Shown here piece after piece: positions 1-64,000 of a DNA stretch of 64,000 nt; within the stretch, counting starts at the first letter, position 1; every line of letters starts with the position of its first letter. Location of the stretch: NCBI RefSeq assembly GCF_009687865.1, contig NZ_BLAE01000031.1:45073-109072 (forward strand), in the 5' to 3' direction. The translations under genes were made by a program, and so were the position numbers. The stretch comes from Acrocarpospora macrocephala (GTDB lineage: Bacteria; Actinomycetota; Actinomycetes; Streptosporangiales; Streptosporangiaceae). Below the pieces are notes generated by a model. It was not told the DNA's origin and did no database searches. It saw nothing but the letters and a program-made list of their open reading frames with translations.

Positions 1-1181
1 GGCGGGGGCGGCGTGATGATCACCGTGGTGTCCTCGGCCATGCTCCGGCGGCCGTTGGGCGTGGTGGCGATCACCTCGTTCCGCACCAGATCGCGCTCGC
101 CCTTCTTGAGCACCCGGGCCACCACCGAGAACACCCGGCGCTCCCCGGCCTTGAGCGGGAATTCGGGCCAGCGCACCTCTCCATCGGCGTACGTGCCGTC
201 GCCGGACAGGGAGACGAACTCCAGCCGCTCGCCGAACCGGTCCACCAGCGCGACCGAGGGCTCGTTCACCTCGCCGGTGTTGCGCACCGTGATGGTGTAG
301 GTGAGCTCCTCGCCGGGCTTGGCGTCGGCGCGGTCGTCGCTCTTGCTCAGCGCCAGGCCGGTGGCCACGGTCACCAGCGTCTCGTCCACGGCCTGATCGC
401 TCAGGCCGACCGCGGTCGCGCTGGCCGTGGTGCGCAGCACCTGGCCGGATTTCGCGTCGGCCGGCACCTTGGCGGTCATGATGAACTTCTCCTCCGCGCC
501 CGCCGCCAGTTCGAAGCCCGGCCAGGTCACCTGGCGGTGGGTCTCGTTCCAGGCGCCACCCCGGGTGGCGGACTCGAACTGGAGGCCGCTGCCGGCCGAC
601 TCCACCAGGTTGACCTGGCCGAGCGGCAGCGTTCCCGGGTTGCTCACCGTGATCGTGTAGGTGAGGGTTTCGCCGCGCACCGCCTCCTGCTTGCGGTCGG
701 TCTGGCTCACCGCCAGCTGGGCCGCGCCCACGAAGGTCTCGTCGGTCGCGTCGGCGATGGTGCCCTGGGCGGTGGCCATGGCCCTGGACTCGTAGCGGAA
801 GCCCGCGATGGCCTGGTCCGGCACCCGGGCGACCACCTGGAAGACCCGCTCCGCCCCACCGGCGAGCGAGAACTTGGGCCAGTTCGCGGAGCCGCCGCCG
901 GCGGAGCCGCCGTCCGAGGCCGACGAGACAATCAGTCCAGCGCCCAGTTCAAGCCGGGTGTCGATCGCATTGGCTTTCTCGCCTCCTTCGTTGATCACGG
1001 TAACCGTGAAGCTCACGGTGGCGGATGGCGCCACGTATGTCCGGTTGTCAGTGACTCGTACCGTCAACTGCGCCTCGCGGGACGCTGACGCCGGTAGCAC
1101 CAGGCCGATGGCCAGCCCTACGAGCAGGCACCCCAGCAATACCGGCAAAAATGAACGCCGACCCCTCCGAGTATTGATCAT
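1..1181 (-). CDS. Secreted DUF11-repeat surface protein (C-terminus cut by left window edge)
   Basis: Reading leftward from an ATG at 1181, about 393 residues are open to the window edge with no stop. A GGGGGA ribosome site lies 7 bases upstream. Residues 1-33 form a signal peptide (RRGRR, a hydrophobic stretch, then ASA). At least three beta-sandwich repeats of about 115 residues follow, each carrying a form of the motif GE-LTYTITVxNxG; this is the DUF11 / TIGR01451 conserved-repeat pattern. The visible part ends in a proline run near position 1-15, possibly a linker to another domain or a membrane anchor outside the window. DUF11 proteins are generally cell-wall or secreted structural proteins, and no enzymatic motif is visible here. 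Family assignment is fairly sure; role is unknown. Confidence 0.75.
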   Translation of the reverse strand, partial: MINTRRGRRSFLPVLLGCLLVGLAIGLVLPASASREAQLTVRVTDNRTYVAPSATVSFTVTVINEGGEKANAIDTRLELGAGLIVSSASDGGSAGGGSANWPKFSLAGGAERVFQVVARVPDQAIAGFRYESRAMATAQGTIADATDETFVGAAQLAVSQTDRKQEAVRGETLTYTITVSNPGTLPLGQVNLVESAGSGLQFESATRGGAWNETHRQVTWPGFELAAGAEEKFIMTAKVPADAKSGQVLRTTASATAVGLSDQAVDETLVTVATGLALSKSDDRADAKPGEELTYTITVRNTGEVNEPSVALVDRFGERLEFVSLSGDGTYADGEVRWPEFPLKAGERRVFSVVARVLKKGERDLVRNEVIATTPNGRRSMAEDTTVIITPPP

Positions 1182-1303
1182 CTAGAAATCCCCCGATCTC
1201 GGTGCACACTCGCACGACTACGGAGCGTAACAACGGCTCAGGTGTCAAGTCGAAGAGCCGTACCGTGGCGATCAGGAGAAGTTATTGCCGGGGTCGATCT
1301 TCG

Positions 1304-2515
1304 TTAGCCCGGATCTCCGCTCTTCCGGTGGCGTCCGCGGGCCGGTTCGTCGGAGTGCTCGGCCCAGGCGGCCTTGAGGGCGTCGGGGAGGGCGCCGCTC
1401 CGGTAGATGTCGGACGTTTCAGGTTTGCGGCGTTTACCGCGATATTGCGGTTGAGGTGGGGTGGGGTGGTGGGGGTATCGGGGCAACTCCGCTGTTGATT
1501 CGGCGGGGTCGAACCAGCTGGGGGGTTCTGTGGCGGCGACGGCGTTGACGCGGGTCCTGCGGGTTTTGGCGTAGCCGAGGGCGATGACGGCCAGCAGGAG
1601 GGGGGCGATCAGGGCTTGGGCGTTGAGGGCCTCGATGCCGCCCGCGGGGACGTGCTGGACGGCCGAGACGGGGAACGCGGCCAGGTGTCCCGCGATCCCC
1701 TCGTTGTTCTGCTGGGATTTCGGGTGCGCGGTCTTGGCGGACGGTTTCTCGGACGTCCTCTTGTTTGCGTGCTTCTTGGGCGCGGGCCCCTGGGCGGTGC
1801 GGTCTTGCTGGTTCCGCTGGCCTTGCTGGTCCGCCTGGCCTTGCTGGTCCTGCTGGTCCTGGTGGTTCTGGTGGCCCTGGTGGTCCTGCCGGTTCTGCTG
1901 GTCGCGGTGGTCGTGGGAGTTCGGGCGCCCCTCCCGCGTGGCCAGCTTGGCGGCCGGATCTTCAGAGGCGTTTTCGGGCGCGTCCCCGGAGATGACGTCG
2001 GGCGGTTTGACCGCTTCGGGCTCGGTGTCTGTTTTGACCTGGGCCGGTTGCAGTCGTTCTTTGATCTTTTCCGGGTAGCCGTACCCGACGACAGCGCTCT
2101 GGTCCCGCGACTTCTCGCGGACGCGGCTGCCGTCGACGTTGCCTTCGATCGTGGTGATCTCTTTGCCGTCCACCCCGGTGACCAGGCCGATGTGGTCGAT
2201 GCCGTCGAGGCTGCCCGAGCCGTCCCAGTCGTAGAAGACGACCGCGCCCGGCACCGGCTTGTCGCCCCAGGCGCCCTGCTCGCGGAACCAGCGGGCGTGC
2301 CCGACGGTCCAGGCGAACTGCCCGAACCACTCCTGGTATCCGAGTTTGTGCGCGCCCCACGACAGGAACATGTCGCACCATGCCTGCGTGGAGTAGTCGG
2401 CATCCTGTTCGACGTTGTTGTACCACTTGCCGAACTTCGTGTGTCCATTCGGTCGTTCGGTGTAACCGATCTCCTGCCGCAGCAGGGCGATCAACTTCGC
2501 CATCTCGGGGCTCAT
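1304..2515 (-). CDS. CHAP-domain peptidoglycan hydrolase-like protein with C-terminal membrane segment
   Basis: A protein of 403 residues. Residues 10-150 resemble the CHAP amidase/endopeptidase domain found in many actinomycete proteins. Candidate catalytic residues are Cys47 (in AWCDMF) and His108 (in GIDHIGLV). The middle is a low-complexity stretch of Gln, Asp, His and Asn encoded by degenerate 9-base units (about 1790-1920). A single hydrophobic segment (IAPLLLAVIALGY) near residue 300 precedes an Arg/Pro-rich tail. There is no N-terminal signal peptide, so topology is uncertain: the C-terminal segment could anchor it with the CHAP domain on either side. The ATG at 2515 has AGGAGG upstream, and homologues typically begin near this Met; an in-frame TTG at 2578 would add 21 residues without looking like a leader. 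CHAP call is strong, biological role uncertain. Confidence 0.8.
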   Translation of the reverse strand: MSPEMAKLIALLRQEIGYTERPNGHTKFGKWYNNVEQDADYSTQAWCDMFLSWGAHKLGYQEWFGQFAWTVGHARWFREQGAWGDKPVPGAVVFYDWDGSGSLDGIDHIGLVTGVDGKEITTIEGNVDGSRVREKSRDQSAVVGYGYPEKIKERLQPAQVKTDTEPEAVKPPDVISGDAPENASEDPAAKLATREGRPNSHDHRDQQNRQDHQGHQNHQDQQDQQGQADQQGQRNQQDRTAQGPAPKKHANKRTSEKPSAKTAHPKSQQNNEGIAGHLAAFPVSAVQHVPAGGIEALNAQALIAPLLLAVIALGYAKTRRTRVNAVAATEPPSWFDPAESTAELPRYPHHPTPPQPQYRGKRRKPETSDIYRSGALPDALKAAWAEHSDEPARGRHRKSGDPG

Positions 2516-2644
2516 GAGAGTGGGGGGCCTCCTGTTCCCTTCGGGGACATGAGTCACGAAGGAGGCAATCCCTCGCAAAAGGGATATTCAGTGACATCTA
2601 TGCATAGAGTCAACGCACTTTACCCAAACATGAACAAACAGGAA

Positions 2645-2674
2645 AAGGAGGCACGGCGTCGCCGGTGCCTCCTT
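2645..2674 (-). terminator. Rho-independent-like terminator after the Ser/Thr kinase gene
   Basis: A perfect inverted repeat (AAGGAGGCAC / GTGCCTCCTT) with a 10-base interior that can itself fold lies just beyond the stop of the minus-strand kinase gene. In that direction it is followed by a T-rich run (TTTCCTGTTTGTTC). Confidence 0.75.
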
Positions 2675-2693
2675 CAGTGCCGAACGGAGATCC

Positions 2694-4931
2694 TCAGAGG
2701 ATGGGTCCGTCGGTGCCCTGGCTGGGTGATTCCTCGGTTTCCGGATCCGGGCAGGCCGGGCCCACGATCCTGGACGTGGAGGTCGCGGTGGCGCCGCCCG
2801 GGGAAGCGCTGACCGTGATCACTCGCTCGTCGGTGAAACCACACTGCGGCTGCTTGAAGGAGGCCGAGAACTCCTTGGTGTACTGCGTGTCGCCTTCCAG
2901 CGTGGCGCTCTGCGCATCCTTGAACTCCAGGTCACGCTCGCCGTACCGGAGGTGCTGCACGATGGACACGGTCAGCTTGACCGGAGCGGTCGAGCCGGAC
3001 GTCACCTGCACGCTGGCCGTCCGGCCGTTCCACGAGGCGATCTTCACTGTCGGCGGCGCGCACTGCGGCCCCGGCACCCGCACCTGCTTGGTCTGCGGGC
3101 CGTTCGCGGCGGCCGGTTCTGTGGTGACCGTGACGCTGAAGACGGCCACCTTCTCGCAGGCCACCTCGCCCAGGTCCCCCTTGAGGCTCAGCGGGTAGGT
3201 GGTCTTGCCGGAGATGTTCGTCGACTTCGTCTGGGCCGGCTTGCCGTCCCTGGCGAACACCGCCGTCACCTTCGCCGGGCCCGGGCCGTCGGTCTTGACC
3301 TCGACGCCCGCGGTCGTGCCGTCCCAGCTGGCGATCGCCACGCTCTGCACGGCGGGGGGCGGGCACGCCGGGCCCTTGATCGGCGTCGTCTTGCTGACCG
3401 GCCCCGCCTTCGGCGTGGTGGCTATGGTGATCCTGCGATACACGGTCTTCCCGCAGGCGGGCGCGGTGAAGGCGTCCTGCACCACCGGCGTGTACGTGGT
3501 GGCCCCCGCCAGCGGGATCACCTGCGCGGGACGCGCCACCAGATGATCGGTGTCGGGCCCTTCGGCGAACACCACCCGCAGCGACACCGGCCGGTTGGCC
3601 GACGTACGCACCCGCAGCGAGGCCGACTGCCCGTCGAACGACGAGACCGCCAGCCCGGTCACCTTCAGCGGAGCGGGTGTGACGGTGGCCGTCGCGGTCA
3701 CCGTGGGCGTGACGGTCGGCGTGGTCGTCGGGTCGGTCACCGGCGGCTGCGCGACCGGGGGGTCAGTGGCCTCATCGGTCGGATCCGTCACCGTCTCGCC
3801 GGTCGGTTCCGTCGGCTCCGTGGACTCCTCGGTCGGCTCCACCGTCGGCACGACCGGCTCCGGCGACTCGCTCTGCGCTGGCGGCCGGAGCGTCGTGCCC
3901 TCCGAGACGGGCGTCGCCCCGTTCGAGGCGACCAGCACCGCGATCACCACGGCCGCCACCAGCGACCCGCCGATCGCGAACCTCGGCGCGAAATGCCCGA
4001 GCCGATCCGACAGCACGGTCCGCGCCAGCGAGGTGCCCACCTCCGGCGCCGACGCCGGGCGCGCCAGCGGGAACAGCAGCGCCAGCAGGGTCGCCAGCTC
4101 GGCCAGGTGCCGCCGCCCGCGCTCCTCCCAGTCGGAGCCGTACGCCGCGACCGCCGCCGCCTCCAGATCGGCCACGAAGGCCCGCGCGGTCGGCGGGCGG
4201 TCCATCGGGTTCTTCGCCATCCCCCGCCCGACCAGGGCGCGCACCGAGGACGGCACCTCCATGGTCGGGATCGGCGCATGCTGATGCGCGTGCCGCATCC
4301 CCGCCAGGTGATCCGCCCGGTACGGCTTGCGCCCGGTCAGACACTCGAAGAACACGCACGTGGCCGCGTACACGTCGGTGGCCGGGCTGGCCGGATTGCT
4401 CGACCACTGCTCCGGCGCCATGTACGACGGCGTCCCCGACGGAACCCCCTGCTCCCCGCTGAGCGCCGCGACCCCGAAGTCGGCCAGCTTGCTGGTGCCG
4501 TCGGCCTGGATGAGCACGTTCTCCGGCTTGTAGTCGCGGTGCACGACCCCCTGGGCGTGCGCGGTCGACAGGCCGAGCAGGGAGCCCTTGAGCACGACCA
4601 GCGCCGCCTCCGGGCTGGTGGTGCCGTGTTCGGCGAGGATCCGGCGGAGCGGCACGCCGTCCACGAGCTCCATCACGATGGCGGCGTCGCCATAGGGGGA
4701 CTGCACGTATTCGTAGAGCTTGACGATGTGGGCGTCCTGGAGTTCGACCATCAGCCGGGCCTCGCGCTGGAAGCCCGCCAGGAACTCGGGGTCGTTGCGC
4801 AGCCGCTCGCTCAGGTATTTGATCGCCACGAACGCGCCGGTGGACTCGTAGGTCGCCAGCACGACCCGCCCGCTGCCGCCGACGCCTAACTCACGTATCT
4901 CCCGATACCCCGGAACCGTCCACTCGCTCAC
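2694..4931 (-). CDS. Membrane Ser/Thr protein kinase with three tandem extracytoplasmic repeats
   Basis: 745 residues from a GTG with GGAGGGGG nine bases upstream. The N-terminal 280 residues are a complete Hanks-type kinase: glycine loop GVGGSG (16-21), Lys38 in VAIKYL, catalytic HRDYKPEN (131-138), DFG (151-153) and an APE-like MAPEQW. A transmembrane helix spans about 318-336. A Thr/Pro/Glu-rich linker to about 420 leads to three consecutive repeats of about 100 residues (421-525, 526-625, 626-730), each opening with a SWDG/SFDG motif and carrying a Cys pair 30-32 residues apart (493/523, 592/624, 697/727), probably disulphides. These repeats are not PASTA by motif. The ectodomain probably senses a cell-wall or extracellular ligand (inference). 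The gene is monocistronic, with a terminator directly downstream. Confidence 0.9.
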   Translation of the reverse strand: MSEWTVPGYREIRELGVGGSGRVVLATYESTGAFVAIKYLSERLRNDPEFLAGFQREARLMVELQDAHIVKLYEYVQSPYGDAAIVMELVDGVPLRRILAEHGTTSPEAALVVLKGSLLGLSTAHAQGVVHRDYKPENVLIQADGTSKLADFGVAALSGEQGVPSGTPSYMAPEQWSSNPASPATDVYAATCVFFECLTGRKPYRADHLAGMRHAHQHAPIPTMEVPSSVRALVGRGMAKNPMDRPPTARAFVADLEAAAVAAYGSDWEERGRRHLAELATLLALLFPLARPASAPEVGTSLARTVLSDRLGHFAPRFAIGGSLVAAVVIAVLVASNGATPVSEGTTLRPPAQSESPEPVVPTVEPTEESTEPTEPTGETVTDPTDEATDPPVAQPPVTDPTTTPTVTPTVTATATVTPAPLKVTGLAVSSFDGQSASLRVRTSANRPVSLRVVFAEGPDTDHLVARPAQVIPLAGATTYTPVVQDAFTAPACGKTVYRRITIATTPKAGPVSKTTPIKGPACPPPAVQSVAIASWDGTTAGVEVKTDGPGPAKVTAVFARDGKPAQTKSTNISGKTTYPLSLKGDLGEVACEKVAVFSVTVTTEPAAANGPQTKQVRVPGPQCAPPTVKIASWNGRTASVQVTSGSTAPVKLTVSIVQHLRYGERDLEFKDAQSATLEGDTQYTKEFSASFKQPQCGFTDERVITVSASPGGATATSTSRIVGPACPDPETEESPSQGTDGPIL

Positions 4932-5068
4932 CGAATTAGCCCCCTCCAACAGGCACTCGGCGCGAAGAACTAACGCCGCGTACTCATACGAAGGTCTCAC
5001 CTCTACGCCAGCTTGTCACCGGAGCAGAAATGTCACCTATTCGCTGCAAACCGAATGGGTATGGCTGC

Positions 5069-6367
5069 TCAGCAGGTCGCGCCGCAGCTCCAGCGGGCGA
5101 CTACCCACAACGTCGGGTAGGCCAGCACCAGGATCGCGAACACGTAGCTGAGATTCCAGCGCGCGATCCGGAAAGTGTCCACCCGGAACCGCGACTGCAG
5201 CACCACGTTCAACCCGGACAGCGGGCCGCCCGCCGCCTGGATGCCCCACGCGATCAGGCCGGTCATGGCGAACAGCGTCGGGTCGGGTTCGAGCGGAGCC
5301 AGCATGCTCGCCGCCACCGCCAGCGAGATGACCGGATGCACCCCGACCGCGGACAGGAAGACCATCACCAGCACGAGCGCCCACGCCTGCGGCACGCCGA
5401 ACCGGAGCATGGGCGGATCCAGCGGCACCACGTCGAGCATGGCCGCGAACCCGGCCGTGAGCAGCCCGGCCGACAGGAACATGGACAGCTCGCCGCTCAT
5501 CGCGGGCAGGCTCCGCCGCGCGTGCGCGACCAGCCGCCTGGCCGCCCGGCGCGGTGTCCGCACCACCAGCAGGGTGATCGTGAGCGCCGGAGCGCAGACC
5601 ATGATGATCCCGGTGACCGGCACGGACGGCAGCAGCACGTGCGCGAGCACCACCAGGATCACCAGCGTCAGCGGCAGGCGCAGCGCCCCGAGCGTGAGCG
5701 GATATCCCCGGAAGTCGCGGACGGCGGGTCCGAACGCCCGGGTGATCTGCACACAGCTGATCGAAAGCGCGGCCAGCGCGAGCCCGGCGCCGACCGCCAT
5801 GAGGATGGGCAGCTTCGCGGCCGGCGCGTAGGTGAGCGCCGCCGCCGACGCCCCCCAGAACGGCGACCAGAACGCCCCCGCCGAGTAGCCCCGCGACAAC
5901 ACCATCAGCTCGGCCCGAGGCAGTGGGATCTTACGAAATATCCGGTTCGCGATGATGTCCAGCGCGGTGAGGTTGATGACCGACCCCAGCACGTGCACGG
6001 CCATCGTCGTCTGCCACACCCCCGACCGCCCCGTCGGCGCCTTGTGCTCGCCGGTACGCCCCCGGGGCGCCACCAGCCGCACGAACGAGATGGCCGCCAG
6101 CATGCTGATCATCGGCTGATTCGCGGCCAGCGCCAGCCGCCAGTCCGGCGTCACCCCGTGCGCGATCCCGATCCCGAGACCCACCACGCCGAGCGCGGCG
6201 AGCAGCACCACGATCGCCCGATACCGCCGGGTCAGCCGCTGGAGCAGGAGAATCCCTGCCACCCAGGTGACCGCCCCGGCCGCGAGCATGGCGGGACGCC
6301 AGGCCAGCCCCGCGATCGAGAGGGCGATCGCGGCGGCCAGCAGCGCGGCGGGCAGCTGCCGGGTCAC
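5069..6367 (-). CDS. Polytopic membrane protein, possibly an ion-transporter-superfamily permease
   Basis: 432 residues and roughly 10-12 hydrophobic segments. Two halves look loosely repeated: segments such as GSVINLTALDIIANR and GVHPVISLAVAASM resemble the helix-break regions of anion/C4-dicarboxylate permease-type transporters (weak, by eye). No ATPase or substrate motif was recognised. The GTG at 6367 is chosen because it precedes the first hydrophobic helix; it overlaps the TGA of an upstream reading frame (see the remnant at 6364-6560). The frame stays open to 7258 but would then run antisense through the neighbouring kinase, so the longer start is rejected. Lies between two kinases on opposite strands. 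Substrate unknown. Confidence 0.65.
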   Translation of the reverse strand: MTRQLPAALLAAAIALSIAGLAWRPAMLAAGAVTWVAGILLLQRLTRRYRAIVVLLAALGVVGLGIGIAHGVTPDWRLALAANQPMISMLAAISFVRLVAPRGRTGEHKAPTGRSGVWQTTMAVHVLGSVINLTALDIIANRIFRKIPLPRAELMVLSRGYSAGAFWSPFWGASAAALTYAPAAKLPILMAVGAGLALAALSISCVQITRAFGPAVRDFRGYPLTLGALRLPLTLVILVVLAHVLLPSVPVTGIIMVCAPALTITLLVVRTPRRAARRLVAHARRSLPAMSGELSMFLSAGLLTAGFAAMLDVVPLDPPMLRFGVPQAWALVLVMVFLSAVGVHPVISLAVAASMLAPLEPDPTLFAMTGLIAWGIQAAGGPLSGLNVVLQSRFRVDTFRIARWNLSYVFAILVLAYPTLWVVARWSCGATC

Positions 6368-6560
6368 CTGCGGCCTACGCCGCGAGTTCGTGCAGCACCT
6401 TGCCCACAGCTCAAGCCGTAACTGAGCGCGGGGTTCATCTGCAGCACGTCCCGATCTTTGCGCAAAACGCCATAAATAACCAAATTCCGGGCGTCCTGGA
6501 AGGACGTCAGGTTCTCCCCGGTCGCCAGCGGCCCCGGATAGCGATCCCCGGGCCAAGATT
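6364..6560 (-). pseudogene. Possible frameshifted remnant of an unidentified gene upstream of the membrane protein
   Basis: On the minus strand this stretch reads as a protein-like segment (TGENLTSFQDARNLVIYGVL, then RKDRDVLQMNPALSYGL). Removing one base just after the TTG codon near 6410 would continue as ALSYGLAVGKVLHELAA followed by a TAG at 6375-6377. As written, the frame instead runs on to a TGA at 6364-6366 overlapping the GTG of the membrane protein. No start codon with a ribosome site is visible, and extension upstream would run antisense into the kinase at 6618. It may be a decayed C-terminal fragment, a sequencing error in a short gene, or coincidence. Family not recognised. Confidence 0.3.
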
Positions 6561-6617
6561 CGGCTGAACCCGCGCGCGGCGTACCTTTGGACGGGCCAGG
6601 AACCGCAGGAGGATCGA

Positions 6618-8033
6618 ATGGCCGCAGGCCCGCTGGAGAGCACCGACCCGCGCACGCTGGGTGGCTTTGAGATCGTCGCCCGGTTGGGGGAGGGCGGGCA
6701 GGGTGTCGTGTACGAAGGCTGGTCGGCGGCGGGGGAGCGGGTCGCGATAAAGGTGCTCAAAGGGGGCACTGATCCGGTGACCCGGCGGCGTCTGGCCCGG
6801 GAGTTGGAGGCCGCGCGTAGCGTCGCGCCGTTCTGTACGGCCCGGGTGCTCGCCGCCGAACTCGACCGGCCTGAACCGTATGTGGTGAGCGAGTTCGTGG
6901 CTGGGCCCTCGCTGCACGATCGGGTCAAGACCGGTGGTCCGCTGCGGGATGGGGATCTGGATCGGCTCGCGGTCGGTACGGCTTCCGCGCTCGCGGCCAT
7001 CCACGCCGCCGGGATCGTGCACCGGGATTTCAAGCCGGGGAACGTGCTGCTCGGGCCGGATGGGCCCAGGGTGGTGGATTTCGGGATCGCGCGTCCGTTG
7101 GATGGGGCGACCGCGACCTCGGAGTTGGCGGGGACGCCGCCGTACATGGCGCCGGAGCAGTTGCGGGGGGTGCCGGCGTCGGCGGCGGCGGATGTGTTCG
7201 CCTGGGCGGCGACGATGGTGTTCGCGGCGACCGGGCGGGCGCCGTTCGGGCAGGACACGGTGGCTTCGGTGTTTCATCGCCTGCTGAGCGCGCCGCCGGA
7301 TCTGGCGGGGGTGCCGGAGAGCCTCCTGCCGGTGTTGCGGGATTGCCTGGCGAAGGACCCGGAGCATCGGCCGACGGCGAAGGAACTGATGATCCGCCTG
7401 GTCGACCCGACGCGAGAGTCGACCGCCGTGCTCGCACCGGATTTAACGCGATTTATTGGGACGACGGCTCCGACGGTGGTTTCGCCTACGGCCATGCTCG
7501 GGGTGAGCGATCGGCGGGTCCCCCGGCGGGCGATTGCCGCGATCGTGAGCGGGGCGGCGGTGGTCGTCGCGATCGTCGCCTTCTTCCTGATCAACCAGGG
7601 CACGACCCTGCCGTCCGGTGGCCCTTCGGAGCCGGTCGTCAGCGCGGAGACCGGAACCGAGCCGGGGACTACGTCGGAGATTACGACGGGGACTACTTCG
7701 GGGCCTGCGACGGGGACGCTGGTGTCCGGGGCGTTCGCGGGGACGTGGAAAGGAGACGTCGTCTCCCAGGACAGCCGGAAGGACACGTACGGCCTCACGA
7801 TCATCCTGGGAGAGGGTGATCGTGAGGGATACGCGATCCGGGAGAGCTGCGAGCAAGCGCTGCGAGTCACCCGGAATCGGGGCAACGCGCTCGATCTCAC
7901 CATGGAACAGCAGGGTCAGTGTGTGGGCGGGGATATCACCCTCACGTCTTCCGGTGGGGACACGCTGGTATACGAAGGGCAGGAGGGCGGCGGCTCCCTG
8001 GCGTACCGAGGAGAGCTCAGCCGCTCGTCCTAA
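6618..8033 (+). CDS. Membrane Ser/Thr protein kinase with small Cys-containing ectodomain
   Basis: 471 residues; ATG preceded by AGGAGG at the right spacing. The kinase domain is complete: GEGGQG (24-29), Lys45 in VAIKVL, HRDFKPGN (135-142), DFG (154-156), and MAPEQL. A transmembrane helix lies at about 305-326. A Thr/Gly-rich linker joins a C-terminal domain of about 105 residues (SGAFAGTWKGDV to the end) with two Cys and a beta-rich, lipocalin-like appearance. Similar extracytoplasmic domains occur behind kinases in actinomycetes, but no ligand is known to me. Its stop codon overlaps that of the convergent lipoprotein gene by three bases. Confidence 0.9.
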   Translation: MAAGPLESTDPRTLGGFEIVARLGEGGQGVVYEGWSAAGERVAIKVLKGGTDPVTRRRLARELEAARSVAPFCTARVLAAELDRPEPYVVSEFVAGPSLHDRVKTGGPLRDGDLDRLAVGTASALAAIHAAGIVHRDFKPGNVLLGPDGPRVVDFGIARPLDGATATSELAGTPPYMAPEQLRGVPASAAADVFAWAATMVFAATGRAPFGQDTVASVFHRLLSAPPDLAGVPESLLPVLRDCLAKDPEHRPTAKELMIRLVDPTRESTAVLAPDLTRFIGTTAPTVVSPTAMLGVSDRRVPRRAIAAIVSGAAVVVAIVAFFLINQGTTLPSGGPSEPVVSAETGTEPGTTSEITTGTTSGPATGTLVSGAFAGTWKGDVVSQDSRKDTYGLTIILGEGDREGYAIRESCEQALRVTRNRGNALDLTMEQQGQCVGGDITLTSSGGDTLVYEGQEGGGSLAYRGELSRSS

Positions 8034-8911
8034 CCGCCGCGAACCAGCTGGAACGCGTACGGGCCTGTCTTCGCCGAGTTCGATCGGACGATCAGCGCGT
8101 ACTTGCCGTCGCCGTTTGAGAGCGCCATGTCGAAATCCCCGCAAAGCGGGACCGGCTGGCGGGCGTTGGCGATGTTGGTGTAAGCCGCGTCCACGAGTTC
8201 CAGTTCGATCGCCGTGCACGCGCCGGTGCCGCCGACGACCTTGATGGCCGTCGCGCCGTCCGAGTCGAACTCGAAACGGTCGATTCGTCCGGGGACGTCC
8301 AGGCGTCCGGCCCCGGCGGGGCTGCCTTCTTCGATCTTCATGCCGATGGTGACCGGGAACGTGCGGGGCTTCACGGTCGCGATGCGGAAGCCGTACGGGC
8401 CGATGGTGTTGTTGTTGCCCCAGACCTCCAGCCGGTGGGTGCCCGCCTTGGTGAGCTTGAAGACCCAGGTGCCGAAGGACAGGCTGAGGTTGGGCAGGCC
8501 GACCGGTTCGTCGTCGACGTCGGAGAAGGCCTGGAACTGCAGGTCGGTGGAGCCGTTCATGTCGGCGACGTAGAACTCGCGGGCTTCGCCCAGGTCTATG
8601 ACGTACACGTCTTTCTGGCCGGCGCGGGTGAGCTCGCCGGAGACGACGCTGCCGTCGATGAGGGTTCCGCCGGGCTGGACGGTGGCCCCGGTGGTCTCCC
8701 CAGTGGTTTCCTCGGTGGGTTCGGTTGCGGGTTCGGTAGCGGTTGCGGTGGCTTCTTCGGGTTCCTGGGTGGCGACGCTGACCACTTCGGGGGCGGCCGC
8801 GTCGGTGTTCGGGGAGGTTGCGGCCGGGCCGCAACCCATCAGGGCCAGGCTGACCGCGGTCAGGGCGAGTGCGGTCTTCACCAGGCCGGAGACGGTGGGA
8901 GAGTTCGTCAT
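8030..8911 (-). CDS. Secreted lipoprotein with two PPC-like beta-sandwich domains
   Basis: 293 residues. Signal peptide and lipobox LMGC place the lipidated Cys at residue 27; a Thr/Glu-rich spacer to about 75 follows. Two units of about 100 residues then share the pattern SGxLxxxGxxDxYxxDL...YGFRI and PGRIDRFEFDSDG...PYAFQL, resembling bacterial pre-peptidase C-terminal (PPC) domains. No catalytic domain is attached, so a binding or scaffolding role at the membrane surface is inferred. Its only neighbours are the convergent kinase, with overlapping stops, and the divergent hydrolase gene 65 bases away. Confidence 0.7.
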   Translation of the reverse strand: MTNSPTVSGLVKTALALTAVSLALMGCGPAATSPNTDAAAPEVVSVATQEPEEATATATEPATEPTEETTGETTGATVQPGGTLIDGSVVSGELTRAGQKDVYVIDLGEAREFYVADMNGSTDLQFQAFSDVDDEPVGLPNLSLSFGTWVFKLTKAGTHRLEVWGNNNTIGPYGFRIATVKPRTFPVTIGMKIEEGSPAGAGRLDVPGRIDRFEFDSDGATAIKVVGGTGACTAIELELVDAAYTNIANARQPVPLCGDFDMALSNGDGKYALIVRSNSAKTGPYAFQLVRGG

Positions 8912-8976
8912 GTCCCCGATTGTGGGCAGTCCTCCTTACGGGAGGGTTGAACTCCGCTAACGGGTACCTTGGCGCA

Positions 8977-10197
8977 ATGACCGTTCTGTTGCCGGGTGTC
9001 GCGCTCAGCGACCATTCGTTCACCGTTCCGCTGGACCACGCCGACCCGGGCGGCCGGACCATCGAGGTGTTCGCGCGCGAAGCGGTCGACCCGGCGCGGC
9101 GTGGCGAGGACCTGCCGTGGCTGCTGTTCCTCCAGGGCGGTCCCGGCGGCAAGTCCCCCCGCCCCACCTCGGCGGACGGCTGGCTCGGCCACGCGCTGCG
9201 CACCCACCGCGTGCTCCTGCTCGACCAGCGCGGCACCGGCCGCAGCACCCCGGTCACCGCCCGCACCCCCGACCTGGCCGGGGAACTCCACCACTTCCGG
9301 GCCGACGCGATCGTGGCCGACGCCGAACTGATCAGGCGGCGGCTGACCGACCGGCCCTGGGACACCCTCGGCCAGAGCTACGGCGGCTTCCTCACGCTGA
9401 CCTACCTCTCCCAGGCTCCCGAAGGGCTCCGCACCTGCTACATCACCGGCGGCCTGCCCGGCCTGGACGCGACGGCCGACGACGTCTACGCGCGCACCTA
9501 CCCCCGCGTCCTGGACAAATGCCGCCGCTACCTGGCCCGCTTCCCCGCCGACGCCGCCAGGATCGAGGCCATCGCCGACCAGCTGCGCACCCACGACGTA
9601 CGCCTCCCCGACGGCGACCGCCTCACCGTGCGCCGCTTCCAGACCCTCGGCATGATGCTCGGCACCGGCGAGGGCGCGCAGCGCCTGCACTGGCTCATCG
9701 ACGAGGGCGTCACCGACGATTTCCTCCATCAGGTCATGACCGAAACCAGCTTCGCTGGCAACCCGCTCTACGCCGTCCTGCACGAATCCATCTACACCCA
9801 GGGCGCCGCCACGAACTGGTCGGCGGCCCGCCTGCTGCCCCCCGAACTCGCCGAGGACGCCGCCCCGCTGCTCTTCACCGGAGAAATGATCTACCCCTGG
9901 ATGTTCGACGACATCCGCGCCCTCCGCCCCCTCAAACCCGCCGCCGACCAGCTCGCCACCCGCGCCGCCTGGCCTCCCCTCTACGATCCGAACCGGCTGG
10001 CCGCCAACGAGATCCCCGTCTTCGCGGCCGTCTACCACGACGATATGTACGTGGACGCGGCGCTCTCCCTGGAGACCGCGCGCCGGGTGGGCAACGTGCG
10101 AACCTGGGTCACCAACGAGTGGGAACACGACGGCGTACGGGTGTCCGGCGGACAGGTTTTGGCCCGCCTCATGGACATGGCTTCCGGACGGATATAA
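8977..10197 (+). CDS. Alpha/beta hydrolase, prolyl aminopeptidase-like (peptidase family S33)
   Basis: 406 residues, no signal peptide, so cytoplasmic. The order of motifs fits the S33 proline iminopeptidase family: oxyanion segment FLQGGPGGKSP, then LLDQRGTGRST, nucleophile elbow GQSYGG, an acidic residue in the HDDMYVD segment, and His in WEHDGVR near the C-terminus. The length matches the larger actinobacterial members (about 400-430). Such enzymes remove N-terminal residues, often Pro, from peptides; the substrate here is inferred only from family. The ATG at 8977 is the first start that keeps the typical N-terminus. Confidence 0.8.
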   Translation: MTVLLPGVALSDHSFTVPLDHADPGGRTIEVFAREAVDPARRGEDLPWLLFLQGGPGGKSPRPTSADGWLGHALRTHRVLLLDQRGTGRSTPVTARTPDLAGELHHFRADAIVADAELIRRRLTDRPWDTLGQSYGGFLTLTYLSQAPEGLRTCYITGGLPGLDATADDVYARTYPRVLDKCRRYLARFPADAARIEAIADQLRTHDVRLPDGDRLTVRRFQTLGMMLGTGEGAQRLHWLIDEGVTDDFLHQVMTETSFAGNPLYAVLHESIYTQGAATNWSAARLLPPELAEDAAPLLFTGEMIYPWMFDDIRALRPLKPAADQLATRAAWPPLYDPNRLAANEIPVFAAVYHDDMYVDAALSLETARRVGNVRTWVTNEWEHDGVRVSGGQVLARLMDMASGRI

Positions 10198-10207
10198 CCC
10201 CGGAAAG

Positions 10208-10240
10208 GCGATAAATCCTCATATCGTTGGGCTAAGATCG
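10208..10240 (+). promoter_or_regulatory. Upstream element shared with the second DUF574 gene
   Basis: The stretch contains CTCATATCGTT followed by GCTAAGATCG, about 30 bases before the methyltransferase ATG. A closely similar arrangement (CCTATATCGC then CTAAGATTGG) precedes the paralogous methyltransferase on the other strand at 15315-15347. It is probably a shared promoter or operator; by-eye alignment only. Confidence 0.4.
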
Positions 10241-10271
10241 TCAGCGAACGTGTTGAGGGTTTGGGGGATCG

Positions 10272-11078
10272 ATGGAATTCGAGCAGGCACCCACGGGGAT
10301 CGACCCGAACATTCCGAGCGTCGCCCGGATGTACGACTTCTTCCTCGGCGGCAAGGACAACTTCGCCTCCGACCGGGCCGCGGCCCAGAAGATCATCGAG
10401 CTCACTCCCAACGTCCGCGAGGGAGTCCAGGCCAACCGCCGTTTCCTCAGCCGCGCCGTCAACTTCCTCACCGGGACCGGTATCCGCCAGTTCCTCGACA
10501 TCGGCGCCGGCCTCCCCACTCAGGAGAACGTGCACCAGGTCGCCCTCCGCGCCGCCTCCGACTCCCGGATCGTCTACATCGACAACGATCCCATCGTGCT
10601 CGCCCACGGCCGCGCCCTGCTCGCCGACAACCAGCAGACCATCGTCCTGGACGGCGACCTCCGCGAACCCCTCGCCATCCTCAAGGACCCCCGCGTCAAC
10701 GCCCACCTCGACTTCACCCGTCCCGTCGGCGTGCTCCTGCTGGCCGTCCTCCACTTCATCCCCGAAGACGACCTGGCCGAGACCATCGTGCAAACCCTCC
10801 GCGACCACCTCGCCCCCGGCAGCGCCATCGTCATCAGCCACCTCTCCTACGGAGACCTCGACGAATCCCAACTAGCCGAAGGCACCGCCGTCTACACCCG
10901 CACCACCGCCGGCGCCGTCCGCCCCCGCTCCCACACCCAAATCCTCAACTTCTTCAACGGCTTCACCCTCGTCGACCCCGGCCTAGTCTCCACCGACGAC
11001 TGGCGCCCCGACCCCTCGTCCCCCCGCCTCCCCCTCCTCCCGGGCGTAGACGGCTTCAGCGGCGTCGGCCTCCTCTAA
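10272..11078 (+). CDS. SAM-dependent methyltransferase, SAV2177/DUF574 family
   Basis: 268 residues, the normal length for this actinomycete-specific family (PF04672). The N-terminal signature PSVARMYDFFLGGKDNFASD is diagnostic. The SAM-binding region follows, with FLDIGAGLPT as glycine-rich motif I and IVYIDNDPIVLAH as the acidic loop after strand 2. The acceptor substrate of the family is not established. It is convergent with, and clearly paralogous to, the gene at 14470-15291 (most residues between the MYD motif and the LDGDLREP motif match). The ATG has GGGG upstream. It ends 10 bases from the stop of the NACHT gene. Confidence 0.9.
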   Translation: MEFEQAPTGIDPNIPSVARMYDFFLGGKDNFASDRAAAQKIIELTPNVREGVQANRRFLSRAVNFLTGTGIRQFLDIGAGLPTQENVHQVALRAASDSRIVYIDNDPIVLAHGRALLADNQQTIVLDGDLREPLAILKDPRVNAHLDFTRPVGVLLLAVLHFIPEDDLAETIVQTLRDHLAPGSAIVISHLSYGDLDESQLAEGTAVYTRTTAGAVRPRSHTQILNFFNGFTLVDPGLVSTDDWRPDPSSPRLPLLPGVDGFSGVGLL

Positions 11079-11088
11079 CTCCCACCGA

Positions 11089-14000
11089 TCAGGTCGGCCA
11101 GACAAGGCGGTAGCGTCCGCCGTCGGCGCGGATGATGCGGCGGGCGCGGTGGAACAGATGCGGATGTTCGCGTTCGATGCCGATCAGCTCGTCCGCGCGT
11201 AGTCGGCGGACGACATCGAAGGCGGTCGCTGGGACTTCGGACGGGTCAACGTCCAACTCCATGAGCGTTACCGCCGCCTCCAGGTATAACCAACCGGGGA
11301 GGGGGAGTTCGTAAAGGACCCGACCGAGGAGTTCTAGATAATCACGGTCGCGTGCCACCAGGTAAAGGGCACATGTGACCAGGTAGTCTCCCTCGCCCAC
11401 AATGATGGGGTCGAGGCTTACCAGCGGCAATGCCTGAATCAGAAGAGCGGACGCTTCCGGCGCGGTTAAGTTTCGCAGATCCTCAAAGAGACGGATTAAC
11501 ACCTCGCGAAGGAAATGCTCGCGTGGTAATCGTCCAATCCGGGAGATCATCTCGAAGACGCGAGCGTAGGCCTCTGTGAGCGGGGGGTGGTCGACTGGAT
11601 AGATCTGCTTGTCGGGGAGCCGTAGATCGTTAAAAGCGGTGAACAGGGAAGTTGAGGCCCCGTCGCTGGTGCTGGCGATGGAGGTCACCGCGTAAGGCAT
11701 GGAATGAAAGATAGGGGTGAAGATTTCCGCATTCACGGATCGGCCGGCCCCGGTGTCGAGCATGGTGTGAGCGGGAAGTGCCCGCCACTGCCGAGGATCG
11801 GCGGTTGGGGGCTTGTTGTGCGCCCATGCCAGTGGGTCCTGGGTTTCCCATATGACATCGCGGGTGGTCTGGAGTTCTCCCACCTTGGATCGGTAGCTCA
11901 CGGGAAGCACCTGGTGTGAGCCCGTCCAATACACGGTCAGCACTCTCCTGTCCCCGTCCCACGAACGGGCGATTCCCAGCGCGGATACCATGCTGGGCCA
12001 CTCATCGTGATGCATCCCGGCCCGCCAGAGATCGACCAAGTGCTGCCAACGCCACACCGCCTCGGCATCGGGGCCGAACAACTCTGCGGCGGTCACCGGT
12101 CCCGTCAGGACCGTGGTCAGCAGGACAAGGTTGGCGGTCTGCCGGGCGATGCGCTGGATCGCCGACAAAGCCATGGGTTCATAGTTCGAGCGGGTCAGTT
12201 CGGTGCCGAAGTAGATTTCCTGGAACTGGTGCTGGAGAAACGGCCTCAGGTTCTCGCCCGGTTCGGAGATGTTGATCAGGAACTCCGGGATCGACGCGCG
12301 GACCGACAGGACGGCGAACGACAGCAGGGCACCCAGGGGCCTCCGATCGGGACGCGGGCTGAATATCCCGCCCAGGATGCCTTCGTGATCGTGTATCTCT
12401 CGCGCGGCTCCCTCGCGCAGCAGATCCCGGACCAAGCGCGCGATCAGATATTCACCGAAGGTGGCGTGCAGGAATTCATAGGTGCTTAGCTCATTGGAAT
12501 CCTGGAGCGCCAGTGCCTGGTGCATGAAAAAGAACCGGCCGATGACCGTCTGGGCCGCAGTCAGCGGACGCTGGAAGCCCACTCCGGGAGTCGGAGGGTC
12601 GGGGATCAACGCGGTGAGGTCTCGATCCAGGTCATCGTGGGTGACCCACTGCTGACCTCGATTGAACATGGCGAACGCGGCCACTGAAAGCCGGAGTAAC
12701 TCCCGTTCGATCGCCGCCTCGCGCCGGGCGGGGGAAAGGCTGGGTTCGTGCTTGTCGACCTCCCGGGCGGCGAAACCGTGCAGCAGGCGCTCGTACAACT
12801 CGCCGAGGCTGAGTCCACTCGCTTCGTGCAAGGCTCCCTTGGATGTCGGCGTTGGACCGGTGGCCGAGTCGGCGTCGTACAGCGCGAGCATCAGCAGGAG
12901 CAGTGGTTGCTCGGCAAGTTCACGGTGCGCAAGCACGTCGTCATATGCAAGCGGCTCACGGCCGGTCGAGGCGAAATGAGTGGCGTTGGTGCTGTTCCAG
13001 GTGTCAATCCACAATTTCACCTGGTCGTCGGAGAACGGCTCCAGCTTTACGGCGACGGTTCCGCCGGGCAAGCGGCAGCGGTCGGCGACGGCCGTCCGGG
13101 TGGTGACGATCACGGCTACCGGGCGGCCGAGCTCGGCTTCGCGGGTCTGGAATTCGGCGGCCTGGACGAGATAGTCGGCTCGATTGACGCCGGTCGCCTG
13201 GAGTAGTTCGTCGAGGCCGTCCAGAAGGACAATCGGGAGGGCACCGTCGGCGGAGCGAGACAGTTCGGGCCAATTCAGTGTTTCACCAGTGGCGACGCGG
13301 ATCGCCGCCTCGATCTGCTCCTGGATTCCGGCGTCGGCGGGGACCTGGCGGAGCGGAACGCGGATCGGCAGGAAATCCCCAGCGGGGAGACGAGCGGCGA
13401 GCACTTGGGTGAGTACGGACTTCCCCACGCCCGGCTGGCCGAGAACCAGCAGTGGCGAACGGGTAGCGGCCATCGAGGTCACGAACCCGGCCAGCATCTG
13501 CTGGAGGTCGTCCCGGATCGGCTCGGCCGCCCAGGACTCCTCCAGGCTGAGATCCTCCTGTCCGGTAATGACGCGAAATCGTGGGTTGACGTATCCATCG
13601 GCGAGGGTGGGCAGGGCCAGGTTCCCCGGCCGGTCTTTGGTCGGGCTGATCGGGCGGGCAAGGGCCGCGTGGTTCAAGGCAAGGATGCTCCGCAGTTGGG
13701 GAGGCGGGACCCGGCCGGAGGTGATGGCGGCGAGCATGGAGTTCAGGCCGCCGAGCCCGTGGCGGATCTGCTCCTGAGTCTCGTGATGTTCGCGTTGGTA
13801 CGCCCAGAAGGCGAACTCGGGGAACTCGATGGCGAGCTGGCGGTACATCTGCTCGTAGCGGTCTGCGGCGAAGCGCGGCAACCGGTAGATCTCCCGCTGC
13901 GCCCGGTCCTTCTCAGTCGAATTGAGCTCTTCCCAAACGGCCAGACCGGCGATGAAGGCTATCAACGAATCGCAGGCGAGAGAGTAGGCCTTGTGCTGGC

Positions 14001-14460
14001 GGCGGAACAGTATTCCCGCCGCGATCTCGGACATCGGGATGCCGTCTGACGATTCCAACGGGAAACGCAGCGCGGCACGCCGGGGCTTGCCCGCGGAAAA
14101 GATCGCGCTCTTCTCGGCGTAGGTGAGGTCCAGGCGCTTGAGACTGAAGGGCACCTCGATGTCATCGAGGGCTTCGAAGAACGCGGTCGTGATGATGATC
14201 GTGTGTGCCGCGTGCAAACGTTCCGTTCTCGTGTAGCGGCTGGTACCGGTGACCTTCTCACGGAGCGAGCCAATGAGCTGGTGGCCTAGCCGTACCGCCT
14301 CGGTCTTGGCGTCGAACAAGCTGAGCGCGACCCCGCTCGTCCCCGGGATCATGGCCGCTCCCAGGAGCAGGCCGCCGAAAGCTCGATCCAGAGCCTGGAG
14401 CGTGCGGGTTTCGCCCCCCAGCACCCGGACCGCTTCCCCATAGCTGAACTGCATCGTCAC
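11089..14460 (-). CDS. NACHT-domain STAND NTPase, candidate bacterial immunity protein
   Basis: 1123 residues. An alpha-helical N-terminal region (1-300) resembles the NACHT N-terminal helical domains of actinobacterial proteins. The NTPase core follows: Walker A GQPGVGKS (341-348), Walker B/NACHT box IVLLDGLDEL (about 410-419), a VIVTTR sensor, and the STEFLH-like STAND motif (YEFLHATFGEYLIAR) near residue 680. The C-terminal 430 residues are helical without recognisable LRR, WD40 or TPR repeats. Bacterial NACHT proteins are known anti-phage sensors; that role here is inferred. Start: GTG at 14460 lies five bases after GAGGAG; an ATG at 14454 is an alternative. It starts 9 bases after the stop of the methyltransferase gene, suggesting an operon. 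By eye the region looks less GC-rich than its neighbours. Confidence 0.85.
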   Translation of the reverse strand: MTMQFSYGEAVRVLGGETRTLQALDRAFGGLLLGAAMIPGTSGVALSLFDAKTEAVRLGHQLIGSLREKVTGTSRYTRTERLHAAHTIIITTAFFEALDDIEVPFSLKRLDLTYAEKSAIFSAGKPRRAALRFPLESSDGIPMSEIAAGILFRRQHKAYSLACDSLIAFIAGLAVWEELNSTEKDRAQREIYRLPRFAADRYEQMYRQLAIEFPEFAFWAYQREHHETQEQIRHGLGGLNSMLAAITSGRVPPPQLRSILALNHAALARPISPTKDRPGNLALPTLADGYVNPRFRVITGQEDLSLEESWAAEPIRDDLQQMLAGFVTSMAATRSPLLVLGQPGVGKSVLTQVLAARLPAGDFLPIRVPLRQVPADAGIQEQIEAAIRVATGETLNWPELSRSADGALPIVLLDGLDELLQATGVNRADYLVQAAEFQTREAELGRPVAVIVTTRTAVADRCRLPGGTVAVKLEPFSDDQVKLWIDTWNSTNATHFASTGREPLAYDDVLAHRELAEQPLLLLMLALYDADSATGPTPTSKGALHEASGLSLGELYERLLHGFAAREVDKHEPSLSPARREAAIERELLRLSVAAFAMFNRGQQWVTHDDLDRDLTALIPDPPTPGVGFQRPLTAAQTVIGRFFFMHQALALQDSNELSTYEFLHATFGEYLIARLVRDLLREGAAREIHDHEGILGGIFSPRPDRRPLGALLSFAVLSVRASIPEFLINISEPGENLRPFLQHQFQEIYFGTELTRSNYEPMALSAIQRIARQTANLVLLTTVLTGPVTAAELFGPDAEAVWRWQHLVDLWRAGMHHDEWPSMVSALGIARSWDGDRRVLTVYWTGSHQVLPVSYRSKVGELQTTRDVIWETQDPLAWAHNKPPTADPRQWRALPAHTMLDTGAGRSVNAEIFTPIFHSMPYAVTSIASTSDGASTSLFTAFNDLRLPDKQIYPVDHPPLTEAYARVFEMISRIGRLPREHFLREVLIRLFEDLRNLTAPEASALLIQALPLVSLDPIIVGEGDYLVTCALYLVARDRDYLELLGRVLYELPLPGWLYLEAAVTLMELDVDPSEVPATAFDVVRRLRADELIGIEREHPHLFHRARRIIRADGGRYRLVWPT

Positions 14461-14469
14461 AGGAGCTCC

Positions 14470-15291
14470 TCAGCGGGTGATCGTGCCGACGCCTCCCAGA
14501 ACATAAGGCTTGGCGGTGTCCATTCGTGGGGGAACGGGGTGGTCTGGGCGCCAGTCGTGGACGGGGACGAGGCCGGGGTCGAGGAGGGTGGTGCCGGTGA
14601 AGAAGTTGGTGAGGCAGGTGAGGGAGCGGTCGGCGGCGGGGCCGGTGGAGGTGCGGGCGTAGATGGCGCGGCCTTCGGCGCGTTCGGCGGGGGGCATGTC
14701 GCCGGCGTAGATGTGGGTGATCACGATGTGGCTGCCCGTGGGGAGGGCGTCCCGCACGTGGGCGACGACCGCGAGGGCGTCGCGGTCGGAGGTGATGAAG
14801 TGCAGGACGGAGAGCATCAGGGCGGCTGTCGGGAGCTCGGGGTCGAGATGGGCGAGCAGTTCGGGGTGGTCGAAGATGGATTTGGGCTCGCGGAGGTCGC
14901 CTTCGATGGCGATGGTCCGGGGGTTGTTGGCCAGGAGGGCGCGGGCGTGGGCCAGGACGACCGGGTCGTTGTCGACATATACGACTTTGGCGTCGGGGGC
15001 GAGGCGCTGGGCCACCTCGTGGGTGTTCTCCCGGGTGGGCAGGCCGGCGCCGATGTCGATGAACTGGCGTACGCCGGTCTTGGTCAGGTGTTCCACGGCT
15101 CGGCGCAGGAATGCCCGGTTCTCGCGAGCGAGTTCGCGTACGCCGGGGACCAGCCGGATGACCTCCTCGGCCGCCTCGCGGTCCGCGCTGAAGTTGTCCT
15201 TGCCGCCGAGCCAGTAGTCGTACATCCGCGCGACACTGGGAACAGCGGGGTTGAGCCCCGGTGGCACCTCGCCCGATTCGCTCAACGTCAT
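14470..15291 (-). CDS. SAM-dependent methyltransferase, SAV2177/DUF574 family, upstream of the NACHT gene
   Basis: 273 residues from the ATG at 15291, the start that gives the family length; a TTG at 15318 would add nine residues. Family signature PSVARMYDYWLGGKDNFSAD, motif I FIDIGAGLPT and acidic loop VVYVDNDPVVLAH are all intact. Paralogue of the gene at 10272-11078. The stop is 9 bases before the NACHT start, so the two are probably cotranscribed, making the methyltransferase a possible partner or a passenger of the NACHT protein. Substrate unknown for the family. Confidence 0.88.
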   Translation of the reverse strand: MTLSESGEVPPGLNPAVPSVARMYDYWLGGKDNFSADREAAEEVIRLVPGVRELARENRAFLRRAVEHLTKTGVRQFIDIGAGLPTRENTHEVAQRLAPDAKVVYVDNDPVVLAHARALLANNPRTIAIEGDLREPKSIFDHPELLAHLDPELPTAALMLSVLHFITSDRDALAVVAHVRDALPTGSHIVITHIYAGDMPPAERAEGRAIYARTSTGPAADRSLTCLTNFFTGTTLLDPGLVPVHDWRPDHPVPPRMDTAKPYVLGGVGTITR

Positions 15292-15314
15292 GCTCCTCGA
15301 CCCCTGGACGGAAG

Positions 15315-15347
15315 CCAATCTTAGAGCGATATAGGCGATATATACGC
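15315..15347 (-). promoter_or_regulatory. Upstream element shared with the first DUF574 gene
   Basis: On the minus strand this reads GCGTATATATCGCC, then TATATCGCTCTAAGATTGG, immediately before the methyltransferase. It matches the layout of the element at 10208-10240 (ATATCG followed by CTAAGAT). Probable promoter or operator common to the two paralogues. Confidence 0.4.
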
Positions 15348-15362
15348 GCTGGCGGGGTGGCT

Positions 15363-15995
15363 TTAGGTCGTGAGGATTCTGGCGGATTCGGATTCGTGGG
15401 CGAGGCGGCGGATGGTGTCCAGGACCCGGCCGTACATGACGGTGCCGATGATGAGGGCTTCCACGGTGGTTTCGCGGGGGGCGTCGAAGGGGATTTGGTG
15501 GATTTCGTGGGTCTGGACCAGGGTTTGGGCGGCGGTGGCGTACGGGATGAGGTCGGCGAGGGTGGGTTCGGAGCCGAGGCGGCGGAGAGCGACGATGGTT
15601 TGGGCTAGTTCTTCGCGGGCGGGGGCATTGGGTTCGATCTGCCAGTCGTAGGCGGCGATGAGTTGGTCGACCATCTCGCGGGCTTCCTGCCAGTCGGGGG
15701 TTTCCTCGTGGGGTTCGACGCCGGGGCTGAGGGCGTAGTGGGCGGTGCCGAGCATCTTGTGCACACCGAGGGTCTCGTCGTCGACGGCGTCGATCACTTT
15801 GCGGATGGCGGCGACGGGGAGGCGGCCGACCTCCAGGAGGGCGCGGATCAGGCGCAGGCGGCGCAGGTGGGTCTGGCCGTATTCGGCGCGGGTGGCGGAG
15901 GTTTGCTCGCCTTGGGGGAGGAGGCCTTCGCGCAGGTAGTACTTGATGGTCGGGATGGGCACCCCGGATTCGGCGCTGAGCTGGGAGATCCGCAT
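15363..15995 (-). CDS. MerR-family transcriptional regulator
   Basis: 210 residues. The N-terminal 70 residues are a MerR winged helix: MRISQLSAESGVPIPTIKYY then LREGLLP, with LRRLRLIRALLEVG as the second helical unit. The C-terminal 130 residues form a helical effector region seen in actinomycete MerR regulators of unknown ligand. No Cys-rich metal-binding loop is present, so a metal sensor is unlikely. It is the last gene of the minus-strand series 15995-11089, but 70 bases separate it from the methyltransferase start, which has its own promoter-like element. The target is unknown. Confidence 0.85.
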   Translation of the reverse strand: MRISQLSAESGVPIPTIKYYLREGLLPQGEQTSATRAEYGQTHLRRLRLIRALLEVGRLPVAAIRKVIDAVDDETLGVHKMLGTAHYALSPGVEPHEETPDWQEAREMVDQLIAAYDWQIEPNAPAREELAQTIVALRRLGSEPTLADLIPYATAAQTLVQTHEIHQIPFDAPRETTVEALIIGTVMYGRVLDTIRRLAHESESARILTT

Positions 15996-16029
15996 ACCGA
16001 AGAGGGTACCTGTGGATTAGACAGCAATG

Positions 16030-16995
16030 CTATCCAACTGGAGATCTTTGCCAGAATGACGCGGCGATCAGTTCGGCGATCAGGGTTTCGGTGAGCAGGG
16101 CCACGTCGGGGTCGTCGTCGTGGCGGTAGCGGATCGACGCCTTTTGTCCGGGGAGTTCGCCGCCCACCGTCAGGACCGTCGATTCGCGCTGGCGAATCCA
16201 CTCCATCGCCTGGTCGTCGTAGCGAGAGCCGGGGAAGAACAGGGCGCGGTAGTCGTAGGTCTTGGTGAGGTAGACGTCCACGTGTGACCAGTCTCCGGTC
16301 TCGCAGGCGTCGGCCTGACGCCGTGGGCCTTCCCGGAACATCAGCGCCGACTGCTGCGCGGAGGACAATCGCTCGGCGGGTGCGATCGTGTACACGCCAT
16401 GCGGCCCGTCCAGCAGCGAGATCGCCTGATCCAGCCACGCTCCCCGCCGATCGAGCAGATCAGCACTGGCCTCCGCCACCCGCCGCACAAGTCCCGAAAT
16501 ATCGCCACCTGTCCCCGTCAACCGATCAACGAGCCCCAGCAGCAAAGCCAGCGTGTGCTGAAATGTCCGGCAAGCGACGCCACCGTTCTCCGCCCCGGCC
16601 AGCATCGGCGCCACCACATCCGCGCCCTCCGCGACCGCCGACTCAACCTGGTTGGTCACCGCGACCACCCGCGACCGCCCCCGATACCGCGCCACCGCGT
16701 CCAGCGTCTCCCGGCTCCCTCCAGACGCCGAAATCGCCACAACCAACGTCGACGCATCAGCCGGATACCCCCCAGCCGCCGAGGCATACTCCGCCACCGC
16801 GTCAATCCCCGCCACCCGCAACCGCAGCGCCGCCACCCCCGCCGCGTACCGGGAACTCCCCATCCCCAAGAAGACAACCCGCCGCACATCCAACGGCACC
16901 CCACCCAGGAGATCACCCCCATCCCACGCATCGGCAAGCGCGAACAGCGCCTCAGGCTTCGCTTCCAAATCAGCCAAATACAACGCCGCGTCCAT
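16030..16995 (-). CDS. SIS-domain sugar-phosphate isomerase/deaminase-like protein
   Basis: 321 residues with two SIS units. The first shows VVFLGMGSSRYAAG and VVAISASGGSRETLDAV, the phosphosugar-binding Ser/Thr loop of GlmS/AgaS-type proteins. The second (170-320) is more diverged. The glutaminase domain of GlmS is absent, so a glucosamine-6-phosphate deaminase or isomerase role is the nearest reading. It starts 15 bases after the stop of the maltokinase-like kinase gene, so the pair is an operon and probably acts on the same amino sugar: kinase first, then deaminase (inference). Start ATG 16995 is preceded by GAAAGG. Confidence 0.75.
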   Translation of the reverse strand: MDAALYLADLEAKPEALFALADAWDGGDLLGGVPLDVRRVVFLGMGSSRYAAGVAALRLRVAGIDAVAEYASAAGGYPADASTLVVAISASGGSRETLDAVARYRGRSRVVAVTNQVESAVAEGADVVAPMLAGAENGGVACRTFQHTLALLLGLVDRLTGTGGDISGLVRRVAEASADLLDRRGAWLDQAISLLDGPHGVYTIAPAERLSSAQQSALMFREGPRRQADACETGDWSHVDVYLTKTYDYRALFFPGSRYDDQAMEWIRQRESTVLTVGGELPGQKASIRYRHDDDPDVALLTETLIAELIAASFWQRSPVG

Positions 16996-17010
16996 CAAGG
17001 GCCTTTCGAT

Positions 17011-18084
17011 CTAGAACCAGGTGCGGAGGACGCCCATGGGGGCGTAGCGCCAGCGGGGGAGGTGGTGGGCGGCGTAGAGGAGTTCGCGGCATTCCTGTTC
17101 GATCTCGAAGGGGCGCAGGAGTGAGCGATCCAGGAGCTCTGACTGTCCGGCTTCCGCCAATTTCGTGACATAGGCGGTTTCGAGGGCTTCGCGGGTCATC
17201 CAGGACCATGCGGCCATCGCCTGGGGATCAGCCCCGCGCCGCTTCACGGCCACCTGGGCCACATGCTCAAGGCTGGTGGTCAGCTGGGCGAGATCCCGAG
17301 CCACCGGCTGGTACGGCAAAGCCCCCGAAACCGTCGGATTCCCATCAAAATCCACGATCGCCAACCCATCCCGCCACCGCAGCACCTGCCCCACATGCAG
17401 ATCCCCATGAACACGCACCACCGGCGTCTCCCCGGCCACCGCGAGCGGCGCGAGCTCACGCCGGAGATCCCCCTCATGCGCGGCCAGCCACGCCGAATCC
17501 TCCGCGTCCTCGGTCACCCGAAGCGCCTCACCCAGCGCCTCGAACGCCCGCCCCGCCCACGACGCCTCCGCCACCCGCACAGGATCCGGCAACACACTCG
17601 ACGGCGTCGCCAGCGCGACATGCAACTCCGCCGCCATCCGCCCGAGCTCGCCCGCGAAAGCCGTACCCCCCGAAACGGCCTCATCGACGCACCACTCCCA
17701 GCCATCCCTGGCCTCGGGCAGGTATGCGGTCACCAGCGCCAGCAGCTCATCCCCGCAGAACACCGCCGCGTACGGCTCCGCGATCGCCCGGAACCCCACC
17801 TCCGCCAGATGCGCGAACAACTCAGGCGCGGGCGAATCATCAGAAGGCCTCGCAAACCACTTAACCACTACGGTTTCACCTACGATCACCGAGTGGTTTG
17901 TCTGATCGGCCGGAATCACCCGTTCCCCGGCCGGGATGGGCGGAAGGGGACGCATGCTCCGTACGACGAAAGGATCCGGCGGATCCAGCAGGGTGCGCAG
18001 GAGCGTCTCCGAGAGGCCCGGTTCGATCGGGCGTCCCGGGATCAGGGTGGCCGTCGCCGACAGCCGCCACCGTGGAGTGTCCAC
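17011..18084 (-). CDS. Maltokinase-like sugar phosphotransferase, possibly glucosamine kinase
   Basis: 357 residues from a GTG at 18084 with AGGAG six bases upstream. The C-terminal lobe carries the aminoglycoside-phosphotransferase-type catalytic loop VHGDLHVGQVL and the metal-binding DFDGNP. Maltokinases usually read DFEGEP at the second site; the DFDGNP form and the smaller N-terminal domain fit the actinobacterial glucosamine kinases described in recent years (from memory). Cotranscription with a SIS-domain protein supports an amino-sugar substrate. The other reading is maltokinase (Mak) of the GlgE pathway, but no treS or glgE is nearby. Confidence 0.65.
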   Translation of the reverse strand: MDTPRWRLSATATLIPGRPIEPGLSETLLRTLLDPPDPFVVRSMRPLPPIPAGERVIPADQTNHSVIVGETVVVKWFARPSDDSPAPELFAHLAEVGFRAIAEPYAAVFCGDELLALVTAYLPEARDGWEWCVDEAVSGGTAFAGELGRMAAELHVALATPSSVLPDPVRVAEASWAGRAFEALGEALRVTEDAEDSAWLAAHEGDLRRELAPLAVAGETPVVRVHGDLHVGQVLRWRDGLAIVDFDGNPTVSGALPYQPVARDLAQLTTSLEHVAQVAVKRRGADPQAMAAWSWMTREALETAYVTKLAEAGQSELLDRSLLRPFEIEQECRELLYAAHHLPRWRYAPMGVLRTWF

Positions 18085-18205
18085 GCCTACTCCTGAACGT
18101 CGCTTCAACAAGAAACACAAATGTAAAGCTCACCGTGCCCAGCAAAGTCTTGTCTAAGTTGAGTTCTCCTGCAACACTCGCGAATCATCAGGAAGGGAGC
18201 GCCGC

Positions 18206-19099
18206 TTGTCCGGAAATCTCACGAAGGCTTCGGAGACTTCCCGGAGGCCGCCAGGCTGGGGAAGGGCCGCCGCGGCGGTGTTCTTCCTGGCGCCCGGACT
18301 GACCGCCCTGATCGTGCTGGCCATCGTGCCCATGATCTTGATGCTGACCTACATGTTCTTCCCGCGAGGACGCTTCGGCGGGGTCGTCTACGAGTTCACC
18401 CTGGAGAACTTCGCCCGCCTCAACGACCCCCTCTACCTGGGCGTGATCGGCGACTCGCTCGTCATCGCCGGCCTGGTCACCCTGATCGCGCTGCTGATCG
18501 GCTACCCGACCGCCTACGCGATCGCGCAACTGCCGCCGCGCTGGAAGACCATCGCCCTGGTGGCGATCATGCTGCCGTTCTGGACGAACTTCCTGATCCG
18601 CATCTACGCCTGGATCGTGCTGCTGTCCGGTCCTGGCCTGGTCAACGACGCGCTCACCGGGCTCGGGCTGGTCGACGAGCCGCTGGAGCTCCTCTACAAC
18701 GAGGGCACGATCGTGCTCGGCCTCGTCTACGGCTACCTTTCGCTCATGATTCTGCCGATCTACTCGGCCGTGGAGAAGCTCGATCCCCGGCTGCGTGAGG
18801 CGTCCGCCAACCTGGGCGCGAGCCCGTTCCGCACGTTCCTCAGCGTGACGCTGCCGCTGACACTGCCCAGCGCGCTGATTGGCGCGGTGCTGGTGTTCGT
18901 GCCCAGCTTCGGCAATTACGTGGTGCCGGAACTGCTCGGCGGCGGAAAGGCGATCATGGTGGGCAACATGATCAGAGACCAGTTCCTCAAGGCCCGCGAC
19001 TGGCCGTTCGGCGCGACGCTGGCTTTGGTCATGATTGTTTTCACGTTCGTGCTGCTCATCGCCCAGGCCGTGGCCTCCAGGAGGGTGCGCAATGCGTAG
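18206..19099 (+). CDS. potB: Polyamine-type ABC transporter permease 1
   Basis: 297 residues, starting at TTG 18206 behind GGAAGGGAG. Six transmembrane segments. The EAA loop reads LREASANLGASPFRTFLSVT, ending in a conserved Leu-Pro. It matches the PotB/PotH family of spermidine/putrescine permeases in length and in the VPSFGNYVVPELLGG segment typical of them. First gene of a potBCA operon: the stop overlaps the potC start (ATGCGTAG). No periplasmic binding protein gene precedes it, which is unusual. Substrate is inferred from the oxidase and dehydrogenase genes downstream. Confidence 0.85.
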   Translation: MSGNLTKASETSRRPPGWGRAAAAVFFLAPGLTALIVLAIVPMILMLTYMFFPRGRFGGVVYEFTLENFARLNDPLYLGVIGDSLVIAGLVTLIALLIGYPTAYAIAQLPPRWKTIALVAIMLPFWTNFLIRIYAWIVLLSGPGLVNDALTGLGLVDEPLELLYNEGTIVLGLVYGYLSLMILPIYSAVEKLDPRLREASANLGASPFRTFLSVTLPLTLPSALIGAVLVFVPSFGNYVVPELLGGGKAIMVGNMIRDQFLKARDWPFGATLALVMIVFTFVLLIAQAVASRRVRNA

Positions 19100-19868
19100 G
19101 CGGAACCTGGGCGTCTACGTGCCGCTCTGGCTGACGTACGTGTTCTTCTACGCGCCGATCGTGGTCATGGTGGTGATGTCGTTCAACTCCAGCGACTCGC
19201 CGTTCGGCTTCGACGGCTTCAGCCTGAAGTGGTACGGCGCGCTGGCCGAGAACGACAACGTGCTGCGCGGCCTGGTCAACACGCTGATCGTCGCGGTGGG
19301 CACGACGGTGATCGCCACGGTCGTCGGCACCATGCTCGCCGTCGGCCTGGCCCGCTACACCCGGTCCAAGATCCTGGACGCGCTGGCCACCCTCCCGGCC
19401 ATCCTGCCGGAACTCATGCTCGCGGTCGGGCTGCTCATCTTCTACTCCACCGTGCGGTTCACCCTCGGCCTGCACTCGATCCTGCTGGCCCACCTGACGT
19501 TCGGCATCCCGCTGGTCGCCGTCGTCGTCCGGGTCCGCCTGGCCTCCATGGACATGTCCCTCGAAGAGGCCTCCCGCGACCTGGGCGCCGGCCCGATCCC
19601 CACGTTCCTGCGGATCACGCTGCCCGGCCTGATGCCGGGCGTGGCCGCCGGCGCGCTGCTGGCGTTCACCTTCTCCCTCGACGAGTTCGTGCTCGCGTTC
19701 TTCACCGCCGAGCCGACCGAACCGACGCTGCCGATCGTGATCTACTCCATGATCCGCTTCGGCGTGACCCCCGACATCAACGCCCTGGCGACGATCCTGC
19801 TGGTGGTCAGCTTCACCGCCGTGATCGCCGTCCAGCGGATGACCCGACTGACGGAGTCGTTCAAATGA
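19092..19868 (+). CDS. potC: Polyamine-type ABC transporter permease 2
   Basis: 258 residues; ATG at 19092 overlaps the potB stop. Six transmembrane helices, opening VYVPLWLTYVFFYAPIVVMV, with EAA loop LEEASRDLGAGPIPTFLRIT and the FTFSLDEFVLAFF segment characteristic of PotC/PotI. It pairs with PotB to form the membrane channel. Its stop overlaps the ATPase start (AAATGA), so the three genes are translationally coupled. Confidence 0.87.
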   Translation: MRRRNLGVYVPLWLTYVFFYAPIVVMVVMSFNSSDSPFGFDGFSLKWYGALAENDNVLRGLVNTLIVAVGTTVIATVVGTMLAVGLARYTRSKILDALATLPAILPELMLAVGLLIFYSTVRFTLGLHSILLAHLTFGIPLVAVVVRVRLASMDMSLEEASRDLGAGPIPTFLRITLPGLMPGVAAGALLAFTFSLDEFVLAFFTAEPTEPTLPIVIYSMIRFGVTPDINALATILLVVSFTAVIAVQRMTRLTESFK

Positions 19869-20899
19869 CGCTGCTTTCCATCGAGGGAGTGTCCCGGAAG
19901 TTCGGGGACGTCGTCGCTCTTTCCGATGTCACGCTCGACATCAAGGCGGGGGAGTTCTTCGCCCTGCTCGGGCCGTCGGGGTGTGGCAAGACCACGCTGC
20001 TGCGCATCCTGGCCGGCTTCGAATGGCCGGACCGCGGCAACGTCCGCCTCGACGGCGCCGACCTGCTGCGCCAGCCGCCGCACCGGCGGCCGGTCAACCT
20101 GATGTTCCAGTCCTACGCGCTGTTCCCGCACATGACCGTCGCCAAGAACGTCGCGTACGGCCTGGAGCGCGAGGGCCTGCCCCGCGCCGAGATCAAGACC
20201 AGGGTCGGCGAGGTGCTGGAGAAGGTCGGCCTGGACACGATGGCCGGGCGGCGGCCCGCCCAGCTGTCCGGCGGCCAGCAGCAGCGGGTCGCGCTGGCCA
20301 GGGCCATCGTCAAGCGCCCCCGCATGCTGCTGCTGGACGAGCCGCTGTCCGCGCTGGACAAGAAGGTCCGCGCGGAGATGCAGCTGGAGCTCAAGCGGCT
20401 CCAGCACGAGGTCGGCATCACCTTCGTGGTCGTCACCCACGACCAGGAGGAGGCGATGTCCCTCGCCGACCGCATCGCCGTCATGGACAACGGCCTGATC
20501 GAGCAGGTCGACGCCCCCATCGCCCTCTACGACCGGCCGCGCACCCGGTTCGTCGCCGACTTCATCGGCGCCAATAACCTCTTCACCGGTACGGTCACCG
20601 CCGGCGGCTTCGAAGTCCCGGGCCTCGGCCCGCTGCCCTGCAAGACCGACCTGCCCAACGGGATCGCGGTCCTGGCCGTGCGCCCCGAGCGGGTCCGGCT
20701 CGGCGACCCCGGACGCGGTGCCGCCGACGGAACCGTGGTCGACGTGAGCTTCTTCGGCGGTATCTCGCACATCGCGGTGGACGTGCCGGGACATGACCGG
20801 AAGGTGCTGGTGGCCACGCAGGGGTCGGCGCGGATCGCCCCGGGCGCGGCGGTCGGGCTGTTCTGGAACCCGGACGACGCCGTGCTCGTGCCCGCGTAG
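19865..20899 (+). CDS. potA: Polyamine-type ABC transporter ATPase
   Basis: 344 residues. Walker A GPSGCGKTT (36-44), signature LSGGQQQR, Walker B MLLLDEP, D-loop SALD and switch His in VVVTHDQEEAMSLADR are all present. The C-terminal 110 residues are a TOBE-type regulatory domain, as expected of PotA and related importer ATPases. It ends three bases before the stop of the convergent TetR gene. Confidence 0.9.
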   Translation: MTLLSIEGVSRKFGDVVALSDVTLDIKAGEFFALLGPSGCGKTTLLRILAGFEWPDRGNVRLDGADLLRQPPHRRPVNLMFQSYALFPHMTVAKNVAYGLEREGLPRAEIKTRVGEVLEKVGLDTMAGRRPAQLSGGQQQRVALARAIVKRPRMLLLDEPLSALDKKVRAEMQLELKRLQHEVGITFVVVTHDQEEAMSLADRIAVMDNGLIEQVDAPIALYDRPRTRFVADFIGANNLFTGTVTAGGFEVPGLGPLPCKTDLPNGIAVLAVRPERVRLGDPGRGAADGTVVDVSFFGGISHIAVDVPGHDRKVLVATQGSARIAPGAAVGLFWNPDDAVLVPA

Positions 20900-20902
20900 C
20901 GG

Positions 20903-21568
20903 TCAGGCGCTCTGGGTGCGCGGCACGGATGGCCTGCGGGTCGCCGTGGTGCGGTGCGGGATGCTCGCCTTGAGCGGGTGGCCGGTGGCCAGGCGGGCGT
21001 AGTCGAGGATGAGCTCCGCGGCTTCGTCCGCGCCGATCGTGTGGTGCCTGGCCACGATGCGGTAGCCGTACGCGTCTTCGAGGGCCACCAGGTTGCGGCC
21101 GATGGTCTCGGAGTCCTGGGCGAGGGTGAAGGCGTGCTGGGCGGCGCCGACCTCCAGGATGGTCTGGTACATGGAGACCTGGCGGTCGTAGAGGGTGGTG
21201 AGCAGCGTGCCGTACACCCGGTTGCGGCCGGCGGCGCCGCCGAGTTCGCAGAGCAGGCGCACGCCCGCGTCGTCGGGGCCCTGGGGGAGGCCGGAGCGGA
21301 TCGTGACCATGAGTTTCTGGGCCGGGTCGGCGATGCCGCTGATCTTCTTGATCCGCTGCTCGTAGAAGCGCTCCATGCCCGCGTGGTGCGCCTCGATGAG
21401 CAGGTCGCGCAGGTCGGGATAGTGGTAGAGGACGGCGCCCGAGGTCAGGCCCGCCTCCTCCGCGATCTGGTTCAGATGAACGCCCTCCGCGCCGTGCTGG
21501 ATCATCGCGCGCCGCGCCGCGTCGATCAGCTCAATCCGCCGATCTGCCTTGCTCTTGCGCTGAGTCAT
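20903..21568 (-). CDS. TetR-family regulator of the polyamine-use genes (BetI-like)
   Basis: 221 residues. The N-terminal helix-turn-helix reads IAEEAGLTSGAVLYHYPDLR; the C-terminal ligand domain is BetI/TetR_C_6-like. Divergent from the FAD oxidoreductase gene, with a 16-base perfect palindrome between them (21639-21654) that overlaps the probable -10 region of that gene. Likely a repressor relieved by a polyamine or its oxidation product (inference). Confidence 0.85.
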   Translation of the reverse strand: MTQRKSKADRRIELIDAARRAMIQHGAEGVHLNQIAEEAGLTSGAVLYHYPDLRDLLIEAHHAGMERFYEQRIKKISGIADPAQKLMVTIRSGLPQGPDDAGVRLLCELGGAAGRNRVYGTLLTTLYDRQVSMYQTILEVGAAQHAFTLAQDSETIGRNLVALEDAYGYRIVARHHTIGADEAAELILDYARLATGHPLKASIPHRTTATRRPSVPRTQSA

Positions 21569-21638
21569 GACACCCGTCCCCGTCTGAACGATCTCACAAC
21601 TAGTCTCGCAGGTCTTGACGTAGGAACTCGATGGGTAT

Positions 21639-21654
21639 TTGAATCACGATTCAA
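21639..21654. promoter_or_regulatory. Palindromic operator, probably for the divergent TetR regulator
   Basis: TTGAATCACGATTCAA is a perfect inverted repeat (7-base arms, 2-base centre). It sits 26 bases before the GTG of the FAD oxidoreductase and about 70 bases before the TetR start. A TTGACG at 21615-21620 could be the -35 box, placing the palindrome over the -10 region. Confidence 0.65.
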
Positions 21655-21679
21655 CAAACATGGCACGAAGGGAGATGCG

Positions 21680-23047
21680 GTGCTCAAGGAGGCAGCTCCC
21701 CGGGTCTACTGGACGGATGGCCAAACTCTTCCGGCATACCCACCTTTGGACCGGCGTACTACTGCGGATTTGCTCGTCGTGGGCGCGGGTTTTACGGGAT
21801 TGTGGGCCGCGGTGCTCGCCAAGCGGGAGAACCCCGCGTGCGATGTCGTGCTGGTCGACGCGCACACCGTGGGATTCGGGGCGAGCGGGCGGAACGGCGG
21901 CTTCATCTCCGACTCGCTGACGCACGGGCTGGCGCATGGCGTGCATCGCTGGCCTGGGGAGATAGCGCTGCTGCTGGCCCTCGGCCGGGAGAACCTGGCG
22001 CAGATCGCGGCGTTCGTCGAGGAACACGCCATCGACGCCGATCTCCGCCTGGTCGGCAAGACCAGCGTCGCCGTCGCGCCGCACCATGTCGACGAGCTCC
22101 GCCGCGCCGAGAAGCGGCACCGCGAGTACGGCGAGGACGTCACCTTCCTCGGCCCCGAGGAGATGCGCGCCGACGTGAACTCGCCGACCTATCTGGCGGG
22201 GCTGCGGATCCGGGGCAACGGCGGGCTGGTCGATCCGGCCCGGCTGGCGTGGGGGATGCTGCGGGTCGCGGGCGATCTGGGTATCCGGATTTATGAGAAC
22301 ACGCCCGTCACCGGGCTGGAGCGATCCGGATCGGCCGTCCGGGCGACCACCGGCCGGGGCGCCGTGACGGCCCGCCAGGTGCTGCTGGCCACCAACGCGT
22401 TCCCCGCCCCGCTGCGGCGGCTGCGCAACTTCGTGCTGCCCGTCTGGGACTACGTGCTCGTCACCGAACCGCTGGACGCCGGCCAGCGCGCCGCGCTGAA
22501 CTGGCCGGACGCCCAGGGCATCACCGATGTGGGCAACCAGTTCCACTACTACCGGCTCACCCGGGACCAGCGCATCCTCTGGGGCGGGTACGACGCCGTC
22601 TACAACTTCCGCGGCACCGGAAACGAGCAGCGCCCCGCCTCCCACCAGCTGCTCGCTCAGCACTTTTTCACGACATTTCCCCAGTTGCGGGGTCTGCGCT
22701 TCACCCATCGCTGGGGCGGCATGATCGACTCCACCAGCCGTTTCACGCCCTTCTTCGGGACCGCGATGGGCGGGCGGGTGGCGTACGCGCTGGGGTACAC
22801 CGGTCTCGGCGTCGGAGCGTCCCGATTCGGGGCATTGGTCGGCCTGGACCTGCTCGCCCGCAGGGACACCCCCAGAACAGGTCTGCGCATGGTCCGGCGG
22901 CACCCCGTGCCGTTCCCGCCGGAGCCCCTGCGCTGGCCGGTGGTCGAGTTCACCCGCCGCGCGCTGGCCCGCGCGGACGCCAACGAGGGCCGCCGAGGGC
23001 CCTGGCTGCGCGCCCTGGACCGTTTCGGCATCGGCTTTGACAGTTGA
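21680..23047 (+). CDS. FAD-dependent amine oxidase/dehydrogenase (PuuB/DAO family)
   Basis: 455 residues from a GTG with AAGGGAG six bases upstream. DAO-fold protein: dinucleotide-binding VVGAGFTG (G35-G40), then VGFGASGRNGGF, a substrate-side segment (VTEPLDAGQ) and the C-terminal FAD contact region GYTGLGVGASR. Closest family by reading is gamma-glutamylputrescine oxidase/PuuB-like. Directly upstream of an aminobutyraldehyde-type dehydrogenase and near potBCA, so oxidation of a polyamine to an aminoaldehyde is inferred. Expression is probably controlled by the divergent TetR. Confidence 0.8.
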   Translation: MLKEAAPRVYWTDGQTLPAYPPLDRRTTADLLVVGAGFTGLWAAVLAKRENPACDVVLVDAHTVGFGASGRNGGFISDSLTHGLAHGVHRWPGEIALLLALGRENLAQIAAFVEEHAIDADLRLVGKTSVAVAPHHVDELRRAEKRHREYGEDVTFLGPEEMRADVNSPTYLAGLRIRGNGGLVDPARLAWGMLRVAGDLGIRIYENTPVTGLERSGSAVRATTGRGAVTARQVLLATNAFPAPLRRLRNFVLPVWDYVLVTEPLDAGQRAALNWPDAQGITDVGNQFHYYRLTRDQRILWGGYDAVYNFRGTGNEQRPASHQLLAQHFFTTFPQLRGLRFTHRWGGMIDSTSRFTPFFGTAMGGRVAYALGYTGLGVGASRFGALVGLDLLARRDTPRTGLRMVRRHPVPFPPEPLRWPVVEFTRRALARADANEGRRGPWLRALDRFGIGFDS

Positions 23048-23066
23048 ACAGGTAAGGAACCACCCG

Positions 23067-24464
23067 ATGACCATCCTCATCAACCCCGCCACCGGAGAAC
23101 CCGTCGACGAGGTCCCTGACAGCACTCCCACCGACGTCGCCGCGGCCGTACGGGCCGGGCGGGACGCCTTCACGCACTGGCGGGACACCACCCCCGCCGA
23201 CCGAGCCCGGCTCCTGCTGCGCCTGGCCGACCTGGTGGAAGCCGACGCCGAGGAGCTGACCCGCCTGGAGGTCGAGGAGACCGGCAAACCCGCCGCCGTC
23301 TTCCGGGACGGCGAGCTCCCCTTCGCGATCGACAACCTGCGCTTCTTCGCCGGCGCGGCCCGCTCCCTGGACGGCACCGGCGCGGGCGTGCTCAGCTCCG
23401 GCTACACCTCCGCCCTCATCCGCCGCCCGATCGGCGTGATCGGCTCGATCGCCCCCTGGAACTTCCCGTTCATCATGGCCGTCTGGAAGATCGGCCCCGC
23501 CATCGCCGCCGGCAACGCCGTCGTCATCAAACCGGCCCCCGCGACCCCGCGCAGCACGCTCCGCCTCGCCGCCCTGATGGCCGAAGCGGGCGCCCCCGAC
23601 GGCCTGCTCCAGGTCGTCACCGGCGGCGCCGGCATCGGCCAGGCCCTGGTCACCGACCCCGGCGTGGACATGGTCGGCGTCACCGGCTCCACCGCCACCG
23701 GCCGCGCCGTCATGCGCGGCGCCGTGGACGGCCTCAAGCGGGTCCACCTCGAACTGGGCGGCAAGGCCCCCGCCCTCGTCTTCGACGACGCCTCGCTGGC
23801 GGACATGGCCTTCGGCGTCACCATGGGCGCCACGTACAACACCGGCCAGGACTGCACCGCCGCCACCCGCGTCTACATCGCCAGATCCCGCTACGACGAA
23901 GCGCTGGAGGCCCTGCACGCCGCCATGGAACAGGTCAGGCCCGGCGACCCCTGGTCCGACGAGACCGACATCGGCCCGCTCATCTCGGCCGCCCACCGCG
24001 ACCGCGTCCACGGCTTCGTCACCCGCGCCTCCGGCCGCGTGCTCCTCGGCGGCAAGCCCATCGACGCCCCCGGCTTCTACTACCCGCCCACCCTGATCGC
24101 GGACGCCGACCAGGCCAGCGAGATCGTGCAGGGCGAGATCTTCGGCCCGGTCCTGGTGGCGCTGCCCTTCGACTCCGAGGAGGAGGCCGTCCGCCTGGCC
24201 AACGACACTCCCTACGGCCTGGCCTCCTCCATCTGGTCGGCGGACGTCGCGCGCGCCCTGCGCGTCGCCCACCAGCTCGACGTCGGCGTCACGTGGATCA
24301 ACGATCACCTGCCCATCGCCTCCGAGGCCCCGCACGGCGGCGTCAAGGGCAGCGGCTTCGGCAAGGACATGAGCCAGGAGGCGGTCCAGGAGTACTCCGT
24401 GGTCCGCCATCTCATGATCAAACACGCCGCCCCGGAGGCCAGGGACTCCTTCAGGCCCGCCTGA
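23067..24464 (+). CDS. NAD(P)-dependent aldehyde dehydrogenase, aminobutyraldehyde type
   Basis: 465 residues. Catalytic Cys263 in NTGQDCTAATR and general base Glu229 in HLELGGKAP; cofactor motif GVTGSTATGRAV. The overall pattern (IAPWNFPFIMAVWKIGPAI, WINDHLPIASEAPHGG) fits the gamma-aminobutyraldehyde dehydrogenase group (PatD/YdcW). It would oxidise the aldehyde made by the preceding oxidase to GABA or a related acid. It starts 19 bases after the oxidase stop, so the two form an operon. Confidence 0.85.
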   Translation: MTILINPATGEPVDEVPDSTPTDVAAAVRAGRDAFTHWRDTTPADRARLLLRLADLVEADAEELTRLEVEETGKPAAVFRDGELPFAIDNLRFFAGAARSLDGTGAGVLSSGYTSALIRRPIGVIGSIAPWNFPFIMAVWKIGPAIAAGNAVVIKPAPATPRSTLRLAALMAEAGAPDGLLQVVTGGAGIGQALVTDPGVDMVGVTGSTATGRAVMRGAVDGLKRVHLELGGKAPALVFDDASLADMAFGVTMGATYNTGQDCTAATRVYIARSRYDEALEALHAAMEQVRPGDPWSDETDIGPLISAAHRDRVHGFVTRASGRVLLGGKPIDAPGFYYPPTLIADADQASEIVQGEIFGPVLVALPFDSEEEAVRLANDTPYGLASSIWSADVARALRVAHQLDVGVTWINDHLPIASEAPHGGVKGSGFGKDMSQEAVQEYSVVRHLMIKHAAPEARDSFRPA

Positions 24465-24488
24465 GCGCAGAACCTTGTTCCGTTATGC

Positions 24489-24502
24489 AACAAGCGCTTG
24501 GT
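24489..24502. promoter_or_regulatory. KstR2-type operator
   Basis: AACAAGCGCTTGGT matches the published KstR2 consensus AnCAAGnnCTTGnT at every fixed position (consensus recalled). It lies about 75 bases before the kstR2-like start, as expected for autoregulation. Confidence 0.8.
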
Positions 24503-24576
24503 CGCAGGTGGAACATGGGGTGAGCAGGCGACTCGCCGCAGGTTACGCGAACAGGCCATTGTTCGAAAGGCTCATA

Positions 24577-25263
24577 ATGGAGCACGTGAATCAGCGAAAG
24601 AGCACGACCACGGTCAAGCGTCAGACCGGGGGCAGGCGGGGCACCAGCATGGCCGGCGCCGTTTCCGAGCGCCGGGACCACCTGGTGAAACTCGCCGCGG
24701 AGCTCTTCGCGCGCAAGGGCTTCCAGGCGACCACCGTCCGGCAGATCGCCGAGGAGGCGGGCATCCTGTCCGGGAGTCTCTACCATCACTTCGACTCCAA
24801 GGAGGCGATCGTCGACGAGGTGCTGCGCACGTTCCTCGAAGACCTCATCGCCCGCTACCGGGCCGCCCTGCACTCGGACGGCGATCCGCGCGCGGTCCTG
24901 TCGGAGATGGTCAGGATCGGGTTCGGCACCCTCGAGCTGCACCGCGCCGCGATCACCGTCATGCAGAACGACTGGAGCTACCTGCGCTCGCTTCCCGACA
25001 ACCGCTTCGACTACCTGGTGAAGGCCGAGGACGAGGTCGAGCGCATGTGGATCGAGCAGATCAAGCGCGGCCAGGCCGTCGGGCAGGTCCGCGGCGACGT
25101 CGACCCCAAGCTGACCTACCGGATGATCCGCGACACCATCTGGGTGGCCGTGCGCTGGTTCCGCCCCGGCGGGCGGCTCAACACGGCCGGGCTGGCCGAG
25201 CACTACGTCAAGGTCCTGTTCGACGGGCTCGCGACCGGGGACCGGACCAGCCAGCAGGCATGA
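24577..25263 (+). CDS. kstR2: KstR2-like TetR repressor
   Basis: 228 residues. The helix-turn-helix ATTVRQIAEEAGILSGSLYH and following HHFDSKEAIVDEVLR, plus the C-terminal IRDTIWVAVRWFRPGG, closely match mycobacterial KstR2, the repressor of cholesterol C/D-ring catabolism genes that responds to an HIP-CoA ligand. A perfect KstR2 operator lies upstream. No C/D-ring genes are adjacent; an IpdF-like SDR is found 27 kb away. The ATG at 24577 follows GAAAGG. Its stop overlaps the start of the DNA glycosylase gene (ATGA). Confidence 0.82.
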   Translation: MEHVNQRKSTTTVKRQTGGRRGTSMAGAVSERRDHLVKLAAELFARKGFQATTVRQIAEEAGILSGSLYHHFDSKEAIVDEVLRTFLEDLIARYRAALHSDGDPRAVLSEMVRIGFGTLELHRAAITVMQNDWSYLRSLPDNRFDYLVKAEDEVERMWIEQIKRGQAVGQVRGDVDPKLTYRMIRDTIWVAVRWFRPGGRLNTAGLAEHYVKVLFDGLATGDRTSQQA

Positions 25264-25937
25264 GCATCATCGAGGCCGTGCGGGGGGCGCTGGCCGAGGT
25301 CGCCGACCCGGTCAAGGCGCCCGCGATGCGCGCGTACATGAAGTCGGAGTTGCCGTTTCTCGGGGTGCAGTCGGGGCCGCGCCGTACCGCGCTGAAGAAG
25401 GTGTTCGCGGGGCACCGGCTGGGTTCGGCGCCGGAGTGGCGCAAGGCCGTGCTGACGTTATGGCGGGAGGCCGAGTATCGCGAGGAGCGGTATGCGGCGA
25501 TCGAGCTGACCGGGTCGCGGCTCTACCGCGACTGGCAGACGCTCTACACGCTGCCCATGTACGAGGAGATGATCGTCACCGGGGCCTGGTGGGACCTGGT
25601 GGACGAACTGGCCGTGCATCGTATCGGGACGCTGCTGCGGCTGTTCCCGGACACGATGAAGGTCACCATGCTGGAGTGGGCGCGGGATCCCGATCTGTGG
25701 AAGCGCCGCACCTCGATCCTGTGCCAGAACACCTTCAAGGACAGGACCGACCTGGGGCTGCTCTACGCGTGCATCGAGCCGAGCCTGTCGGATACGGAGT
25801 TCTTCGCCAGGAAGGCCATCGGCTGGGCGTTGCGCGAATACGCCAAGACCGATCCGCGGGAGGTCGTGCGTTACGTGAACAACCACGGCATCAGCGGGCT
25901 TTCCCGGCGGGAGGCGCTTAAGAACGTGGCGGAATAG
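25260..25937 (+). CDS. DNA alkylation repair protein (AlkD-like HEAT-repeat glycosylase)
   Basis: 225 residues, built from helical HEAT-like repeats and matching the DNA alkylation repair family PF08713 in length. Conserved segments include YMKSELPFLGV, TGAWWDLVDELA (the Trp-Trp-Asp segment with the active-site Asp of AlkD) and the FFARKAIGWALREYAKTDP signature. AlkD excises N3- and N7-alkylated purines. Translationally coupled to kstR2 by ATGA overlap, a link with no obvious functional reason. Confidence 0.87.
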   Translation: MSIIEAVRGALAEVADPVKAPAMRAYMKSELPFLGVQSGPRRTALKKVFAGHRLGSAPEWRKAVLTLWREAEYREERYAAIELTGSRLYRDWQTLYTLPMYEEMIVTGAWWDLVDELAVHRIGTLLRLFPDTMKVTMLEWARDPDLWKRRTSILCQNTFKDRTDLGLLYACIEPSLSDTEFFARKAIGWALREYAKTDPREVVRYVNNHGISGLSRREALKNVAE

Positions 25938-25940
25938 GGA

Positions 25941-25971
25941 CGGCTCGCGCGCCCCGAATACGCGCGAGCCG
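25941..25971. terminator. Bidirectional terminator between alkD-like and GH16 genes
   Basis: Perfect 11-base inverted repeat (CGGCTCGCGCG / CGCGCGAGCCG) with a 9-base loop, sitting in the 44 bases between two convergent stop codons. No T-run on either side. Confidence 0.65.
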
Positions 25972-25981
25972 GGCCGGATGA

Positions 25982-27394
25982 TCAGACGCTGGGCACGGTG
26001 TCCACCCAGCGCGTCGAGGCGGACCGGTAGGAGTTGACCCGGTTGAGGACCTCGGTGGGCGCGACGACTTCGTTCTTGGAGTGGTAGAACCAGTCGACCT
26101 GCTGGACGTACGTGCGGGGGGTCGAGCTGCCGAGCAGGCCGCCGCTGATGAACCACAGGTTGAAGTTCACCGACTGGACCGTCTCGGGGTAGTAGATGTC
26201 ACCGTGCGTCGCGAAGAGCGCGCCGTCGATGTAGTACTTGATCTGGCCGCCGGAGACCTGGAGGACCAGGTCGTGCCAGCCGTCGTAGCTGATGCGGTTC
26301 TCGGTGTGCACGTTGACCGCCAGCCAGGGTTCGTTGCGGTAGGTCTCCCAGGAGGTGGCGTACATGATGTTGGCGGGCTCGCCCCAGCCGCCGTTGGGCA
26401 GATACTCGAAGTCCTGCTCGCTGTAGTTCGGGTCGAGGTCCTGGTTGAGCGGCGTGATCGTGAAGAAGGTCTGCACGATGTGGTCGCCGTCGGGGCCGCT
26501 GATCGGGGCGTCGGAGAATTTGACGCGGGCCGCGTAGGTGCCCTCCAGGAACTTGCGCTGGTGCAGCACTTCGGACTGCTGGGTGCCGGCCGAGGTGCCG
26601 TCGGTGACCGACTTGAGCTGGAGCGCCTTGTTGGTGCCCGAGACGACGGGGAAGGAGATGTTCCCCTGCGGCCAGGTCGCTCCGGGGATGCCGGGGCCGC
26701 CCTGGTTGGTGCGGATGGTCCAGTTGTGTGCGCTGATGGTGCTGTCGTTGGCGTCGGTGTAGTTGAAGTCGTCGAACACCACGCCGGAGCCGCCCGGCGG
26801 GGGACCGCTCGGCGAGGGCGACGGCGACGGAGACGGGGACGGCGATGGGTTGCCGCCGGTCGGCGCGGTGCCCCAGAGCAGGGTGCCGTTCTGGTAGACG
26901 GTCACCTTCGTCCAATCGATGTACGAGGTGTTCGTCCCGAAGGAGTAGTCGTCGCTCTGGGTGATGCGCTGCCAGTCGGCGCGGTAGAAACGCAGCTGCA
27001 TGTCACCGGACTGGGCGCCGGTGGCCAGGGTGCCGGAGGTGAAGCCGACTTCCAGGTAGCGGTCGGCGGTGGCCGTGCCGGGCGAGATGGCGCCGAAGGT
27101 GCCGGTGACCGTGGAACAGGACACGACCGCCCAGGAGCAGGCGAAGCGGTACTGCTGCGAGGCGGAGTCGGCCTTGAAGTAGTAGCGGATCTTGAGGCCG
27201 CTCAGCGGGATCGCGGTGGTGCCGTTGTTGATCAGGTTGAACCAGGGTTCGACCTGGTCGGCGGTGACGCCGGAGGCGCTGGTCTTGTACTGCAAGCGGA
27301 CGGATGTCGCGGCGTCGGCCGGGAGGGCGACCAGGCCGATGAGGGCGAGAGCGGACACCAGTCCGCCGGCTAACCACTTCTTTCTGGACAACAT
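25982..27394 (-). CDS. Secreted CBM3-GH16 endoglucanase-type enzyme
   Basis: 470 residues. Signal peptide 1-28 (cleavage ADA/AT). Residues 29-175 look like a family 3 carbohydrate-binding module (LQYKTSASGVTADQVEPWFN and LKIRYYFK). A Pro-Ser repeat linker spans 183-197. The catalytic domain (205-440) contains EQDFE, the E-x-D-x-E motif of GH16, with Glu326 as predicted nucleophile and Glu330 as acid/base. GH16 enzymes cut beta-1,3/1,4-glucans, agarose-type galactans or chitin-glucan links; the fine specificity is not readable. GAAAGGAAG precedes the ATG. It starts 31 bases after the dasD stop, so it may belong to the end of the das operon or be separate. Confidence 0.85.
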   Translation of the reverse strand: MLSRKKWLAGGLVSALALIGLVALPADAATSVRLQYKTSASGVTADQVEPWFNLINNGTTAIPLSGLKIRYYFKADSASQQYRFACSWAVVSCSTVTGTFGAISPGTATADRYLEVGFTSGTLATGAQSGDMQLRFYRADWQRITQSDDYSFGTNTSYIDWTKVTVYQNGTLLWGTAPTGGNPSPSPSPSPSPSPSGPPPGGSGVVFDDFNYTDANDSTISAHNWTIRTNQGGPGIPGATWPQGNISFPVVSGTNKALQLKSVTDGTSAGTQQSEVLHQRKFLEGTYAARVKFSDAPISGPDGDHIVQTFFTITPLNQDLDPNYSEQDFEYLPNGGWGEPANIMYATSWETYRNEPWLAVNVHTENRISYDGWHDLVLQVSGGQIKYYIDGALFATHGDIYYPETVQSVNFNLWFISGGLLGSSTPRTYVQQVDWFYHSKNEVVAPTEVLNRVNSYRSASTRWVDTVPSV

Positions 27395-27425
27395 TCTTCC
27401 TTTCGGTGTACGAATCCCCCGAGGT

Positions 27426-28715
27426 CTACGGAATGAGCGGCCCGATATGGATGCCCTGGGCGGCCAGCCGGGCCAGGTGCGGGTCGAGCCGCCGGAGGAA
27501 GTCCGGGTAGTCCTGGGGGGAGCCCCAGGCCACTTCGGCGAAGGCGCACAGGCGGGGGAAGGTCTGGCGCTCGACGTCGTCGGGGGTGGGCATGTATTCG
27601 GTCCAGAGCTGCGCTTGCACGCCGAGGATCCGGCCGTCCGCTCCGGGTGGGGCGGGGGGTGGGTCGAAGTGGTATGCGTCGGACAGCGTGAGGACCCGGT
27701 CGGGGGCGAAGGGGCCCGGCTGGAATTCGACGGGGTAGTCGAGATATGTCCGGGTATGTGGGGCTAGGACGACGTCGCGGCCTTCGAGGGCGGCGAGCGG
27801 GCCGCTCTGCTCGTCGAGCCAGGTCATCGTGGTCGCGCCGGGAGGGCCGTCCGCTTTCTCGTGCCAGTAGACGAGGCGGCGTCCTCGGCGCTGGAGGTGC
27901 TCGGCCATCCTCGTCATGATCCAGCTCCTGGCCGCGTGCGCGCCGGGGAGCCCGAGTTCGCGGATACGCTCCTGGGCGCGGGGGGTTCTCTCCCATTCGC
28001 CGGGACGGCATTCGTCCCCGCCCACATGCACGTACTGATCCGGAAATATCTCGATAACTTCGTCCAGCACCTCCTCGAAGAAGGTGATCGTGGACTCTTC
28101 CAGGTTGAGCGTGTGCGGGCTGATTCCCCAGGCGTCCCACACCGGCAGCTGGCGGGAGGGGTCGTTGCCCAGATGCGGATACGCGGCGAGCGCGGCCTGG
28201 ACATGACCCGGGAGCCCGATCTCGGGGACGATCCGGACAAACCTCTCCGACGCGTACGCGACGAGCTCCCGGATGTCGTCGTGCGTGTAATGATCGCCGG
28301 ACACCTCGGTGAGCCGGGGGTGCCGCTTGATCTCCAGGCGCCAGCCTTGATCGTCGCTCAGGTGCAGCTGGAGCACGTTGAGCTTGTGCAGGGCCAGCAG
28401 GTCGATCAATCTGCGGATGAAGTCCGTCGGCATGAAATGCCGGGCGACGTCCAGCATGAGGCCGCGCCAGGGGTACTTGGGGCGGTCCTCGATCGTGGCG
28501 TGGGGGAGCGCGTCGCCGTATAGGGCGAGGGTTTGGCGGGCGTAGAAGTGGCCCGCGTCGCCTCCGGCGGTGAGGTCGACGCCCGTGGGGGATATTTCCA
28601 GACGGTAGCCTTCCTGTCCGAGTGTTGGGTCTGGTGGTGCGAGCCGGACACGCTCAGGGTCGTACGCGACAGTGCCCCCGAGAACGGCCAGTTTCCTGGG
28701 CCGCGGAATTATCAC
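27426..28715 (-). CDS. dasD: GH20 beta-N-acetylhexosaminidase of the das operon
   Basis: 429 residues, shorter than many secreted GH20 enzymes and without a signal peptide, so intracellular. The catalytic pair is Asp234-Glu235 in HVGGDECRP; the barrel signature YPWRGLMLDVARHFMP and substrate-stacking WLDEQSG and VQAQLWTEY follow. It would split imported N,N'-diacetylchitobiose into GlcNAc. Lies 18 bases downstream of the dasC stop. The order dasA-dasB-dasC-dasD with a divergent GntR gene is that of the Streptomyces das locus, where dasD is a beta-N-acetylglucosaminidase. Confidence 0.85.
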   Translation of the reverse strand: MIIPRPRKLAVLGGTVAYDPERVRLAPPDPTLGQEGYRLEISPTGVDLTAGGDAGHFYARQTLALYGDALPHATIEDRPKYPWRGLMLDVARHFMPTDFIRRLIDLLALHKLNVLQLHLSDDQGWRLEIKRHPRLTEVSGDHYTHDDIRELVAYASERFVRIVPEIGLPGHVQAALAAYPHLGNDPSRQLPVWDAWGISPHTLNLEESTITFFEEVLDEVIEIFPDQYVHVGGDECRPGEWERTPRAQERIRELGLPGAHAARSWIMTRMAEHLQRRGRRLVYWHEKADGPPGATTMTWLDEQSGPLAALEGRDVVLAPHTRTYLDYPVEFQPGPFAPDRVLTLSDAYHFDPPPAPPGADGRILGVQAQLWTEYMPTPDDVERQTFPRLCAFAEVAWGSPQDYPDFLRRLDPHLARLAAQGIHIGPLIP

Positions 28716-28733
28716 GTGGAGATCCCTCTCAGG

Positions 28734-29558
28734 TCAGCCCTTGATCGCGCCGGCGGTGAACCCGGAGGTCACCCGGCGCTGCAGGAGGAGGAAGATGAGC
28801 AGGACAGGCAGCATGAAGAGGGTGGCGGCGGCCATCGTGGCGCCCCAGTCCGTGCCGAAGATGTTGCTGAACGACGACAGCCAGACCGGCAGGGTGCGGT
28901 CGTCCTGGTTCTTGATGATCAGCGCGTTCGCGAAGGCGAACTCATTCCACGCGGTGATGAACCCGAACAGGGAGGTGGACATCAGGCCCGGCGCGAGGAG
29001 CGGGAAGACGACCCGGCGGAACGCGACCAACCGGCTCGCGCCGTCCATCTGGGCGGCTTCCTCCAGCTCCGGCGGGATCGCCGCGAGGAAGCCCCGGAGC
29101 GTGACGATCGTGAACGGAAGCGTCGTCATGAAGTAGATCAGGCTGAGCATGGACAGCTTGTCGAGCATGCCGGTGTCGCGGGCGATGATGAACATCGAGA
29201 TCAGCAGCGCCTCCCAGGGCGCCATCTGGGCGATGAAGACCATCAGGATGAAGCCGCGCCGTCCCCGCCACCGCATCCGCGCCACCGCGAACGCGGCGAG
29301 CAGCGCGACGACCAGGGCGGCCAGGACCGCGCTGACGGTCACCAGCAGGCTGTTACGCCAGAACAACCCGAATCCGTCGGCGTTCACGGCGGTGGCGAAA
29401 TGCTCGAGCGTGGGGTTCGCAGGCCAGAACGTTGGGGTGTCGGCCTGGATGTCCTTCGTGGGTTTGAACGCGGTCAGCACCATCCAGTAGACGGGGAAGA
29501 CCGAGACGATCAGGACCGACAGGGCGGCCAGGGTGAGCGGGAGGCGCCGGAGTCTCAC
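28734..29558 (-). CDS. dasC: Chitobiose-type ABC transporter permease 2
   Basis: 274 residues, six transmembrane helices, MalG/CUT1 family. The EAA loop is PPELEEAAQMDGASRLVAFR, followed by the VVFPLLAPGLMSTSLFGFI segment. The ATG overlaps the dasB stop by ATGA, indicating coupled translation. No ATPase gene is in the operon; in Streptomyces the shared MsiK ATPase, encoded elsewhere, serves DasABC. Confidence 0.8.
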   Translation of the reverse strand: MRLRRLPLTLAALSVLIVSVFPVYWMVLTAFKPTKDIQADTPTFWPANPTLEHFATAVNADGFGLFWRNSLLVTVSAVLAALVVALLAAFAVARMRWRGRRGFILMVFIAQMAPWEALLISMFIIARDTGMLDKLSMLSLIYFMTTLPFTIVTLRGFLAAIPPELEEAAQMDGASRLVAFRRVVFPLLAPGLMSTSLFGFITAWNEFAFANALIIKNQDDRTLPVWLSSFSNIFGTDWGATMAAATLFMLPVLLIFLLLQRRVTSGFTAGAIKG

Positions 29559-30538
29559 AGCTGGTCTCCTTTCGTGTGGTCTCCTTCGTGCCGGAGCATC
29601 CGCCGCAGGTGCGTGATCAGGGCGGCGACCAGGATCAGGACGGTCAGCGTGGAGATGGCCGCGCCCAGGTCGTATTTATGGAGGGATTGGGCGATCTGGT
29701 AGGCGTACACGGGGAGGGTGGTGGTCGCGCCGTCCGGGCCGCCGCGGCTGATCGCCCAGATCTGGGCGAAACACTTGAACACCCAGATCACCTCGAGGGA
29801 GGTGATCAGCCCGAACAGCGGGCGCAGGATCGGGAAGGTGACATTTCTGAATATCTGCCATCCGGTCGCGCCGTCGATCCGCGCGGATTCGTAGAGCTCC
29901 GCCGGAATCGTGGTCAGTCCCGCGTACAGGGTGAGCGCCGCGAACGGCACCGACTGCCAGACGACGACCACCACCAGGATGACGAACGTGGACGTGCCGT
30001 CCGCGAACCAGGGGTAACCCCGGAAGGACTCGAGACCGAGCGTGGCCAGCAGCCAGTTGACCACGCCCAGCCTCGACTGGAACAACCACTGGAAGATGGT
30101 GGTCGCCGCCAGAACCGGCGTCGCCCAGGTGAGCACCAGGCCACTCATCACGGCCAGCCGCAGGCGTTTCCGCAGCCGGGCGATCATCAACGCGACGAGG
30201 GTGGAGATCACCATGATCGCGGCGACGTTCACGGCCGTCCACAGGAGGGTCCGCCAGACCACCGACCAGAACTCGTCGCTGCCGAGGACCTCCTGGTAGT
30301 TCTCCAGACCGACGAAGGCCGCCCCGCCACGGATCAGCTCGCCGGTCCGGAAGTGCTGGAAAGAGATCACCACACTGCGCAGCAGCGGGTAGAGCAGGAG
30401 ATACGCGGCCCCGAGCACGGTGGGGGCGACTAGCAGATACGGCCATAATCCGGCCATCCGGGATCGTCCCGGGCTCCGCCGGGTGAGCGGCGGCGCGGGA
30501 CTTTCCTGGCGGGGGGCGACCACGGGCGGTGCGGACAC
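29555..30538 (-). CDS. dasB: Chitobiose-type ABC transporter permease 1
   Basis: 327 residues from a GTG at 30538 that follows GAGGAAG; an upstream in-frame ATG at 30640 would add 34 residues lying over an intercistronic hairpin and is less likely. MalF/CUT1 family: first helix LWPYLLVAPTVLGAAYLLLY, EAA loop PAELYESARIDGATGWQIFR. Probably pairs with DasC and the lipoprotein DasA. The 168-base gap to dasA contains a strong hairpin. Confidence 0.8.
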   Translation of the reverse strand: MSAPPVVAPRQESPAPPLTRRSPGRSRMAGLWPYLLVAPTVLGAAYLLLYPLLRSVVISFQHFRTGELIRGGAAFVGLENYQEVLGSDEFWSVVWRTLLWTAVNVAAIMVISTLVALMIARLRKRLRLAVMSGLVLTWATPVLAATTIFQWLFQSRLGVVNWLLATLGLESFRGYPWFADGTSTFVILVVVVVWQSVPFAALTLYAGLTTIPAELYESARIDGATGWQIFRNVTFPILRPLFGLITSLEVIWVFKCFAQIWAISRGGPDGATTTLPVYAYQIAQSLHKYDLGAAISTLTVLILVAALITHLRRMLRHEGDHTKGDQL

Positions 30539-30580
30539 GGGCTTCCTCGGAAGGTCGTGGGGAGCATGGGTGGGAGGGTC

Positions 30581-30606
30581 GGCCCACCTTTCGGGAAGGG
30601 TGGGCC
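30581..30606 (-). promoter_or_regulatory. Intercistronic hairpin between dasA and dasB
   Basis: GGCCCACC and GGTGGGCC form an 8-base stem, extendable by three pairs, around a CGGG loop. There is no T-run, so it is more likely a partial terminator or RNA-stabilising stem that keeps binding-protein mRNA more abundant than permease mRNA (inference). Confidence 0.55.
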
Positions 30607-30705
30607 GCGCTCCTACGACTTGGTGGGGGGCTTGGAACACCTGACGGAATGCCGCTGCTGCTCCGGATACGGTCGGATTCCGTTTCGTGGGCGTGAGCCG
30701 TACAG

Positions 30706-31974
30706 CTACGACTTGGTGTTGAGGATGTCCGTGATGACCTGGGACGCCGCGGCGGATTCGGTCGCGGGGTCGCCGCCGGTGAGGACCTTGGTCAGGTATT
30801 CCTTGATGACGTTCTTCGCCTCGACCGCGGCCCAGTTGGGGGAGTTCGGGGTGGCGTGCCCGTTGGTCGCGCCGATGGCCATCGCCGCCGCGCCCTCGCT
30901 GCCGCTCAGCACGCCGGCGAAGGACGCCTTGTTCGGGACGTACGACATCTCCTTGGCCATGTCGAGCTGGAACTTCTCACCCGCCAGGGCCTTGACGACC
31001 TCGTACGCGGCGTCGGGATTCTTGGACGCCTCCGGGATGATCAGGTCGGATCCGCCGGTGAACACCGCGCCCGGCTTGTCGGCCGTCTTCCCCGGAATCG
31101 GGAAGAATCCCAGCTTCCCGGCCAGCTCCGGATTGGCCTTCTCGATCGCGGTCGCTCCGCCGGGGGAGGAGATCAGCTGCGCCACGTCGCCCTTCGCGAA
31201 CACGTCGGCCTGCGGCGGCTTGGCCTCGTCGGAGTCGCGCGGCCCTTCGCCCAGCGCCTGCAGCTTCTGGTAGAACCCGATCCCGGCGATCGCCTGCGGC
31301 GTGTCCAGGGCGCCCTTCCACTGGTCGCCCTCCCGGACCGCCAGGTCGCCGCCCTCGTCCCAGATGAACCCGGCGAGGGTGTACCAGTTCTGGCCTGGTA
31401 AGTAGATGCCCTGCGTACCGCCCTTGTTGAGCTTGGTCGTGACCTCGATCCATTCGTCCCGCGTCTTCGGTGCCGCCGTGATCCCGGCCTTCTCGAACAG
31501 GTTCTTGTTGTAGATCACGACCCGGTTCGCCGCGTACCACGGGATCCCGAACTGCCGCCCGTCGATCTTGCCCGGCTCGGCGAGCCCGGGAATCCAGTCG
31601 GTGCCCCCCAACTCGGCGACCTTGTCGGTGAGGTCCTTGACGCCGCCGCTCGCCGCGTACTCAGCCACCTGGGTGTTCCCGACCTCGATCACGTCGGGCG
31701 CGTCGTTGCTGGCCAGCGCGCTGGTGACCTTCTGCCCGATGCCGTCCCACTCCTGGATCTGGATGTCCAGCGTGGTCCCCTGGTGGCTCGCCTCGAAGTC
31801 GGACTTGAACCGGCTGATGACCCCGTCGGTGAAGCTGTCCCGCATGACCCAGACGGTCAGTTTGACCGGCCCCGCGTCAGCGCTGGGAGTGGTGGATTCT
31901 GGCGTGGATCCGCACGCGGTCAGGCCGGCGGCGAGCGCCAGCACCGCCGAGGCGGTAAGGAAGCGGGACCTCAT
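30706..31974 (-). CDS. dasA: Chitobiose-type sugar-binding lipoprotein
   Basis: 422 residues. Lipobox LTAC makes Cys21 the lipidation site. Family 1 extracellular binding protein with DasA-like features: APDVIEVGNTQ, the WYTLAGFIWDEGGDLAVREG segment, and WKGALDTPQAI. In streptomycetes DasA binds N,N'-diacetylchitobiose; the same ligand is inferred from synteny with a GH20 gene, two permeases and a DasR-like regulator. A DasR-type operator lies 52 bases upstream of its start. Confidence 0.82.
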   Translation of the reverse strand: MRSRFLTASAVLALAAGLTACGSTPESTTPSADAGPVKLTVWVMRDSFTDGVISRFKSDFEASHQGTTLDIQIQEWDGIGQKVTSALASNDAPDVIEVGNTQVAEYAASGGVKDLTDKVAELGGTDWIPGLAEPGKIDGRQFGIPWYAANRVVIYNKNLFEKAGITAAPKTRDEWIEVTTKLNKGGTQGIYLPGQNWYTLAGFIWDEGGDLAVREGDQWKGALDTPQAIAGIGFYQKLQALGEGPRDSDEAKPPQADVFAKGDVAQLISSPGGATAIEKANPELAGKLGFFPIPGKTADKPGAVFTGGSDLIIPEASKNPDAAYEVVKALAGEKFQLDMAKEMSYVPNKASFAGVLSGSEGAAAMAIGATNGHATPNSPNWAAVEAKNVIKEYLTKVLTGGDPATESAAASQVITDILNTKS

Positions 31975-32025
31975 TGGTACTCCCAGTGGTCAGATATTGG
32001 TAAGCAATCTGCCTGCTTCGAGTAG

Positions 32026-32041
32026 AGTGGTCTTAACCAGT
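32026..32041. promoter_or_regulatory. DasR-type (dre-like) operator between dasA and dasR
   Basis: AGTGGTCTTAACCAGT agrees with 14 of 16 positions of the Streptomyces dre consensus A[GC]TGGTCTAGACCA[GC]T (from memory); only the two central bases differ. Further TGGTC half-sites occur on each side (AGTGGTCAG near 31984 and ACTGGTCAT at 32081). Confidence 0.75.
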
Positions 32042-32100
32042 TGTCCCGTCAAGGCCTGTTATCAAGCGTTAATCTGGCCAACTGGTCATAAGCTGGTAAG

Positions 32101-32844
32101 GTGCAGGTTGTGACTCTGAACATGCGGGCCGGGCTGAAGCGCGACCGAGTGCGCGACTTCCTGCTCGACTTCATCGCCGACAAGAAGCCGGGCGAGGCCA
32201 TCCCCTCCGAACGCGACCTGTGCAAGGAACTCGGCGTCTCCCGCCCCACCCTCCGCGCCGCCATCGACGACCTGGTCCGCTCCGGCCAACTCGTCCGAGA
32301 ACACGGCCGAGGCACCTTCACCGGCCCCCACCGCGTCACCCAGGCCCTCGCCGCCACCCCCAGCGGCTCGTTCTACGCCCCACCCGCCGAGGGCCACTGG
32401 GCCAGCCGCATCCTCGAATTCGGCTCCGCCCCCGCCGGCCCCCAACTCGCCAGCCGCCTCCAACTCGCCCCCGCCGCCCCCGTCCTCCGAGTCGTACGCC
32501 TCCGCCTGGTCGACGACGAACCCATGGCCATCGAACGCCTCCACCTCCCCCACGCACTGGTCGACGGCCTGGTTCCCTCAGACATGGAATCCGGCTCGTT
32601 CTATCGCTTTCTCCGCGAACGTTTCAGCGTGGACGTGCGCAGCGCCATACAGACCATCGAGGCAACAGTCACCGACGAGACAGAGGCAGAACTGCTCCAC
32701 GTGCCGGAACATTTCCCGGCATTGATGGTGGAGCGCACCACCAGAGACGTGAACGGCCGGATCGTCGAGTTCACCCGCTCCATCTACCGAGGCGACCGCT
32801 ACCGAGTCACCTCAGAACTAAACTTCGACGCCGATTCCGGCTGA
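32101..32844 (+). CDS. dasR: GntR/HutC-family regulator, DasR-like
   Basis: 247 residues from GTG 32101; GTG 32110 and ATG 32122 are alternatives, and the spacing of AAGG favours 32110. Winged helix: IPSERDLCKELGVSRPTLRA then AIDDLVRSGQLVREHGRGTF. The UTRA effector domain (about 85-245) has DEPMAIERLHLP and RSIYRGDRYRVTSEL, which resemble DasR closely. DasR represses GlcNAc/chitin genes and is released by amino-sugar phosphates. Divergent from dasABCD with the dre-like operator between. It could instead be a local paralogue dedicated to this operon. Confidence 0.75.
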   Translation: MQVVTLNMRAGLKRDRVRDFLLDFIADKKPGEAIPSERDLCKELGVSRPTLRAAIDDLVRSGQLVREHGRGTFTGPHRVTQALAATPSGSFYAPPAEGHWASRILEFGSAPAGPQLASRLQLAPAAPVLRVVRLRLVDDEPMAIERLHLPHALVDGLVPSDMESGSFYRFLRERFSVDVRSAIQTIEATVTDETEAELLHVPEHFPALMVERTTRDVNGRIVEFTRSIYRGDRYRVTSELNFDADSG

Positions 32845-32988
32845 TCCCGCCCAGGCCGCATGGTCACGGTACGCAGGTCGTCCAGCGTGGCCGGACCGGT
32901 TCTTCTTGTTCCCGCGAAATGGACGTACTATCGCCGGTTCCCGGACATTATGGGTCTGATGCATGGACCTGGATTCCCGGAGGGGTGG

Positions 32989-33444
32989 ATGGCGCGTCGC
33001 GTGTGGCCGACCAAGTCGATTGCCCTGGTCATCGTATTTGTGCTGTCCGGATGTGGGGATAACGCCCCTCCGGAGCCGACCGCGGCCGAAGCCGGCGAGG
33101 TGCTCAAGAGCCATATCGACCAGACGTTGAAGCATGCATTCGCCGAGAACATAAAGATCACGGACCCCGGCGGAAAGGACATCCCCTGCGGTAATGGAAA
33201 GTACCGGCGTACCTACGCCGCCGAAGCCGACGCCGGAGCTGGTTCAGGTGATTCTGAGATAATCACCGTCGCACTTATCGGCGCACTGCGCTCTGTGGCC
33301 GATTATGACCTCGTCGGCCCCCTCAGCCAGTTGACCCAAGAAGAGGCTGTGAGTGCGAAATATCATACGAGACTCGTTCTTTCCTCTCCTGCCAAAGGCA
33401 GGATGGTGGCACGAGGTGAGACAGAGTGCTTGTCATTGAGTTGA
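32989..33444 (+). CDS. Small lipoprotein of unknown function
   Basis: 151 residues from an ATG that follows GGAGGGG. Signal sequence and lipobox LSGC place the lipid anchor at Cys22. The mature part (about 130 residues) has two further Cys (in DIPCGNGKYRRTY and GETECLSLS), which may pair. No family recognised. It ends 11 bases from the stop of the convergent DUF6571 gene. Codons look somewhat less GC-rich than those of the das genes. Confidence 0.65.
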   Translation: MARRVWPTKSIALVIVFVLSGCGDNAPPEPTAAEAGEVLKSHIDQTLKHAFAENIKITDPGGKDIPCGNGKYRRTYAAEADAGAGSGDSEIITVALIGALRSVADYDLVGPLSQLTQEEAVSAKYHTRLVLSSPAKGRMVARGETECLSLS

Positions 33445-33455
33445 CGAGGGTAAAG

Positions 33456-35525
33456 TTAGTCGAATGGTGATGGGTTTTGCTTCAATGCGCGACCTCGGCT
33501 TCCGTCGATGACTACCTTAAGCCACTCGTGAGCCTCGCCCAGCTCCTTCTTTTCTGTTCCGCCGGACCCATTGGCGATCAGCCAATCATTGAAGTTCTTC
33601 AGGGCGTTCTTGTCTTTGGCTATCTTGTCGAATGACAGCAGGTTTCCGTTGTCATCAGTGATGGGCGGATGGGAGAAGCGTGCATCGGTCAACGGAACCT
33701 TGGCCTTGAAGCCGTGTTCCATGAGCATGTTCGCCATCCAGCCGTCCATGGCCAGAGCAGCGGCATCTGACTTCGCGGTCAGTGCGTCCATTCGGGTCTC
33801 GTCGATCTCTAGCACGGACTCCAGGCCGGGAGGTGCAAGAGTGGAGAGACCAAGCCATAGGATCTGACCTCCCATGCCAGGCACAGCAAGGCCCCCCACA
33901 CCAAGAGCCAGTCCAGCCGCGAACATTTGCGCCTTGATTCGCTGCTGGTCGATGGCATCCAGCTTCCCCTGGACCTCACGCTCGGCTGCGAACTGCAGGC
34001 CCGCGACATACCCCATCGCCCTCATCGTGCGTTCGAGATACCCGACTCCGTTGCCGCCGTCCTTTGCGGCGGCCGTGTTGATGAGTCTGTCGGCGAGGAC
34101 CCCCATGCCTTCTTCGAAGGGTTTGATGTTGCCCGGAGAGTTCGCGAAGGTCTTGACGAATTCATACGTGTCTTTCGGGCTTAGGCGAAATACTGGGTCC
34201 AGTCCGGGGATGATGGTTTTGGCGTCCTCGAACGCGCTGGGCTGGGTGCGGTTGGCATCACCGAGGTTCGCTCCTTCGACTATCTCGGTGGCGTACGAAC
34301 CGGCGAGTTCGGCGAGGCGTATGCGGGTCGGTTCGGCGATCTTCAGTGACGGAAGTGTCGTCATCAGTTGGAAGGCATTCCGGACAGCCTCCGTGGAGTG
34401 CGCCCCGTCCTTCTCGTCGTAGGCGCCTGATGCGGCGGCCAGCATCCGGCCGAAGGCGTCGGCGCGTGAATTCTCCTTCTCCTGCAAGTCCGCCTGCCAG
34501 GAGAAGGTGGAAGAGACTTTCACCCTCTCGTTCAGTCGGTGAAGCGACGCAGCCAGGGATCCGTACTCCTTGGTCGCAGTAGAGATCGCCGTTCTCGCGG
34601 CTTCGGGATTGTTGCCCAGGGCGTAGAGATATCCGGCCAGGCTCGTGCCGTTCACCGTGCTCTCGCCGCTCAGCGCATGTCGGCTCACCACGGTCGAAAG
34701 CCAGGCCGCGGGAAAGTCGCCGGTTCGGAGCAGGTCGCCCAAAGCCTGATTACCGTGCTCCGGGTCGTATGCTCCGGCATTGTCCTTGAGTTCCGCGAAG
34801 TCTGCCGCGATGGCGCTACTTTTCGGTGGCTGGAAGAGCGTGGATGCGTGTCCAGGGTCCCGGCCGGTCACCATCTCATACCGGGTTTCGGCGAAGCCCG
34901 GCACCTGCGCTCCGAAGCTGACCGCGGTACCGAAAGCCCGGCTGACCAGGTCGATCGTGTCGTCAGGATCTTTCATGCCCGCCCGGAGCTTGGCGGGGAT
35001 CCCAAGCGTGCCTTCGGCTCCGAGCGTGGCGAAGAAGGAGGCGCTGAAATCCGCGTCATTCCAGTGTGCGCCCAACTCGGCCGCCATTTCGGCGAGCACG
35101 TCATCGTTGGTTTTGCCGCCGGGCCATCCCCAGTCGATCGCCTGGATGCCGGCGAAGCGTTCCGCCAGCGCCTTCCCCTGCCGCCGCGCCTCCGCCTGGG
35201 ACAACATCGTTTTTTCGTCCAGCGGCACCAGACCGCTCAGCAGGCCCGGCGCCCACGACCGGATATTAGCCGAGGCCTGAATCGCCTGATTGCGTCTGCG
35301 GAGCTGCGGTAATTCGGTTTCGAGCCAGTCCAGAATTTGCCCGACCGGCTGCAGGCCCAGACTCGACAGGTCGGCGCTGGTCAGCAGGCGGCGGATCGCT
35401 TCCATCTCTTCTTTGATGACATCGCGGCCACTTGTGAGAGAGGCGATGAACGTGCTCATCAGACCTGGATCGATGCCACTGAAATCCGGTGACAACGGCC
35501 CCGTTCCAGGGGGTCCCTGCTCCAT
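33456..35525 (-). CDS. DUF6571-like protein (WXG100/ESX-associated)
   Basis: 689 residues; ATG preceded by GGAGAGAG. Mostly helical; a short hydrophobic stretch lies near residue 545 (MFAAGLALGVGGLAVPGMGG), and no signal peptide is present. The arrangement (an N-terminal helical segment with WGWPGGKTNDD, then DPEHGNQALGDLL and WLSTVVSRHAL) resembles actinomycete DUF6571 proteins, which occur with small WXG100-type partners. Here a small WXG-like gene is divergent at 35656. Could be an ESX-type substrate or toxin carrier, but no toxin domain was recognised at the C-terminus. Family assignment moderate. Confidence 0.6.
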   Translation of the reverse strand: MEQGPPGTGPLSPDFSGIDPGLMSTFIASLTSGRDVIKEEMEAIRRLLTSADLSSLGLQPVGQILDWLETELPQLRRRNQAIQASANIRSWAPGLLSGLVPLDEKTMLSQAEARRQGKALAERFAGIQAIDWGWPGGKTNDDVLAEMAAELGAHWNDADFSASFFATLGAEGTLGIPAKLRAGMKDPDDTIDLVSRAFGTAVSFGAQVPGFAETRYEMVTGRDPGHASTLFQPPKSSAIAADFAELKDNAGAYDPEHGNQALGDLLRTGDFPAAWLSTVVSRHALSGESTVNGTSLAGYLYALGNNPEAARTAISTATKEYGSLAASLHRLNERVKVSSTFSWQADLQEKENSRADAFGRMLAAASGAYDEKDGAHSTEAVRNAFQLMTTLPSLKIAEPTRIRLAELAGSYATEIVEGANLGDANRTQPSAFEDAKTIIPGLDPVFRLSPKDTYEFVKTFANSPGNIKPFEEGMGVLADRLINTAAAKDGGNGVGYLERTMRAMGYVAGLQFAAEREVQGKLDAIDQQRIKAQMFAAGLALGVGGLAVPGMGGQILWLGLSTLAPPGLESVLEIDETRMDALTAKSDAAALAMDGWMANMLMEHGFKAKVPLTDARFSHPPITDDNGNLLSFDKIAKDKNALKNFNDWLIANGSGGTEKKELGEAHEWLKVVIDGSRGRALKQNPSPFD

Positions 35526-35655
35526 GATCTCTCTCCACCCTGTAGCCGCCCCGCTTCACTCTAATATTCGTACGACAGATTGGTCTGGTGTACCTGCATA
35601 AACGATGGCAGATCCCATAACGTGGAAGTAATCGCGACGTTTAGCGAAGGGGCAT

Positions 35656-35961
35656 ATGAGCCACTCCGCGGACCACATGGTCCCCAACCCCCGGCACCAG
35701 CTCATGGAACGGACTTTGGCGGAGCTCAGAACACGGGTCGAGGCCCTGGAGGCGGCGCTCGATTCGCCGCACCGCCAGTTCACCGGCCAGCCCGTGTGGG
35801 TCGGCCCCGTGGCCCGACGGTTCGCCGAGGACTTGAGCGCGCGCCGCGCACGGTTACGGCAGGCGGCCCACGCAATGATCGCCGATCTCGAAGGGGAACT
35901 GCGGGCCGTGCCAACGAAGGTGCCTTCCACCAAGATTCCCCCGTCCCGCGGGGGCTGGTGA
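35656..35961 (+). CDS. Small WXG100-like helical protein
   Basis: 101 residues; AAGGGG five bases before the ATG. The predicted structure is a helical hairpin: LAELRTRVEALEAALDSP, a turn at QPVWVGPVARRF (a W-x-G motif), then a second long Arg/Ala-rich helix. That layout fits the WXG100/ESX superfamily in the broad sense. Divergent from the DUF6571 gene with 130 bases between starts, so the two may be co-regulated partners. No secretion signal of the Sec type. Confidence 0.65.
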   Translation: MSHSADHMVPNPRHQLMERTLAELRTRVEALEAALDSPHRQFTGQPVWVGPVARRFAEDLSARRARLRQAAHAMIADLEGELRAVPTKVPSTKIPPSRGGW

Positions 35962-35966
35962 ATCCA

Positions 35967-35984
35967 CGCGTGTGAGAACACGCG
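35967..35984. terminator. Hairpin after the WXG-like gene
   Basis: CGCGTGT gaga ACACGCG is a perfect 7-base stem five bases after the stop codon. No T-run. Confidence 0.5.
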
Positions 35985-36184
35985 ACGGGGTGCTTGGGCG
36001 CGCGTGGTCGCCTGCGTGGCGCGTCTGGTGGTGTTCAAGTGAGAGTTCGTTATGGACATTAACCATGATCTTGGAAGATAATTCGGGGAACTGTTGCTCG
36101 CGAGCCTTAGTCACCGTGGCTTCGCAACCCCATCGCTCCGTCGATGCCCGGTGACCTTACTCCGGGTGACAGAAGGGTTTCTCC

Positions 36185-37738
36185 ATGAAGCGAACCCCCC
36201 GGCTGCTGACTCTGGCAGTCTCGTTACTCCTGGCGGCCTTGGGCGTGCTCGTCGCGCAGACGTCGGCGTACGCGGCCAATCTGCTGGCGAATCCCGGATT
36301 CGAAACCGGTGCGCTGTCGCCGTGGTCCTGTACCGGCGGGCTCGGGTCCGTCGTCAGCACGCCGGTGCGCAGCGGTACGAGGGCGCTCTCGGGCGCGGCC
36401 AACGCGTCGGACAACGCCAAGTGCTCGCAGACGGTGAGTGTGCGGCCGAGTACCGCGTACACGGTGTCCGCCTGGGTGCGTGGGAACTACGTCTACCTGG
36501 GCGTCAACGGTGGATCGGCGACGTGGACCTCGTCGGCGGCCTATCAGCAGCTCACCCTCTCCTTCACCACGGCGGCCGGTCAGACCACCGCCGTGGTCTA
36601 CGTGCACGGCTGGTACGGCCAGGGCACCTACTACGCCGACGACATCAACTTCGACGGACCCGGCGGCACGGCGTCCCCCTCTCCGAGCCCGAGTCCGTCC
36701 CCGAGCCCTTCCCCGAGTCCGAGTCCGTCTCCGAGCCCGAGTCCGTCTCCGAGTCCGTCTCCGTCGCCCTCCCCGACGGGAAACACGTGCGCGGTGAAGT
36801 CCAAGCCGGCCGGCAAGGTCCTGCAGGGCTACTGGGAGAACTGGGACGGCGCGTCCAACGGGGTGCACCCGCCGCTCGGCTGGATTCCGATCACGGACGC
36901 TCGCATCAAGGCGCACGGCTACAACGTCATCAACGCCGCGTTCCCGGTCATCCTCTCTGACGGCACCGCTCTCTGGCAGGACGGCATGGACGCCACCGTC
37001 AAGGTCGCCACCCCGGCCGAGATGTGCGCGGCCAAGGCGGCGGGCGCGACCATCCTGATGTCCATCGGCGGCGCGACCGCGGGCATCGACCTCAACTCCA
37101 GCACGGTGGCCGACCGCTTCATCGCCACCATCGTGCCGATCCTCAGGACGTACAACTTCGACGGCATCGACATCGACATCGAGACCGGTCTGACCGGCAG
37201 CGGCAACATCAACCAGCTGTCGGCGTCGCAAGCCAACCTCATCCGCATCATCGACGGCGTGCTCGCCCAGATGCCGTCCAACTTCGGCCTGACCATGGCC
37301 CCCGAGACCGCGTACGTCACCGGCGGCAGCGTCGTCTACGGCTCCATCTGGGGCGCCTACCTGCCGATCATCAAGAAGTACGCCGACAACGGCCGCCTCT
37401 GGTGGCTGAACATGCAGTACTACAACGGCTCGATGTACGGCTGCTCCGGCGACTCCTACTCAGCCGGCACAGTTCAGGGCTTCACCGCCCAGACCACCTG
37501 CCTGAACAACGGCCTCGTCATCCAGGGCACCACGATCCGGGTGCCGTACGACAAGCAGGTGCCAGGACTGCCCGCCCAGTCCGGCGCCGGCGGCGGCTAC
37601 ATGACGCCCTCGCTGGTCTCCCAGAGCTGGAACGCCTTCAATGGCAGCCTCAAGGGCCTGATGACCTGGTCGATCAACTGGGACGGCTCGCGGAACTGGA
37701 CCTTCGGCGACAACGTCAAGGCACTTCAGGGCCGCTGA
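36185..37738 (+). CDS. Secreted GH18 chitinase with N-terminal carbohydrate-binding module
   Basis: 517 residues. Signal peptide 1-30 (AYA/AN). Residues 31-160 form a jelly-roll binding module (LLANPGFETGALSPW...), CBM4/9- or CBM16-like. A long Pro-Ser linker spans about 163-198. The GH18 barrel (205-517) has SIGG and the catalytic FDGIDIDIE with Glu333 as acid; downstream MQYYN and WSINWDG complete the active site. A chitinase A/bacterial ChiD-like subgroup is likely. The product chitobiose would feed the das system nearby. An imperfect ATGG...CCAT palindrome near 36053 recalls chitinase operators but is weak. Confidence 0.9.
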   Translation: MKRTPRLLTLAVSLLLAALGVLVAQTSAYAANLLANPGFETGALSPWSCTGGLGSVVSTPVRSGTRALSGAANASDNAKCSQTVSVRPSTAYTVSAWVRGNYVYLGVNGGSATWTSSAAYQQLTLSFTTAAGQTTAVVYVHGWYGQGTYYADDINFDGPGGTASPSPSPSPSPSPSPSPSPSPSPSPSPSPSPSPSPTGNTCAVKSKPAGKVLQGYWENWDGASNGVHPPLGWIPITDARIKAHGYNVINAAFPVILSDGTALWQDGMDATVKVATPAEMCAAKAAGATILMSIGGATAGIDLNSSTVADRFIATIVPILRTYNFDGIDIDIETGLTGSGNINQLSASQANLIRIIDGVLAQMPSNFGLTMAPETAYVTGGSVVYGSIWGAYLPIIKKYADNGRLWWLNMQYYNGSMYGCSGDSYSAGTVQGFTAQTTCLNNGLVIQGTTIRVPYDKQVPGLPAQSGAGGGYMTPSLVSQSWNAFNGSLKGLMTWSINWDGSRNWTFGDNVKALQGR

Positions 37739-37745
37739 CGGTAAC

Positions 37746-37776
37746 CCGGGCAGCGGATCGAAGCACCGCTGCCCGG
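37746..37776 (+). terminator. Terminator after the chitinase gene
   Basis: Perfect 11-base stem CCGGGCAGCGG / CCGCTGCCCGG with a 9-base loop, eight bases after the chitinase stop. Confidence 0.75.
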
Positions 37777-37901
37777 TGTCCCGTTCCACTCGTGAAGCGT
37801 TCATGGATCTTCCCAGTTCGATGTCACACAATTACCCCAAGACTTGACACAAGTCGTCCTGAGCGTCAGTTTCCGGGTGGTCGCATCCCAGGGGTCGGGA
37901 C

Positions 37902-38783
37902 GTGCACATGGACAGGACGGTGGAAAGACCCGGGAACGAGGTCGCGATGACCTCCTCGGAGTTGACGGTGCTCAATCTGCTCGGATCAGGGCTGAGCACG
38001 GCACGGATCGCGGCGTCGCTCGGCGTCACGACCTGCGCGGTGGAGGCGTGCAAGCGCGGCATCTACCGCAAACTCGGCGTGGTGAGCCAGGCGCACGCGG
38101 TGGCGAGGGCCATCTCGCTGGGGTTCTTCGACCATCATCGGCCGCTGCCGGACAACGGCCGTACCCGGCCTGAGGTGGTGGTCGTGCACGCGCGGCCGGG
38201 GGCGTGCCGGGACCGCGTGGCCGAGACGCTCCTCGCCTGCGGGCAGTCGTTCGCGGTGCTGCGGGATTCCACCGGCGCGCACTGGTTGCAGTGGCGGCGG
38301 GGCACGCTGGCGGCGGTGCTGATCGACCCGGATCCGGGTGACTGGCAGCTGCCGGCCCGGCTGGGGGCGCCCACGCTGGTGGTCTGCTCGGTGCCGCCCG
38401 ATCTGGCGGCCGTGGGGGAGGCGGTCCGGCACGGCGCCCGCGCGCTGGTCTGGCGGGAGGACGTGCCCGAGGACCTGTGCGGGATGTTGTCGCTCATGTG
38501 CCGGGGCTACTTCACGATGACCGCGCTCTGCCTGGACGCGTTCACGGCGGGGATCGCCGCGCATCCGCCCGAGCTGACCGCCCGGGAGCGGGACGTGCTG
38601 GATTCGATCGCGCTCGGGCACACCATCGGGCAGACCGCGCGACGGCTCGGCATTACCGCCAAGACGGTCGAGAGCGTACAGGCCCGGCTGTTTCTCCGGC
38701 TGGGGGCGCGGACCAGGTCGGAGGCCCTGATCATCTCGCATCGGCTCGGGCTGGTGGACCGGTCACGGGCGGCGGGCCCGTGA
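37902..38783 (+). CDS. LuxR-family regulator with two helix-turn-helix domains
   Basis: 293 residues from GTG 37902; ATG 37908 and ATG 37947 are possible shorter starts, the last with GAGG upstream. Residues 15-72 read as one LuxR-type HTH (LSTARIAASLGVTTCAVEAC KRGIYRKLGV), and residues 226-285 as a second (LTARERDVLDSIALGHTIGQ, TARRLGITAKTVESV). Between them is a receiver-like alpha/beta region without the usual Asp triad. Two DNA-binding domains in one chain are unusual for this family. Target unknown; the divergent or convergent neighbours (chitinase, peroxidase) are candidates. Confidence 0.8.
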   Translation: MHMDRTVERPGNEVAMTSSELTVLNLLGSGLSTARIAASLGVTTCAVEACKRGIYRKLGVVSQAHAVARAISLGFFDHHRPLPDNGRTRPEVVVVHARPGACRDRVAETLLACGQSFAVLRDSTGAHWLQWRRGTLAAVLIDPDPGDWQLPARLGAPTLVVCSVPPDLAAVGEAVRHGARALVWREDVPEDLCGMLSLMCRGYFTMTALCLDAFTAGIAAHPPELTARERDVLDSIALGHTIGQTARRLGITAKTVESVQARLFLRLGARTRSEALIISHRLGLVDRSRAAGP

Positions 38784-38790
38784 CCGGTCC
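38756..38790. terminator. Bidirectional hairpin overlapping the end of the LuxR gene
   Basis: GGACCGGTCACGGGC and its exact complement form a 15-base stem with a GGCGG loop. The left arm and loop lie within the last codons of the regulator, and the right arm reaches nearly to the convergent peroxidase stop. Confidence 0.7.
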
Positions 38791-38795
38791 TCAGG

Positions 38796-41075
38796 TCAGG
38801 CGGTCGCGCAGCGGCGGTTGTTGAGGGTGAAGTTGGGGGGTTTGGCGTTAGTGAAGTTGTCGCGCTGGGCGTTGAAGCCGATGCCGTCCCGGCTGGCTCC
38901 GGGGGCGATCGTGCCGTTGGTGGGGGCGTTCGTCACCGTGACATTCCGGCCGCTCTGGCTGACCACCCCGTTCCAGAGCTCGCTGATGGTCTGACCGTTG
39001 GCCCACTCCCAGCGCAGCGCCCACCCGTTGATCGGCGTGGTGCCGGTGTTGGTGATGGTCATGTTGACCTGGAAGTTGCCCGGCCATTCGGTGGTCTGGG
39101 TGAAGCTGACCGTGCAGGTCGCCGGGGGAAGGTCGGCTTCGGGCACCAGGAACACGTTGGGGGCCAGGTCGGCCGCGGTCAGGTCGGTGTTGAGGTCGAT
39201 GATCTGGCCGAGCGTGCGCCGGTAGTCGATCCCGTAGGTGTTCCTGATGTACGTGAGCCCCTGGTCGTTGCCGTAGAAGAACCGGTCACCGTCCCGCAGG
39301 GCCTGGAACTGCCGGGCCCACATGGCCAGCTGGAGCTCGCCGAACTCGCTGCCGGGCACATGCTGCTCGGCGACCATGCCGACGAACGCGTCGATGTTGT
39401 TGACGTTGCCGTACAGGGCGCGCAGCCGGGAGGCCAGCGTGGTGCGGCGGACCTCGCGGGTGGCGGTGCCCTCGACGGCGGCCTCGTCGTTCAGGTCGAC
39501 GGCGTTGCCGTCGATGTCGAACAGCTGGAGCACGTCCAGGCTGTCCGGGTCGTTGATCTCGTTGCCCGCCGTCAGCTGCGCGTCCGCGGGGAAGGCGTCG
39601 GTGGCCTCGCCGGTGATCGCCGTGAAGGAGGTCTTCGCCGGCAGCCCGAACGCCTGCCGCAGCTGGTTGTACGTCGGGATGCCATGGTCACGACCACGCT
39701 CGATGTCGATCGCGCCCAGGTCCACGACGCCGTTGAAGCACTCCGGCAGGCCCGGCCCGTCCAGGCATTCCGGGTTGCCGGAGACCGGGATCTGGAACAG
39801 CACGCTGCGCAGCTGGTTGTCGATCTGCTCGTCGTTCTTGTACTCCGACTCCAGGCCGAGCGCGAGCAGCATCGGGCCGAGCTGGACCTGCTCCAGCAGG
39901 TCGGGGTTGAAGAAGGCCAGGTTGAGCGGAATCGCGATCTCGGCGTCGTCGCCGTCCACCGCGACCTCGACACCCTGCGCGGTCAGCGCGTTCAGCGTCG
40001 CCTGCGAGTAGCGGGAGGCGTTGGTCTCCAGCTCGAACTCGCCGTGGATCATGCTGTGCGCGCGGTAGCCGACGGTCGCGAACTCGTTGCCCAGGTTGGC
40101 GTTGACGCCCGGGTTGTAGCCCGTGTAGCGCGGCAGGGCGACGCCGAGCGAGGGCAGGAACTCGTTGTAGGTGATGTACTGCTGCTCGGCCATGACCACC
40201 CGGCGGGCGATCTGGAACTTGTCCTCCTCGCTCAGCGAGCCGGGCAGCAGCGCGACGATCCGGTTGTGCTCGCGGGCGAACAGGGTCTGGGTCGCGGTGA
40301 GGGACAGGTTCTCGTTCGCCCGTACGTCACCCGCCACCATGGCCCGCCCCGGCTGCCCGATCAGGCGGCCGTTGAGCTCCATGACCGGCGCGGTCCCGGC
40401 GTTGCCCCGGGCGTCCCTGCGCGGTAAGTACCCGTTGGACAGCATCAGCGAGGCGCTGTTGTTGGCCAGGTTCCCGTCCACGGGACCGGTGCGCAGCCAT
40501 TCCAGCCGCGTGTTGTCCGGGCCGTACACCGGGAAGCCGTTCAGGTAGGAACTGTTGGTGTTGGTCTGCTGGCGGGGATTGCTGACCCCCGTGCCCGGCG
40601 CCGGATTCGACCGGACGAACGGGATGTAGCCGAGCGTGTTGGTGAAGTCCTCCAGCGGATCGGAGGCGCTGAACGGGATGTTCGCGGTTTCCCCTTGGGG
40701 GTCGCCGGGCTCCCGCCCGTCGCGCAGGCCGAAGGTGTGGTCGATGAACTGCCCCCACGTGAACCCCCACTGGGTGACCCTGCGCTCGGAGAACAGGTTC
40801 TGGTTCACGTCGTTGTGGATGCGGTTGCTGACGTTGCGCACGTTCGGCCCGCCGAACGGCTGGCTCAGCCCGTTCACGTAGCGGGTGGGCCCCACCCGGC
40901 TGTACGGCGTGTTCGCCTGCCCCCACGTCGGATTGGCGACGTTGTTGCCGCTGCCGTTGAGGCTGGAGACCGTGAATGGGACGACTGCGTGGGCGGCCGG
41001 AATCCCGGTCAACGTGACCGCTCCCGCGACCACGAGCGCGGCGCCCAGCCGCGCGGCACGGTTAAATGACATCAT
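38796..41075 (-). CDS. Secreted animal-type haem peroxidase fused to a C-terminal CBM2
   Basis: 759 residues. Signal peptide 1-30 (AHA/VV). Residues 80-640 are an animal haem peroxidase (peroxidasin/myeloperoxidase superfamily): distal His113 in QFIDHTF, GDVRANENLSLT, LFAREHNRI, proximal His340 in YRAHSMIHGE, and the classic ERGRDHGIPTYN. The Asp usually after the distal His (DHD) is Thr here. The last 107 residues (about 652-759), bounded by Cys at each end and rich in Trp and Asn (EWPGNFQVNMTITNTG, GWALRWEW), are a cellulose/chitin-binding CBM2. The enzyme is therefore expected to bind polysaccharide outside the cell. Its physiological substrate is unknown. Confidence 0.87.
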   Translation of the reverse strand: MMSFNRAARLGAALVVAGAVTLTGIPAAHAVVPFTVSSLNGSGNNVANPTWGQANTPYSRVGPTRYVNGLSQPFGGPNVRNVSNRIHNDVNQNLFSERRVTQWGFTWGQFIDHTFGLRDGREPGDPQGETANIPFSASDPLEDFTNTLGYIPFVRSNPAPGTGVSNPRQQTNTNSSYLNGFPVYGPDNTRLEWLRTGPVDGNLANNSASLMLSNGYLPRRDARGNAGTAPVMELNGRLIGQPGRAMVAGDVRANENLSLTATQTLFAREHNRIVALLPGSLSEEDKFQIARRVVMAEQQYITYNEFLPSLGVALPRYTGYNPGVNANLGNEFATVGYRAHSMIHGEFELETNASRYSQATLNALTAQGVEVAVDGDDAEIAIPLNLAFFNPDLLEQVQLGPMLLALGLESEYKNDEQIDNQLRSVLFQIPVSGNPECLDGPGLPECFNGVVDLGAIDIERGRDHGIPTYNQLRQAFGLPAKTSFTAITGEATDAFPADAQLTAGNEINDPDSLDVLQLFDIDGNAVDLNDEAAVEGTATREVRRTTLASRLRALYGNVNNIDAFVGMVAEQHVPGSEFGELQLAMWARQFQALRDGDRFFYGNDQGLTYIRNTYGIDYRRTLGQIIDLNTDLTAADLAPNVFLVPEADLPPATCTVSFTQTTEWPGNFQVNMTITNTGTTPINGWALRWEWANGQTISELWNGVVSQSGRNVTVTNAPTNGTIAPGASRDGIGFNAQRDNFTNAKPPNFTLNNRRCATA

Positions 41076-41173
41076 CTACTCCCTAACCCGCCGGACCAAA
41101 GGCCGTGTATGTCCGGCGCGTGGCGTCAGACTCTTCCCGGGTCGAATTACCGTCAATGGAGCAGATGAGACGT

Positions 41174-41208
41174 ATACCCCTTAAGGGAAATAAACCCCTA
41201 AGGGGTAT
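41174..41208. repeat. Nested palindromes between peroxidase and dTMP-kinase genes
   Basis: Outer arms ATACCCCTTA (41174-41183) and TAAGGGGTAT (41199-41208) are perfectly complementary. Each arm also contains part of its own small palindrome (CCCTTAAGGG and CCCCTAAGGGG), centred 18 bases apart. This could be two operator half-turns for one regulator, acting on the divergent genes at 41075 and 41252, or a hairpin. Confidence 0.6.
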
Positions 41209-41251
41209 TTCATATAAGTGAGGGAAATCAGCTTGGTCGGGGGACGCGCGA

Positions 41252-41839
41252 ATGTTTATCGTTGTGGAAGGACCCAATGGGGTAGGGAAGTCCACCACCG
41301 TCGGTTGCTTGGCCGCGCGAATGCGGGAACGCGGTTTTCCCGTGCACGTCACGACAGAACCGACGGATACCCCATTGGGGCGGCTCGCGAGGGACGGCGA
41401 GGAAACCTGGCCCGGCAGGGCGCTGGCGCTGGCGGTGGCCGCCGACCGCACGCTCCATGTCGAGGAGGAGATCCGTCCCGCGCTGGCCGCGGGGCAGGTG
41501 GTGATCAGCGACCGCTACGTGCAGTCGTCCCTGGCGCTGCAACAGCTGGATCAGCTTCCTCTAGAGGACATTTGGCGATACAACGCGCATGTGCCTCCGG
41601 CGTCCCTGTCCTGCTACCTGCACCACCGGCCTGACGTGCTGGAACAGCGGTTGCGTGCACGCGGAAGGCTGTCACGGCTGGAGCGCATCGGTTCGCCTGT
41701 GCGGGAACTCGCCCTGTACGACGAGGTCTACCGCTTCCTGGAACGCCGCGGCTGGCGGCAGACCCGAATCGACTGCCGGAATCGCGACGCAAACGAGGTC
41801 GCGGCACTGCTCCTTCAGGAGCTGCCGGTCCAGCTGTAG
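41252..41839 (+). CDS. tmk: Thymidylate kinase-like P-loop kinase
   Basis: 195 residues. P-loop GPNGVGKST (8-16), a DRYVQSS motif (the DRY/DRx of dTMP kinases), and the LID-like stretch RLRARGRLSRLER. Shorter and more diverged than the usual bacterial Tmk of about 205-215 residues, and isolated from DNA-replication genes, so it may be a paralogue with a different role. Overlaps the convergent response-regulator gene by 25 bases at the 3' end. GGGGGA precedes the ATG. Confidence 0.7.
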   Translation: MFIVVEGPNGVGKSTTVGCLAARMRERGFPVHVTTEPTDTPLGRLARDGEETWPGRALALAVAADRTLHVEEEIRPALAAGQVVISDRYVQSSLALQQLDQLPLEDIWRYNAHVPPASLSCYLHHRPDVLEQRLRARGRLSRLERIGSPVRELALYDEVYRFLERRGWRQTRIDCRNRDANEVAALLLQELPVQL

Positions 41840-42483
41840 CGGTGTTCGGGGCGTCCCGCGGTGCCGTAGCGGGGGCGGAGTTCGGCGCGGCCGGTGGCGC
41901 AGAGGTACTCCAGGTACCGGCGGGCGCTGACCCGGGACAGCCCGGTGAGGGTGGCGGCCTCGGCGGCGGACAGGTCGGTGCCGGTACGGCGGAGCGTCTC
42001 GGCGACCAGCGCGCAGGTCGTCTGGGAGAGACCCTTGGGCAGATGCACGGTGATGGACGCGCCGAAGAGACGATCCACATCCTCCTGGCGGGCCTCGCCC
42101 CCGATCCCGGTGAGGTGGCGTCGGGTCTCGGCGTAGCGCATCAGGCGGTCGGAGAGGGCTCCGGCGGTGAACGGCTTGATCAGATAGTTGACCGCGCCGC
42201 CACGCAGGGCCGCGCGGACGGTGCCGACATCGCGGGCGGCGGTGATGACGAGCACGTCGACGGGCTGAGCCAAGCCCCGGATCGCCCGCAGCACATCGAG
42301 ACCTGACATGTCGGGCAGGTAGATGTCGAGCAGGACCAGGTCCGGCGCGTTCTCGGAGACAGCGGTGAGCGCGGCCCGGCCGGTGTGAGCGCTACGGACG
42401 ACGGTGAAACCAGGCGTTCTGGCGACATATCCGGCGTGGATGCGGGCCACCATGAAGTCGTCGTCCACGACAAGGACTTTCAT
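41815..42483 (-). CDS. Response regulator, CitB/DctR type
   Basis: 222 residues. Receiver domain: acidic pair in VLVVDDD, phospho-acceptor Asp in VLLDIYLPD, VITAA and Lys in LIKPF. The C-terminal HTH (TLTGLSRVSARRYLEYL) is of the CitB/DcuR type. The ATG overlaps the stop of the sensor gene (ATGA), so they form a coupled pair. Family members regulate C4-dicarboxylate or citrate uptake; the divergent tctCBA genes are the obvious target. Confidence 0.88.
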   Translation of the reverse strand: MKVLVVDDDFMVARIHAGYVARTPGFTVVRSAHTGRAALTAVSENAPDLVLLDIYLPDMSGLDVLRAIRGLAQPVDVLVITAARDVGTVRAALRGGAVNYLIKPFTAGALSDRLMRYAETRRHLTGIGGEARQEDVDRLFGASITVHLPKGLSQTTCALVAETLRRTGTDLSAAEAATLTGLSRVSARRYLEYLCATGRAELRPRYGTAGRPEHRYSWTGSS

Positions 42484-44060
42484 CTCCGTACCTCCGCGGC
42501 AGGGAGGAGGGCGGTGAACACGGCCCCGTCGGCGTTGTGCAGGCGCACCCAGCCGCCCCGCCGCAGGCAGGTCTGCCGGGTCAGCGCGAGCCCGAGCCCT
42601 CGCGCCCCGGAGTGCGCGATCTTGGTGGTGAAGCCTTCGCGGAAGACCTCCTCGGCCAGGTCCGGGGTGATGCCCGGGCCGGAGTCGCGCACCCGCACGT
42701 GCAGCCCGGCGTCGTCGGTGCGGACCAGCACCTCGACCACGCCGCCGGTGCCCTCCAGCGCGTCGATCGCGTTGGCGACCAGATTGCCCACCACGAGCAC
42801 AGCGTCCCTGGGATCCTCCAGGTCGTCCACCCGGGACTCCTCGGCCACCACCAGCGAGGCACCGCGTTCGGCCGCCTCGGCCGACTTGGCCAGCAGCAGG
42901 GCGGCCAGCGTGGGGTCGGCGACCCGTTCCCTGATGCCCTGGGCGAACTGGCTGTAGGCCTCGGTGGTCTGGGTGATGTAGCGCACGGCGGTCTCGTGCT
43001 CGCCCAGTTCGAGCAGGCCGACGACGGTGTGCATGCGGTTGGCGAACTCGTGGGCCTGGGCGCGGAGCGCGTCCGTCGTGGTGCTCGCGTCGTCCAGCTC
43101 CCTGGACAGCCGGACCAGTTCGGTGCGGTCGCGGAAGGTCACCACCCAGCCCCGGTGCTGGCCGCGCACCGAGACTGGGGTGCGGTTGAGGACGAGGACC
43201 CGGCCCTGGTGCAGCACGATGCGATCCTCGCCGGGGTCGTCGCCGCCGAGCACGTCGCGGACCCGGCCGGAGAGCGGCATCTCGGCCAGGTCCTGCCCGA
43301 CGGCGTCGGCGGACAGGTCCAGCAACTCCCTGGCGGCGTCGTTGGCCAGCGTCACCCTGCCGGTCAGGTCGAGCGCGAGCACGCCCTCCTTGACCCCGTG
43401 CAGCACCCCTTCGCGCTGCTCCAGCAGGGCGGCGATCTCCCTGGGCTCCAGGCCGAAGGTCTGGCGGCGCACCCGCTGCGCGATCAGGGCCGCGGCCAGC
43501 GAGCCCGCGACCAGGACGGCCAGCACGGTCCAGATCAGCGGGGGCAGGGCGGACCCGAGCTGGTCGGCGACGGTCTGCTCCAGCACGCCGACCGAGGTCA
43601 GGCCGATCACCTGCCCGGCCTCGTCGAAGATCGGCGCCTTGCCCCGGACCGAGCGGCCCAGGGTGCCGGTCTGGAAGCCGGTCCAGGTCTGGCCGGTCTC
43701 CAGCACCTCAGACCCGTCCGTGGACAATCGCTGCCCGATCAGCGCGGTGTTCGGGTGGGCGTAGCGGATCTGGTCCCGGTTGGCGATCACCACGTAGTCG
43801 GCGCCGGTGGCCCGCTGCACGCCCGCCGCGATCGGCTGGAGCAGCACCTCGGGCTTGGGGAACTTGAACGCCTCGCGCACCTCCGGCAGCCCGGCCACGG
43901 ACTGGGCGATGGCCAGCGCCCGCTGGCGGTACTGGTCGTCCAGCTGGCGGCGGGTGTGCTGGGCCCAGACGGTGGCGGTGCCGCCCACGGCGAGCAGGAC
44001 GATGACCATCTGCAGCACGAACAGCTGGGTGCCCAGGGAGGGGTTGCTCACGCGTCGCAC
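42480..44060 (-). CDS. Sensor histidine kinase, DcuS/CitA type
   Basis: 526 residues from GTG 44060. First transmembrane helix near 12-30 (LFVLQMVIVLLAVGGTATVW), an extracytoplasmic sCache ligand domain to about 170, a second helix (LIWTVLAVLVAGSLAAALIA), a PAS domain with VTLANDAARELL, the phospho-acceptor His in AHEFANRMHTV, and the ATPase motifs NLVANAIDAL, DSGPGI and GARGLGLALT. This is the carboxylate-sensing arrangement of DcuS/CitA. The start lies 185 bases from tctC on the opposite strand, consistent with sensing a tricarboxylate to induce that transporter. Confidence 0.9.
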   Translation of the reverse strand: MRRVSNPSLGTQLFVLQMVIVLLAVGGTATVWAQHTRRQLDDQYRQRALAIAQSVAGLPEVREAFKFPKPEVLLQPIAAGVQRATGADYVVIANRDQIRYAHPNTALIGQRLSTDGSEVLETGQTWTGFQTGTLGRSVRGKAPIFDEAGQVIGLTSVGVLEQTVADQLGSALPPLIWTVLAVLVAGSLAAALIAQRVRRQTFGLEPREIAALLEQREGVLHGVKEGVLALDLTGRVTLANDAARELLDLSADAVGQDLAEMPLSGRVRDVLGGDDPGEDRIVLHQGRVLVLNRTPVSVRGQHRGWVVTFRDRTELVRLSRELDDASTTTDALRAQAHEFANRMHTVVGLLELGEHETAVRYITQTTEAYSQFAQGIRERVADPTLAALLLAKSAEAAERGASLVVAEESRVDDLEDPRDAVLVVGNLVANAIDALEGTGGVVEVLVRTDDAGLHVRVRDSGPGITPDLAEEVFREGFTTKIAHSGARGLGLALTRQTCLRRGGWVRLHNADGAVFTALLPAAEVRR

Positions 44061-44245
44061 GGTCCCTCACCTGCTCTTCCGGCCGTCGGACATCTGGCCG
44101 AAATATACGGGGGTCCGGATAACAGCGCGATTGCGGCGGCTTGACCAATACCACCAATACGACGGCAAGCACGCCAAGCATCGACAGCGGCGACCGGTGC
44201 GCCCACGATCCTCACCACATTGCAACTCACGGTGTTGGAGTGATC

Positions 44246-45214
44246 ATGAAGATATCCAGGCTCGCCCTACTGGCGGCGGTGGTCGCGTCGCTGACGGCGT
44301 GCGGCGCCGGAACGGATTCGGCCGGCGGGGCGAGCGCCCTGCGCATCATGGCCCCGGCCGCGCCCGGCGGCGGCTGGGACCAGACCTCGCGTACGGCCGA
44401 GCAGGCCATCAAGTCCGTCGATCCCGCCAGGAAGGTCGAGGTCTTCAACGTGCCGGGGGCGGGCGGCACCATCGGCCTGGCCCAGCTCGCGCAGGAGAAG
44501 GGCGACGCCGGGATGCTGATGACCATGGGCCTGGTCATGGTCGGCGCGGTCGAGCAGAACAAGTCCGCGGTCACCCTCGCCGAGGTGACGCCGATCGCCC
44601 GGCTCACCGAGGAGTACGAGATCGTGGTGGTTCCGGCGGAATCGCCCTTCCAGAGCCTGGGTGACCTGGTCACGGCGTGGAAGGCCGACCCGGCGAAGGT
44701 CTCGGTGGCCGGTGGTTCCGCGGGCGGCACCGACCACATCCTGGCCGGGCTGATGGCCAAGGCGGCGGGCATCGACCCCAAGCAGGTGAACTACATCGCC
44801 CACTCCGGCGGCGGCGAGGCGCTCAACGCGCTGCTCGGCAACAAGGTCTCGATCGGCATCTCCGGCATCGGCGAGTTCGCCGAGCACGTCAAGTCCGGCA
44901 AGCTGCGCTCGCTCGGGATCAGCGCCCCCGCCCGGATTCCCACGCTCGACTCGCCGACCATCAAGGAGGGCGGCCTGGACGTCGAGCTGGCCAACTGGCG
45001 TGGCTTCGTCGCGGCGCCCGGGCTGGACGAGGCGGGCGTCAAGTCCCTCACCGATCTGGTCACCAAGATGCACGACGGGCAGGCGTGGAAGGACGCGGTC
45101 GCCAAGAACGGGTGGATCGACGCGTTCCAGACCGGCCAGCCGTTCGCGGACTTCCTCACCGCGGAGCAGGCCCGGGTCAAGGGCATCATCGCGGAAATGG
45201 GACTCGTGTCCTGA
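44246..45214 (+). CDS. tctC: Tripartite tricarboxylate transporter binding lipoprotein
   Basis: 322 residues; ATG behind GGAG. Lipobox LTAC lipidates Cys19. TctC/Bug-family binding protein: [20 protein letters not shown] and [13 protein letters not shown] are the family signature, followed by [12 protein letters not shown]. It captures a carboxylate outside the membrane for TctAB. The tctB start overlaps its stop (TGATG). Confidence 0.9.
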
Positions 45215-45744
45215 TGTCCGTACCAGATGAGCGGAACGACGTCACCTCGCGTGGCGTCGTTCCTTCCTGGCGCCGGCCCGAACTGGCCCTCGCCCTGATC
45301 GTGCTCGGGCTCGGCGTCTTCGTGATCGCCGGGACCGCGAACGTGGCGGCGGCGGCCTCCACGCTCGGCCTCGGTCCCCGGTTCTTCCCGCTGCTGGTGG
45401 GCGCCGCGATGATCGTCATCGGTATCTGCTACGTCGTCGACGTGGTCCGCGGCGGGCACGGCGACCCGGAGGAGAGCGAGGACGTGGACGCCCGGGCCCC
45501 CGCCGACTGGCGCGGCGTCGGCCTGGTCAGCGTGATCTTCCTGATCTTCGCCGCGCTGCTGGACCTGCTCGGCTGGGTGATCGCGGGGGCGCTGCTCTTC
45601 TTCGGCCTGGCCCTGGCGCTCGGCGCGCGGGACCGCCTCAGGGCCGCCGTGGTGGCGATCATCCTGGCCGTCGCGACCTACCTGGCGTTCGTCAAGGGGC
45701 TCGGGGTCACCCTGCCGGGCGGCCTGCTGTCCGGGGTGATCTGA
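45214..45744 (+). CDS. tctB: Tripartite tricarboxylate transporter small membrane subunit
   Basis: 176 residues, four predicted helices, TctB family: first helix LALALIVLGLGVFVIAGTAN, then LGPRFFPLLVGAAMIVIG, a typical segment before an acidic loop (DPEESEDVD). Start and stop are joined directly to tctC and tctA. Its exact job in the transporter is poorly known. Confidence 0.87.
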   Translation: MSVPDERNDVTSRGVVPSWRRPELALALIVLGLGVFVIAGTANVAAAASTLGLGPRFFPLLVGAAMIVIGICYVVDVVRGGHGDPEESEDVDARAPADWRGVGLVSVIFLIFAALLDLLGWVIAGALLFFGLALALGARDRLRAAVVAIILAVATYLAFVKGLGVTLPGGLLSGVI

Positions 45745-47229
<1,485 letters not shown>

Positions 47230-47281
47230 TTCTCTCTCGAATTGGTACGCATACGTCATCGGGCTACTAGAAGATCCCTCT

Positions 47282-48628
47282 ATGGCGAAATTAGGGTTTC
47301 CGTTCACCCTTGGGGTGGCTTCGGGGGAACCGTCCGCTGATGGGGTGATCTTGTGGACGCGGCTGGCGGTCGAGCCGCTGCACGGGAGTAAGCCTGGCGG
47401 CATGCCGAATCAGGTGTTCTCCGTCAAATGGGAGCTGGCGGAAGACGCGGAATTCACCCGCGTCATCCAGTCGGGAACCGCGCCGGCGCAGCCCGACTGG
47501 GCGCACAGCGTGCACGTGCGCGTCAGCGGGCTGCGGGCGTGGACCGAGTATTTCTATCGGTTCAGCGTGGATGGGCATACGAGTCCCGTAGGGCGTACGA
47601 AAACGGCCCCTGGACCCGATTCCACGGAGCCGATAAAGGTCGCGGTGGTTTCGTGCCAGCGGTATGAGCACGGCTTCTTCACCGTGCTCAAACACGTGGC
47701 GGAAGAGCGGCCGGACGTGGTCTTCCATCTGGGGGACTACGTCTACGAATACGGGAAGCCCGCCAATCCGCAGCCGGGGCGGTACATCAGGCCGCTGGAG
47801 GCGACGGAGGAGTGCAAAACGCTGGCCGCCTACCGCCGCAGGTACGCGCGCTACCAGCTGGACAAGGACCTCCAGGCGGCGCACGCGGCGGCGCCGTGGA
47901 TCACGATGCCGGACGACCACGAGGTGCGGGACAACTACGCGGGGCTGCTGCCGGGGGACGGGTCCAGCCAGTCCGCGTTCCTGAAACGGCGCAACGCCGC
48001 CTACAAGGCGTACTACGAGCACCTGCCGCTGCGGGTCCGGCCGGTCGGCAACAACCTGCAGTTCTACCGCTGGCGGCCGTACGGCAAGGTGGCGGACTTC
48101 ATGTTCGTGGACGCCCGGCAGTACCGGAAGGGCAAGGACATGCTCGGGGTCGAGCAGCAGGAGTGGCTGACCGCCCGGCTGCGCGCGTCGACGGCGCGGT
48201 GGAAGGTGATCGCCCAGGCGCTGTTCTTCGCGCCGCGGAAGTTCCCGCTGGAACCGCCGAGCACGGACGCCTGGGACGGCTTCCCTGACTCGCGCGCGAA
48301 GGTGCTCGCCGCCGCGACGGGCGACCTGGTGGTGCTGAGCGGGGACGTGCACAACGCGTGGGCGGGCGAGTTCGGCGGCGGGGTGGAGTTCGTCACGAGC
48401 TCGGTCACCAGCCGCCCGCCGGCCACCGACGGGACCGCGATGCTGGCGCTCAACCCGCACCTCAAGTTCTTCGACGGCCGGCGCGGCTACCTGGTGGTCA
48501 CGGCCGGCATGTCCGACTTCACGGTGGACTACCGGGCCGTCGAGTTCGTGGACCAGCCCGGCGCACCGGTGGTCACCGCTGCGGGCTTCCGTGTCGTCGA
48601 CAGCAAACTGCAACGAACCGATCTGTGA
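47282..48628 (+). CDS. phoD: PhoD-family alkaline phosphatase/phosphodiesterase without signal peptide
   Basis: 448 residues. N-terminal fibronectin-like segment (FTLGVASGEPSADGVILWTR), then metal-site motifs: SCQRYEHG, VFHLGDYVYEYG, MPDDHEVRDNY, and LSGDVHNAW. Most PhoD proteins carry a Tat signal with twin Arg; none is present here, and the in-frame codons upstream belong to tctA in another frame. Either the enzyme is cytoplasmic or the true start was lost. The ribosome site is weak (GAAG). Unrelated in function to tctCBA. Confidence 0.8.
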   Translation: MAKLGFPFTLGVASGEPSADGVILWTRLAVEPLHGSKPGGMPNQVFSVKWELAEDAEFTRVIQSGTAPAQPDWAHSVHVRVSGLRAWTEYFYRFSVDGHTSPVGRTKTAPGPDSTEPIKVAVVSCQRYEHGFFTVLKHVAEERPDVVFHLGDYVYEYGKPANPQPGRYIRPLEATEECKTLAAYRRRYARYQLDKDLQAAHAAAPWITMPDDHEVRDNYAGLLPGDGSSQSAFLKRRNAAYKAYYEHLPLRVRPVGNNLQFYRWRPYGKVADFMFVDARQYRKGKDMLGVEQQEWLTARLRASTARWKVIAQALFFAPRKFPLEPPSTDAWDGFPDSRAKVLAAATGDLVVLSGDVHNAWAGEFGGGVEFVTSSVTSRPPATDGTAMLALNPHLKFFDGRRGYLVVTAGMSDFTVDYRAVEFVDQPGAPVVTAAGFRVVDSKLQRTDL

Positions 48629-48651
48629 AATAGGAGGTCAGCCCCCTAGCG

Positions 48652-48670
48652 AATAGGAAACTTTCCTATT
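48652..48670. promoter_or_regulatory. Palindromic operator upstream of nagZ
   Basis: AATAGGAAACTTTCCTATT is a perfect palindrome around one central base, 32 bases before the chosen nagZ start. Operators of this AGGAAA-n-TTTCCT form are known for actinomycete ROK-family regulators such as CsnR (from memory). No ROK gene is in the window, so the regulator would act in trans. Confidence 0.65.
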
Positions 48671-48701
48671 AGATTTCGGGCATGTCCAAGTGCGGTGCCG
48701 C

Positions 48702-50195
48702 ATGACGCGAAGCATGGAGCTGTTGCGTCTGGCAGACACGGTCCTGTTCCCCGGCTTCCTGGGAACCACGCCCCCTGACTGGCTGCGGCGTCGCCTCGGC
48801 GACGGTCTCGCCGGGGCGGTCCTCTTCTCCCGCAACGTGGACACGCCCAGCCAGCTGGCCGAGCTGACCGCCGCGCTGCGCGCGGAGAATCCGGACGTCG
48901 TCGTCGGCATCGACGAGGAGGCCGGGGAGGTGACCCGCCTCGAAGCCAGGACCGGCAGCTCGCGGCCCGGCAACTACGCGCTGGGCGTCGTGGACGACGA
49001 GGCGCTGACCGAGGCGGTCGCGCGGGACGTCGGCTGGGATCTGGCGGCGGCGGGGGTCACGATCGACTTCGCGCCCGCCGCGGACGTCAACTCCAACGCG
49101 GACAATCCGGTGATCGGGCTGCGCTCCTTCGGCGCGGATCCCGAGCTGGTGGCGCGGCACACCGCGGCGTGGGTGCGCGGGCTGCAGTCGGCCGGAGTGG
49201 CGGCCTGCGCCAAACACTTCCCGGGGCACGGGGACACCTCGGTGGACTCGCACTACAGCGTGCCGGTGGTGGGCGGGAGCCGCGAGGACCTGGAGGCGGT
49301 CGAGCTGCGCCCGTTCCGGGCCGCGATCGCGGAGGGCGTGCGCTCGATCATGACCGGGCACCTGCTCGTCTCCGCGTACGACCGGGAGTCGCCCGCCACC
49401 TTGAGCCCGGCCATCCTGACCGAGCTGCTGCGCCGGGAGCTGGGCTTCGAGGGCCTGATCGTCACGGACGGTATCGAGATGGCGGCGGTCTCCGGGCCTT
49501 TCGGCATCGGCGGGGCGAGCGCGCGGGCCATCGCGGCCGGGGCCGACGCGATCTGCGTGGGCGGCGAGCACGCCGACGAGACCATCGTGGAGCTGATCAG
49601 GGACGCGATCGTGGACGCGGTCTTCGAGGGGTGGCTGCCGGAGGAGCGGCTGGCCGACGCGGCGGCGCGGGTGCGGGCGCTGGCCGCCTGGCGTCCCGCC
49701 CGGGTCGCGCCGCTGACGCGCGAGCCGGTGGGACTCGCCGCCGCGCGCCGGGCCATCCGGGTGAGCCGGGACGACGGCTCCGTGCTGCCGATCGTGGTGG
49801 CGCCGCACGTGGTGGAGCTGTCGCCGGAGATGAACCTGGCGATCGACAAGGGCATGCCGTGGGGGGTGGGGGAGCCGCTGGGCAAGCTGCTGCCCGGGAC
49901 CACCGTGACGCGCCTGCACGAGCCGGAGCTGGCCGACGGCCTGCCCGCCGACGTGCTCGCCCAGGCCGTGGACCGGCCACTGGTGATCGTGGTGCGGGAC
50001 GCCCACCGGCACGCCTGGCAGATGGACGCGCTGGCGCACCTGCTGGCGCGGCGTCCCGACGGGGTCGTGGTGGAGATGGGGCTGCCGGGACGCACCGACC
50101 TGGGGGCGGTGCACATCGCCACGCATGGGGCCGCGCGGGTGTGCGGGCAGGCGGCGGCGGAGACGCTGACCGGTCAGGTGGCGGCGTTCTCCTGA
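48702..50195 (+). CDS. nagZ: GH3 beta-N-acetylhexosaminidase (NagZ-like)
   Basis: 497 residues without signal peptide. GH3 barrel with the NagZ signature KHFPGHGDT (171-179) and the following Asp-Ser-His (acid/base His of NagZ enzymes), and the nucleophile Asp256 in IVTDGIEM. The C-terminal part (about 350-497) is a small alpha/beta domain as in longer actinobacterial members. Role: removes GlcNAc from cell-wall or chitin fragments inside the cell. The ATG at 48702 is preferred; GTG 48690 and ATG 48714 are alternatives, and none has a strong ribosome site. A palindromic operator lies upstream. Confidence 0.85.
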   Translation: MTRSMELLRLADTVLFPGFLGTTPPDWLRRRLGDGLAGAVLFSRNVDTPSQLAELTAALRAENPDVVVGIDEEAGEVTRLEARTGSSRPGNYALGVVDDEALTEAVARDVGWDLAAAGVTIDFAPAADVNSNADNPVIGLRSFGADPELVARHTAAWVRGLQSAGVAACAKHFPGHGDTSVDSHYSVPVVGGSREDLEAVELRPFRAAIAEGVRSIMTGHLLVSAYDRESPATLSPAILTELLRRELGFEGLIVTDGIEMAAVSGPFGIGGASARAIAAGADAICVGGEHADETIVELIRDAIVDAVFEGWLPEERLADAAARVRALAAWRPARVAPLTREPVGLAAARRAIRVSRDDGSVLPIVVAPHVVELSPEMNLAIDKGMPWGVGEPLGKLLPGTTVTRLHEPELADGLPADVLAQAVDRPLVIVVRDAHRHAWQMDALAHLLARRPDGVVVEMGLPGRTDLGAVHIATHGAARVCGQAAAETLTGQVAAFS

Positions 50196-50361
50196 CGCGA
50201 TCCCAAATTTTGATTACGTAGAGCTATCATTTAGCCACGCTCAGCTATATGCTCGCTCTTGCTTTGACCGGCCAGATCAACCGGGAGTCAAGCGAACGTG
50301 GACGGCTGGGCCCGTCGTTCCTTGTTCGCGCTCACGGCTCTGGCGTACCCCAAGGAGCGAG

Positions 50362-50619
50362 ATGTTCAAGAAGATCGCCGTGACCGGCGCCATCCTCACC
50401 GCCGCCTGCGGCGCGAGCTTGATCGCCACCCCGGCGCACGCCGACACCTGGACCTCCAACTGGAGCTCCAACCGGGACTCCGCGCAGTCGGGCAACAACT
50501 TCGGCTGGGTGGCCGCCCGGAACGCCGGCTCCACTGGCTCCACCAACGTCAACAACATCAACGGCATCGCCGCGACCGCTTCGGGCGGCAGCGTCACGGT
50601 CACCTACATCTTCTACTAG
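50362..50619 (+). CDS. Small secreted Asn/Ser/Gly-rich protein A
   Basis: 85 residues with AAGGAG upstream. Signal peptide 1-27 (MFKKIAVTGAILTAACGASL, cleavage AHA/DTW) leaves a mature chain of 58 residues without Cys. It shares DTWT, DSAQSGNNF and GSTNVNNINGIAATA with the next gene, so the two are tandem paralogues. No known family recognised; it is not a chaplin or rodlin by motif. The composition (Asn, Ser, Gly, aromatic spacers) would suit a surface or fibre-forming peptide, which is speculation. Confidence 0.75.
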   Translation: MFKKIAVTGAILTAACGASLIATPAHADTWTSNWSSNRDSAQSGNNFGWVAARNAGSTGSTNVNNINGIAATASGGSVTVTYIFY

Positions 50620-50677
50620 GTCACCGACGCGATACGCATGGCCGAACTAGTCCCGCAGCACTGACGAAGGAGACGAG

Positions 50678-50938
50678 ATGTTCAAGAAGATCGCCGTGAC
50701 CACCGCCGTTCTCGCCGCCGCCTGTGGCGCCGCCATGGTGGCGACCCCCGCCCAGGCCGACACCTGGACCAGGAACAGCAGCCGGAACGTCGACTCGGCC
50801 CAGTCGGGCAACAACTTCAGCAACATCGCCGCGACCAACTTCGGCCGCAGCGGCTCGACCAACGTGAACAACATCAACGGCATCGCGGCCACCGCGACCC
50901 GCGGGGGCAGCGCCGGCCTCTCCTACCGGTTCCGCTAA
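50678..50938 (+). CDS. Small secreted Asn/Ser/Gly-rich protein B
   Basis: 86 residues with AAGGAG upstream. Signal peptide 1-27 (cleavage AQA/DTW), mature chain 59 residues. The signal peptide and the mature segments DSAQSGNNF and STNVNNINGIAATA are nearly identical to protein A, while the middle and C-terminus (ending SYRFR rather than TYIFY) differ in charge: B is more basic. It follows A by 58 bases and is closed by a strong terminator, so A and B are probably one transcript. Confidence 0.75.
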   Translation: MFKKIAVTTAVLAAACGAAMVATPAQADTWTRNSSRNVDSAQSGNNFSNIAATNFGRSGSTNVNNINGIAATATRGGSAGLSYRFR

Positions 50939-50948
50939 CCGGAGGAAC

Positions 50949-50983
50949 GCGCGCGCCGGGACCCGGAAGGGCCCGGCGCGCGC
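50949..50983 (+). terminator. Terminator after the small secreted pair
   Basis: 12-base perfect stem GCGCGCGCCGGG / CCCGGCGCGCGC with an 11-base interior, then CGCTGTTGTATT. Confidence 0.75.
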
Positions 50984-51026
50984 CGCTGTTGTATTCATGG
51001 GCTTCCTGAGTACAACGAGGAGAACG

Positions 51027-51839
51027 ATGAAGGTCGCGTATGTCACGTGGGACGGCTGGGACGACGAGCGGGAGGTGATGCTCGCGGCCTGGCTCGGGGC
51101 CGACATTGAGGGCGCGCCCGTGCGCTGGGACGACCCGCACGTGGACTGGTCCTCCTTCGACGCGGCCGTGGTCCGCTCCACCTGGGACTACGTGCATCGC
51201 CGGGACGAGTTCACGGCCTGGGCCCGGCGGGCGGGGGCGGCGACGCGGCTGCTCAACCCGGCCACCGTGCTCACCTGGAACACCGACAAGACCTATCTGC
51301 GCGACCTGGGTGTGCCGATCGTGCCGACTCACTGGAGCTCCATCGACCTCCCGGTCTGGGATGAGTACGTGGTCAAGCCCGCCATCTCCGCCGGGGCCCG
51401 GGACACGATCAGGACCGGTGACCGGCAGCAGGCCGAGGCGTTCGCCGTCGAACTCGAGAGCCAGGGGCGGACCATCATGGTGCAGCCCTACCTGGAGACC
51501 GTGGAGCATGAGGGCGAGCTGTCGCTGATCTACTTCGGCGGCCAGTTCAGCCACGCGGTGCGGCGCAACGCGATGCTGGCGCACGACATGCGCGACGGGG
51601 TCGCCGGGAACGGCAAGTTCACCCTGCGTGACCCCGACGAGGACCAGTTCGAGCTGGCTGAGCGGGTGCTCGGGCAGGTGGCCGAGGAACTGCTGTACGC
51701 CCGGGTCGACGTGGTCCGGATGCCGGACGGCGAGCCGGTGCTGATCGAGCTGGAGCTGACCGAGCCCTACCTCTACCTGAAGGCCGAGTTCGACGCCCCC
51801 GACATGTTCGCCAAGGCCCTGGCGGATCTCCTGGGCTGA
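51027..51839 (+). CDS. ATP-grasp domain protein
   Basis: 270 residues from an ATG behind GAGGAG. The N-terminal pre-ATP-grasp part opens MKVAYVTWDGWDDEREVML; the ATP-grasp fold follows with VVKPAISAGARDT (ATP-binding Lys and loop), MVQPYLETVEHEGELSLIYF and C-terminal RVDVVRMPDGEPVLIELELT (metal ligands Glu). RimK/glutathione-synthase-like; such proteins ligate a carboxylate to an amine. The substrate is unknown, as in homologues annotated only by domain. Ends two bases from the stop of the convergent SDR. Confidence 0.8.
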   Translation: MKVAYVTWDGWDDEREVMLAAWLGADIEGAPVRWDDPHVDWSSFDAAVVRSTWDYVHRRDEFTAWARRAGAATRLLNPATVLTWNTDKTYLRDLGVPIVPTHWSSIDLPVWDEYVVKPAISAGARDTIRTGDRQQAEAFAVELESQGRTIMVQPYLETVEHEGELSLIYFGGQFSHAVRRNAMLAHDMRDGVAGNGKFTLRDPDEDQFELAERVLGQVAEELLYARVDVVRMPDGEPVLIELELTEPYLYLKAEFDAPDMFAKALADLLG

Positions 51840-51840
51840 G

Positions 51841-52602
51841 TCAGGGATGCCGGCTGGACACCGACACCACCTCGCCGGTCATGTACGTCGCGTACTCGCT
51901 GGCCAGGAAGACGATCACGTTGGCCACCTCCCAGGGCTCGGCCGGGCGGCCGAACGCCTCCCGGGCGGTCAGCTCGGCGAGCAGGTCGCCCGTGGTGACC
52001 GGGTGCCCGGCCGAGGAGGGGGCGACCGCGTTGACCCGGATGCCGTGCGGCGCGGCCTCCAGCGCCACGCACCGGGTCAGCGCCATCACCCCGGCCTTCG
52101 CGGCGGCGTAGTGGGACTGGCCGCGCTGCGCCCGCCAGCCGAGCACCGAGGCGTTGTTGACGATCACCCCGGACCGGCGCGGGATCATGTGCCGCAGGGC
52201 GGCCCGGGTGCAGCGCATGGTGCCGTTCAAGGTCACGTCCAGCACCGCGGACCACTGCTCGTCGGCCATCTCGGCGAGTTCCACGGCGCCGCCGAGCCCG
52301 GCGTTGTTGACCACGATGTCGATCCGGCCGTACGCCTCCAGGGAGGCGTCGAACAGGGCGAGCACCTGGGATTCGGAGGTGACGTCGCAGGAGACGGCGA
52401 GCGGTTTGACCCCGGTGATGGCGGTCAGCGAGTCGGCCGCCTCGGAGAGCCGCCGCTGGTGCCGGTCGGAGACGACGACCGTGGCGCCCTCCTCGGCGCA
52501 GCGTTTGGCCGTGGCGTAGCCGATGCCGGCGCCGGCGGCAGCCGTGACCAGGGCGACCTTTCCGTTGAGCAGACCGTGCGCAGGTGGATACGACGGGGTC
52601 AT
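51841..52602 (-). CDS. ipdF: SDR oxidoreductase, IpdF-like (steroid C/D-ring catabolism)
   Basis: 253 residues. Rossmann motif TAAAGAGIGYATA, NNAGLGG, catalytic Ser in NNASVLGWRAQ and Tyr-x-x-x-Lys in SHYAAAKAGVMALTR. These segments, and AFGRPAEPWEVANVIVFLAS, match mycobacterial IpdF (the HIP-CoA 5-hydroxy dehydrogenase of the KstR2 regulon) better than generic FabG, by memory. It stands alone, with no KstR2 site within the visible upstream region, but a kstR2-like gene is present at 24577. The alternative is a FabG-type reductase of unknown pathway. Confidence 0.65.
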   Translation of the reverse strand: MTPSYPPAHGLLNGKVALVTAAAGAGIGYATAKRCAEEGATVVVSDRHQRRLSEAADSLTAITGVKPLAVSCDVTSESQVLALFDASLEAYGRIDIVVNNAGLGGAVELAEMADEQWSAVLDVTLNGTMRCTRAALRHMIPRRSGVIVNNASVLGWRAQRGQSHYAAAKAGVMALTRCVALEAAPHGIRVNAVAPSSAGHPVTTGDLLAELTAREAFGRPAEPWEVANVIVFLASEYATYMTGEVVSVSSRHP

Positions 52603-52743
52603 CTGGGCAGCCCCAAGCTCGGCGATGATCGGGTGGGTGCTGAACAGGTATAAGCGTTGCAGATCCGACAGGTCGCCGTCCTGGGGTGACGGTTATCGGA
52701 AATACGCTCGCGGGTGGGGGGAGTTGGAACTAAGGTGAGGCCC

Positions 52744-52797
52744 ATGATCAAGCGTGCCGCCATGACGACGACGCCGGAGGTTGTCCCGGCGCGCTGA
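52744..52797 (+). CDS. Threonine-rich leader peptide of the thrS attenuator
   Basis: A 17-codon reading frame, MIKRAAMTTTPEVVPAR, begins behind AAGGTGAGG and contains three consecutive ACG (Thr) codons. It ends 13 bases before a strong terminator hairpin that precedes a threonyl-tRNA synthetase gene. This is the classical layout of ribosome-mediated attenuation: stalling at Thr codons when charged tRNA-Thr is scarce would allow read-through. Too short to be found by gene finders. Confidence 0.7.
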   Translation: MIKRAAMTTTPEVVPAR

Positions 52798-52810
52798 TTC
52801 CTGATGTGCC

Positions 52811-52835
52811 AAGCCCGGGGCGACGCCCCGGGCTT
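52811..52835 (+). terminator. Attenuator terminator upstream of thrS
   Basis: AAGCCCGGGG CGACG CCCCGGGCTT is a perfect 10-base stem followed by TCGTGTTT. It lies between the Thr-rich leader and thrS, so it is probably conditional. A CCCGG within the leader's end (about 52784) could pair with the left arm as part of an antiterminator. Confidence 0.75.
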
Positions 52836-52882
52836 TCGTGTTTCCCGGTCGCTCGCCCCATGATTCCCGCGAGGAGACCGTC

Positions 52883-54115
52883 ATGTACGACCACCGCAAG
52901 CTCGGCCGCGAGCTCGATCTGTTCGACACCGATCCGCTGATCGGGTCGGGGTTGCCGTACTGGCTGCCCGATGGCGCGGCTGTGCGGCTGGCGCTGGAGG
53001 AGTACATCCGCGACGTCGAACGGAAGGCCGGATACCGGCACGTGTACTCACCTGTTCTGGGCAAACGCGAGTTGTACGAAATTTCAGGACACTGGGCGCA
53101 CTATCACGAGGACATGTTCCCGCCTATGGATCTTGGCGCGGAGCAGGTGGTGTTGCGGCCGAGTCTGTGTCCCCATCACGCGCTGATGTTCCGCTCGCGG
53201 GGTCACAGCTACCGCGAGTTGCCGCTGCGGATGGCCGAGATCGGCGGCATGTATCGCGCCGAGCTGTCCGGCGTGCTCGGCGGGCTCACCCGGGTGCGCG
53301 CGATCCAGCTCAACGACGCCCACATCTTCTGCACCCCCGATCAGGCCGTGGACGAGGCGAAGGCCGCCCTGGACTTGATCGCCGCCGCCTATGACGCGCT
53401 GGGAATCCAGCCGGTTCGCTACCGCCTGTCCCTTCCCGGGCCCGGGGGCAAGTACGTCGCGGACCCGGAGCTCTGGGAAAGGGCAAGCGCGCTTCTGGTC
53501 GAGGTGCTGAAGGAGGCCGGAGTGCCGTACGAGGCGGAGGAGGGCGAAGCCGCCTTCTACGGACCCAAGATCGACGTTCAGATCGTCGATCACGCGGGGC
53601 GCGAGTCCACTCTGTCCACCGTGCAGATCGACTTCTACCAACCGGCCCGGTTCGACCTGGAGTACACCGGGCAGGACGGCGCGCACCACCGCCCGGTCAT
53701 GGTCCACCGCAGCATCATCGGCAGCATCGAACGGGCGGTCGCCCATCTCATCGAGGTCCACGGCGGCGCTTTCCCCGCCTGGCTGGCGCCCCGCCAGCTG
53801 ATCGTCCTGCCGATCTCCGAAGACGAGATCCCGGCGGCGGAAGCACTCGCCAGCCGCTGCCTCGAACTCGGCCTACGTGCCGATATTTCCGCACAAGGTT
53901 CGCTGTCCGCGCGGATCCGTGCCGCCCACCTGACCCCCTACCAGGCCATTATCGGCGCCCGCGAAGCCGCCGCCGGCACCGTCTCGCTCCGCCTCCGCGA
54001 TTCCCGCACCCTCCCCCCGCTCCCCGCCGGCGAAGCACTCGGCAGAATCGCCGCGCTCGTCAGGGCACACAGCCTCGATCTGTGGGATCCGGAAACCGGG
54101 TCTATCCTTTCGTAG
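52883..54115 (+). CDS. thrS: Second-type threonyl-tRNA synthetase lacking TGS and editing domains
   Basis: 410 residues; ATG behind GAGGAG. Only the class II catalytic core and anticodon-binding domain are present; housekeeping bacterial ThrRS has about 650-680 residues with N-terminal TGS and editing domains. Zinc-site Cys96 in LRPSLCPHH, His in NDAHIFC, and His in MVHRSIIGSIER are kept, as is motif 2 (GGMYRAELSGVLGGLTRVR). It should therefore charge tRNA-Thr but not clear Ser-tRNA-Thr. The upstream Thr-codon attenuator suggests that it is a stress-induced paralogue, for Thr shortage or a ThrRS inhibitor (inference). Confidence 0.9.
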   Translation: MYDHRKLGRELDLFDTDPLIGSGLPYWLPDGAAVRLALEEYIRDVERKAGYRHVYSPVLGKRELYEISGHWAHYHEDMFPPMDLGAEQVVLRPSLCPHHALMFRSRGHSYRELPLRMAEIGGMYRAELSGVLGGLTRVRAIQLNDAHIFCTPDQAVDEAKAALDLIAAAYDALGIQPVRYRLSLPGPGGKYVADPELWERASALLVEVLKEAGVPYEAEEGEAAFYGPKIDVQIVDHAGRESTLSTVQIDFYQPARFDLEYTGQDGAHHRPVMVHRSIIGSIERAVAHLIEVHGGAFPAWLAPRQLIVLPISEDEIPAAEALASRCLELGLRADISAQGSLSARIRAAHLTPYQAIIGAREAAAGTVSLRLRDSRTLPPLPAGEALGRIAALVRAHSLDLWDPETGSILS

Positions 54116-54146
54116 CGAATCAGCGGCAACGGGCGGAGGCGGAACG

Positions 54147-55379
54147 GTGGAGATCGAGCGGGCGCGACGGGACTACGAGGAGCTAAGAGGCAAGGGCCTC
54201 AAGCTGGACCTCACCCGGGGGAAGCCCTCGTCGACGCAGCTGGATCTGTCGGCGGAACTGCTGCGGCTGCCGGGAGACGCGCACACGGCGGCGGACGGGA
54301 GCGACACCCGCAACTACGGCGGGCTGCAAGGGCTCGCGGAACTGCGCGCCCTGTTCAGCGGGGTGCTGCAGGTCCCCACCGGACAGCTGATCGTCGGCGG
54401 GAACTCCAGCCTGGCGATGATGCACGACTCGATCGTGTACTGCCTGCTCGGCGTCCCGGTCGGCGGCGAGCGCCGGTGGGCGGACGAGGAGCGCGTCGCG
54501 TTCCTCTGCCCGGTGCCCGGATATGACCGGCATTTCGCCCTCTGCGAGCGATTCGGGATCGAACTCATCCCGGTTCCCATGACCCCTGACGGCCCGGACA
54601 TGGACGAGGTCGAGCGGCTGGTCGCCGCCGACGCCGCGATCAAGGGCATCTGGTGCGTGCCCAAGTACAGCAACCCGGACGGTGTCAGCTACAGCGCCCA
54701 GACCGTGGCCCGGCTGGCCGCGATGCCGGCCGCCGCCCCCGATTTCCGCATCTTCTGGGACAACGCGTACGCGGTGCACCACCTCACCGACCAGCCGGCG
54801 GAGATCGCCGACGTGCTCACGCTGGCCGCCGAGGCGGGCCACCCCGACCGGGTCTTCGTCTACGGATCCACCTCGAAGGTGACGCTGGCCGGGAGCGGGG
54901 TCTCCTTCTTCGGGTCCTCGCCCGCCAACGTGGCCTGGTTCCTCGGCTTCCTGGGCAAGGGCACGATCGGCGCCGACAAGGTCAACCAGCTCCGGCACGT
55001 CATCTTCCTGCGGGACGAGGACGGGCTGCGCGCCCACATGCGCCGGCACGCCGAGCTGATCCGGCCGAAGTTCGAGGCCGTGGACCGCATTCTGAGCAAG
55101 GAGCTCGGCGGCACGGGGCTGGCCAGCTGGTCGAGCCCGGCGGGGGGCTACTTCATCAGCCTCGAGGTGCCGGACGGGTGCGCCAAGGAGGTCGTGCGCA
55201 GGGCGGCGGAGGCCGGGATCGCGCTTACTCCCGCCGGGGCCACACATCCGTACGGGAACGACCCGGCCGACCGGACGATCCGGATCGCCCCGACGTACCC
55301 GGACCTGGAGGAGCTGGAGGTGGCCATCAGCGGTCTGGCCACCTGCGTGCGCCTGGTCGGCGCGGAGAAGCTCGGCTGA
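54147..55379 (+). CDS. Class I aminotransferase, aspartate aminotransferase subgroup Ic-like
   Basis: 410 residues from a GTG with GGAGG upstream. PLP-dependent fold I enzyme: N-terminal LDLTRGKPSSTQLDLS, the NYGGLQGL substrate segment, WCVPKYSNPDGVSYS, and the PLP Lys244 in YGSTSKVTLAGSGV. This set of motifs is that of the PF12897 subgroup, first characterised as an aspartate aminotransferase of subgroup Ic. Starts 31 bases after thrS and may share its transcript, which would tie an amino-acid supply enzyme to Thr-dependent control (inference). A clear terminator follows. Confidence 0.85.
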   Translation: MEIERARRDYEELRGKGLKLDLTRGKPSSTQLDLSAELLRLPGDAHTAADGSDTRNYGGLQGLAELRALFSGVLQVPTGQLIVGGNSSLAMMHDSIVYCLLGVPVGGERRWADEERVAFLCPVPGYDRHFALCERFGIELIPVPMTPDGPDMDEVERLVAADAAIKGIWCVPKYSNPDGVSYSAQTVARLAAMPAAAPDFRIFWDNAYAVHHLTDQPAEIADVLTLAAEAGHPDRVFVYGSTSKVTLAGSGVSFFGSSPANVAWFLGFLGKGTIGADKVNQLRHVIFLRDEDGLRAHMRRHAELIRPKFEAVDRILSKELGGTGLASWSSPAGGYFISLEVPDGCAKEVVRRAAEAGIALTPAGATHPYGNDPADRTIRIAPTYPDLEELEVAISGLATCVRLVGAEKLG

Positions 55380-55391
55380 TCCGAGCAAGAC

Positions 55392-55434
55392 ACGGCTCCC
55401 TTCCCAGGCCCGGGAGGGGAGCCGTTTTCTTTCT
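55392..55434 (+). terminator. Rho-independent terminator after the aminotransferase
   Basis: Stem ACGGCTCCC / GGGAGCCGT with a GC-rich loop, followed by TTTCTTTCT: the most canonical terminator in the window. Confidence 0.85.
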
Positions 55435-55441
55435 AACGGAC

Positions 55442-55526
55442 ACGTGTCCTGGCGGGCGTGGGGGACCCGCCAGGACACGTACCGCCCCGGCGTGGCGCGT
55501 ACGACCCCGGCGAGGGATGGGGTCGT
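55442..55526. repeat. Two strong tandem hairpins in a gene-poor region
   Basis: A 15-base perfect stem (ACGTGTCCTGGCGGG at 55442-55456 with its complement at 55466-55480) is followed by an 8-base stem (ACGACCCC at 55501 with GGGGTCGT at 55519). They lie inside the 462-base stretch between the aminotransferase and the GntR gene (55380-55841), which otherwise holds only a doubtful 33-codon frame and a small AACGCGT/ACGCGTT repeat at 55629-55652. They might be a structured leader, a small RNA, or a terminator for minus-strand transcripts. Confidence 0.55.
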
Positions 55527-55528
55527 CC

Positions 55529-55630
55529 GTGCCGTTAGTCGCGCGGAGTCAGCGGGATCAGGTCGATCTCGGCAGATTCGACTTGACCTCGAATGTGGCA
55601 TTGGTAGTGGTGTTGACCCTGGTGATGTAA
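55529..55630 (+). CDS. Possible 33-residue hydrophobic-tailed small protein
   Basis: A GTG at 55529 after GGGG opens a 33-codon frame whose N-terminal half is polar (ARSQRDQVDLGRFDLTSN) and whose C-terminal half is a run of Val, Leu and Ala (VALVVVLTLVM), like a small membrane peptide. No family recognised and no other evidence of expression. It could be chance. Confidence 0.25.
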   Translation: MPLVARSQRDQVDLGRFDLTSNVALVVVLTLVM

Positions 55631-55809
55631 CGCGTAGCGCAGTAAACGCGTTGCCTCACAGGGATCGCGCGACAGCAGGCAGACCTACCCGCACGGACCG
55701 TCAACACCGGCCCACCCCCATTGGATGGATTTGTACCAACGTTTGGATAATGCGCGGATCCCAGCGTCAGGTCAAGTGGTTGTTCCAAGTCAGACCGAGA
55801 TCGTCTAGA

Positions 55810-55823
55810 TTTGTTGGCACAAA
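55810..55823. promoter_or_regulatory. Small palindrome upstream of the GntR gene
   Basis: TTTGTTGGCACAAA (5-base arms, 4-base centre) ends 18 bases before the GntR start. Possible autoregulatory operator; weak. Confidence 0.3.
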
Positions 55824-55841
55824 AGGGTGGATTGAGGGAAA

Positions 55842-56597
55842 ATGGCACGATCGTCGCTCTACCAGCAGGTGGCCTCCGAACTCCGGCGGGCGATCTACTC
55901 GGGCGAATTCGGGCCCGGCGATCAGATCCCCACCGAGACCGAGCTGATGGACGGCCATCAGGTCAGCCGCAACACCGTGCGGCTGGCCCTGGGCGAGCTC
56001 GAGAACGAGGGGCTCATCCTCCGGATGCGCCGGCGCGGCACCTTCGTCCGGGAACGCCGTCCGCTGCTCATGCGCCCGCAGGACGAGCTGTTGCCGCGAG
56101 GCGACAGCCGCCCCCGTTTCGACTCGTTCGTGTTCGCGGTCACCTCCGAGGGTCGCCAGGCCGACCAGAACATCGAGGTTCAGATCGTCCAGCCGCCGGA
56201 GGACATCGCGACCCGGCTGGAGCTCGTCGAGGACCGGGCGCTGGCCGTCGTGCGGCGGCGGTTACGGTTCGTGGACGGGCAGCCGTACAACACCAACGAC
56301 TCCTACTTCCCGCTGAAGCTGGTGAGCGACTCCGAGATCGTCCGTCCGGGCGACATCAAGCGGGGCGCGAACCGGGTGCTGGAAGAGCTCGGGCATCCGC
56401 AGGTCCGTGTTATCGACGATATTTCGGCACGGATGCCGACCCCCGATGAATCCGCCCGGCTGCAACTGGAACCTGGAACCCCGGTTGTGGTCTACGTCCG
56501 AGTCGGATACGACGAGGAGGACGTCCCCGTCCGCGTCGCCGTGTCCGTGTTGCCCGCCGACAAACACCTGATCAGGTACGAGCTGGAACGTCATTGA
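55842..56597 (+). CDS. GntR/HutC-family regulator with UTRA domain
   Basis: 251 residues; ATG behind GAGGG. Winged helix in the first 70 residues (LRRAIYSGEFGPGDQIPTET, ELMDGHQVSRNTVRLALGEL). The UTRA effector domain follows, with LAVVRRRLRFVDGQPYNTND and VYVRVGYDEEDVPVRVAVSV. HutC-subfamily members sense small carboxylates or sugar phosphates; the ligand is unknown. No obvious operon partner: the next gene starts 266 bases away, a gap in which nothing was recognised. Confidence 0.85.
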   Translation: MARSSLYQQVASELRRAIYSGEFGPGDQIPTETELMDGHQVSRNTVRLALGELENEGLILRMRRRGTFVRERRPLLMRPQDELLPRGDSRPRFDSFVFAVTSEGRQADQNIEVQIVQPPEDIATRLELVEDRALAVVRRRLRFVDGQPYNTNDSYFPLKLVSDSEIVRPGDIKRGANRVLEELGHPQVRVIDDISARMPTPDESARLQLEPGTPVVVYVRVGYDEEDVPVRVAVSVLPADKHLIRYELERH

Positions 56598-56863
56598 CCG
56601 AACACGGGCCGTCCTGATCGGGCGGCCCAACGCGAGGTACCGCCGCGAGCGACCCCCTGGCCGCGCTCGGGGCAGTGGTGACGTCTGCCAGAAACGGCGC
56701 CATCGCCGATATCACGCCCGCCTTCTCGCACGCGGGCGCTCTTTCCGGTCGGCCTTAACGACCTTGTGAACCCCTCTCGCCGCCACTCGGCTGGAAGCCG
56801 TGCGGCGTCAAACCGTGACTCTACGTAATCACAACGACACCCGTAGCAACGAAAGGACCTGTC

Positions 56864-57469
56864 ATGCGCTCTGACACCCTCAATCTCTCTGCAGAACTCA
56901 CGCTTCGCAGGGCTACCCACGCCGACCTTTCGGGCGTGCTTTCACTGCTGGCCCGCGCCGCCGGCTGGCTGAACTCGCTCGGGGTGCGGCAGTGGCCGGT
57001 CGGCGGCTTCCCGGCCGAGCGGATCGAGCCGCTCATCAGTGCCGGGAACTTCTACGTGCTCGACGCGGAGGACGGGACCGCGGGCGTGATGGCGCTGGAC
57101 GACCACGCCGACGCCGAGTTCTGGACCCCCGGCGACCGTCCCGAGGCCGCGCTGTACGTGCACAAGCTGGCCGTGAACCGGGACTACTCCGGGCTCGGCG
57201 TGGGCGAGGCGTTACTGGACTGGGCGGGCCTGCGCGCCCTGGCCGCGGGCTGCCGCTTCGTCCGGCTGGACTGCTCCAAGGACAACAACCGCCTGCAGCG
57301 CTACTACCTGGGCCAGCGCTTCCGGCATGTCCGCACGGTCGACCTGCCGCACCGGGCCTCCGGCGCGCTGTTCGAACGCCCGGCGGGCGTCCGGGGTGGC
57401 TTCATGCCTGCCCGTGTGCACGATCTGACCACATATGTCCCCAAGCAAAAGGCTCTGCTATCACACTGA
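56864..57469 (+). CDS. GNAT-family N-acetyltransferase
   Basis: 201 residues; ATG behind GAAAGG. Acetyl-CoA binding motif A is read in LAVNRDYSGLGVGEALLDWA; the preceding strand is ALYVHKL and the C-terminal motif B is FVRLDCSKDNNRLQRYYLGQ. Substrate not predictable. Single gene. Confidence 0.8.
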   Translation: MRSDTLNLSAELTLRRATHADLSGVLSLLARAAGWLNSLGVRQWPVGGFPAERIEPLISAGNFYVLDAEDGTAGVMALDDHADAEFWTPGDRPEAALYVHKLAVNRDYSGLGVGEALLDWAGLRALAAGCRFVRLDCSKDNNRLQRYYLGQRFRHVRTVDLPHRASGALFERPAGVRGGFMPARVHDLTTYVPKQKALLSH

Positions 57470-57531
57470 CTCGGTGCTGAACAGGGCGGATGCCGTACGG
57501 CCCCGCAAACGGACCCGATAATGTTCGGTCC

Positions 57532-58209
57532 ATGACCGGATCGCTGCTTGAAGTGATCGCGCTGGACGTGCGCGATGCCGTGGCCGCCGAGGAGGGCGGC
57601 GCGGACCGCTTGGAGATCGTGGCGGACATGTCCGCCGACGGGCTCACGCCGGCTCCGGAGACGGTCGCCGCGATCTCCAAGGAGTGCACGCTCCCGCAGA
57701 TGGTGATGTTGCGGTCCAACGCGGGGTTCACGGTCAGCCCCGAGGAGCTCGACCGGCTGCGCCGCTCCGCCAGGGAACTGTCCGAGGCGGGGGCCGCCGG
57801 GTTCGTCTTCGGCTTCCTCGACGCGGAGGGCGCCGTGGACCGCGGCGCCACCGAGGCGCTGATCCACGCGGTCGCGCCGCTGCCGTGGACCTTCCATCGC
57901 GCGGTGGACTGGGCCGCCGACGTACAGGCGGGGTGGCGGGCGGTCCGGCTGCTGCCCAACCTGGCCACCGTGCTGTCGGCGGGTTCGCCGAAGGGCGTGG
58001 CGAGCGGGCTGCCGATCCTGCGCACCCGGGCCGAGGCCGGGGACGGCGCGCTGATCATGGCAGGGGGCGGCCTGCGGCGGGAGCACGTGCCGGTGCTGCA
58101 CGATTACGGGGTCAAGGCGTTCCATGTGGGGGGCGCGGTGCGGGAGTCGTGGGAGTTGCCGGTGGAGCGGGCCCGGGTGGCCGAATGGCGGCGGCTACTC
58201 GATTCCTAG
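57532..58209 (+). CDS. cutC: CutC-family protein
   Basis: 225 residues. TIM-barrel CutC features: AAEEGGADRLEIVADMSADG near the N-terminus, TFHRAVDW in the middle (TFHRAFD in the family), and IMAGGGLRREHV with FHVGGAVR near the end. Originally linked with copper tolerance; the biochemical role is still uncertain. The last 15 bases overlap the convergent DUF6986 gene. Confidence 0.85.
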   Translation: MTGSLLEVIALDVRDAVAAEEGGADRLEIVADMSADGLTPAPETVAAISKECTLPQMVMLRSNAGFTVSPEELDRLRRSARELSEAGAAGFVFGFLDAEGAVDRGATEALIHAVAPLPWTFHRAVDWAADVQAGWRAVRLLPNLATVLSAGSPKGVASGLPILRTRAEAGDGALIMAGGGLRREHVPVLHDYGVKAFHVGGAVRESWELPVERARVAEWRRLLDS

Positions 58210-59337
58210 GCAGTGGTGGGCGCGGGTGAGCGCCGCGGTCATGGTCTTCACGGTGGCGGGTTCGTCCATGACACCGCCCTCCTGGCGCTGTTCGTGCCAG
58301 GCGCGGACGCGTGACTGATATTCGTCGTAGTGGCGCAGGTGGAAGGCGTAGGTGGTGGCGTAGCGGCTGACCAGGTGGGAGGGGTGCATGTCCCAGCCCT
58401 GGTAGAAGCCGTTGCCGAGCGAGTGCCGTACCAGCTGGGCGTGGCGTCGCCACAGGGCCAGCACGTCGTCGCGGGAGTCCGAGGCGGGCGAGGCGGCCAG
58501 CGAGCCGTCGGAGAGCTCGATCCCCTCCGGGAGCAGCGTCGTCTGCATCACGTTCCTGGCATGATCGCAGGCCGGATGGTCCAGCCGTTGCTCGTGCGGC
58601 GGCAAACCGCAGGCGGCGGTGTAGTCGAAAACCCCGAAATGCGCGGCCCGTAGCCGCCCTCCCGACGCCCGCGTGGCCTCGGAAAGGAACAACACCGTCT
58701 GCGGCGCTTCCACTTGCATCTCAAATCCCAGCGTCTGGTACGGCAAACCAAGCCCATCCTCCAATTCGTCCAGATATGTCGCGAATTGTCCGAGATAAGC
58801 TGACATGAGTACTTTTGGCAAGGTGACGGTGAAGCCCGCCGGGAGTTGTCCGATATTTCGGATTACGCCGGTGAGGAAACCGTCCAGGGTGCGGATCGCG
58901 CGGGCGGGATCGCCGTCGGCGAAGGATTTCACCCGCAGACCCCAGCGGCGGGGGAGGGAACCCGCCGCGTGCATGGCGGCGATGGCGACCGCCGCACGTT
59001 CGGTGTCGGCGTCCTCGTCGGGACGCACCCCGTAACCGTCCTCGAAGTCCACGCGCAGGTCCTCGATCGGCTCGGTGGCCAGCTTGGCCGCCACTCTCGG
59101 GAGGCCGTCGTGATCGAACACGGCGGCGAAGGCCTCAGGGGTGGGGAGATGGCGGTCCAGGAGCTCTGTCGCGGCCCGGCCCCAGTCGGCGGGGGTGGTC
59201 GAGGTCAGCCGGTCGGCCGGGACATAGACGGTGTGCACGGGCTGCCAGGGGAGGCTCGCCGTCGGATAGCGGGCGTGCTGTTCCCCGTGGGTCTCGGCGA
59301 ATCCCGCGATCTCCACCGGGCCCAAGGTGGTTTCCAT
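58195..59337 (-). CDS. DUF6986-type protein with citrate lyase/HpcH aldolase-like fold
   Basis: 380 residues. Barrel motifs resemble the HpcH/HpaI and citrate-lyase beta families: LRVDFEDGYGVR (acidic metal site), LGFEMQVEAPQTV and HFGVFDYTAAC, and the GWDMHPSHLVSRYAT segment. The length and the QPVHTVYVPADR start match a conserved actinobacterial family annotated as DUF6986 or aldolase/citrate lyase family. It may cleave or form a C-C bond of a hydroxy-acid; substrate unknown. Confidence 0.75.
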   Translation of the reverse strand: METTLGPVEIAGFAETHGEQHARYPTASLPWQPVHTVYVPADRLTSTTPADWGRAATELLDRHLPTPEAFAAVFDHDGLPRVAAKLATEPIEDLRVDFEDGYGVRPDEDADTERAAVAIAAMHAAGSLPRRWGLRVKSFADGDPARAIRTLDGFLTGVIRNIGQLPAGFTVTLPKVLMSAYLGQFATYLDELEDGLGLPYQTLGFEMQVEAPQTVLFLSEATRASGGRLRAAHFGVFDYTAACGLPPHEQRLDHPACDHARNVMQTTLLPEGIELSDGSLAASPASDSRDDVLALWRRHAQLVRHSLGNGFYQGWDMHPSHLVSRYATTYAFHLRHYDEYQSRVRAWHEQRQEGGVMDEPATVKTMTAALTRAHHCLGIE

Positions 59338-59361
59338 CCGGAGATCCTGGCAGATCGGGGG

Positions 59362-60453
59362 TCAGCGCGGAAACGTCAGCACCTCGGCCAGGTGGGTGCG
59401 GTCGTTGACGCCGACCTTGGCGTACAGGCGGTGCAGGTGGTTGCCGACCGTGCGGTGCGAGACGCCCAGCCAGTCGGCGATCTCGCGGTTGGTCAGGCCC
59501 CAGGAGGCGAGCTGCCCCACCTGCTGCTCCCGGTCGGTCATGGCGGTGTCGGCGGGGGAGAGGCGGTGGATCTGGTGCCGGGCGCGGAGCGGGCCCACCC
59601 ATTCGCGGATCACGGCCTGGTACATCGGGTGCGCGAGCCGTACCAGCAGGGACTGGCCGCGCGGGCAGGAGGTGATCAGGCCGCGGCGTTCGACCCGGTG
59701 CACCGCGTCAGGGTTGCCCCGGGCCAGCAGCAGGGCGGCGTCGACGGACTCGTGCACGGCGACGAGCTCCAGCACGTCGCGCTCGTCCTCGTCCAGCTCG
59801 CCGATCTCGGCCCGCACCAGCTCCCGAAGGCACGGACTGAGCGGCAACTGCCCCCGCGAGCACCAGACCCCGTCCAGCCGGGCCAGCGCCCCCGCGGCCA
59901 GCGCGGCGGTGACCAGCTCGCGCAGGAAGCGCAGATCGCCCGCGGCGGCGCGGCAGAACCGTCGCACGGTCGCGCCCTCCACCCGGCCGCCCAGCGCGGC
60001 CGTCAGCAGGCGGGCGGCGTGCTCCTGCCGCAGCGGCGCGAGCTCCAGGCGGGGCAGATCGAGCGCGCGCAGCGGCGCGGGCACGGCTGCCTCGCCTCTG
60101 GCCACCACGACGACCTTGGCCTGGTCGCGGGTGACCAGGTGGTGCAGGAGCGCGGCCGAGGCGTCGTCGATCCGATCCGCGTCGTCGGCGATCAGCAGCA
60201 GCCCCGGGCCGAGCCACTCCGCCGCCCAGGCGAGCAGGTTGGCGTGCGGGGCGTCGGCCGGCAGCAGGTGCGCGAACGCGCCCAGCGCCACGCTGGGGCC
60301 GGTGCCGCGCAGCCGCAGGCCGCCCGCCTGGGCGGCCAGGGCGCTCTTGCCGACCCCGTGCGGGCCGGTGAGCAGCACGCCGCCGCCGGAGTCCAGCGCG
60401 GCGGCGAGGGCGGCGCGCTCCTCGTCCCGGCCCAGGAAAGGCCATCTGATCAT
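59362..60453 (-). CDS. Small ATPase-type LuxR regulator (LAL-like, lacking the TPR region)
   Basis: 363 residues. P-loop GPHGVGKSAL (about 30-39), Walker B LLLIADDADRI, winged region to about 280, and a C-terminal LuxR HTH (MTDREQQVGQLASWGLTNRE then IADWLGVSHRTVGNHLHRLY). LAL regulators are usually 850-1000 residues with a long TPR region, missing here. The ATG overlaps the stop of the secreted protein gene upstream (ATGA), so the two are translationally coupled. Confidence 0.82.
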   Translation of the reverse strand: MIRWPFLGRDEERAALAAALDSGGGVLLTGPHGVGKSALAAQAGGLRLRGTGPSVALGAFAHLLPADAPHANLLAWAAEWLGPGLLLIADDADRIDDASAALLHHLVTRDQAKVVVVARGEAAVPAPLRALDLPRLELAPLRQEHAARLLTAALGGRVEGATVRRFCRAAAGDLRFLRELVTAALAAGALARLDGVWCSRGQLPLSPCLRELVRAEIGELDEDERDVLELVAVHESVDAALLLARGNPDAVHRVERRGLITSCPRGQSLLVRLAHPMYQAVIREWVGPLRARHQIHRLSPADTAMTDREQQVGQLASWGLTNREIADWLGVSHRTVGNHLHRLYAKVGVNDRTHLAEVLTFPR

Positions 60454-60878
60454 GAGCCCACCACGAACTTCCAGCTGCCGCAGCCGGGGCTGCTGGAGGT
60501 CTTCGGCTTGTCGCAGACGCGCAGCTTCACGAACCGGGGGGACCGGAACTTGGCGATCACGCGCTGGCTGCCCGGGACGCCGACACGGTCGTCACCCGGG
60601 TCGAAGCCGATCCAGCTGCTCTTGGGGCTCCAGGAGATGTAGAGGTAGGCGGAGGAGCCTTCGCCGTGGCGGTCCTTGAGGGTGCCGTTGAGGGTGTAGA
60701 GGGTGCCGTCCTTGGTCATGGTTCCGATGAAGTCGTCCCGCTTGAGCGGGGCGCCGGAGGTGAGGCGCACCCAGGCGGAGTGCACCGTGAATGAGCTCGG
60801 GGCCGAGACGGCGGCCTCGGCGGGGAGGGCGGGGAACGTCAGGGATGCGGCCAGCAGCAGGCCGAGAGTCGTTCGCAT
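60450..60878 (-). CDS. Small secreted protein coupled to a LuxR regulator
   Basis: 142 residues. Signal peptide 1-22 (AEA/AV). The mature chain is beta-rich with two C-terminal Cys (LRVCDKPKTSSSPGCGSWKF), probably one disulphide. Motifs such as RDDFIGTMTKDGTLYTLNGTL and SPKSSWIGFDPGDD give no known family. Translational coupling to a LuxR-type ATPase suggests that it might report on, or be controlled with, that regulator (inference). Confidence 0.7.
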   Translation of the reverse strand: MRTTLGLLLAASLTFPALPAEAAVSAPSSFTVHSAWVRLTSGAPLKRDDFIGTMTKDGTLYTLNGTLKDRHGEGSSAYLYISWSPKSSWIGFDPGDDRVGVPGSQRVIAKFRSPRFVKLRVCDKPKTSSSPGCGSWKFVVGS

Positions 60879-60945
60879 GCTCCCAGTGCAGCCGCCCCGG
60901 CTTGCCAACCGCTCACCGAACGCTTGTCCCGCGCTTGCGCCCAGG

Positions 60946-63900
60946 TCAGGCGCACTGCCGCTGGTACGGGTACCCCCGCAGGAACGCGTCCCACTCGGCC
61001 ACGGTGAGGTCACGCCCGGCCGCCGCGCAGACCCGCCGCCGGGCCGACTCCAGATCGAGGTCCCACCGGTGCACGGACCGGTCACTGGACACGCTCAGCA
61101 GCGCGCTGCCGTCGAAGGTCAGGAACCGGGAGGTGTTGTCGTACGGCCCGGGCGTGGTGCCGATCAGCAGCCCGGTGCCGCCCTCGTGCAGCGAGATCCG
61201 GCCATCCGCCTGGCTGCTGGCCACGAACCGGTTGTCGGGCGAGATCGCGATGCTGCGGTACTGCCCCGGCCTGGTGCGCGAGAGCACCCGCTGCGGCGCC
61301 CAGGTCCCGGAGTCCCACAGCGACAGCTGCCCGTCGTCGGCCCCGAAGGCGACCTGCCCGTCCCGGCCGAACCCGATCGCCGAGACCTCCGCGTCGCTCC
61401 TGGCCACCGCGAGCGGAGCCCGCACCTGCCTGCCACCGGCGTCCAGCACGGCGACGGTCCCGTTCAGGAGGCCGACCAGCAGCGTGCCGTCGGGTGTGTA
61501 CGCGAGGACGGACGCCTTGGCCGGCAGTGGAACGGTGGCCAGGGTGGCGTTCGTACCGGTGTCCACGATCTCCAGCATCGGCCGGTCGGCGGTCGTGTCG
61601 GTCGGCTGGGTGGTGATCGCCAGCCGGGTTCCGTCGCGGGACAGCGCCGCCAGCGGGTTGAAGATCTTACGCGTCAGCCCGCCGATCACCTGCACGTCAT
61701 CCGTGGTGGCCACCACGATCTTCCCCCCGCCCACCCCGGCCACGACCCCGTCCGCCCCGTTGAAGGAGGCCAGCGGGCGCTCGGCCGAGCCGGGGGTCAG
61801 GCCGAGCTCCCACACCTGCCCGTCCCTCGCGTAGACGGCGTTCGGATTCCAGGCCGCGCGGAAGCCGTCGATCCGGCCGTCGACGCCCTCGCCGATCCGT
61901 ACGGGGGCGCCGAAACCGCGCTCACCGGTCAGGTCCCAGGTGAGGATGACGCCGTCCAGGGTGACGCTGACCAGGGTCCGGCCGCCTTCGGCGATCTCCG
62001 CCCCCGCCACCCGCCCGGCGGCCGGGAAACTGCGCAGCAGCTGCCGGGTGGCCGCGTCCCAGACGTTCACCCGGCCCAGGCCGTCGCCGGAGATCACCTC
62101 GGTGTTCTCGGCCGACCAGGACGCCCAGGTGATGTCGGTGCCGTACCGGACCGGGCCCTCCGGGCGGCCCGTCGGCACGTCCCAGATGGTGATCTGGTCG
62201 ATCGCGGTGGTCAGCAGCGCGGTGCCGTCCCGGTTGAGGGCCTGGGTCTCGGCGGAGACGGTCGGCAGGTCGCCGAGCAGCCGGCCGCGCAGGTCGAGCA
62301 CGCGGGTCCGGCCGGACACCGTGGTCACGGCCAGGTGGGCGAGGTCGCCGCTGGTGAACAGGCCGCTGTTGGTCTCGGAGTTGGGCAGCACCCGCTCGGA
62401 TTCCGCATCCCAGACCTCGATGTGCTCGGCCACCACGGCGGCGATCGCGTCGCCCGCGACGAAGACGGCCGTGTCGGGGATCCGGCCGTGGCGGGAGCTC
62501 AGGTTGCGGGGGGTGGCCGTGGCGACGTCCCAGATCCGGACCGGGGTGCCCGGGCGGTTCATGGTGATCAGCCGCCGGCCGCCCTGGTCCAGCGAGATCC
62601 GGCGGACCATGGTGGGGCCCGCGTCGATGGGCGGGCCGACGGGGTCGAGCGTGGCGATGTCGTACACCTGGACGCGGCCCAGCTCGGAGGAGATCGCCAG
62701 CCGGCGGCGGTCGCCGCTGAGCGCCGTCGCGCCGACCAGCTCGGGCAGGGCCGGGGTGCCGCGCAGCAGGCGGGGATTGGCGAACAGCAGCGCCAGCAGG
62801 GTGCGCTGGGCGAGCGGGGTCGGATACATGCGCACCGCCTGGACGGCCAGCAGGCCGCCGCGGGCCGGATCGGGGTCGCTGACGGCCTGCGCGACCAGCC
62901 GTTCCGCGTCGGCGATCAGCCGGGCCTCGTCCGAGCCGGTCTTCTGGGTCCATCCCATGGCGGCGATGATCAGCACGGCCACCAGGGAGACGGCCATCGC
63001 CCGCAGCCGCCGGGTGGACCGGCTCCGCGACTCCCGCTCGGCCTCGGCCGCCGAGGCGTCCAGGAACTCCCGCTCCACCGCCGTCAGCAGCTCCGGATGC
63101 CCGGCCGCCCAGTCCAGCGCGCCGGACAGCCGCGCGCCCCGGTAGAGCTCGGCCGGGTCCCGGCCCCGGTCGGCCCAGTCCCGGGCGGCCGGGGACAGGT
63201 GGCGGCGCAGCGCGCGGCCCTCGGCGTCGGACTCCAGCCAGTCGCGCAGCCGGGGCCACTCGGTCAGCAGCGCCTCGTGGGCGACCTCCACCGTGTCGTG
63301 GTCGGTGATCAGCAGGCGGCGGTCGAGCAGCAGCCCGAGCACCCGGCGCACCTCCGGATCGGCCAGCTCGCCGATGGCCACCCGCCGCCGGACGAATCGT
63401 TCGCCGCCGTCGGCCAGCCGGAGGAAGATTGAGCGGGCGATCCGCCGCTCCGGCTCGGTGAGCGAGGCGTACGCGCGCTCGGCCATCCGCTCGATCGCGC
63501 CGCGCACCCCGCCGGAACGCTGGTAGGCCGCCAGGGTGAGGGTGCGGCCCTCGCGGCGCTCCCACAAGTCCAGCAGGGCGGTGGAGAGCAGCGGCAGCGA
63601 GCCAGGCTGGTCGTGGACGTCGGCCAGGAGCGCCTCGACCAGGCCGTCCTCGAGCGTGAGGCCGACCTGCCCGGCGGGCGCCTGGATGGCTTCGGCGAGC
63701 TCGTCCTTGGTCATCGGGCCGACCAGCACCTGGGCGTCCACGACCAGCCGGGCCAGCTCGCGATGGTCGGCGCAGCCGCCGTAGTAGTCGGCGCGCAGGG
63801 TGAGCACCACCTTGTGCGGGCAGCCGACCAGCGTGTCCAGGAACACCTGCCGCCGCTCGGCGGTCAAGGTGGTGAAAACCTCCTCGAACTGGTCCACGAA

Positions 63901-64000
63901 GACCACCGCGGGTTCCTCCGGCAGCGCCGCGGCCAGGTCCGGGGTGGTCGCGGGAGTCAGCACGACCTGCCGCCAGTGCCGCGACCCCGGCAGCGCCTCC
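60946..64000 (-). CDS. nSTAND-type NTPase with WD40-like repeats (N-terminus cut by right edge)
   Basis: About 1018 residues are visible; the frame remains open at 64000, where codons read EALPGSRHWRQVVLTP, typical of an nSTAND1 NTPase interior. Walker B is VVFVDQFEEVF, followed by LTLRADYYGGCADH and the winged-helix region ending LLLDRRLLITDHDTVEVAHE. A transmembrane helix lies near 62950 (LRAMAVSLVAVLIIAAMGWT). The C-terminal 700 residues are WD40-like repeats with recurring W/D turns (for example VWDAATRQLL, SLWDSGTW, HRWDLDLESA). The C-terminus continues VCAAAGRDLTVAEWDAFLRG. Walker A and any N-terminal effector domain are outside the window. Such proteins are signalling or candidate immunity NTPases. 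Confidence 0.82.
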   Translation of the reverse strand, partial: EALPGSRHWRQVVLTPATTPDLAAALPEEPAVVFVDQFEEVFTTLTAERRQVFLDTLVGCPHKVVLTLRADYYGGCADHRELARLVVDAQVLVGPMTKDELAEAIQAPAGQVGLTLEDGLVEALLADVHDQPGSLPLLSTALLDLWERREGRTLTLAAYQRSGGVRGAIERMAERAYASLTEPERRIARSIFLRLADGGERFVRRRVAIGELADPEVRRVLGLLLDRRLLITDHDTVEVAHEALLTEWPRLRDWLESDAEGRALRRHLSPAARDWADRGRDPAELYRGARLSGALDWAAGHPELLTAVEREFLDASAAEAERESRSRSTRRLRAMAVSLVAVLIIAAMGWTQKTGSDEARLIADAERLVAQAVSDPDPARGGLLAVQAVRMYPTPLAQRTLLALLFANPRLLRGTPALPELVGATALSGDRRRLAISSELGRVQVYDIATLDPVGPPIDAGPTMVRRISLDQGGRRLITMNRPGTPVRIWDVATATPRNLSSRHGRIPDTAVFVAGDAIAAVVAEHIEVWDAESERVLPNSETNSGLFTSGDLAHLAVTTVSGRTRVLDLRGRLLGDLPTVSAETQALNRDGTALLTTAIDQITIWDVPTGRPEGPVRYGTDITWASWSAENTEVISGDGLGRVNVWDAATRQLLRSFPAAGRVAGAEIAEGGRTLVSVTLDGVILTWDLTGERGFGAPVRIGEGVDGRIDGFRAAWNPNAVYARDGQVWELGLTPGSAERPLASFNGADGVVAGVGGGKIVVATTDDVQVIGGLTRKIFNPLAALSRDGTRLAITTQPTDTTADRPMLEIVDTGTNATLATVPLPAKASVLAYTPDGTLLVGLLNGTVAVLDAGGRQVRAPLAVARSDAEVSAIGFGRDGQVAFGADDGQLSLWDSGTWAPQRVLSRTRPGQYRSIAISPDNRFVASSQADGRISLHEGGTGLLIGTTPGPYDNTSRFLTFDGSALLSVSSDRSVHRWDLDLESARRRVCAAAGRDLTVAEWDAFLRGYPYQRQCA

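What the first reader, a model, noticed from the sequence alone, without database searches (positions are those of the whole stretch)
11089..15347. DUF574 methyltransferase-NACHT ATPase operon as a candidate immunity module
A complete NACHT STAND ATPase (Walker A at residues 341-348, NACHT box near 410-419) starts 9 bases after a SAV2177-family methyltransferase gene. Bacterial NACHT proteins are established anti-phage sensors; a methyltransferase partner has not, to my knowledge, been described. The C-terminal 430 residues carry no recognised repeat, so the sensor domain could be new.
Basis: partly seen in the sequence, partly recalled or inferred. Interest (0 to 1): 0.75.

Follow-up and report, generated by a model that had tools for sequence, protein, structure and literature searches.

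The report
Lone bacterial NLR-like gene, swapped alleles
The gene is a bacterial relative of animal NLR immune sensors; the methyltransferase gene in front of it looks like a passing neighbour rather than a conserved partner, but the sensor gene itself appears to have been exchanged for a very different version while everything around it stayed nearly the same.

Summary
A 1123-residue NACHT ATPase starts 9 bases after a DUF574 methyltransferase gene (MT1), with intact Walker A (341-348) and Walker B (LDGLDE, 413-418). The module idea does not hold. DUF574 lies directly upstream on the same strand in 3 of 106 surveyed NNH7-NACHT loci, all in Acrocarpospora (3 of its 5 genomes). This genome has 20 DUF574 matches. 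At related sites DUF574 pairs with a MerR gene where no NACHT is present (6 of 19 sites). MT1 forms its own clade. Most likely this is a stand-alone NLR-like sensor that currently sits behind MT1's promoter. The unexpected result is its evolution. Between this genome and A. pleiomorpha, NACHT dS is 0.77 while every other matched neighbouring ORF is at most 0.26. Divergence starts at the NACHT start codon and ends at an identical 77-bp block over the last codons. That points to replacement of the gene body by a divergent allele at a fixed site. Herbidospora shows a weaker excess; three other genera show none in the median. Immunity was not tested.

The parts
11089..14460 (-). NNH7-NACHT STAND ATPase, 1123 aa (GTG 14460; ATG 14454 also possible)
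   Evidence: (PF22738 219 bits; PF05729 22.3 bits)
13789..14451 (-). NNH7 N-terminal helical domain, residues 4-224
   Evidence: variable stretch at residues 118-160
13201..13440 (-). core of NACHT domain: Walker A 341-348 to Walker B/NACHT box 413-420
11311..11940 (-). fast-evolving C-terminal stretch, residues 841-1050 (28-54% identity to the four other Acrocarpospora, against 76-84% in NACHT 331-500)
11087..11163 (-). 77-bp block identical to A. pleiomorpha over the last NACHT codons, the stop and 2 bases beyond: 3' edge of the divergent segment
14470..15318 (-). MT1, DUF574/Methyltransf_19 (PF04672) SAM methyltransferase gene; likely ATG start 15291
15296..15347 (-). promoter-like block before MT1 (TATATCGCTCTAAGATTGGCTTCCGTC at 15307-15333; -10-like TAAGAT), largely kept in 3 of 3 species that have MT1
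   Evidence: not picked up by the sigma-70 consensus scan
10272..11078 (+). MT2, second DUF574 gene, convergent with NACHT, next to an alpha/beta hydrolase gene
15363..15995 (-). MerR-type regulator gene, relatives (E 1e-20 or better) in 138 of 200 family genomes
16030..16998 (-). SIS-domain gene; GC3-matched control for dS
17011..18120 (-). gene without a Pfam match at E 0.01, labelled 'APH' in my scripts by eye; GC3-matched control for dS

Best explanation
The locus holds a stand-alone NNH7-NACHT STAND ATPase, built like the bacterial NACHT proteins and animal NLRs. A fast-changing C-terminal part (about 841-1050, followed by a helical array) most likely senses a trigger, the NACHT core switches with ATP and oligomerises, and the N-terminal NNH7 domain carries the output. 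Shown: the domains, the motifs and the predicted fold. Inferred: sensing, oligomerisation, output and any role against phage. The DUF574 gene in front is not a conserved partner. It supplies a promoter-like block and a stop/ribosome-binding overlap in three Acrocarpospora species, so NACHT is probably co-expressed with it, but its enzyme activity need not belong to the NACHT function. The NACHT gene sits at a fixed chromosomal site, and in the lineage of this genome or of A. pleiomorpha its body was replaced by a divergent allele, most simply by homologous recombination through conserved flanks.
For: NNH7 and NACHT motifs; NLR fold as best PDB match. DUF574 directly upstream in 3 of 106 loci, 0 of 6 more outside the family; 20 DUF574 matches in the genome, one partial; DUF574-MerR without NACHT at 6 of 19 sites; at least three DUF574 lineages. 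In G133 the NACHT lies between ThuA and MerR; the corresponding genes are neighbours in G044, G058, G087 and G112. Allele replacement: own against A. pleiomorpha NACHT dS 0.77; the 27 other matched ORFs (some are antisense shadows; rows whose GC3 was not the highest of the three positions were dropped) 0.00-0.25, and the 11 named flanking genes 0.05-0.26. pS is 0.32-0.68 in 22 windows along the gene and 0 in the last. The 5' edge is at the start codon and the 3' edge is a 77-bp identical block. GC3-matched SIS (0.79) and APH-like (0.78; NACHT 0.78) have dS 0.13 and 0.18. NACHT dS is above every compared flanking gene in 10 of 10 Acrocarpospora pairs and 9 of 10 Herbidospora pairs.
Against: The NACHT DNA tree still joins this genome with A. 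pleiomorpha (96/97), as the flanking genes do (100/100), and the protein AU test does not reject that clade (p 0.289). So a donor from outside the pair is not shown, only an excess of divergence. For the three other pairs with this genome the excess over the two GC3-matched genes is modest: 0.76 against 0.49-0.59 (A. phusangensis), 1.01 against 0.45 (A. corrugata), 1.30 against 0.76-0.92 (A. catenulata). NACHT is above all flanks in only 4 of 26 rows in g4, 3 of 12 in g40 and 0 of 6 in g52, so this is not a rule for NNH7-NACHT genes. Function in defence is untested. Pfam NACHT is below its cut-off.
Confidence: 0.6

Rival explanations
1. A two-gene immune module: MT1 modifies a host or phage molecule, or makes a signal, that the NACHT protein senses, and the pair is a defence unit.
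For: Nine-base spacing, overlapping stop and ribosome-binding sequence, and a shared promoter-like block in 3 of 3 species with MT1. MT1 is under purifying selection (dN/dS 0.14-0.36). DUF574 homologues have solved structures; PMC2954221 (passages read) lists SAM in 2qe6 and SAH in 3go4. MT1 has a weak match (17.2 bits, E 4.5e-4) to mad2, a protein of a known defence system.
Against: 3 of 106 loci only, one genus; absent in 2 of 5 Acrocarpospora. MT1 has not diverged as NACHT has: dS 0.11 against 0.77. DUF574 also lies next to MerR at sites without NACHT; those examined in the tree are of other lineages than MT1.
Confidence: 0.1
2. The NACHT protein is not a phage sensor but a self/non-self (allorecognition) or developmental switch of these filamentous bacteria, like NACHT proteins in fungal incompatibility (recalled, not tested).
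For: Found near the same MerR, SIS, APH-like and ABC genes in 5 of 5 Acrocarpospora (A. catenulata rearranged, A. corrugata with extra genes) and in 5 Herbidospora genomes; divergent alleles at one place; no clear defence neighbours.
Against: No function data. Two further genomes of the same genus code as Herbidospora (G109, G148) have the site without NACHT. Fixed sites with variable alleles also suit phage pressure.
Confidence: 0.2
3. The high dS reflects no exchange at all but relaxed codon constraint or a locally high mutation rate in the NACHT gene.
For: NACHT GC3 is lower than the flank median (Acrocarpospora 0.79 against 0.91; Herbidospora 0.85 against 0.93), while in g4 and g52, where it is about equal, there is no excess in the median. 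NACHT topology agrees with the flanks.
Against: SIS and APH-like have the same GC3 as NACHT but dS 0.13 and 0.18 for the key pair. The change is abrupt at both gene ends.
Confidence: 0.2

Closest known systems
Bacterial NACHT (bNACHT) proteins, e.g. bNACHT25 (PMC12169576, passages read)
   Same: Three-part plan with N-terminal effector, central NACHT, C-terminal sensor, as that paper describes it; best PDB folds of our model are NACHT NLRs.
   Different: NNH7 in place of the PD-(D/E)XK nuclease of bNACHT25; the C-terminal region has no Pfam match. Phage protection untested here.
Pfam NNH7 (PF22738) NACHT proteins
   Same: E 1.2e-64 over residues 4-224, well above the cut-off; found in 86 of 200 genomes of the family.
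   Different: The C-terminal part beyond residue about 880 aligns with Acrocarpospora, Herbidospora and a few other loci only; most stop at 820-880 of the query.
NLRC4 / NLRP3 / NOD2 (animal NLRs)
   Same: NACHT and following helical domains, Z about 12-14 over about 340-390 residues.
   Different: No Pfam LRR match; N-terminal domain matches NNH7, not CARD or PYD; 14-18% identity.
DUF574 / SAV2177 methyltransferases (PF04672; 2qe6, 3giw, 3go4)
   Same: MT1 and MT2 score 295 and 299 bits; MT1 matches 2qe6 at 3.8e-58.
   Different: Substrate unknown; neighbours at related sites are MerR or an alpha/beta hydrolase.

Membership tests
NACHT clade of STAND NTPases | Walker A GxxGxGK[ST] | tested here: met
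   GQPGVGKS 341-348
NACHT clade of STAND NTPases | Walker B with extra acidic residues (D-G/S-x-D-E) | tested here: met
   LDGLDE 413-418; D414, G415, D417 and E418 invariant in 14 sequences; motif rule recalled
NACHT clade of STAND NTPases | NACHT-NLR fold | tested here: met
   model pLDDT 71, pTM 0.54; best PDB matches NLRC4, NLRP3, NOD2
NACHT clade of STAND NTPases | Pfam NACHT profile above cut-off | tested here: inconclusive
   22.3 bits against 26.7, E 1.2e-4
NNH7-NACHT family | PF22738 above cut-off at the N-terminus | tested here: met
   219 bits against 27
Anti-phage bNACHT system | Protects cells against phage | not testable with these tools
   needs an experiment
Anti-phage bNACHT system | PADLOC model match | tested here: inconclusive
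   the NACHT protein has no match at E 0.1 in the 2023 library; absence from a library is no proof
MADS defence system (considered because of PADLOC matches) | mad gene set in one operon (recalled) | tested here: inconclusive
   MerR matches mad1 (29.6 bits), MT1 mad2 (17.2), ABC ATPase mad3 (113.9) and mad8 (46.7), kinase 6618-8033 mad6 (179). These look like shared generic domains: the ATPase is a TOBE-type ABC transporter subunit, the kinase matches many kinase models, and the genes lie on both strands among others
Conserved DUF574-NACHT module | DUF574 gene beside NACHT homologues across genera | tested here: not met
   directly upstream in 3 of 106 loci, one genus; 0 of 6 other-family loci
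DUF574 methyltransferases (MT1, MT2) | PF04672 above cut-off | tested here: met
   294.8 and 298.9 bits against 26
DUF574 methyltransferases (MT1, MT2) | SAM-dependent methyl transfer | not testable with these tools
   homologues hold SAM/SAH in crystals per PMC2954221; activity needs an assay

The most novel reading that the evidence does not exclude
In Acrocarpospora and Herbidospora this NNH7-NACHT gene is a recognition locus with exchangeable alleles: a fixed chromosomal site where only the NACHT reading frame is swapped, start codon to last codons, between strongly divergent versions, kept diverse by phage pressure or by self/non-self recognition in filamentous colonies, as with polymorphic NLRs of plants and fungi. 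In A. catenulata a stub of the last 23 codons near MT2, with an intact copy 16-20 kb away, would be a footprint of such turnover.
Probability: 0.25. Interest if true: 0.7.

Novelty: new member of a known kind. Interest (0 to 1): 0.45.

Why it matters
It closes a tempting lead (a methyltransferase-NLR module) by showing that at related sites the methyltransferase genes come and go independently of the NACHT gene. It also points to a bacterial NLR-like gene that seems to diversify by whole-allele exchange at one fixed place. If confirmed, this would give natural allele series for finding what such sensors recognise.

Tried and rejected
Ideas rejected. (1) MT-NACHT module: no association outside one genus. 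(2) MerR-DUF574-ThuA-NACHT as a four-part module, suggested by G133: MerR relatives are in 138 of 200 family genomes and DUF574-MerR occurs without NACHT at 6 of 19 sites. (3) MT1 as orthologue of the Herbidospora or G133 DUF574 gene: it forms its own clade; deeper relations unresolved. (4) Defence island: PADLOC on 10 proteins (9 window neighbours and one ThuA from L053) gave kinase, MerR, ABC and hydrolase matches that I read as generic, with mad models among them (see Membership tests). (5) Membrane-active N-terminus: a hydrophobic stretch at 31-49 (mean 1.72) is no higher than a stretch elsewhere in the same protein (1.82). (6) Known fold for residues 690-1123 alone: no PDB match under E 0.001; the model is poor in most of its first 270 residues. 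(7) Shared promoter motif with other DUF574 genes: only loose matches in the 19 loci searched (17 from this genome, 2 from other Acrocarpospora). (8) sigma-70 scan found no promoter in 10900-18400.

Limits. Literature: 'NACHT' + 'DUF574' found 0 papers; 'NACHT', 'methyltransferase', 'NNH', 'conflict systems' (at least 3 of 4) found 3, seen as listing, one of them (PMC8195603) also as passages; PMC7159879 was read as passages, with 0 hits for 'methyltransf' and 'NNH'; some searches were seen as listings; NACHT with recombination, allelic and other terms found 1 paper, seen as listing. The library lacks most subscription papers, so no claim of absence from print is made beyond these searches. 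One search scored only 12 candidates a genome, so its per-genome counts are lower bounds; one search scored at most 13. In one search, 2 of 106 loci (L108, L174) had no NACHT gene call; one (L174) had no NACHT match at E 1e-20. Both counts gave the same three loci. The 106 loci are places I chose's list plus nearly all fuller-length relatives met later and 8 named loci; several genomes give more than one locus. The 19 MerR sites were picked by me. Gene calls in scripts are by codon-position GC, not by a gene finder. In one search pairs with under 4 flanking genes at 55% identity or more were dropped; tandem copies are counted apart. In one search one row is identical to another (the same A. 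corrugata gene seen twice). In Herbidospora L113/L047 the NACHT frame is broken in two.
Full report
What is there. The window lies in a 12.1-Mb actinomycete genome; its nearest named relatives for this gene are four Acrocarpospora species, and five genomes of its genus are held. The NACHT gene is 11089-14460 (-) and MT1 is 14470-15318 (-), nine bases apart. Walker A is at 341-348 and Walker B at 413-418. Pfam adds an N-terminal NNH7 domain (219 bits) and a NACHT match below cut-off (22.3 against 26.7 bits). A predicted model (pLDDT 71, pTM 0.54, 14 sequences) matches NLRC4, NLRP3 and NOD2 best among solved structures. A second DUF574 gene, MT2 (10272-11078, +), faces the NACHT gene from the other side.

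Is DUF574 a partner? NNH7 occurs in 86 of 200 sampled genomes of the family, DUF574 in 200 of 200; this genome has 20 DUF574 matches, one of them partial. In 106 loci around NNH7-NACHT genes, DUF574 lies directly upstream on the same strand in 3: this genome, A. pleiomorpha and A. corrugata; 14 loci hold a DUF574 gene anywhere in the stretch held, mostly 20 kb. Ten of these 14 are Acrocarpospora or Herbidospora; the others are L053, L090, L129, L163 and L177 less one, that is, 4 Acrocarpospora, 5 Herbidospora and 5 others. None of 6 further loci from other families has it within 1.5 kb. A. phusangensis has MerR directly before NACHT; A. catenulata has other genes there.

To state that count plainly: of the 14 loci with DUF574 in reach, 4 are Acrocarpospora (own, L039, L040, L041), 5 are Herbidospora (L113, L116, L121, L122, L127) and 5 are others (L053, L090, L129, L163, L177). 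The preceding 'ten' should be read as nine.

What DUF574 does go with. Near this locus it often sits beside a MerR gene. Of 20 regions fetched, 19 hold the MerR gene and none of these shows a NACHT match; 6 of the 19 have a DUF574 gene directly beside MerR on the same strand. G133 and G044 share a site (glutamine synthetase, ThuA, MerR, DUF574), and only G133 has NACHT between ThuA and MerR. MT2 is next to an alpha/beta hydrolase gene in 4 of 5 Acrocarpospora (not in A. corrugata, whose next genes differ), and a DUF574 gene is so placed in G051. A tree of 38 DUF574 proteins puts MT1, the G133/G044 type and the Herbidospora/G051 type in separate clades (100/100, 100/99 and 99/94); MT2 joins the last only weakly (88/89).

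Expression. Before MT1 a block TATATCGCTCTAAGATTGGCTTCCGTC is largely kept in all three species, including A. corrugata, where MerR is over 1 kb away. It looks like a promoter with a -10-like TAAGAT or TAGTAT, though a sigma-70 scan does not call it. Co-expression of MT1 and NACHT is therefore likely in these three species. In Herbidospora a ThuA gene on the other strand lies before NACHT, so NACHT very likely has its own start there.

Allele replacement. Between this genome and A. pleiomorpha, 11 named flanking genes have dS 0.05-0.26 and NACHT 0.77. A scan of matched ORFs of at least 120 codons in the shared stretch gives 28 rows, some of them antisense shadows of the same genes, after rows whose third codon position was not the most GC-rich were dropped; NACHT is the only row above 0.25. 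pS is 0.32-0.68 in 22 windows along NACHT and 0 in the last. The alignment turns divergent at the NACHT start codon and is identical over 77 bp at its end. SIS and the APH-like gene have NACHT's GC3 but dS 0.13 and 0.18, so codon composition does not explain it. A. catenulata keeps a 23-codon stub of NACHT (83% identity) near MT2, while its intact NACHT lies 16-20 kb away on the same contig.

How general. NACHT dS exceeds every compared flanking gene in 10 of 10 Acrocarpospora, 9 of 10 Herbidospora, 5 of 6 g65, 12 of 15 g30, 16 of 26 g46, 4 of 10 g9, 4 of 26 g4, 3 of 12 g40 and 0 of 6 g52 rows. Median ratios to the flank median are 2.58, 3.49, 2.23, 1.74, 1.36, 1.30, 0.87, 0.98 and 1.01. Pairs within a genus share branches and are not independent. 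In Herbidospora dS is highest at NACHT in 7 of the 10 pairs or close to it in the rest, with raised values in genes on either side; a 144-residue gene two places away reaches 0.69-0.88 in pairs with L113 or L116.

Against it. The NACHT DNA tree still groups this genome with A. pleiomorpha (96/97), as do the flanks (100/100), with path 0.48 against 0.046; the protein tree is unresolved and does not reject the pair (p 0.289). No donor is known. For the three other pairs with this genome the excess over the two GC3-matched genes is 1.3-2.2 fold only. Baseline genes come from one 23-kb stretch, as no more sequence could be fetched.

Mechanism. By analogy with bacterial NACHT proteins (PMC12169576, passages), the C-terminal part senses, NACHT oligomerises and the N-terminus acts. 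The stretch 841-1050 changes fastest (dN/dS 0.35-0.55 against 0.12-0.20 in NACHT, this genome against three species), as expected of a sensor. Structure prediction of 690-1123 alone gives confident helices after about 960 and no significant known fold. NNH7's output is unknown; I commit to an effector or adaptor role at moderate confidence.

Other systems. PADLOC gives matches to mad1, mad2, mad3, mad6 and mad8 models among MT1 and the neighbours. I read these as generic MerR, methyltransferase, ABC ATPase and kinase similarities, since the genes lie on both strands and the ATPase carries a transporter TOBE domain, but this was not tested further.

Verdict. Ordinary in kind (an NNH7-NACHT protein), with a partner assigned that does not hold up, but with a sharp, testable sign of allele exchange.

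Noticed in passing
window 15363-15995; L230, L231, L241, L243, L244, L245: A DUF574-MerR pair, in five of these six sites with a convergent ThuA-like gene beside MerR, recurs without NACHT at 6 of 19 MerR sites fetched; looks like a conserved small gene cluster.
   Followed up: partly
L079, L093-L098, L102, L104-L107, L109, L110, L112, L114, L115, L117-L120, L124, L126, L128, L130, L165-L169, L171, L172: In these 32 loci of other genera a uracil-DNA glycosylase gene lies upstream of NNH7-NACHT on the same strand (at -1 in 23, within -4 in all 32); a SIR2 gene faces NACHT from downstream in 21 loci of a partly different set.
   Followed up: partly
L049, L050, L079, L093-L098, L100, L101, L104, L109, L112, L119: Tandem pairs of NNH7-NACHT genes, one copy often lacking the first ~40 residues of the alignment.
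   Followed up: no
L162 about 7888-7956: A 23-codon stub of the NACHT C-terminus (83% identity) near MT2 in A. catenulata, whose intact NACHT lies 16-20 kb away.
   Followed up: partly
L040 13325-15192: A. pleiomorpha has about 1.9 kb between NACHT and MT2, with a TetR-like ORF (by eye) and another ORF facing it; in this genome only 10 bases lie there.
   Followed up: no
window 8869-20899 and MT1: PADLOC matches to mad1, mad2, mad3, mad6 and mad8 models among MT1 and the neighbours, probably generic domains.
   Followed up: partly
window 60949-63963 (-): nSTAND1-WD40 protein (PF20703, 1e-85), a second STAND NTPase in the window.
   Followed up: no
window 59365-60453 (-): LuxR-type regulator with an AAA_16 ATPase domain.
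   Followed up: no
window 33459-35525 (-): DUF6571 protein, 689 aa.
   Followed up: no
window 38799-41075 (-): Animal-type haem peroxidase fused to a cellulose-binding domain.
   Followed up: no
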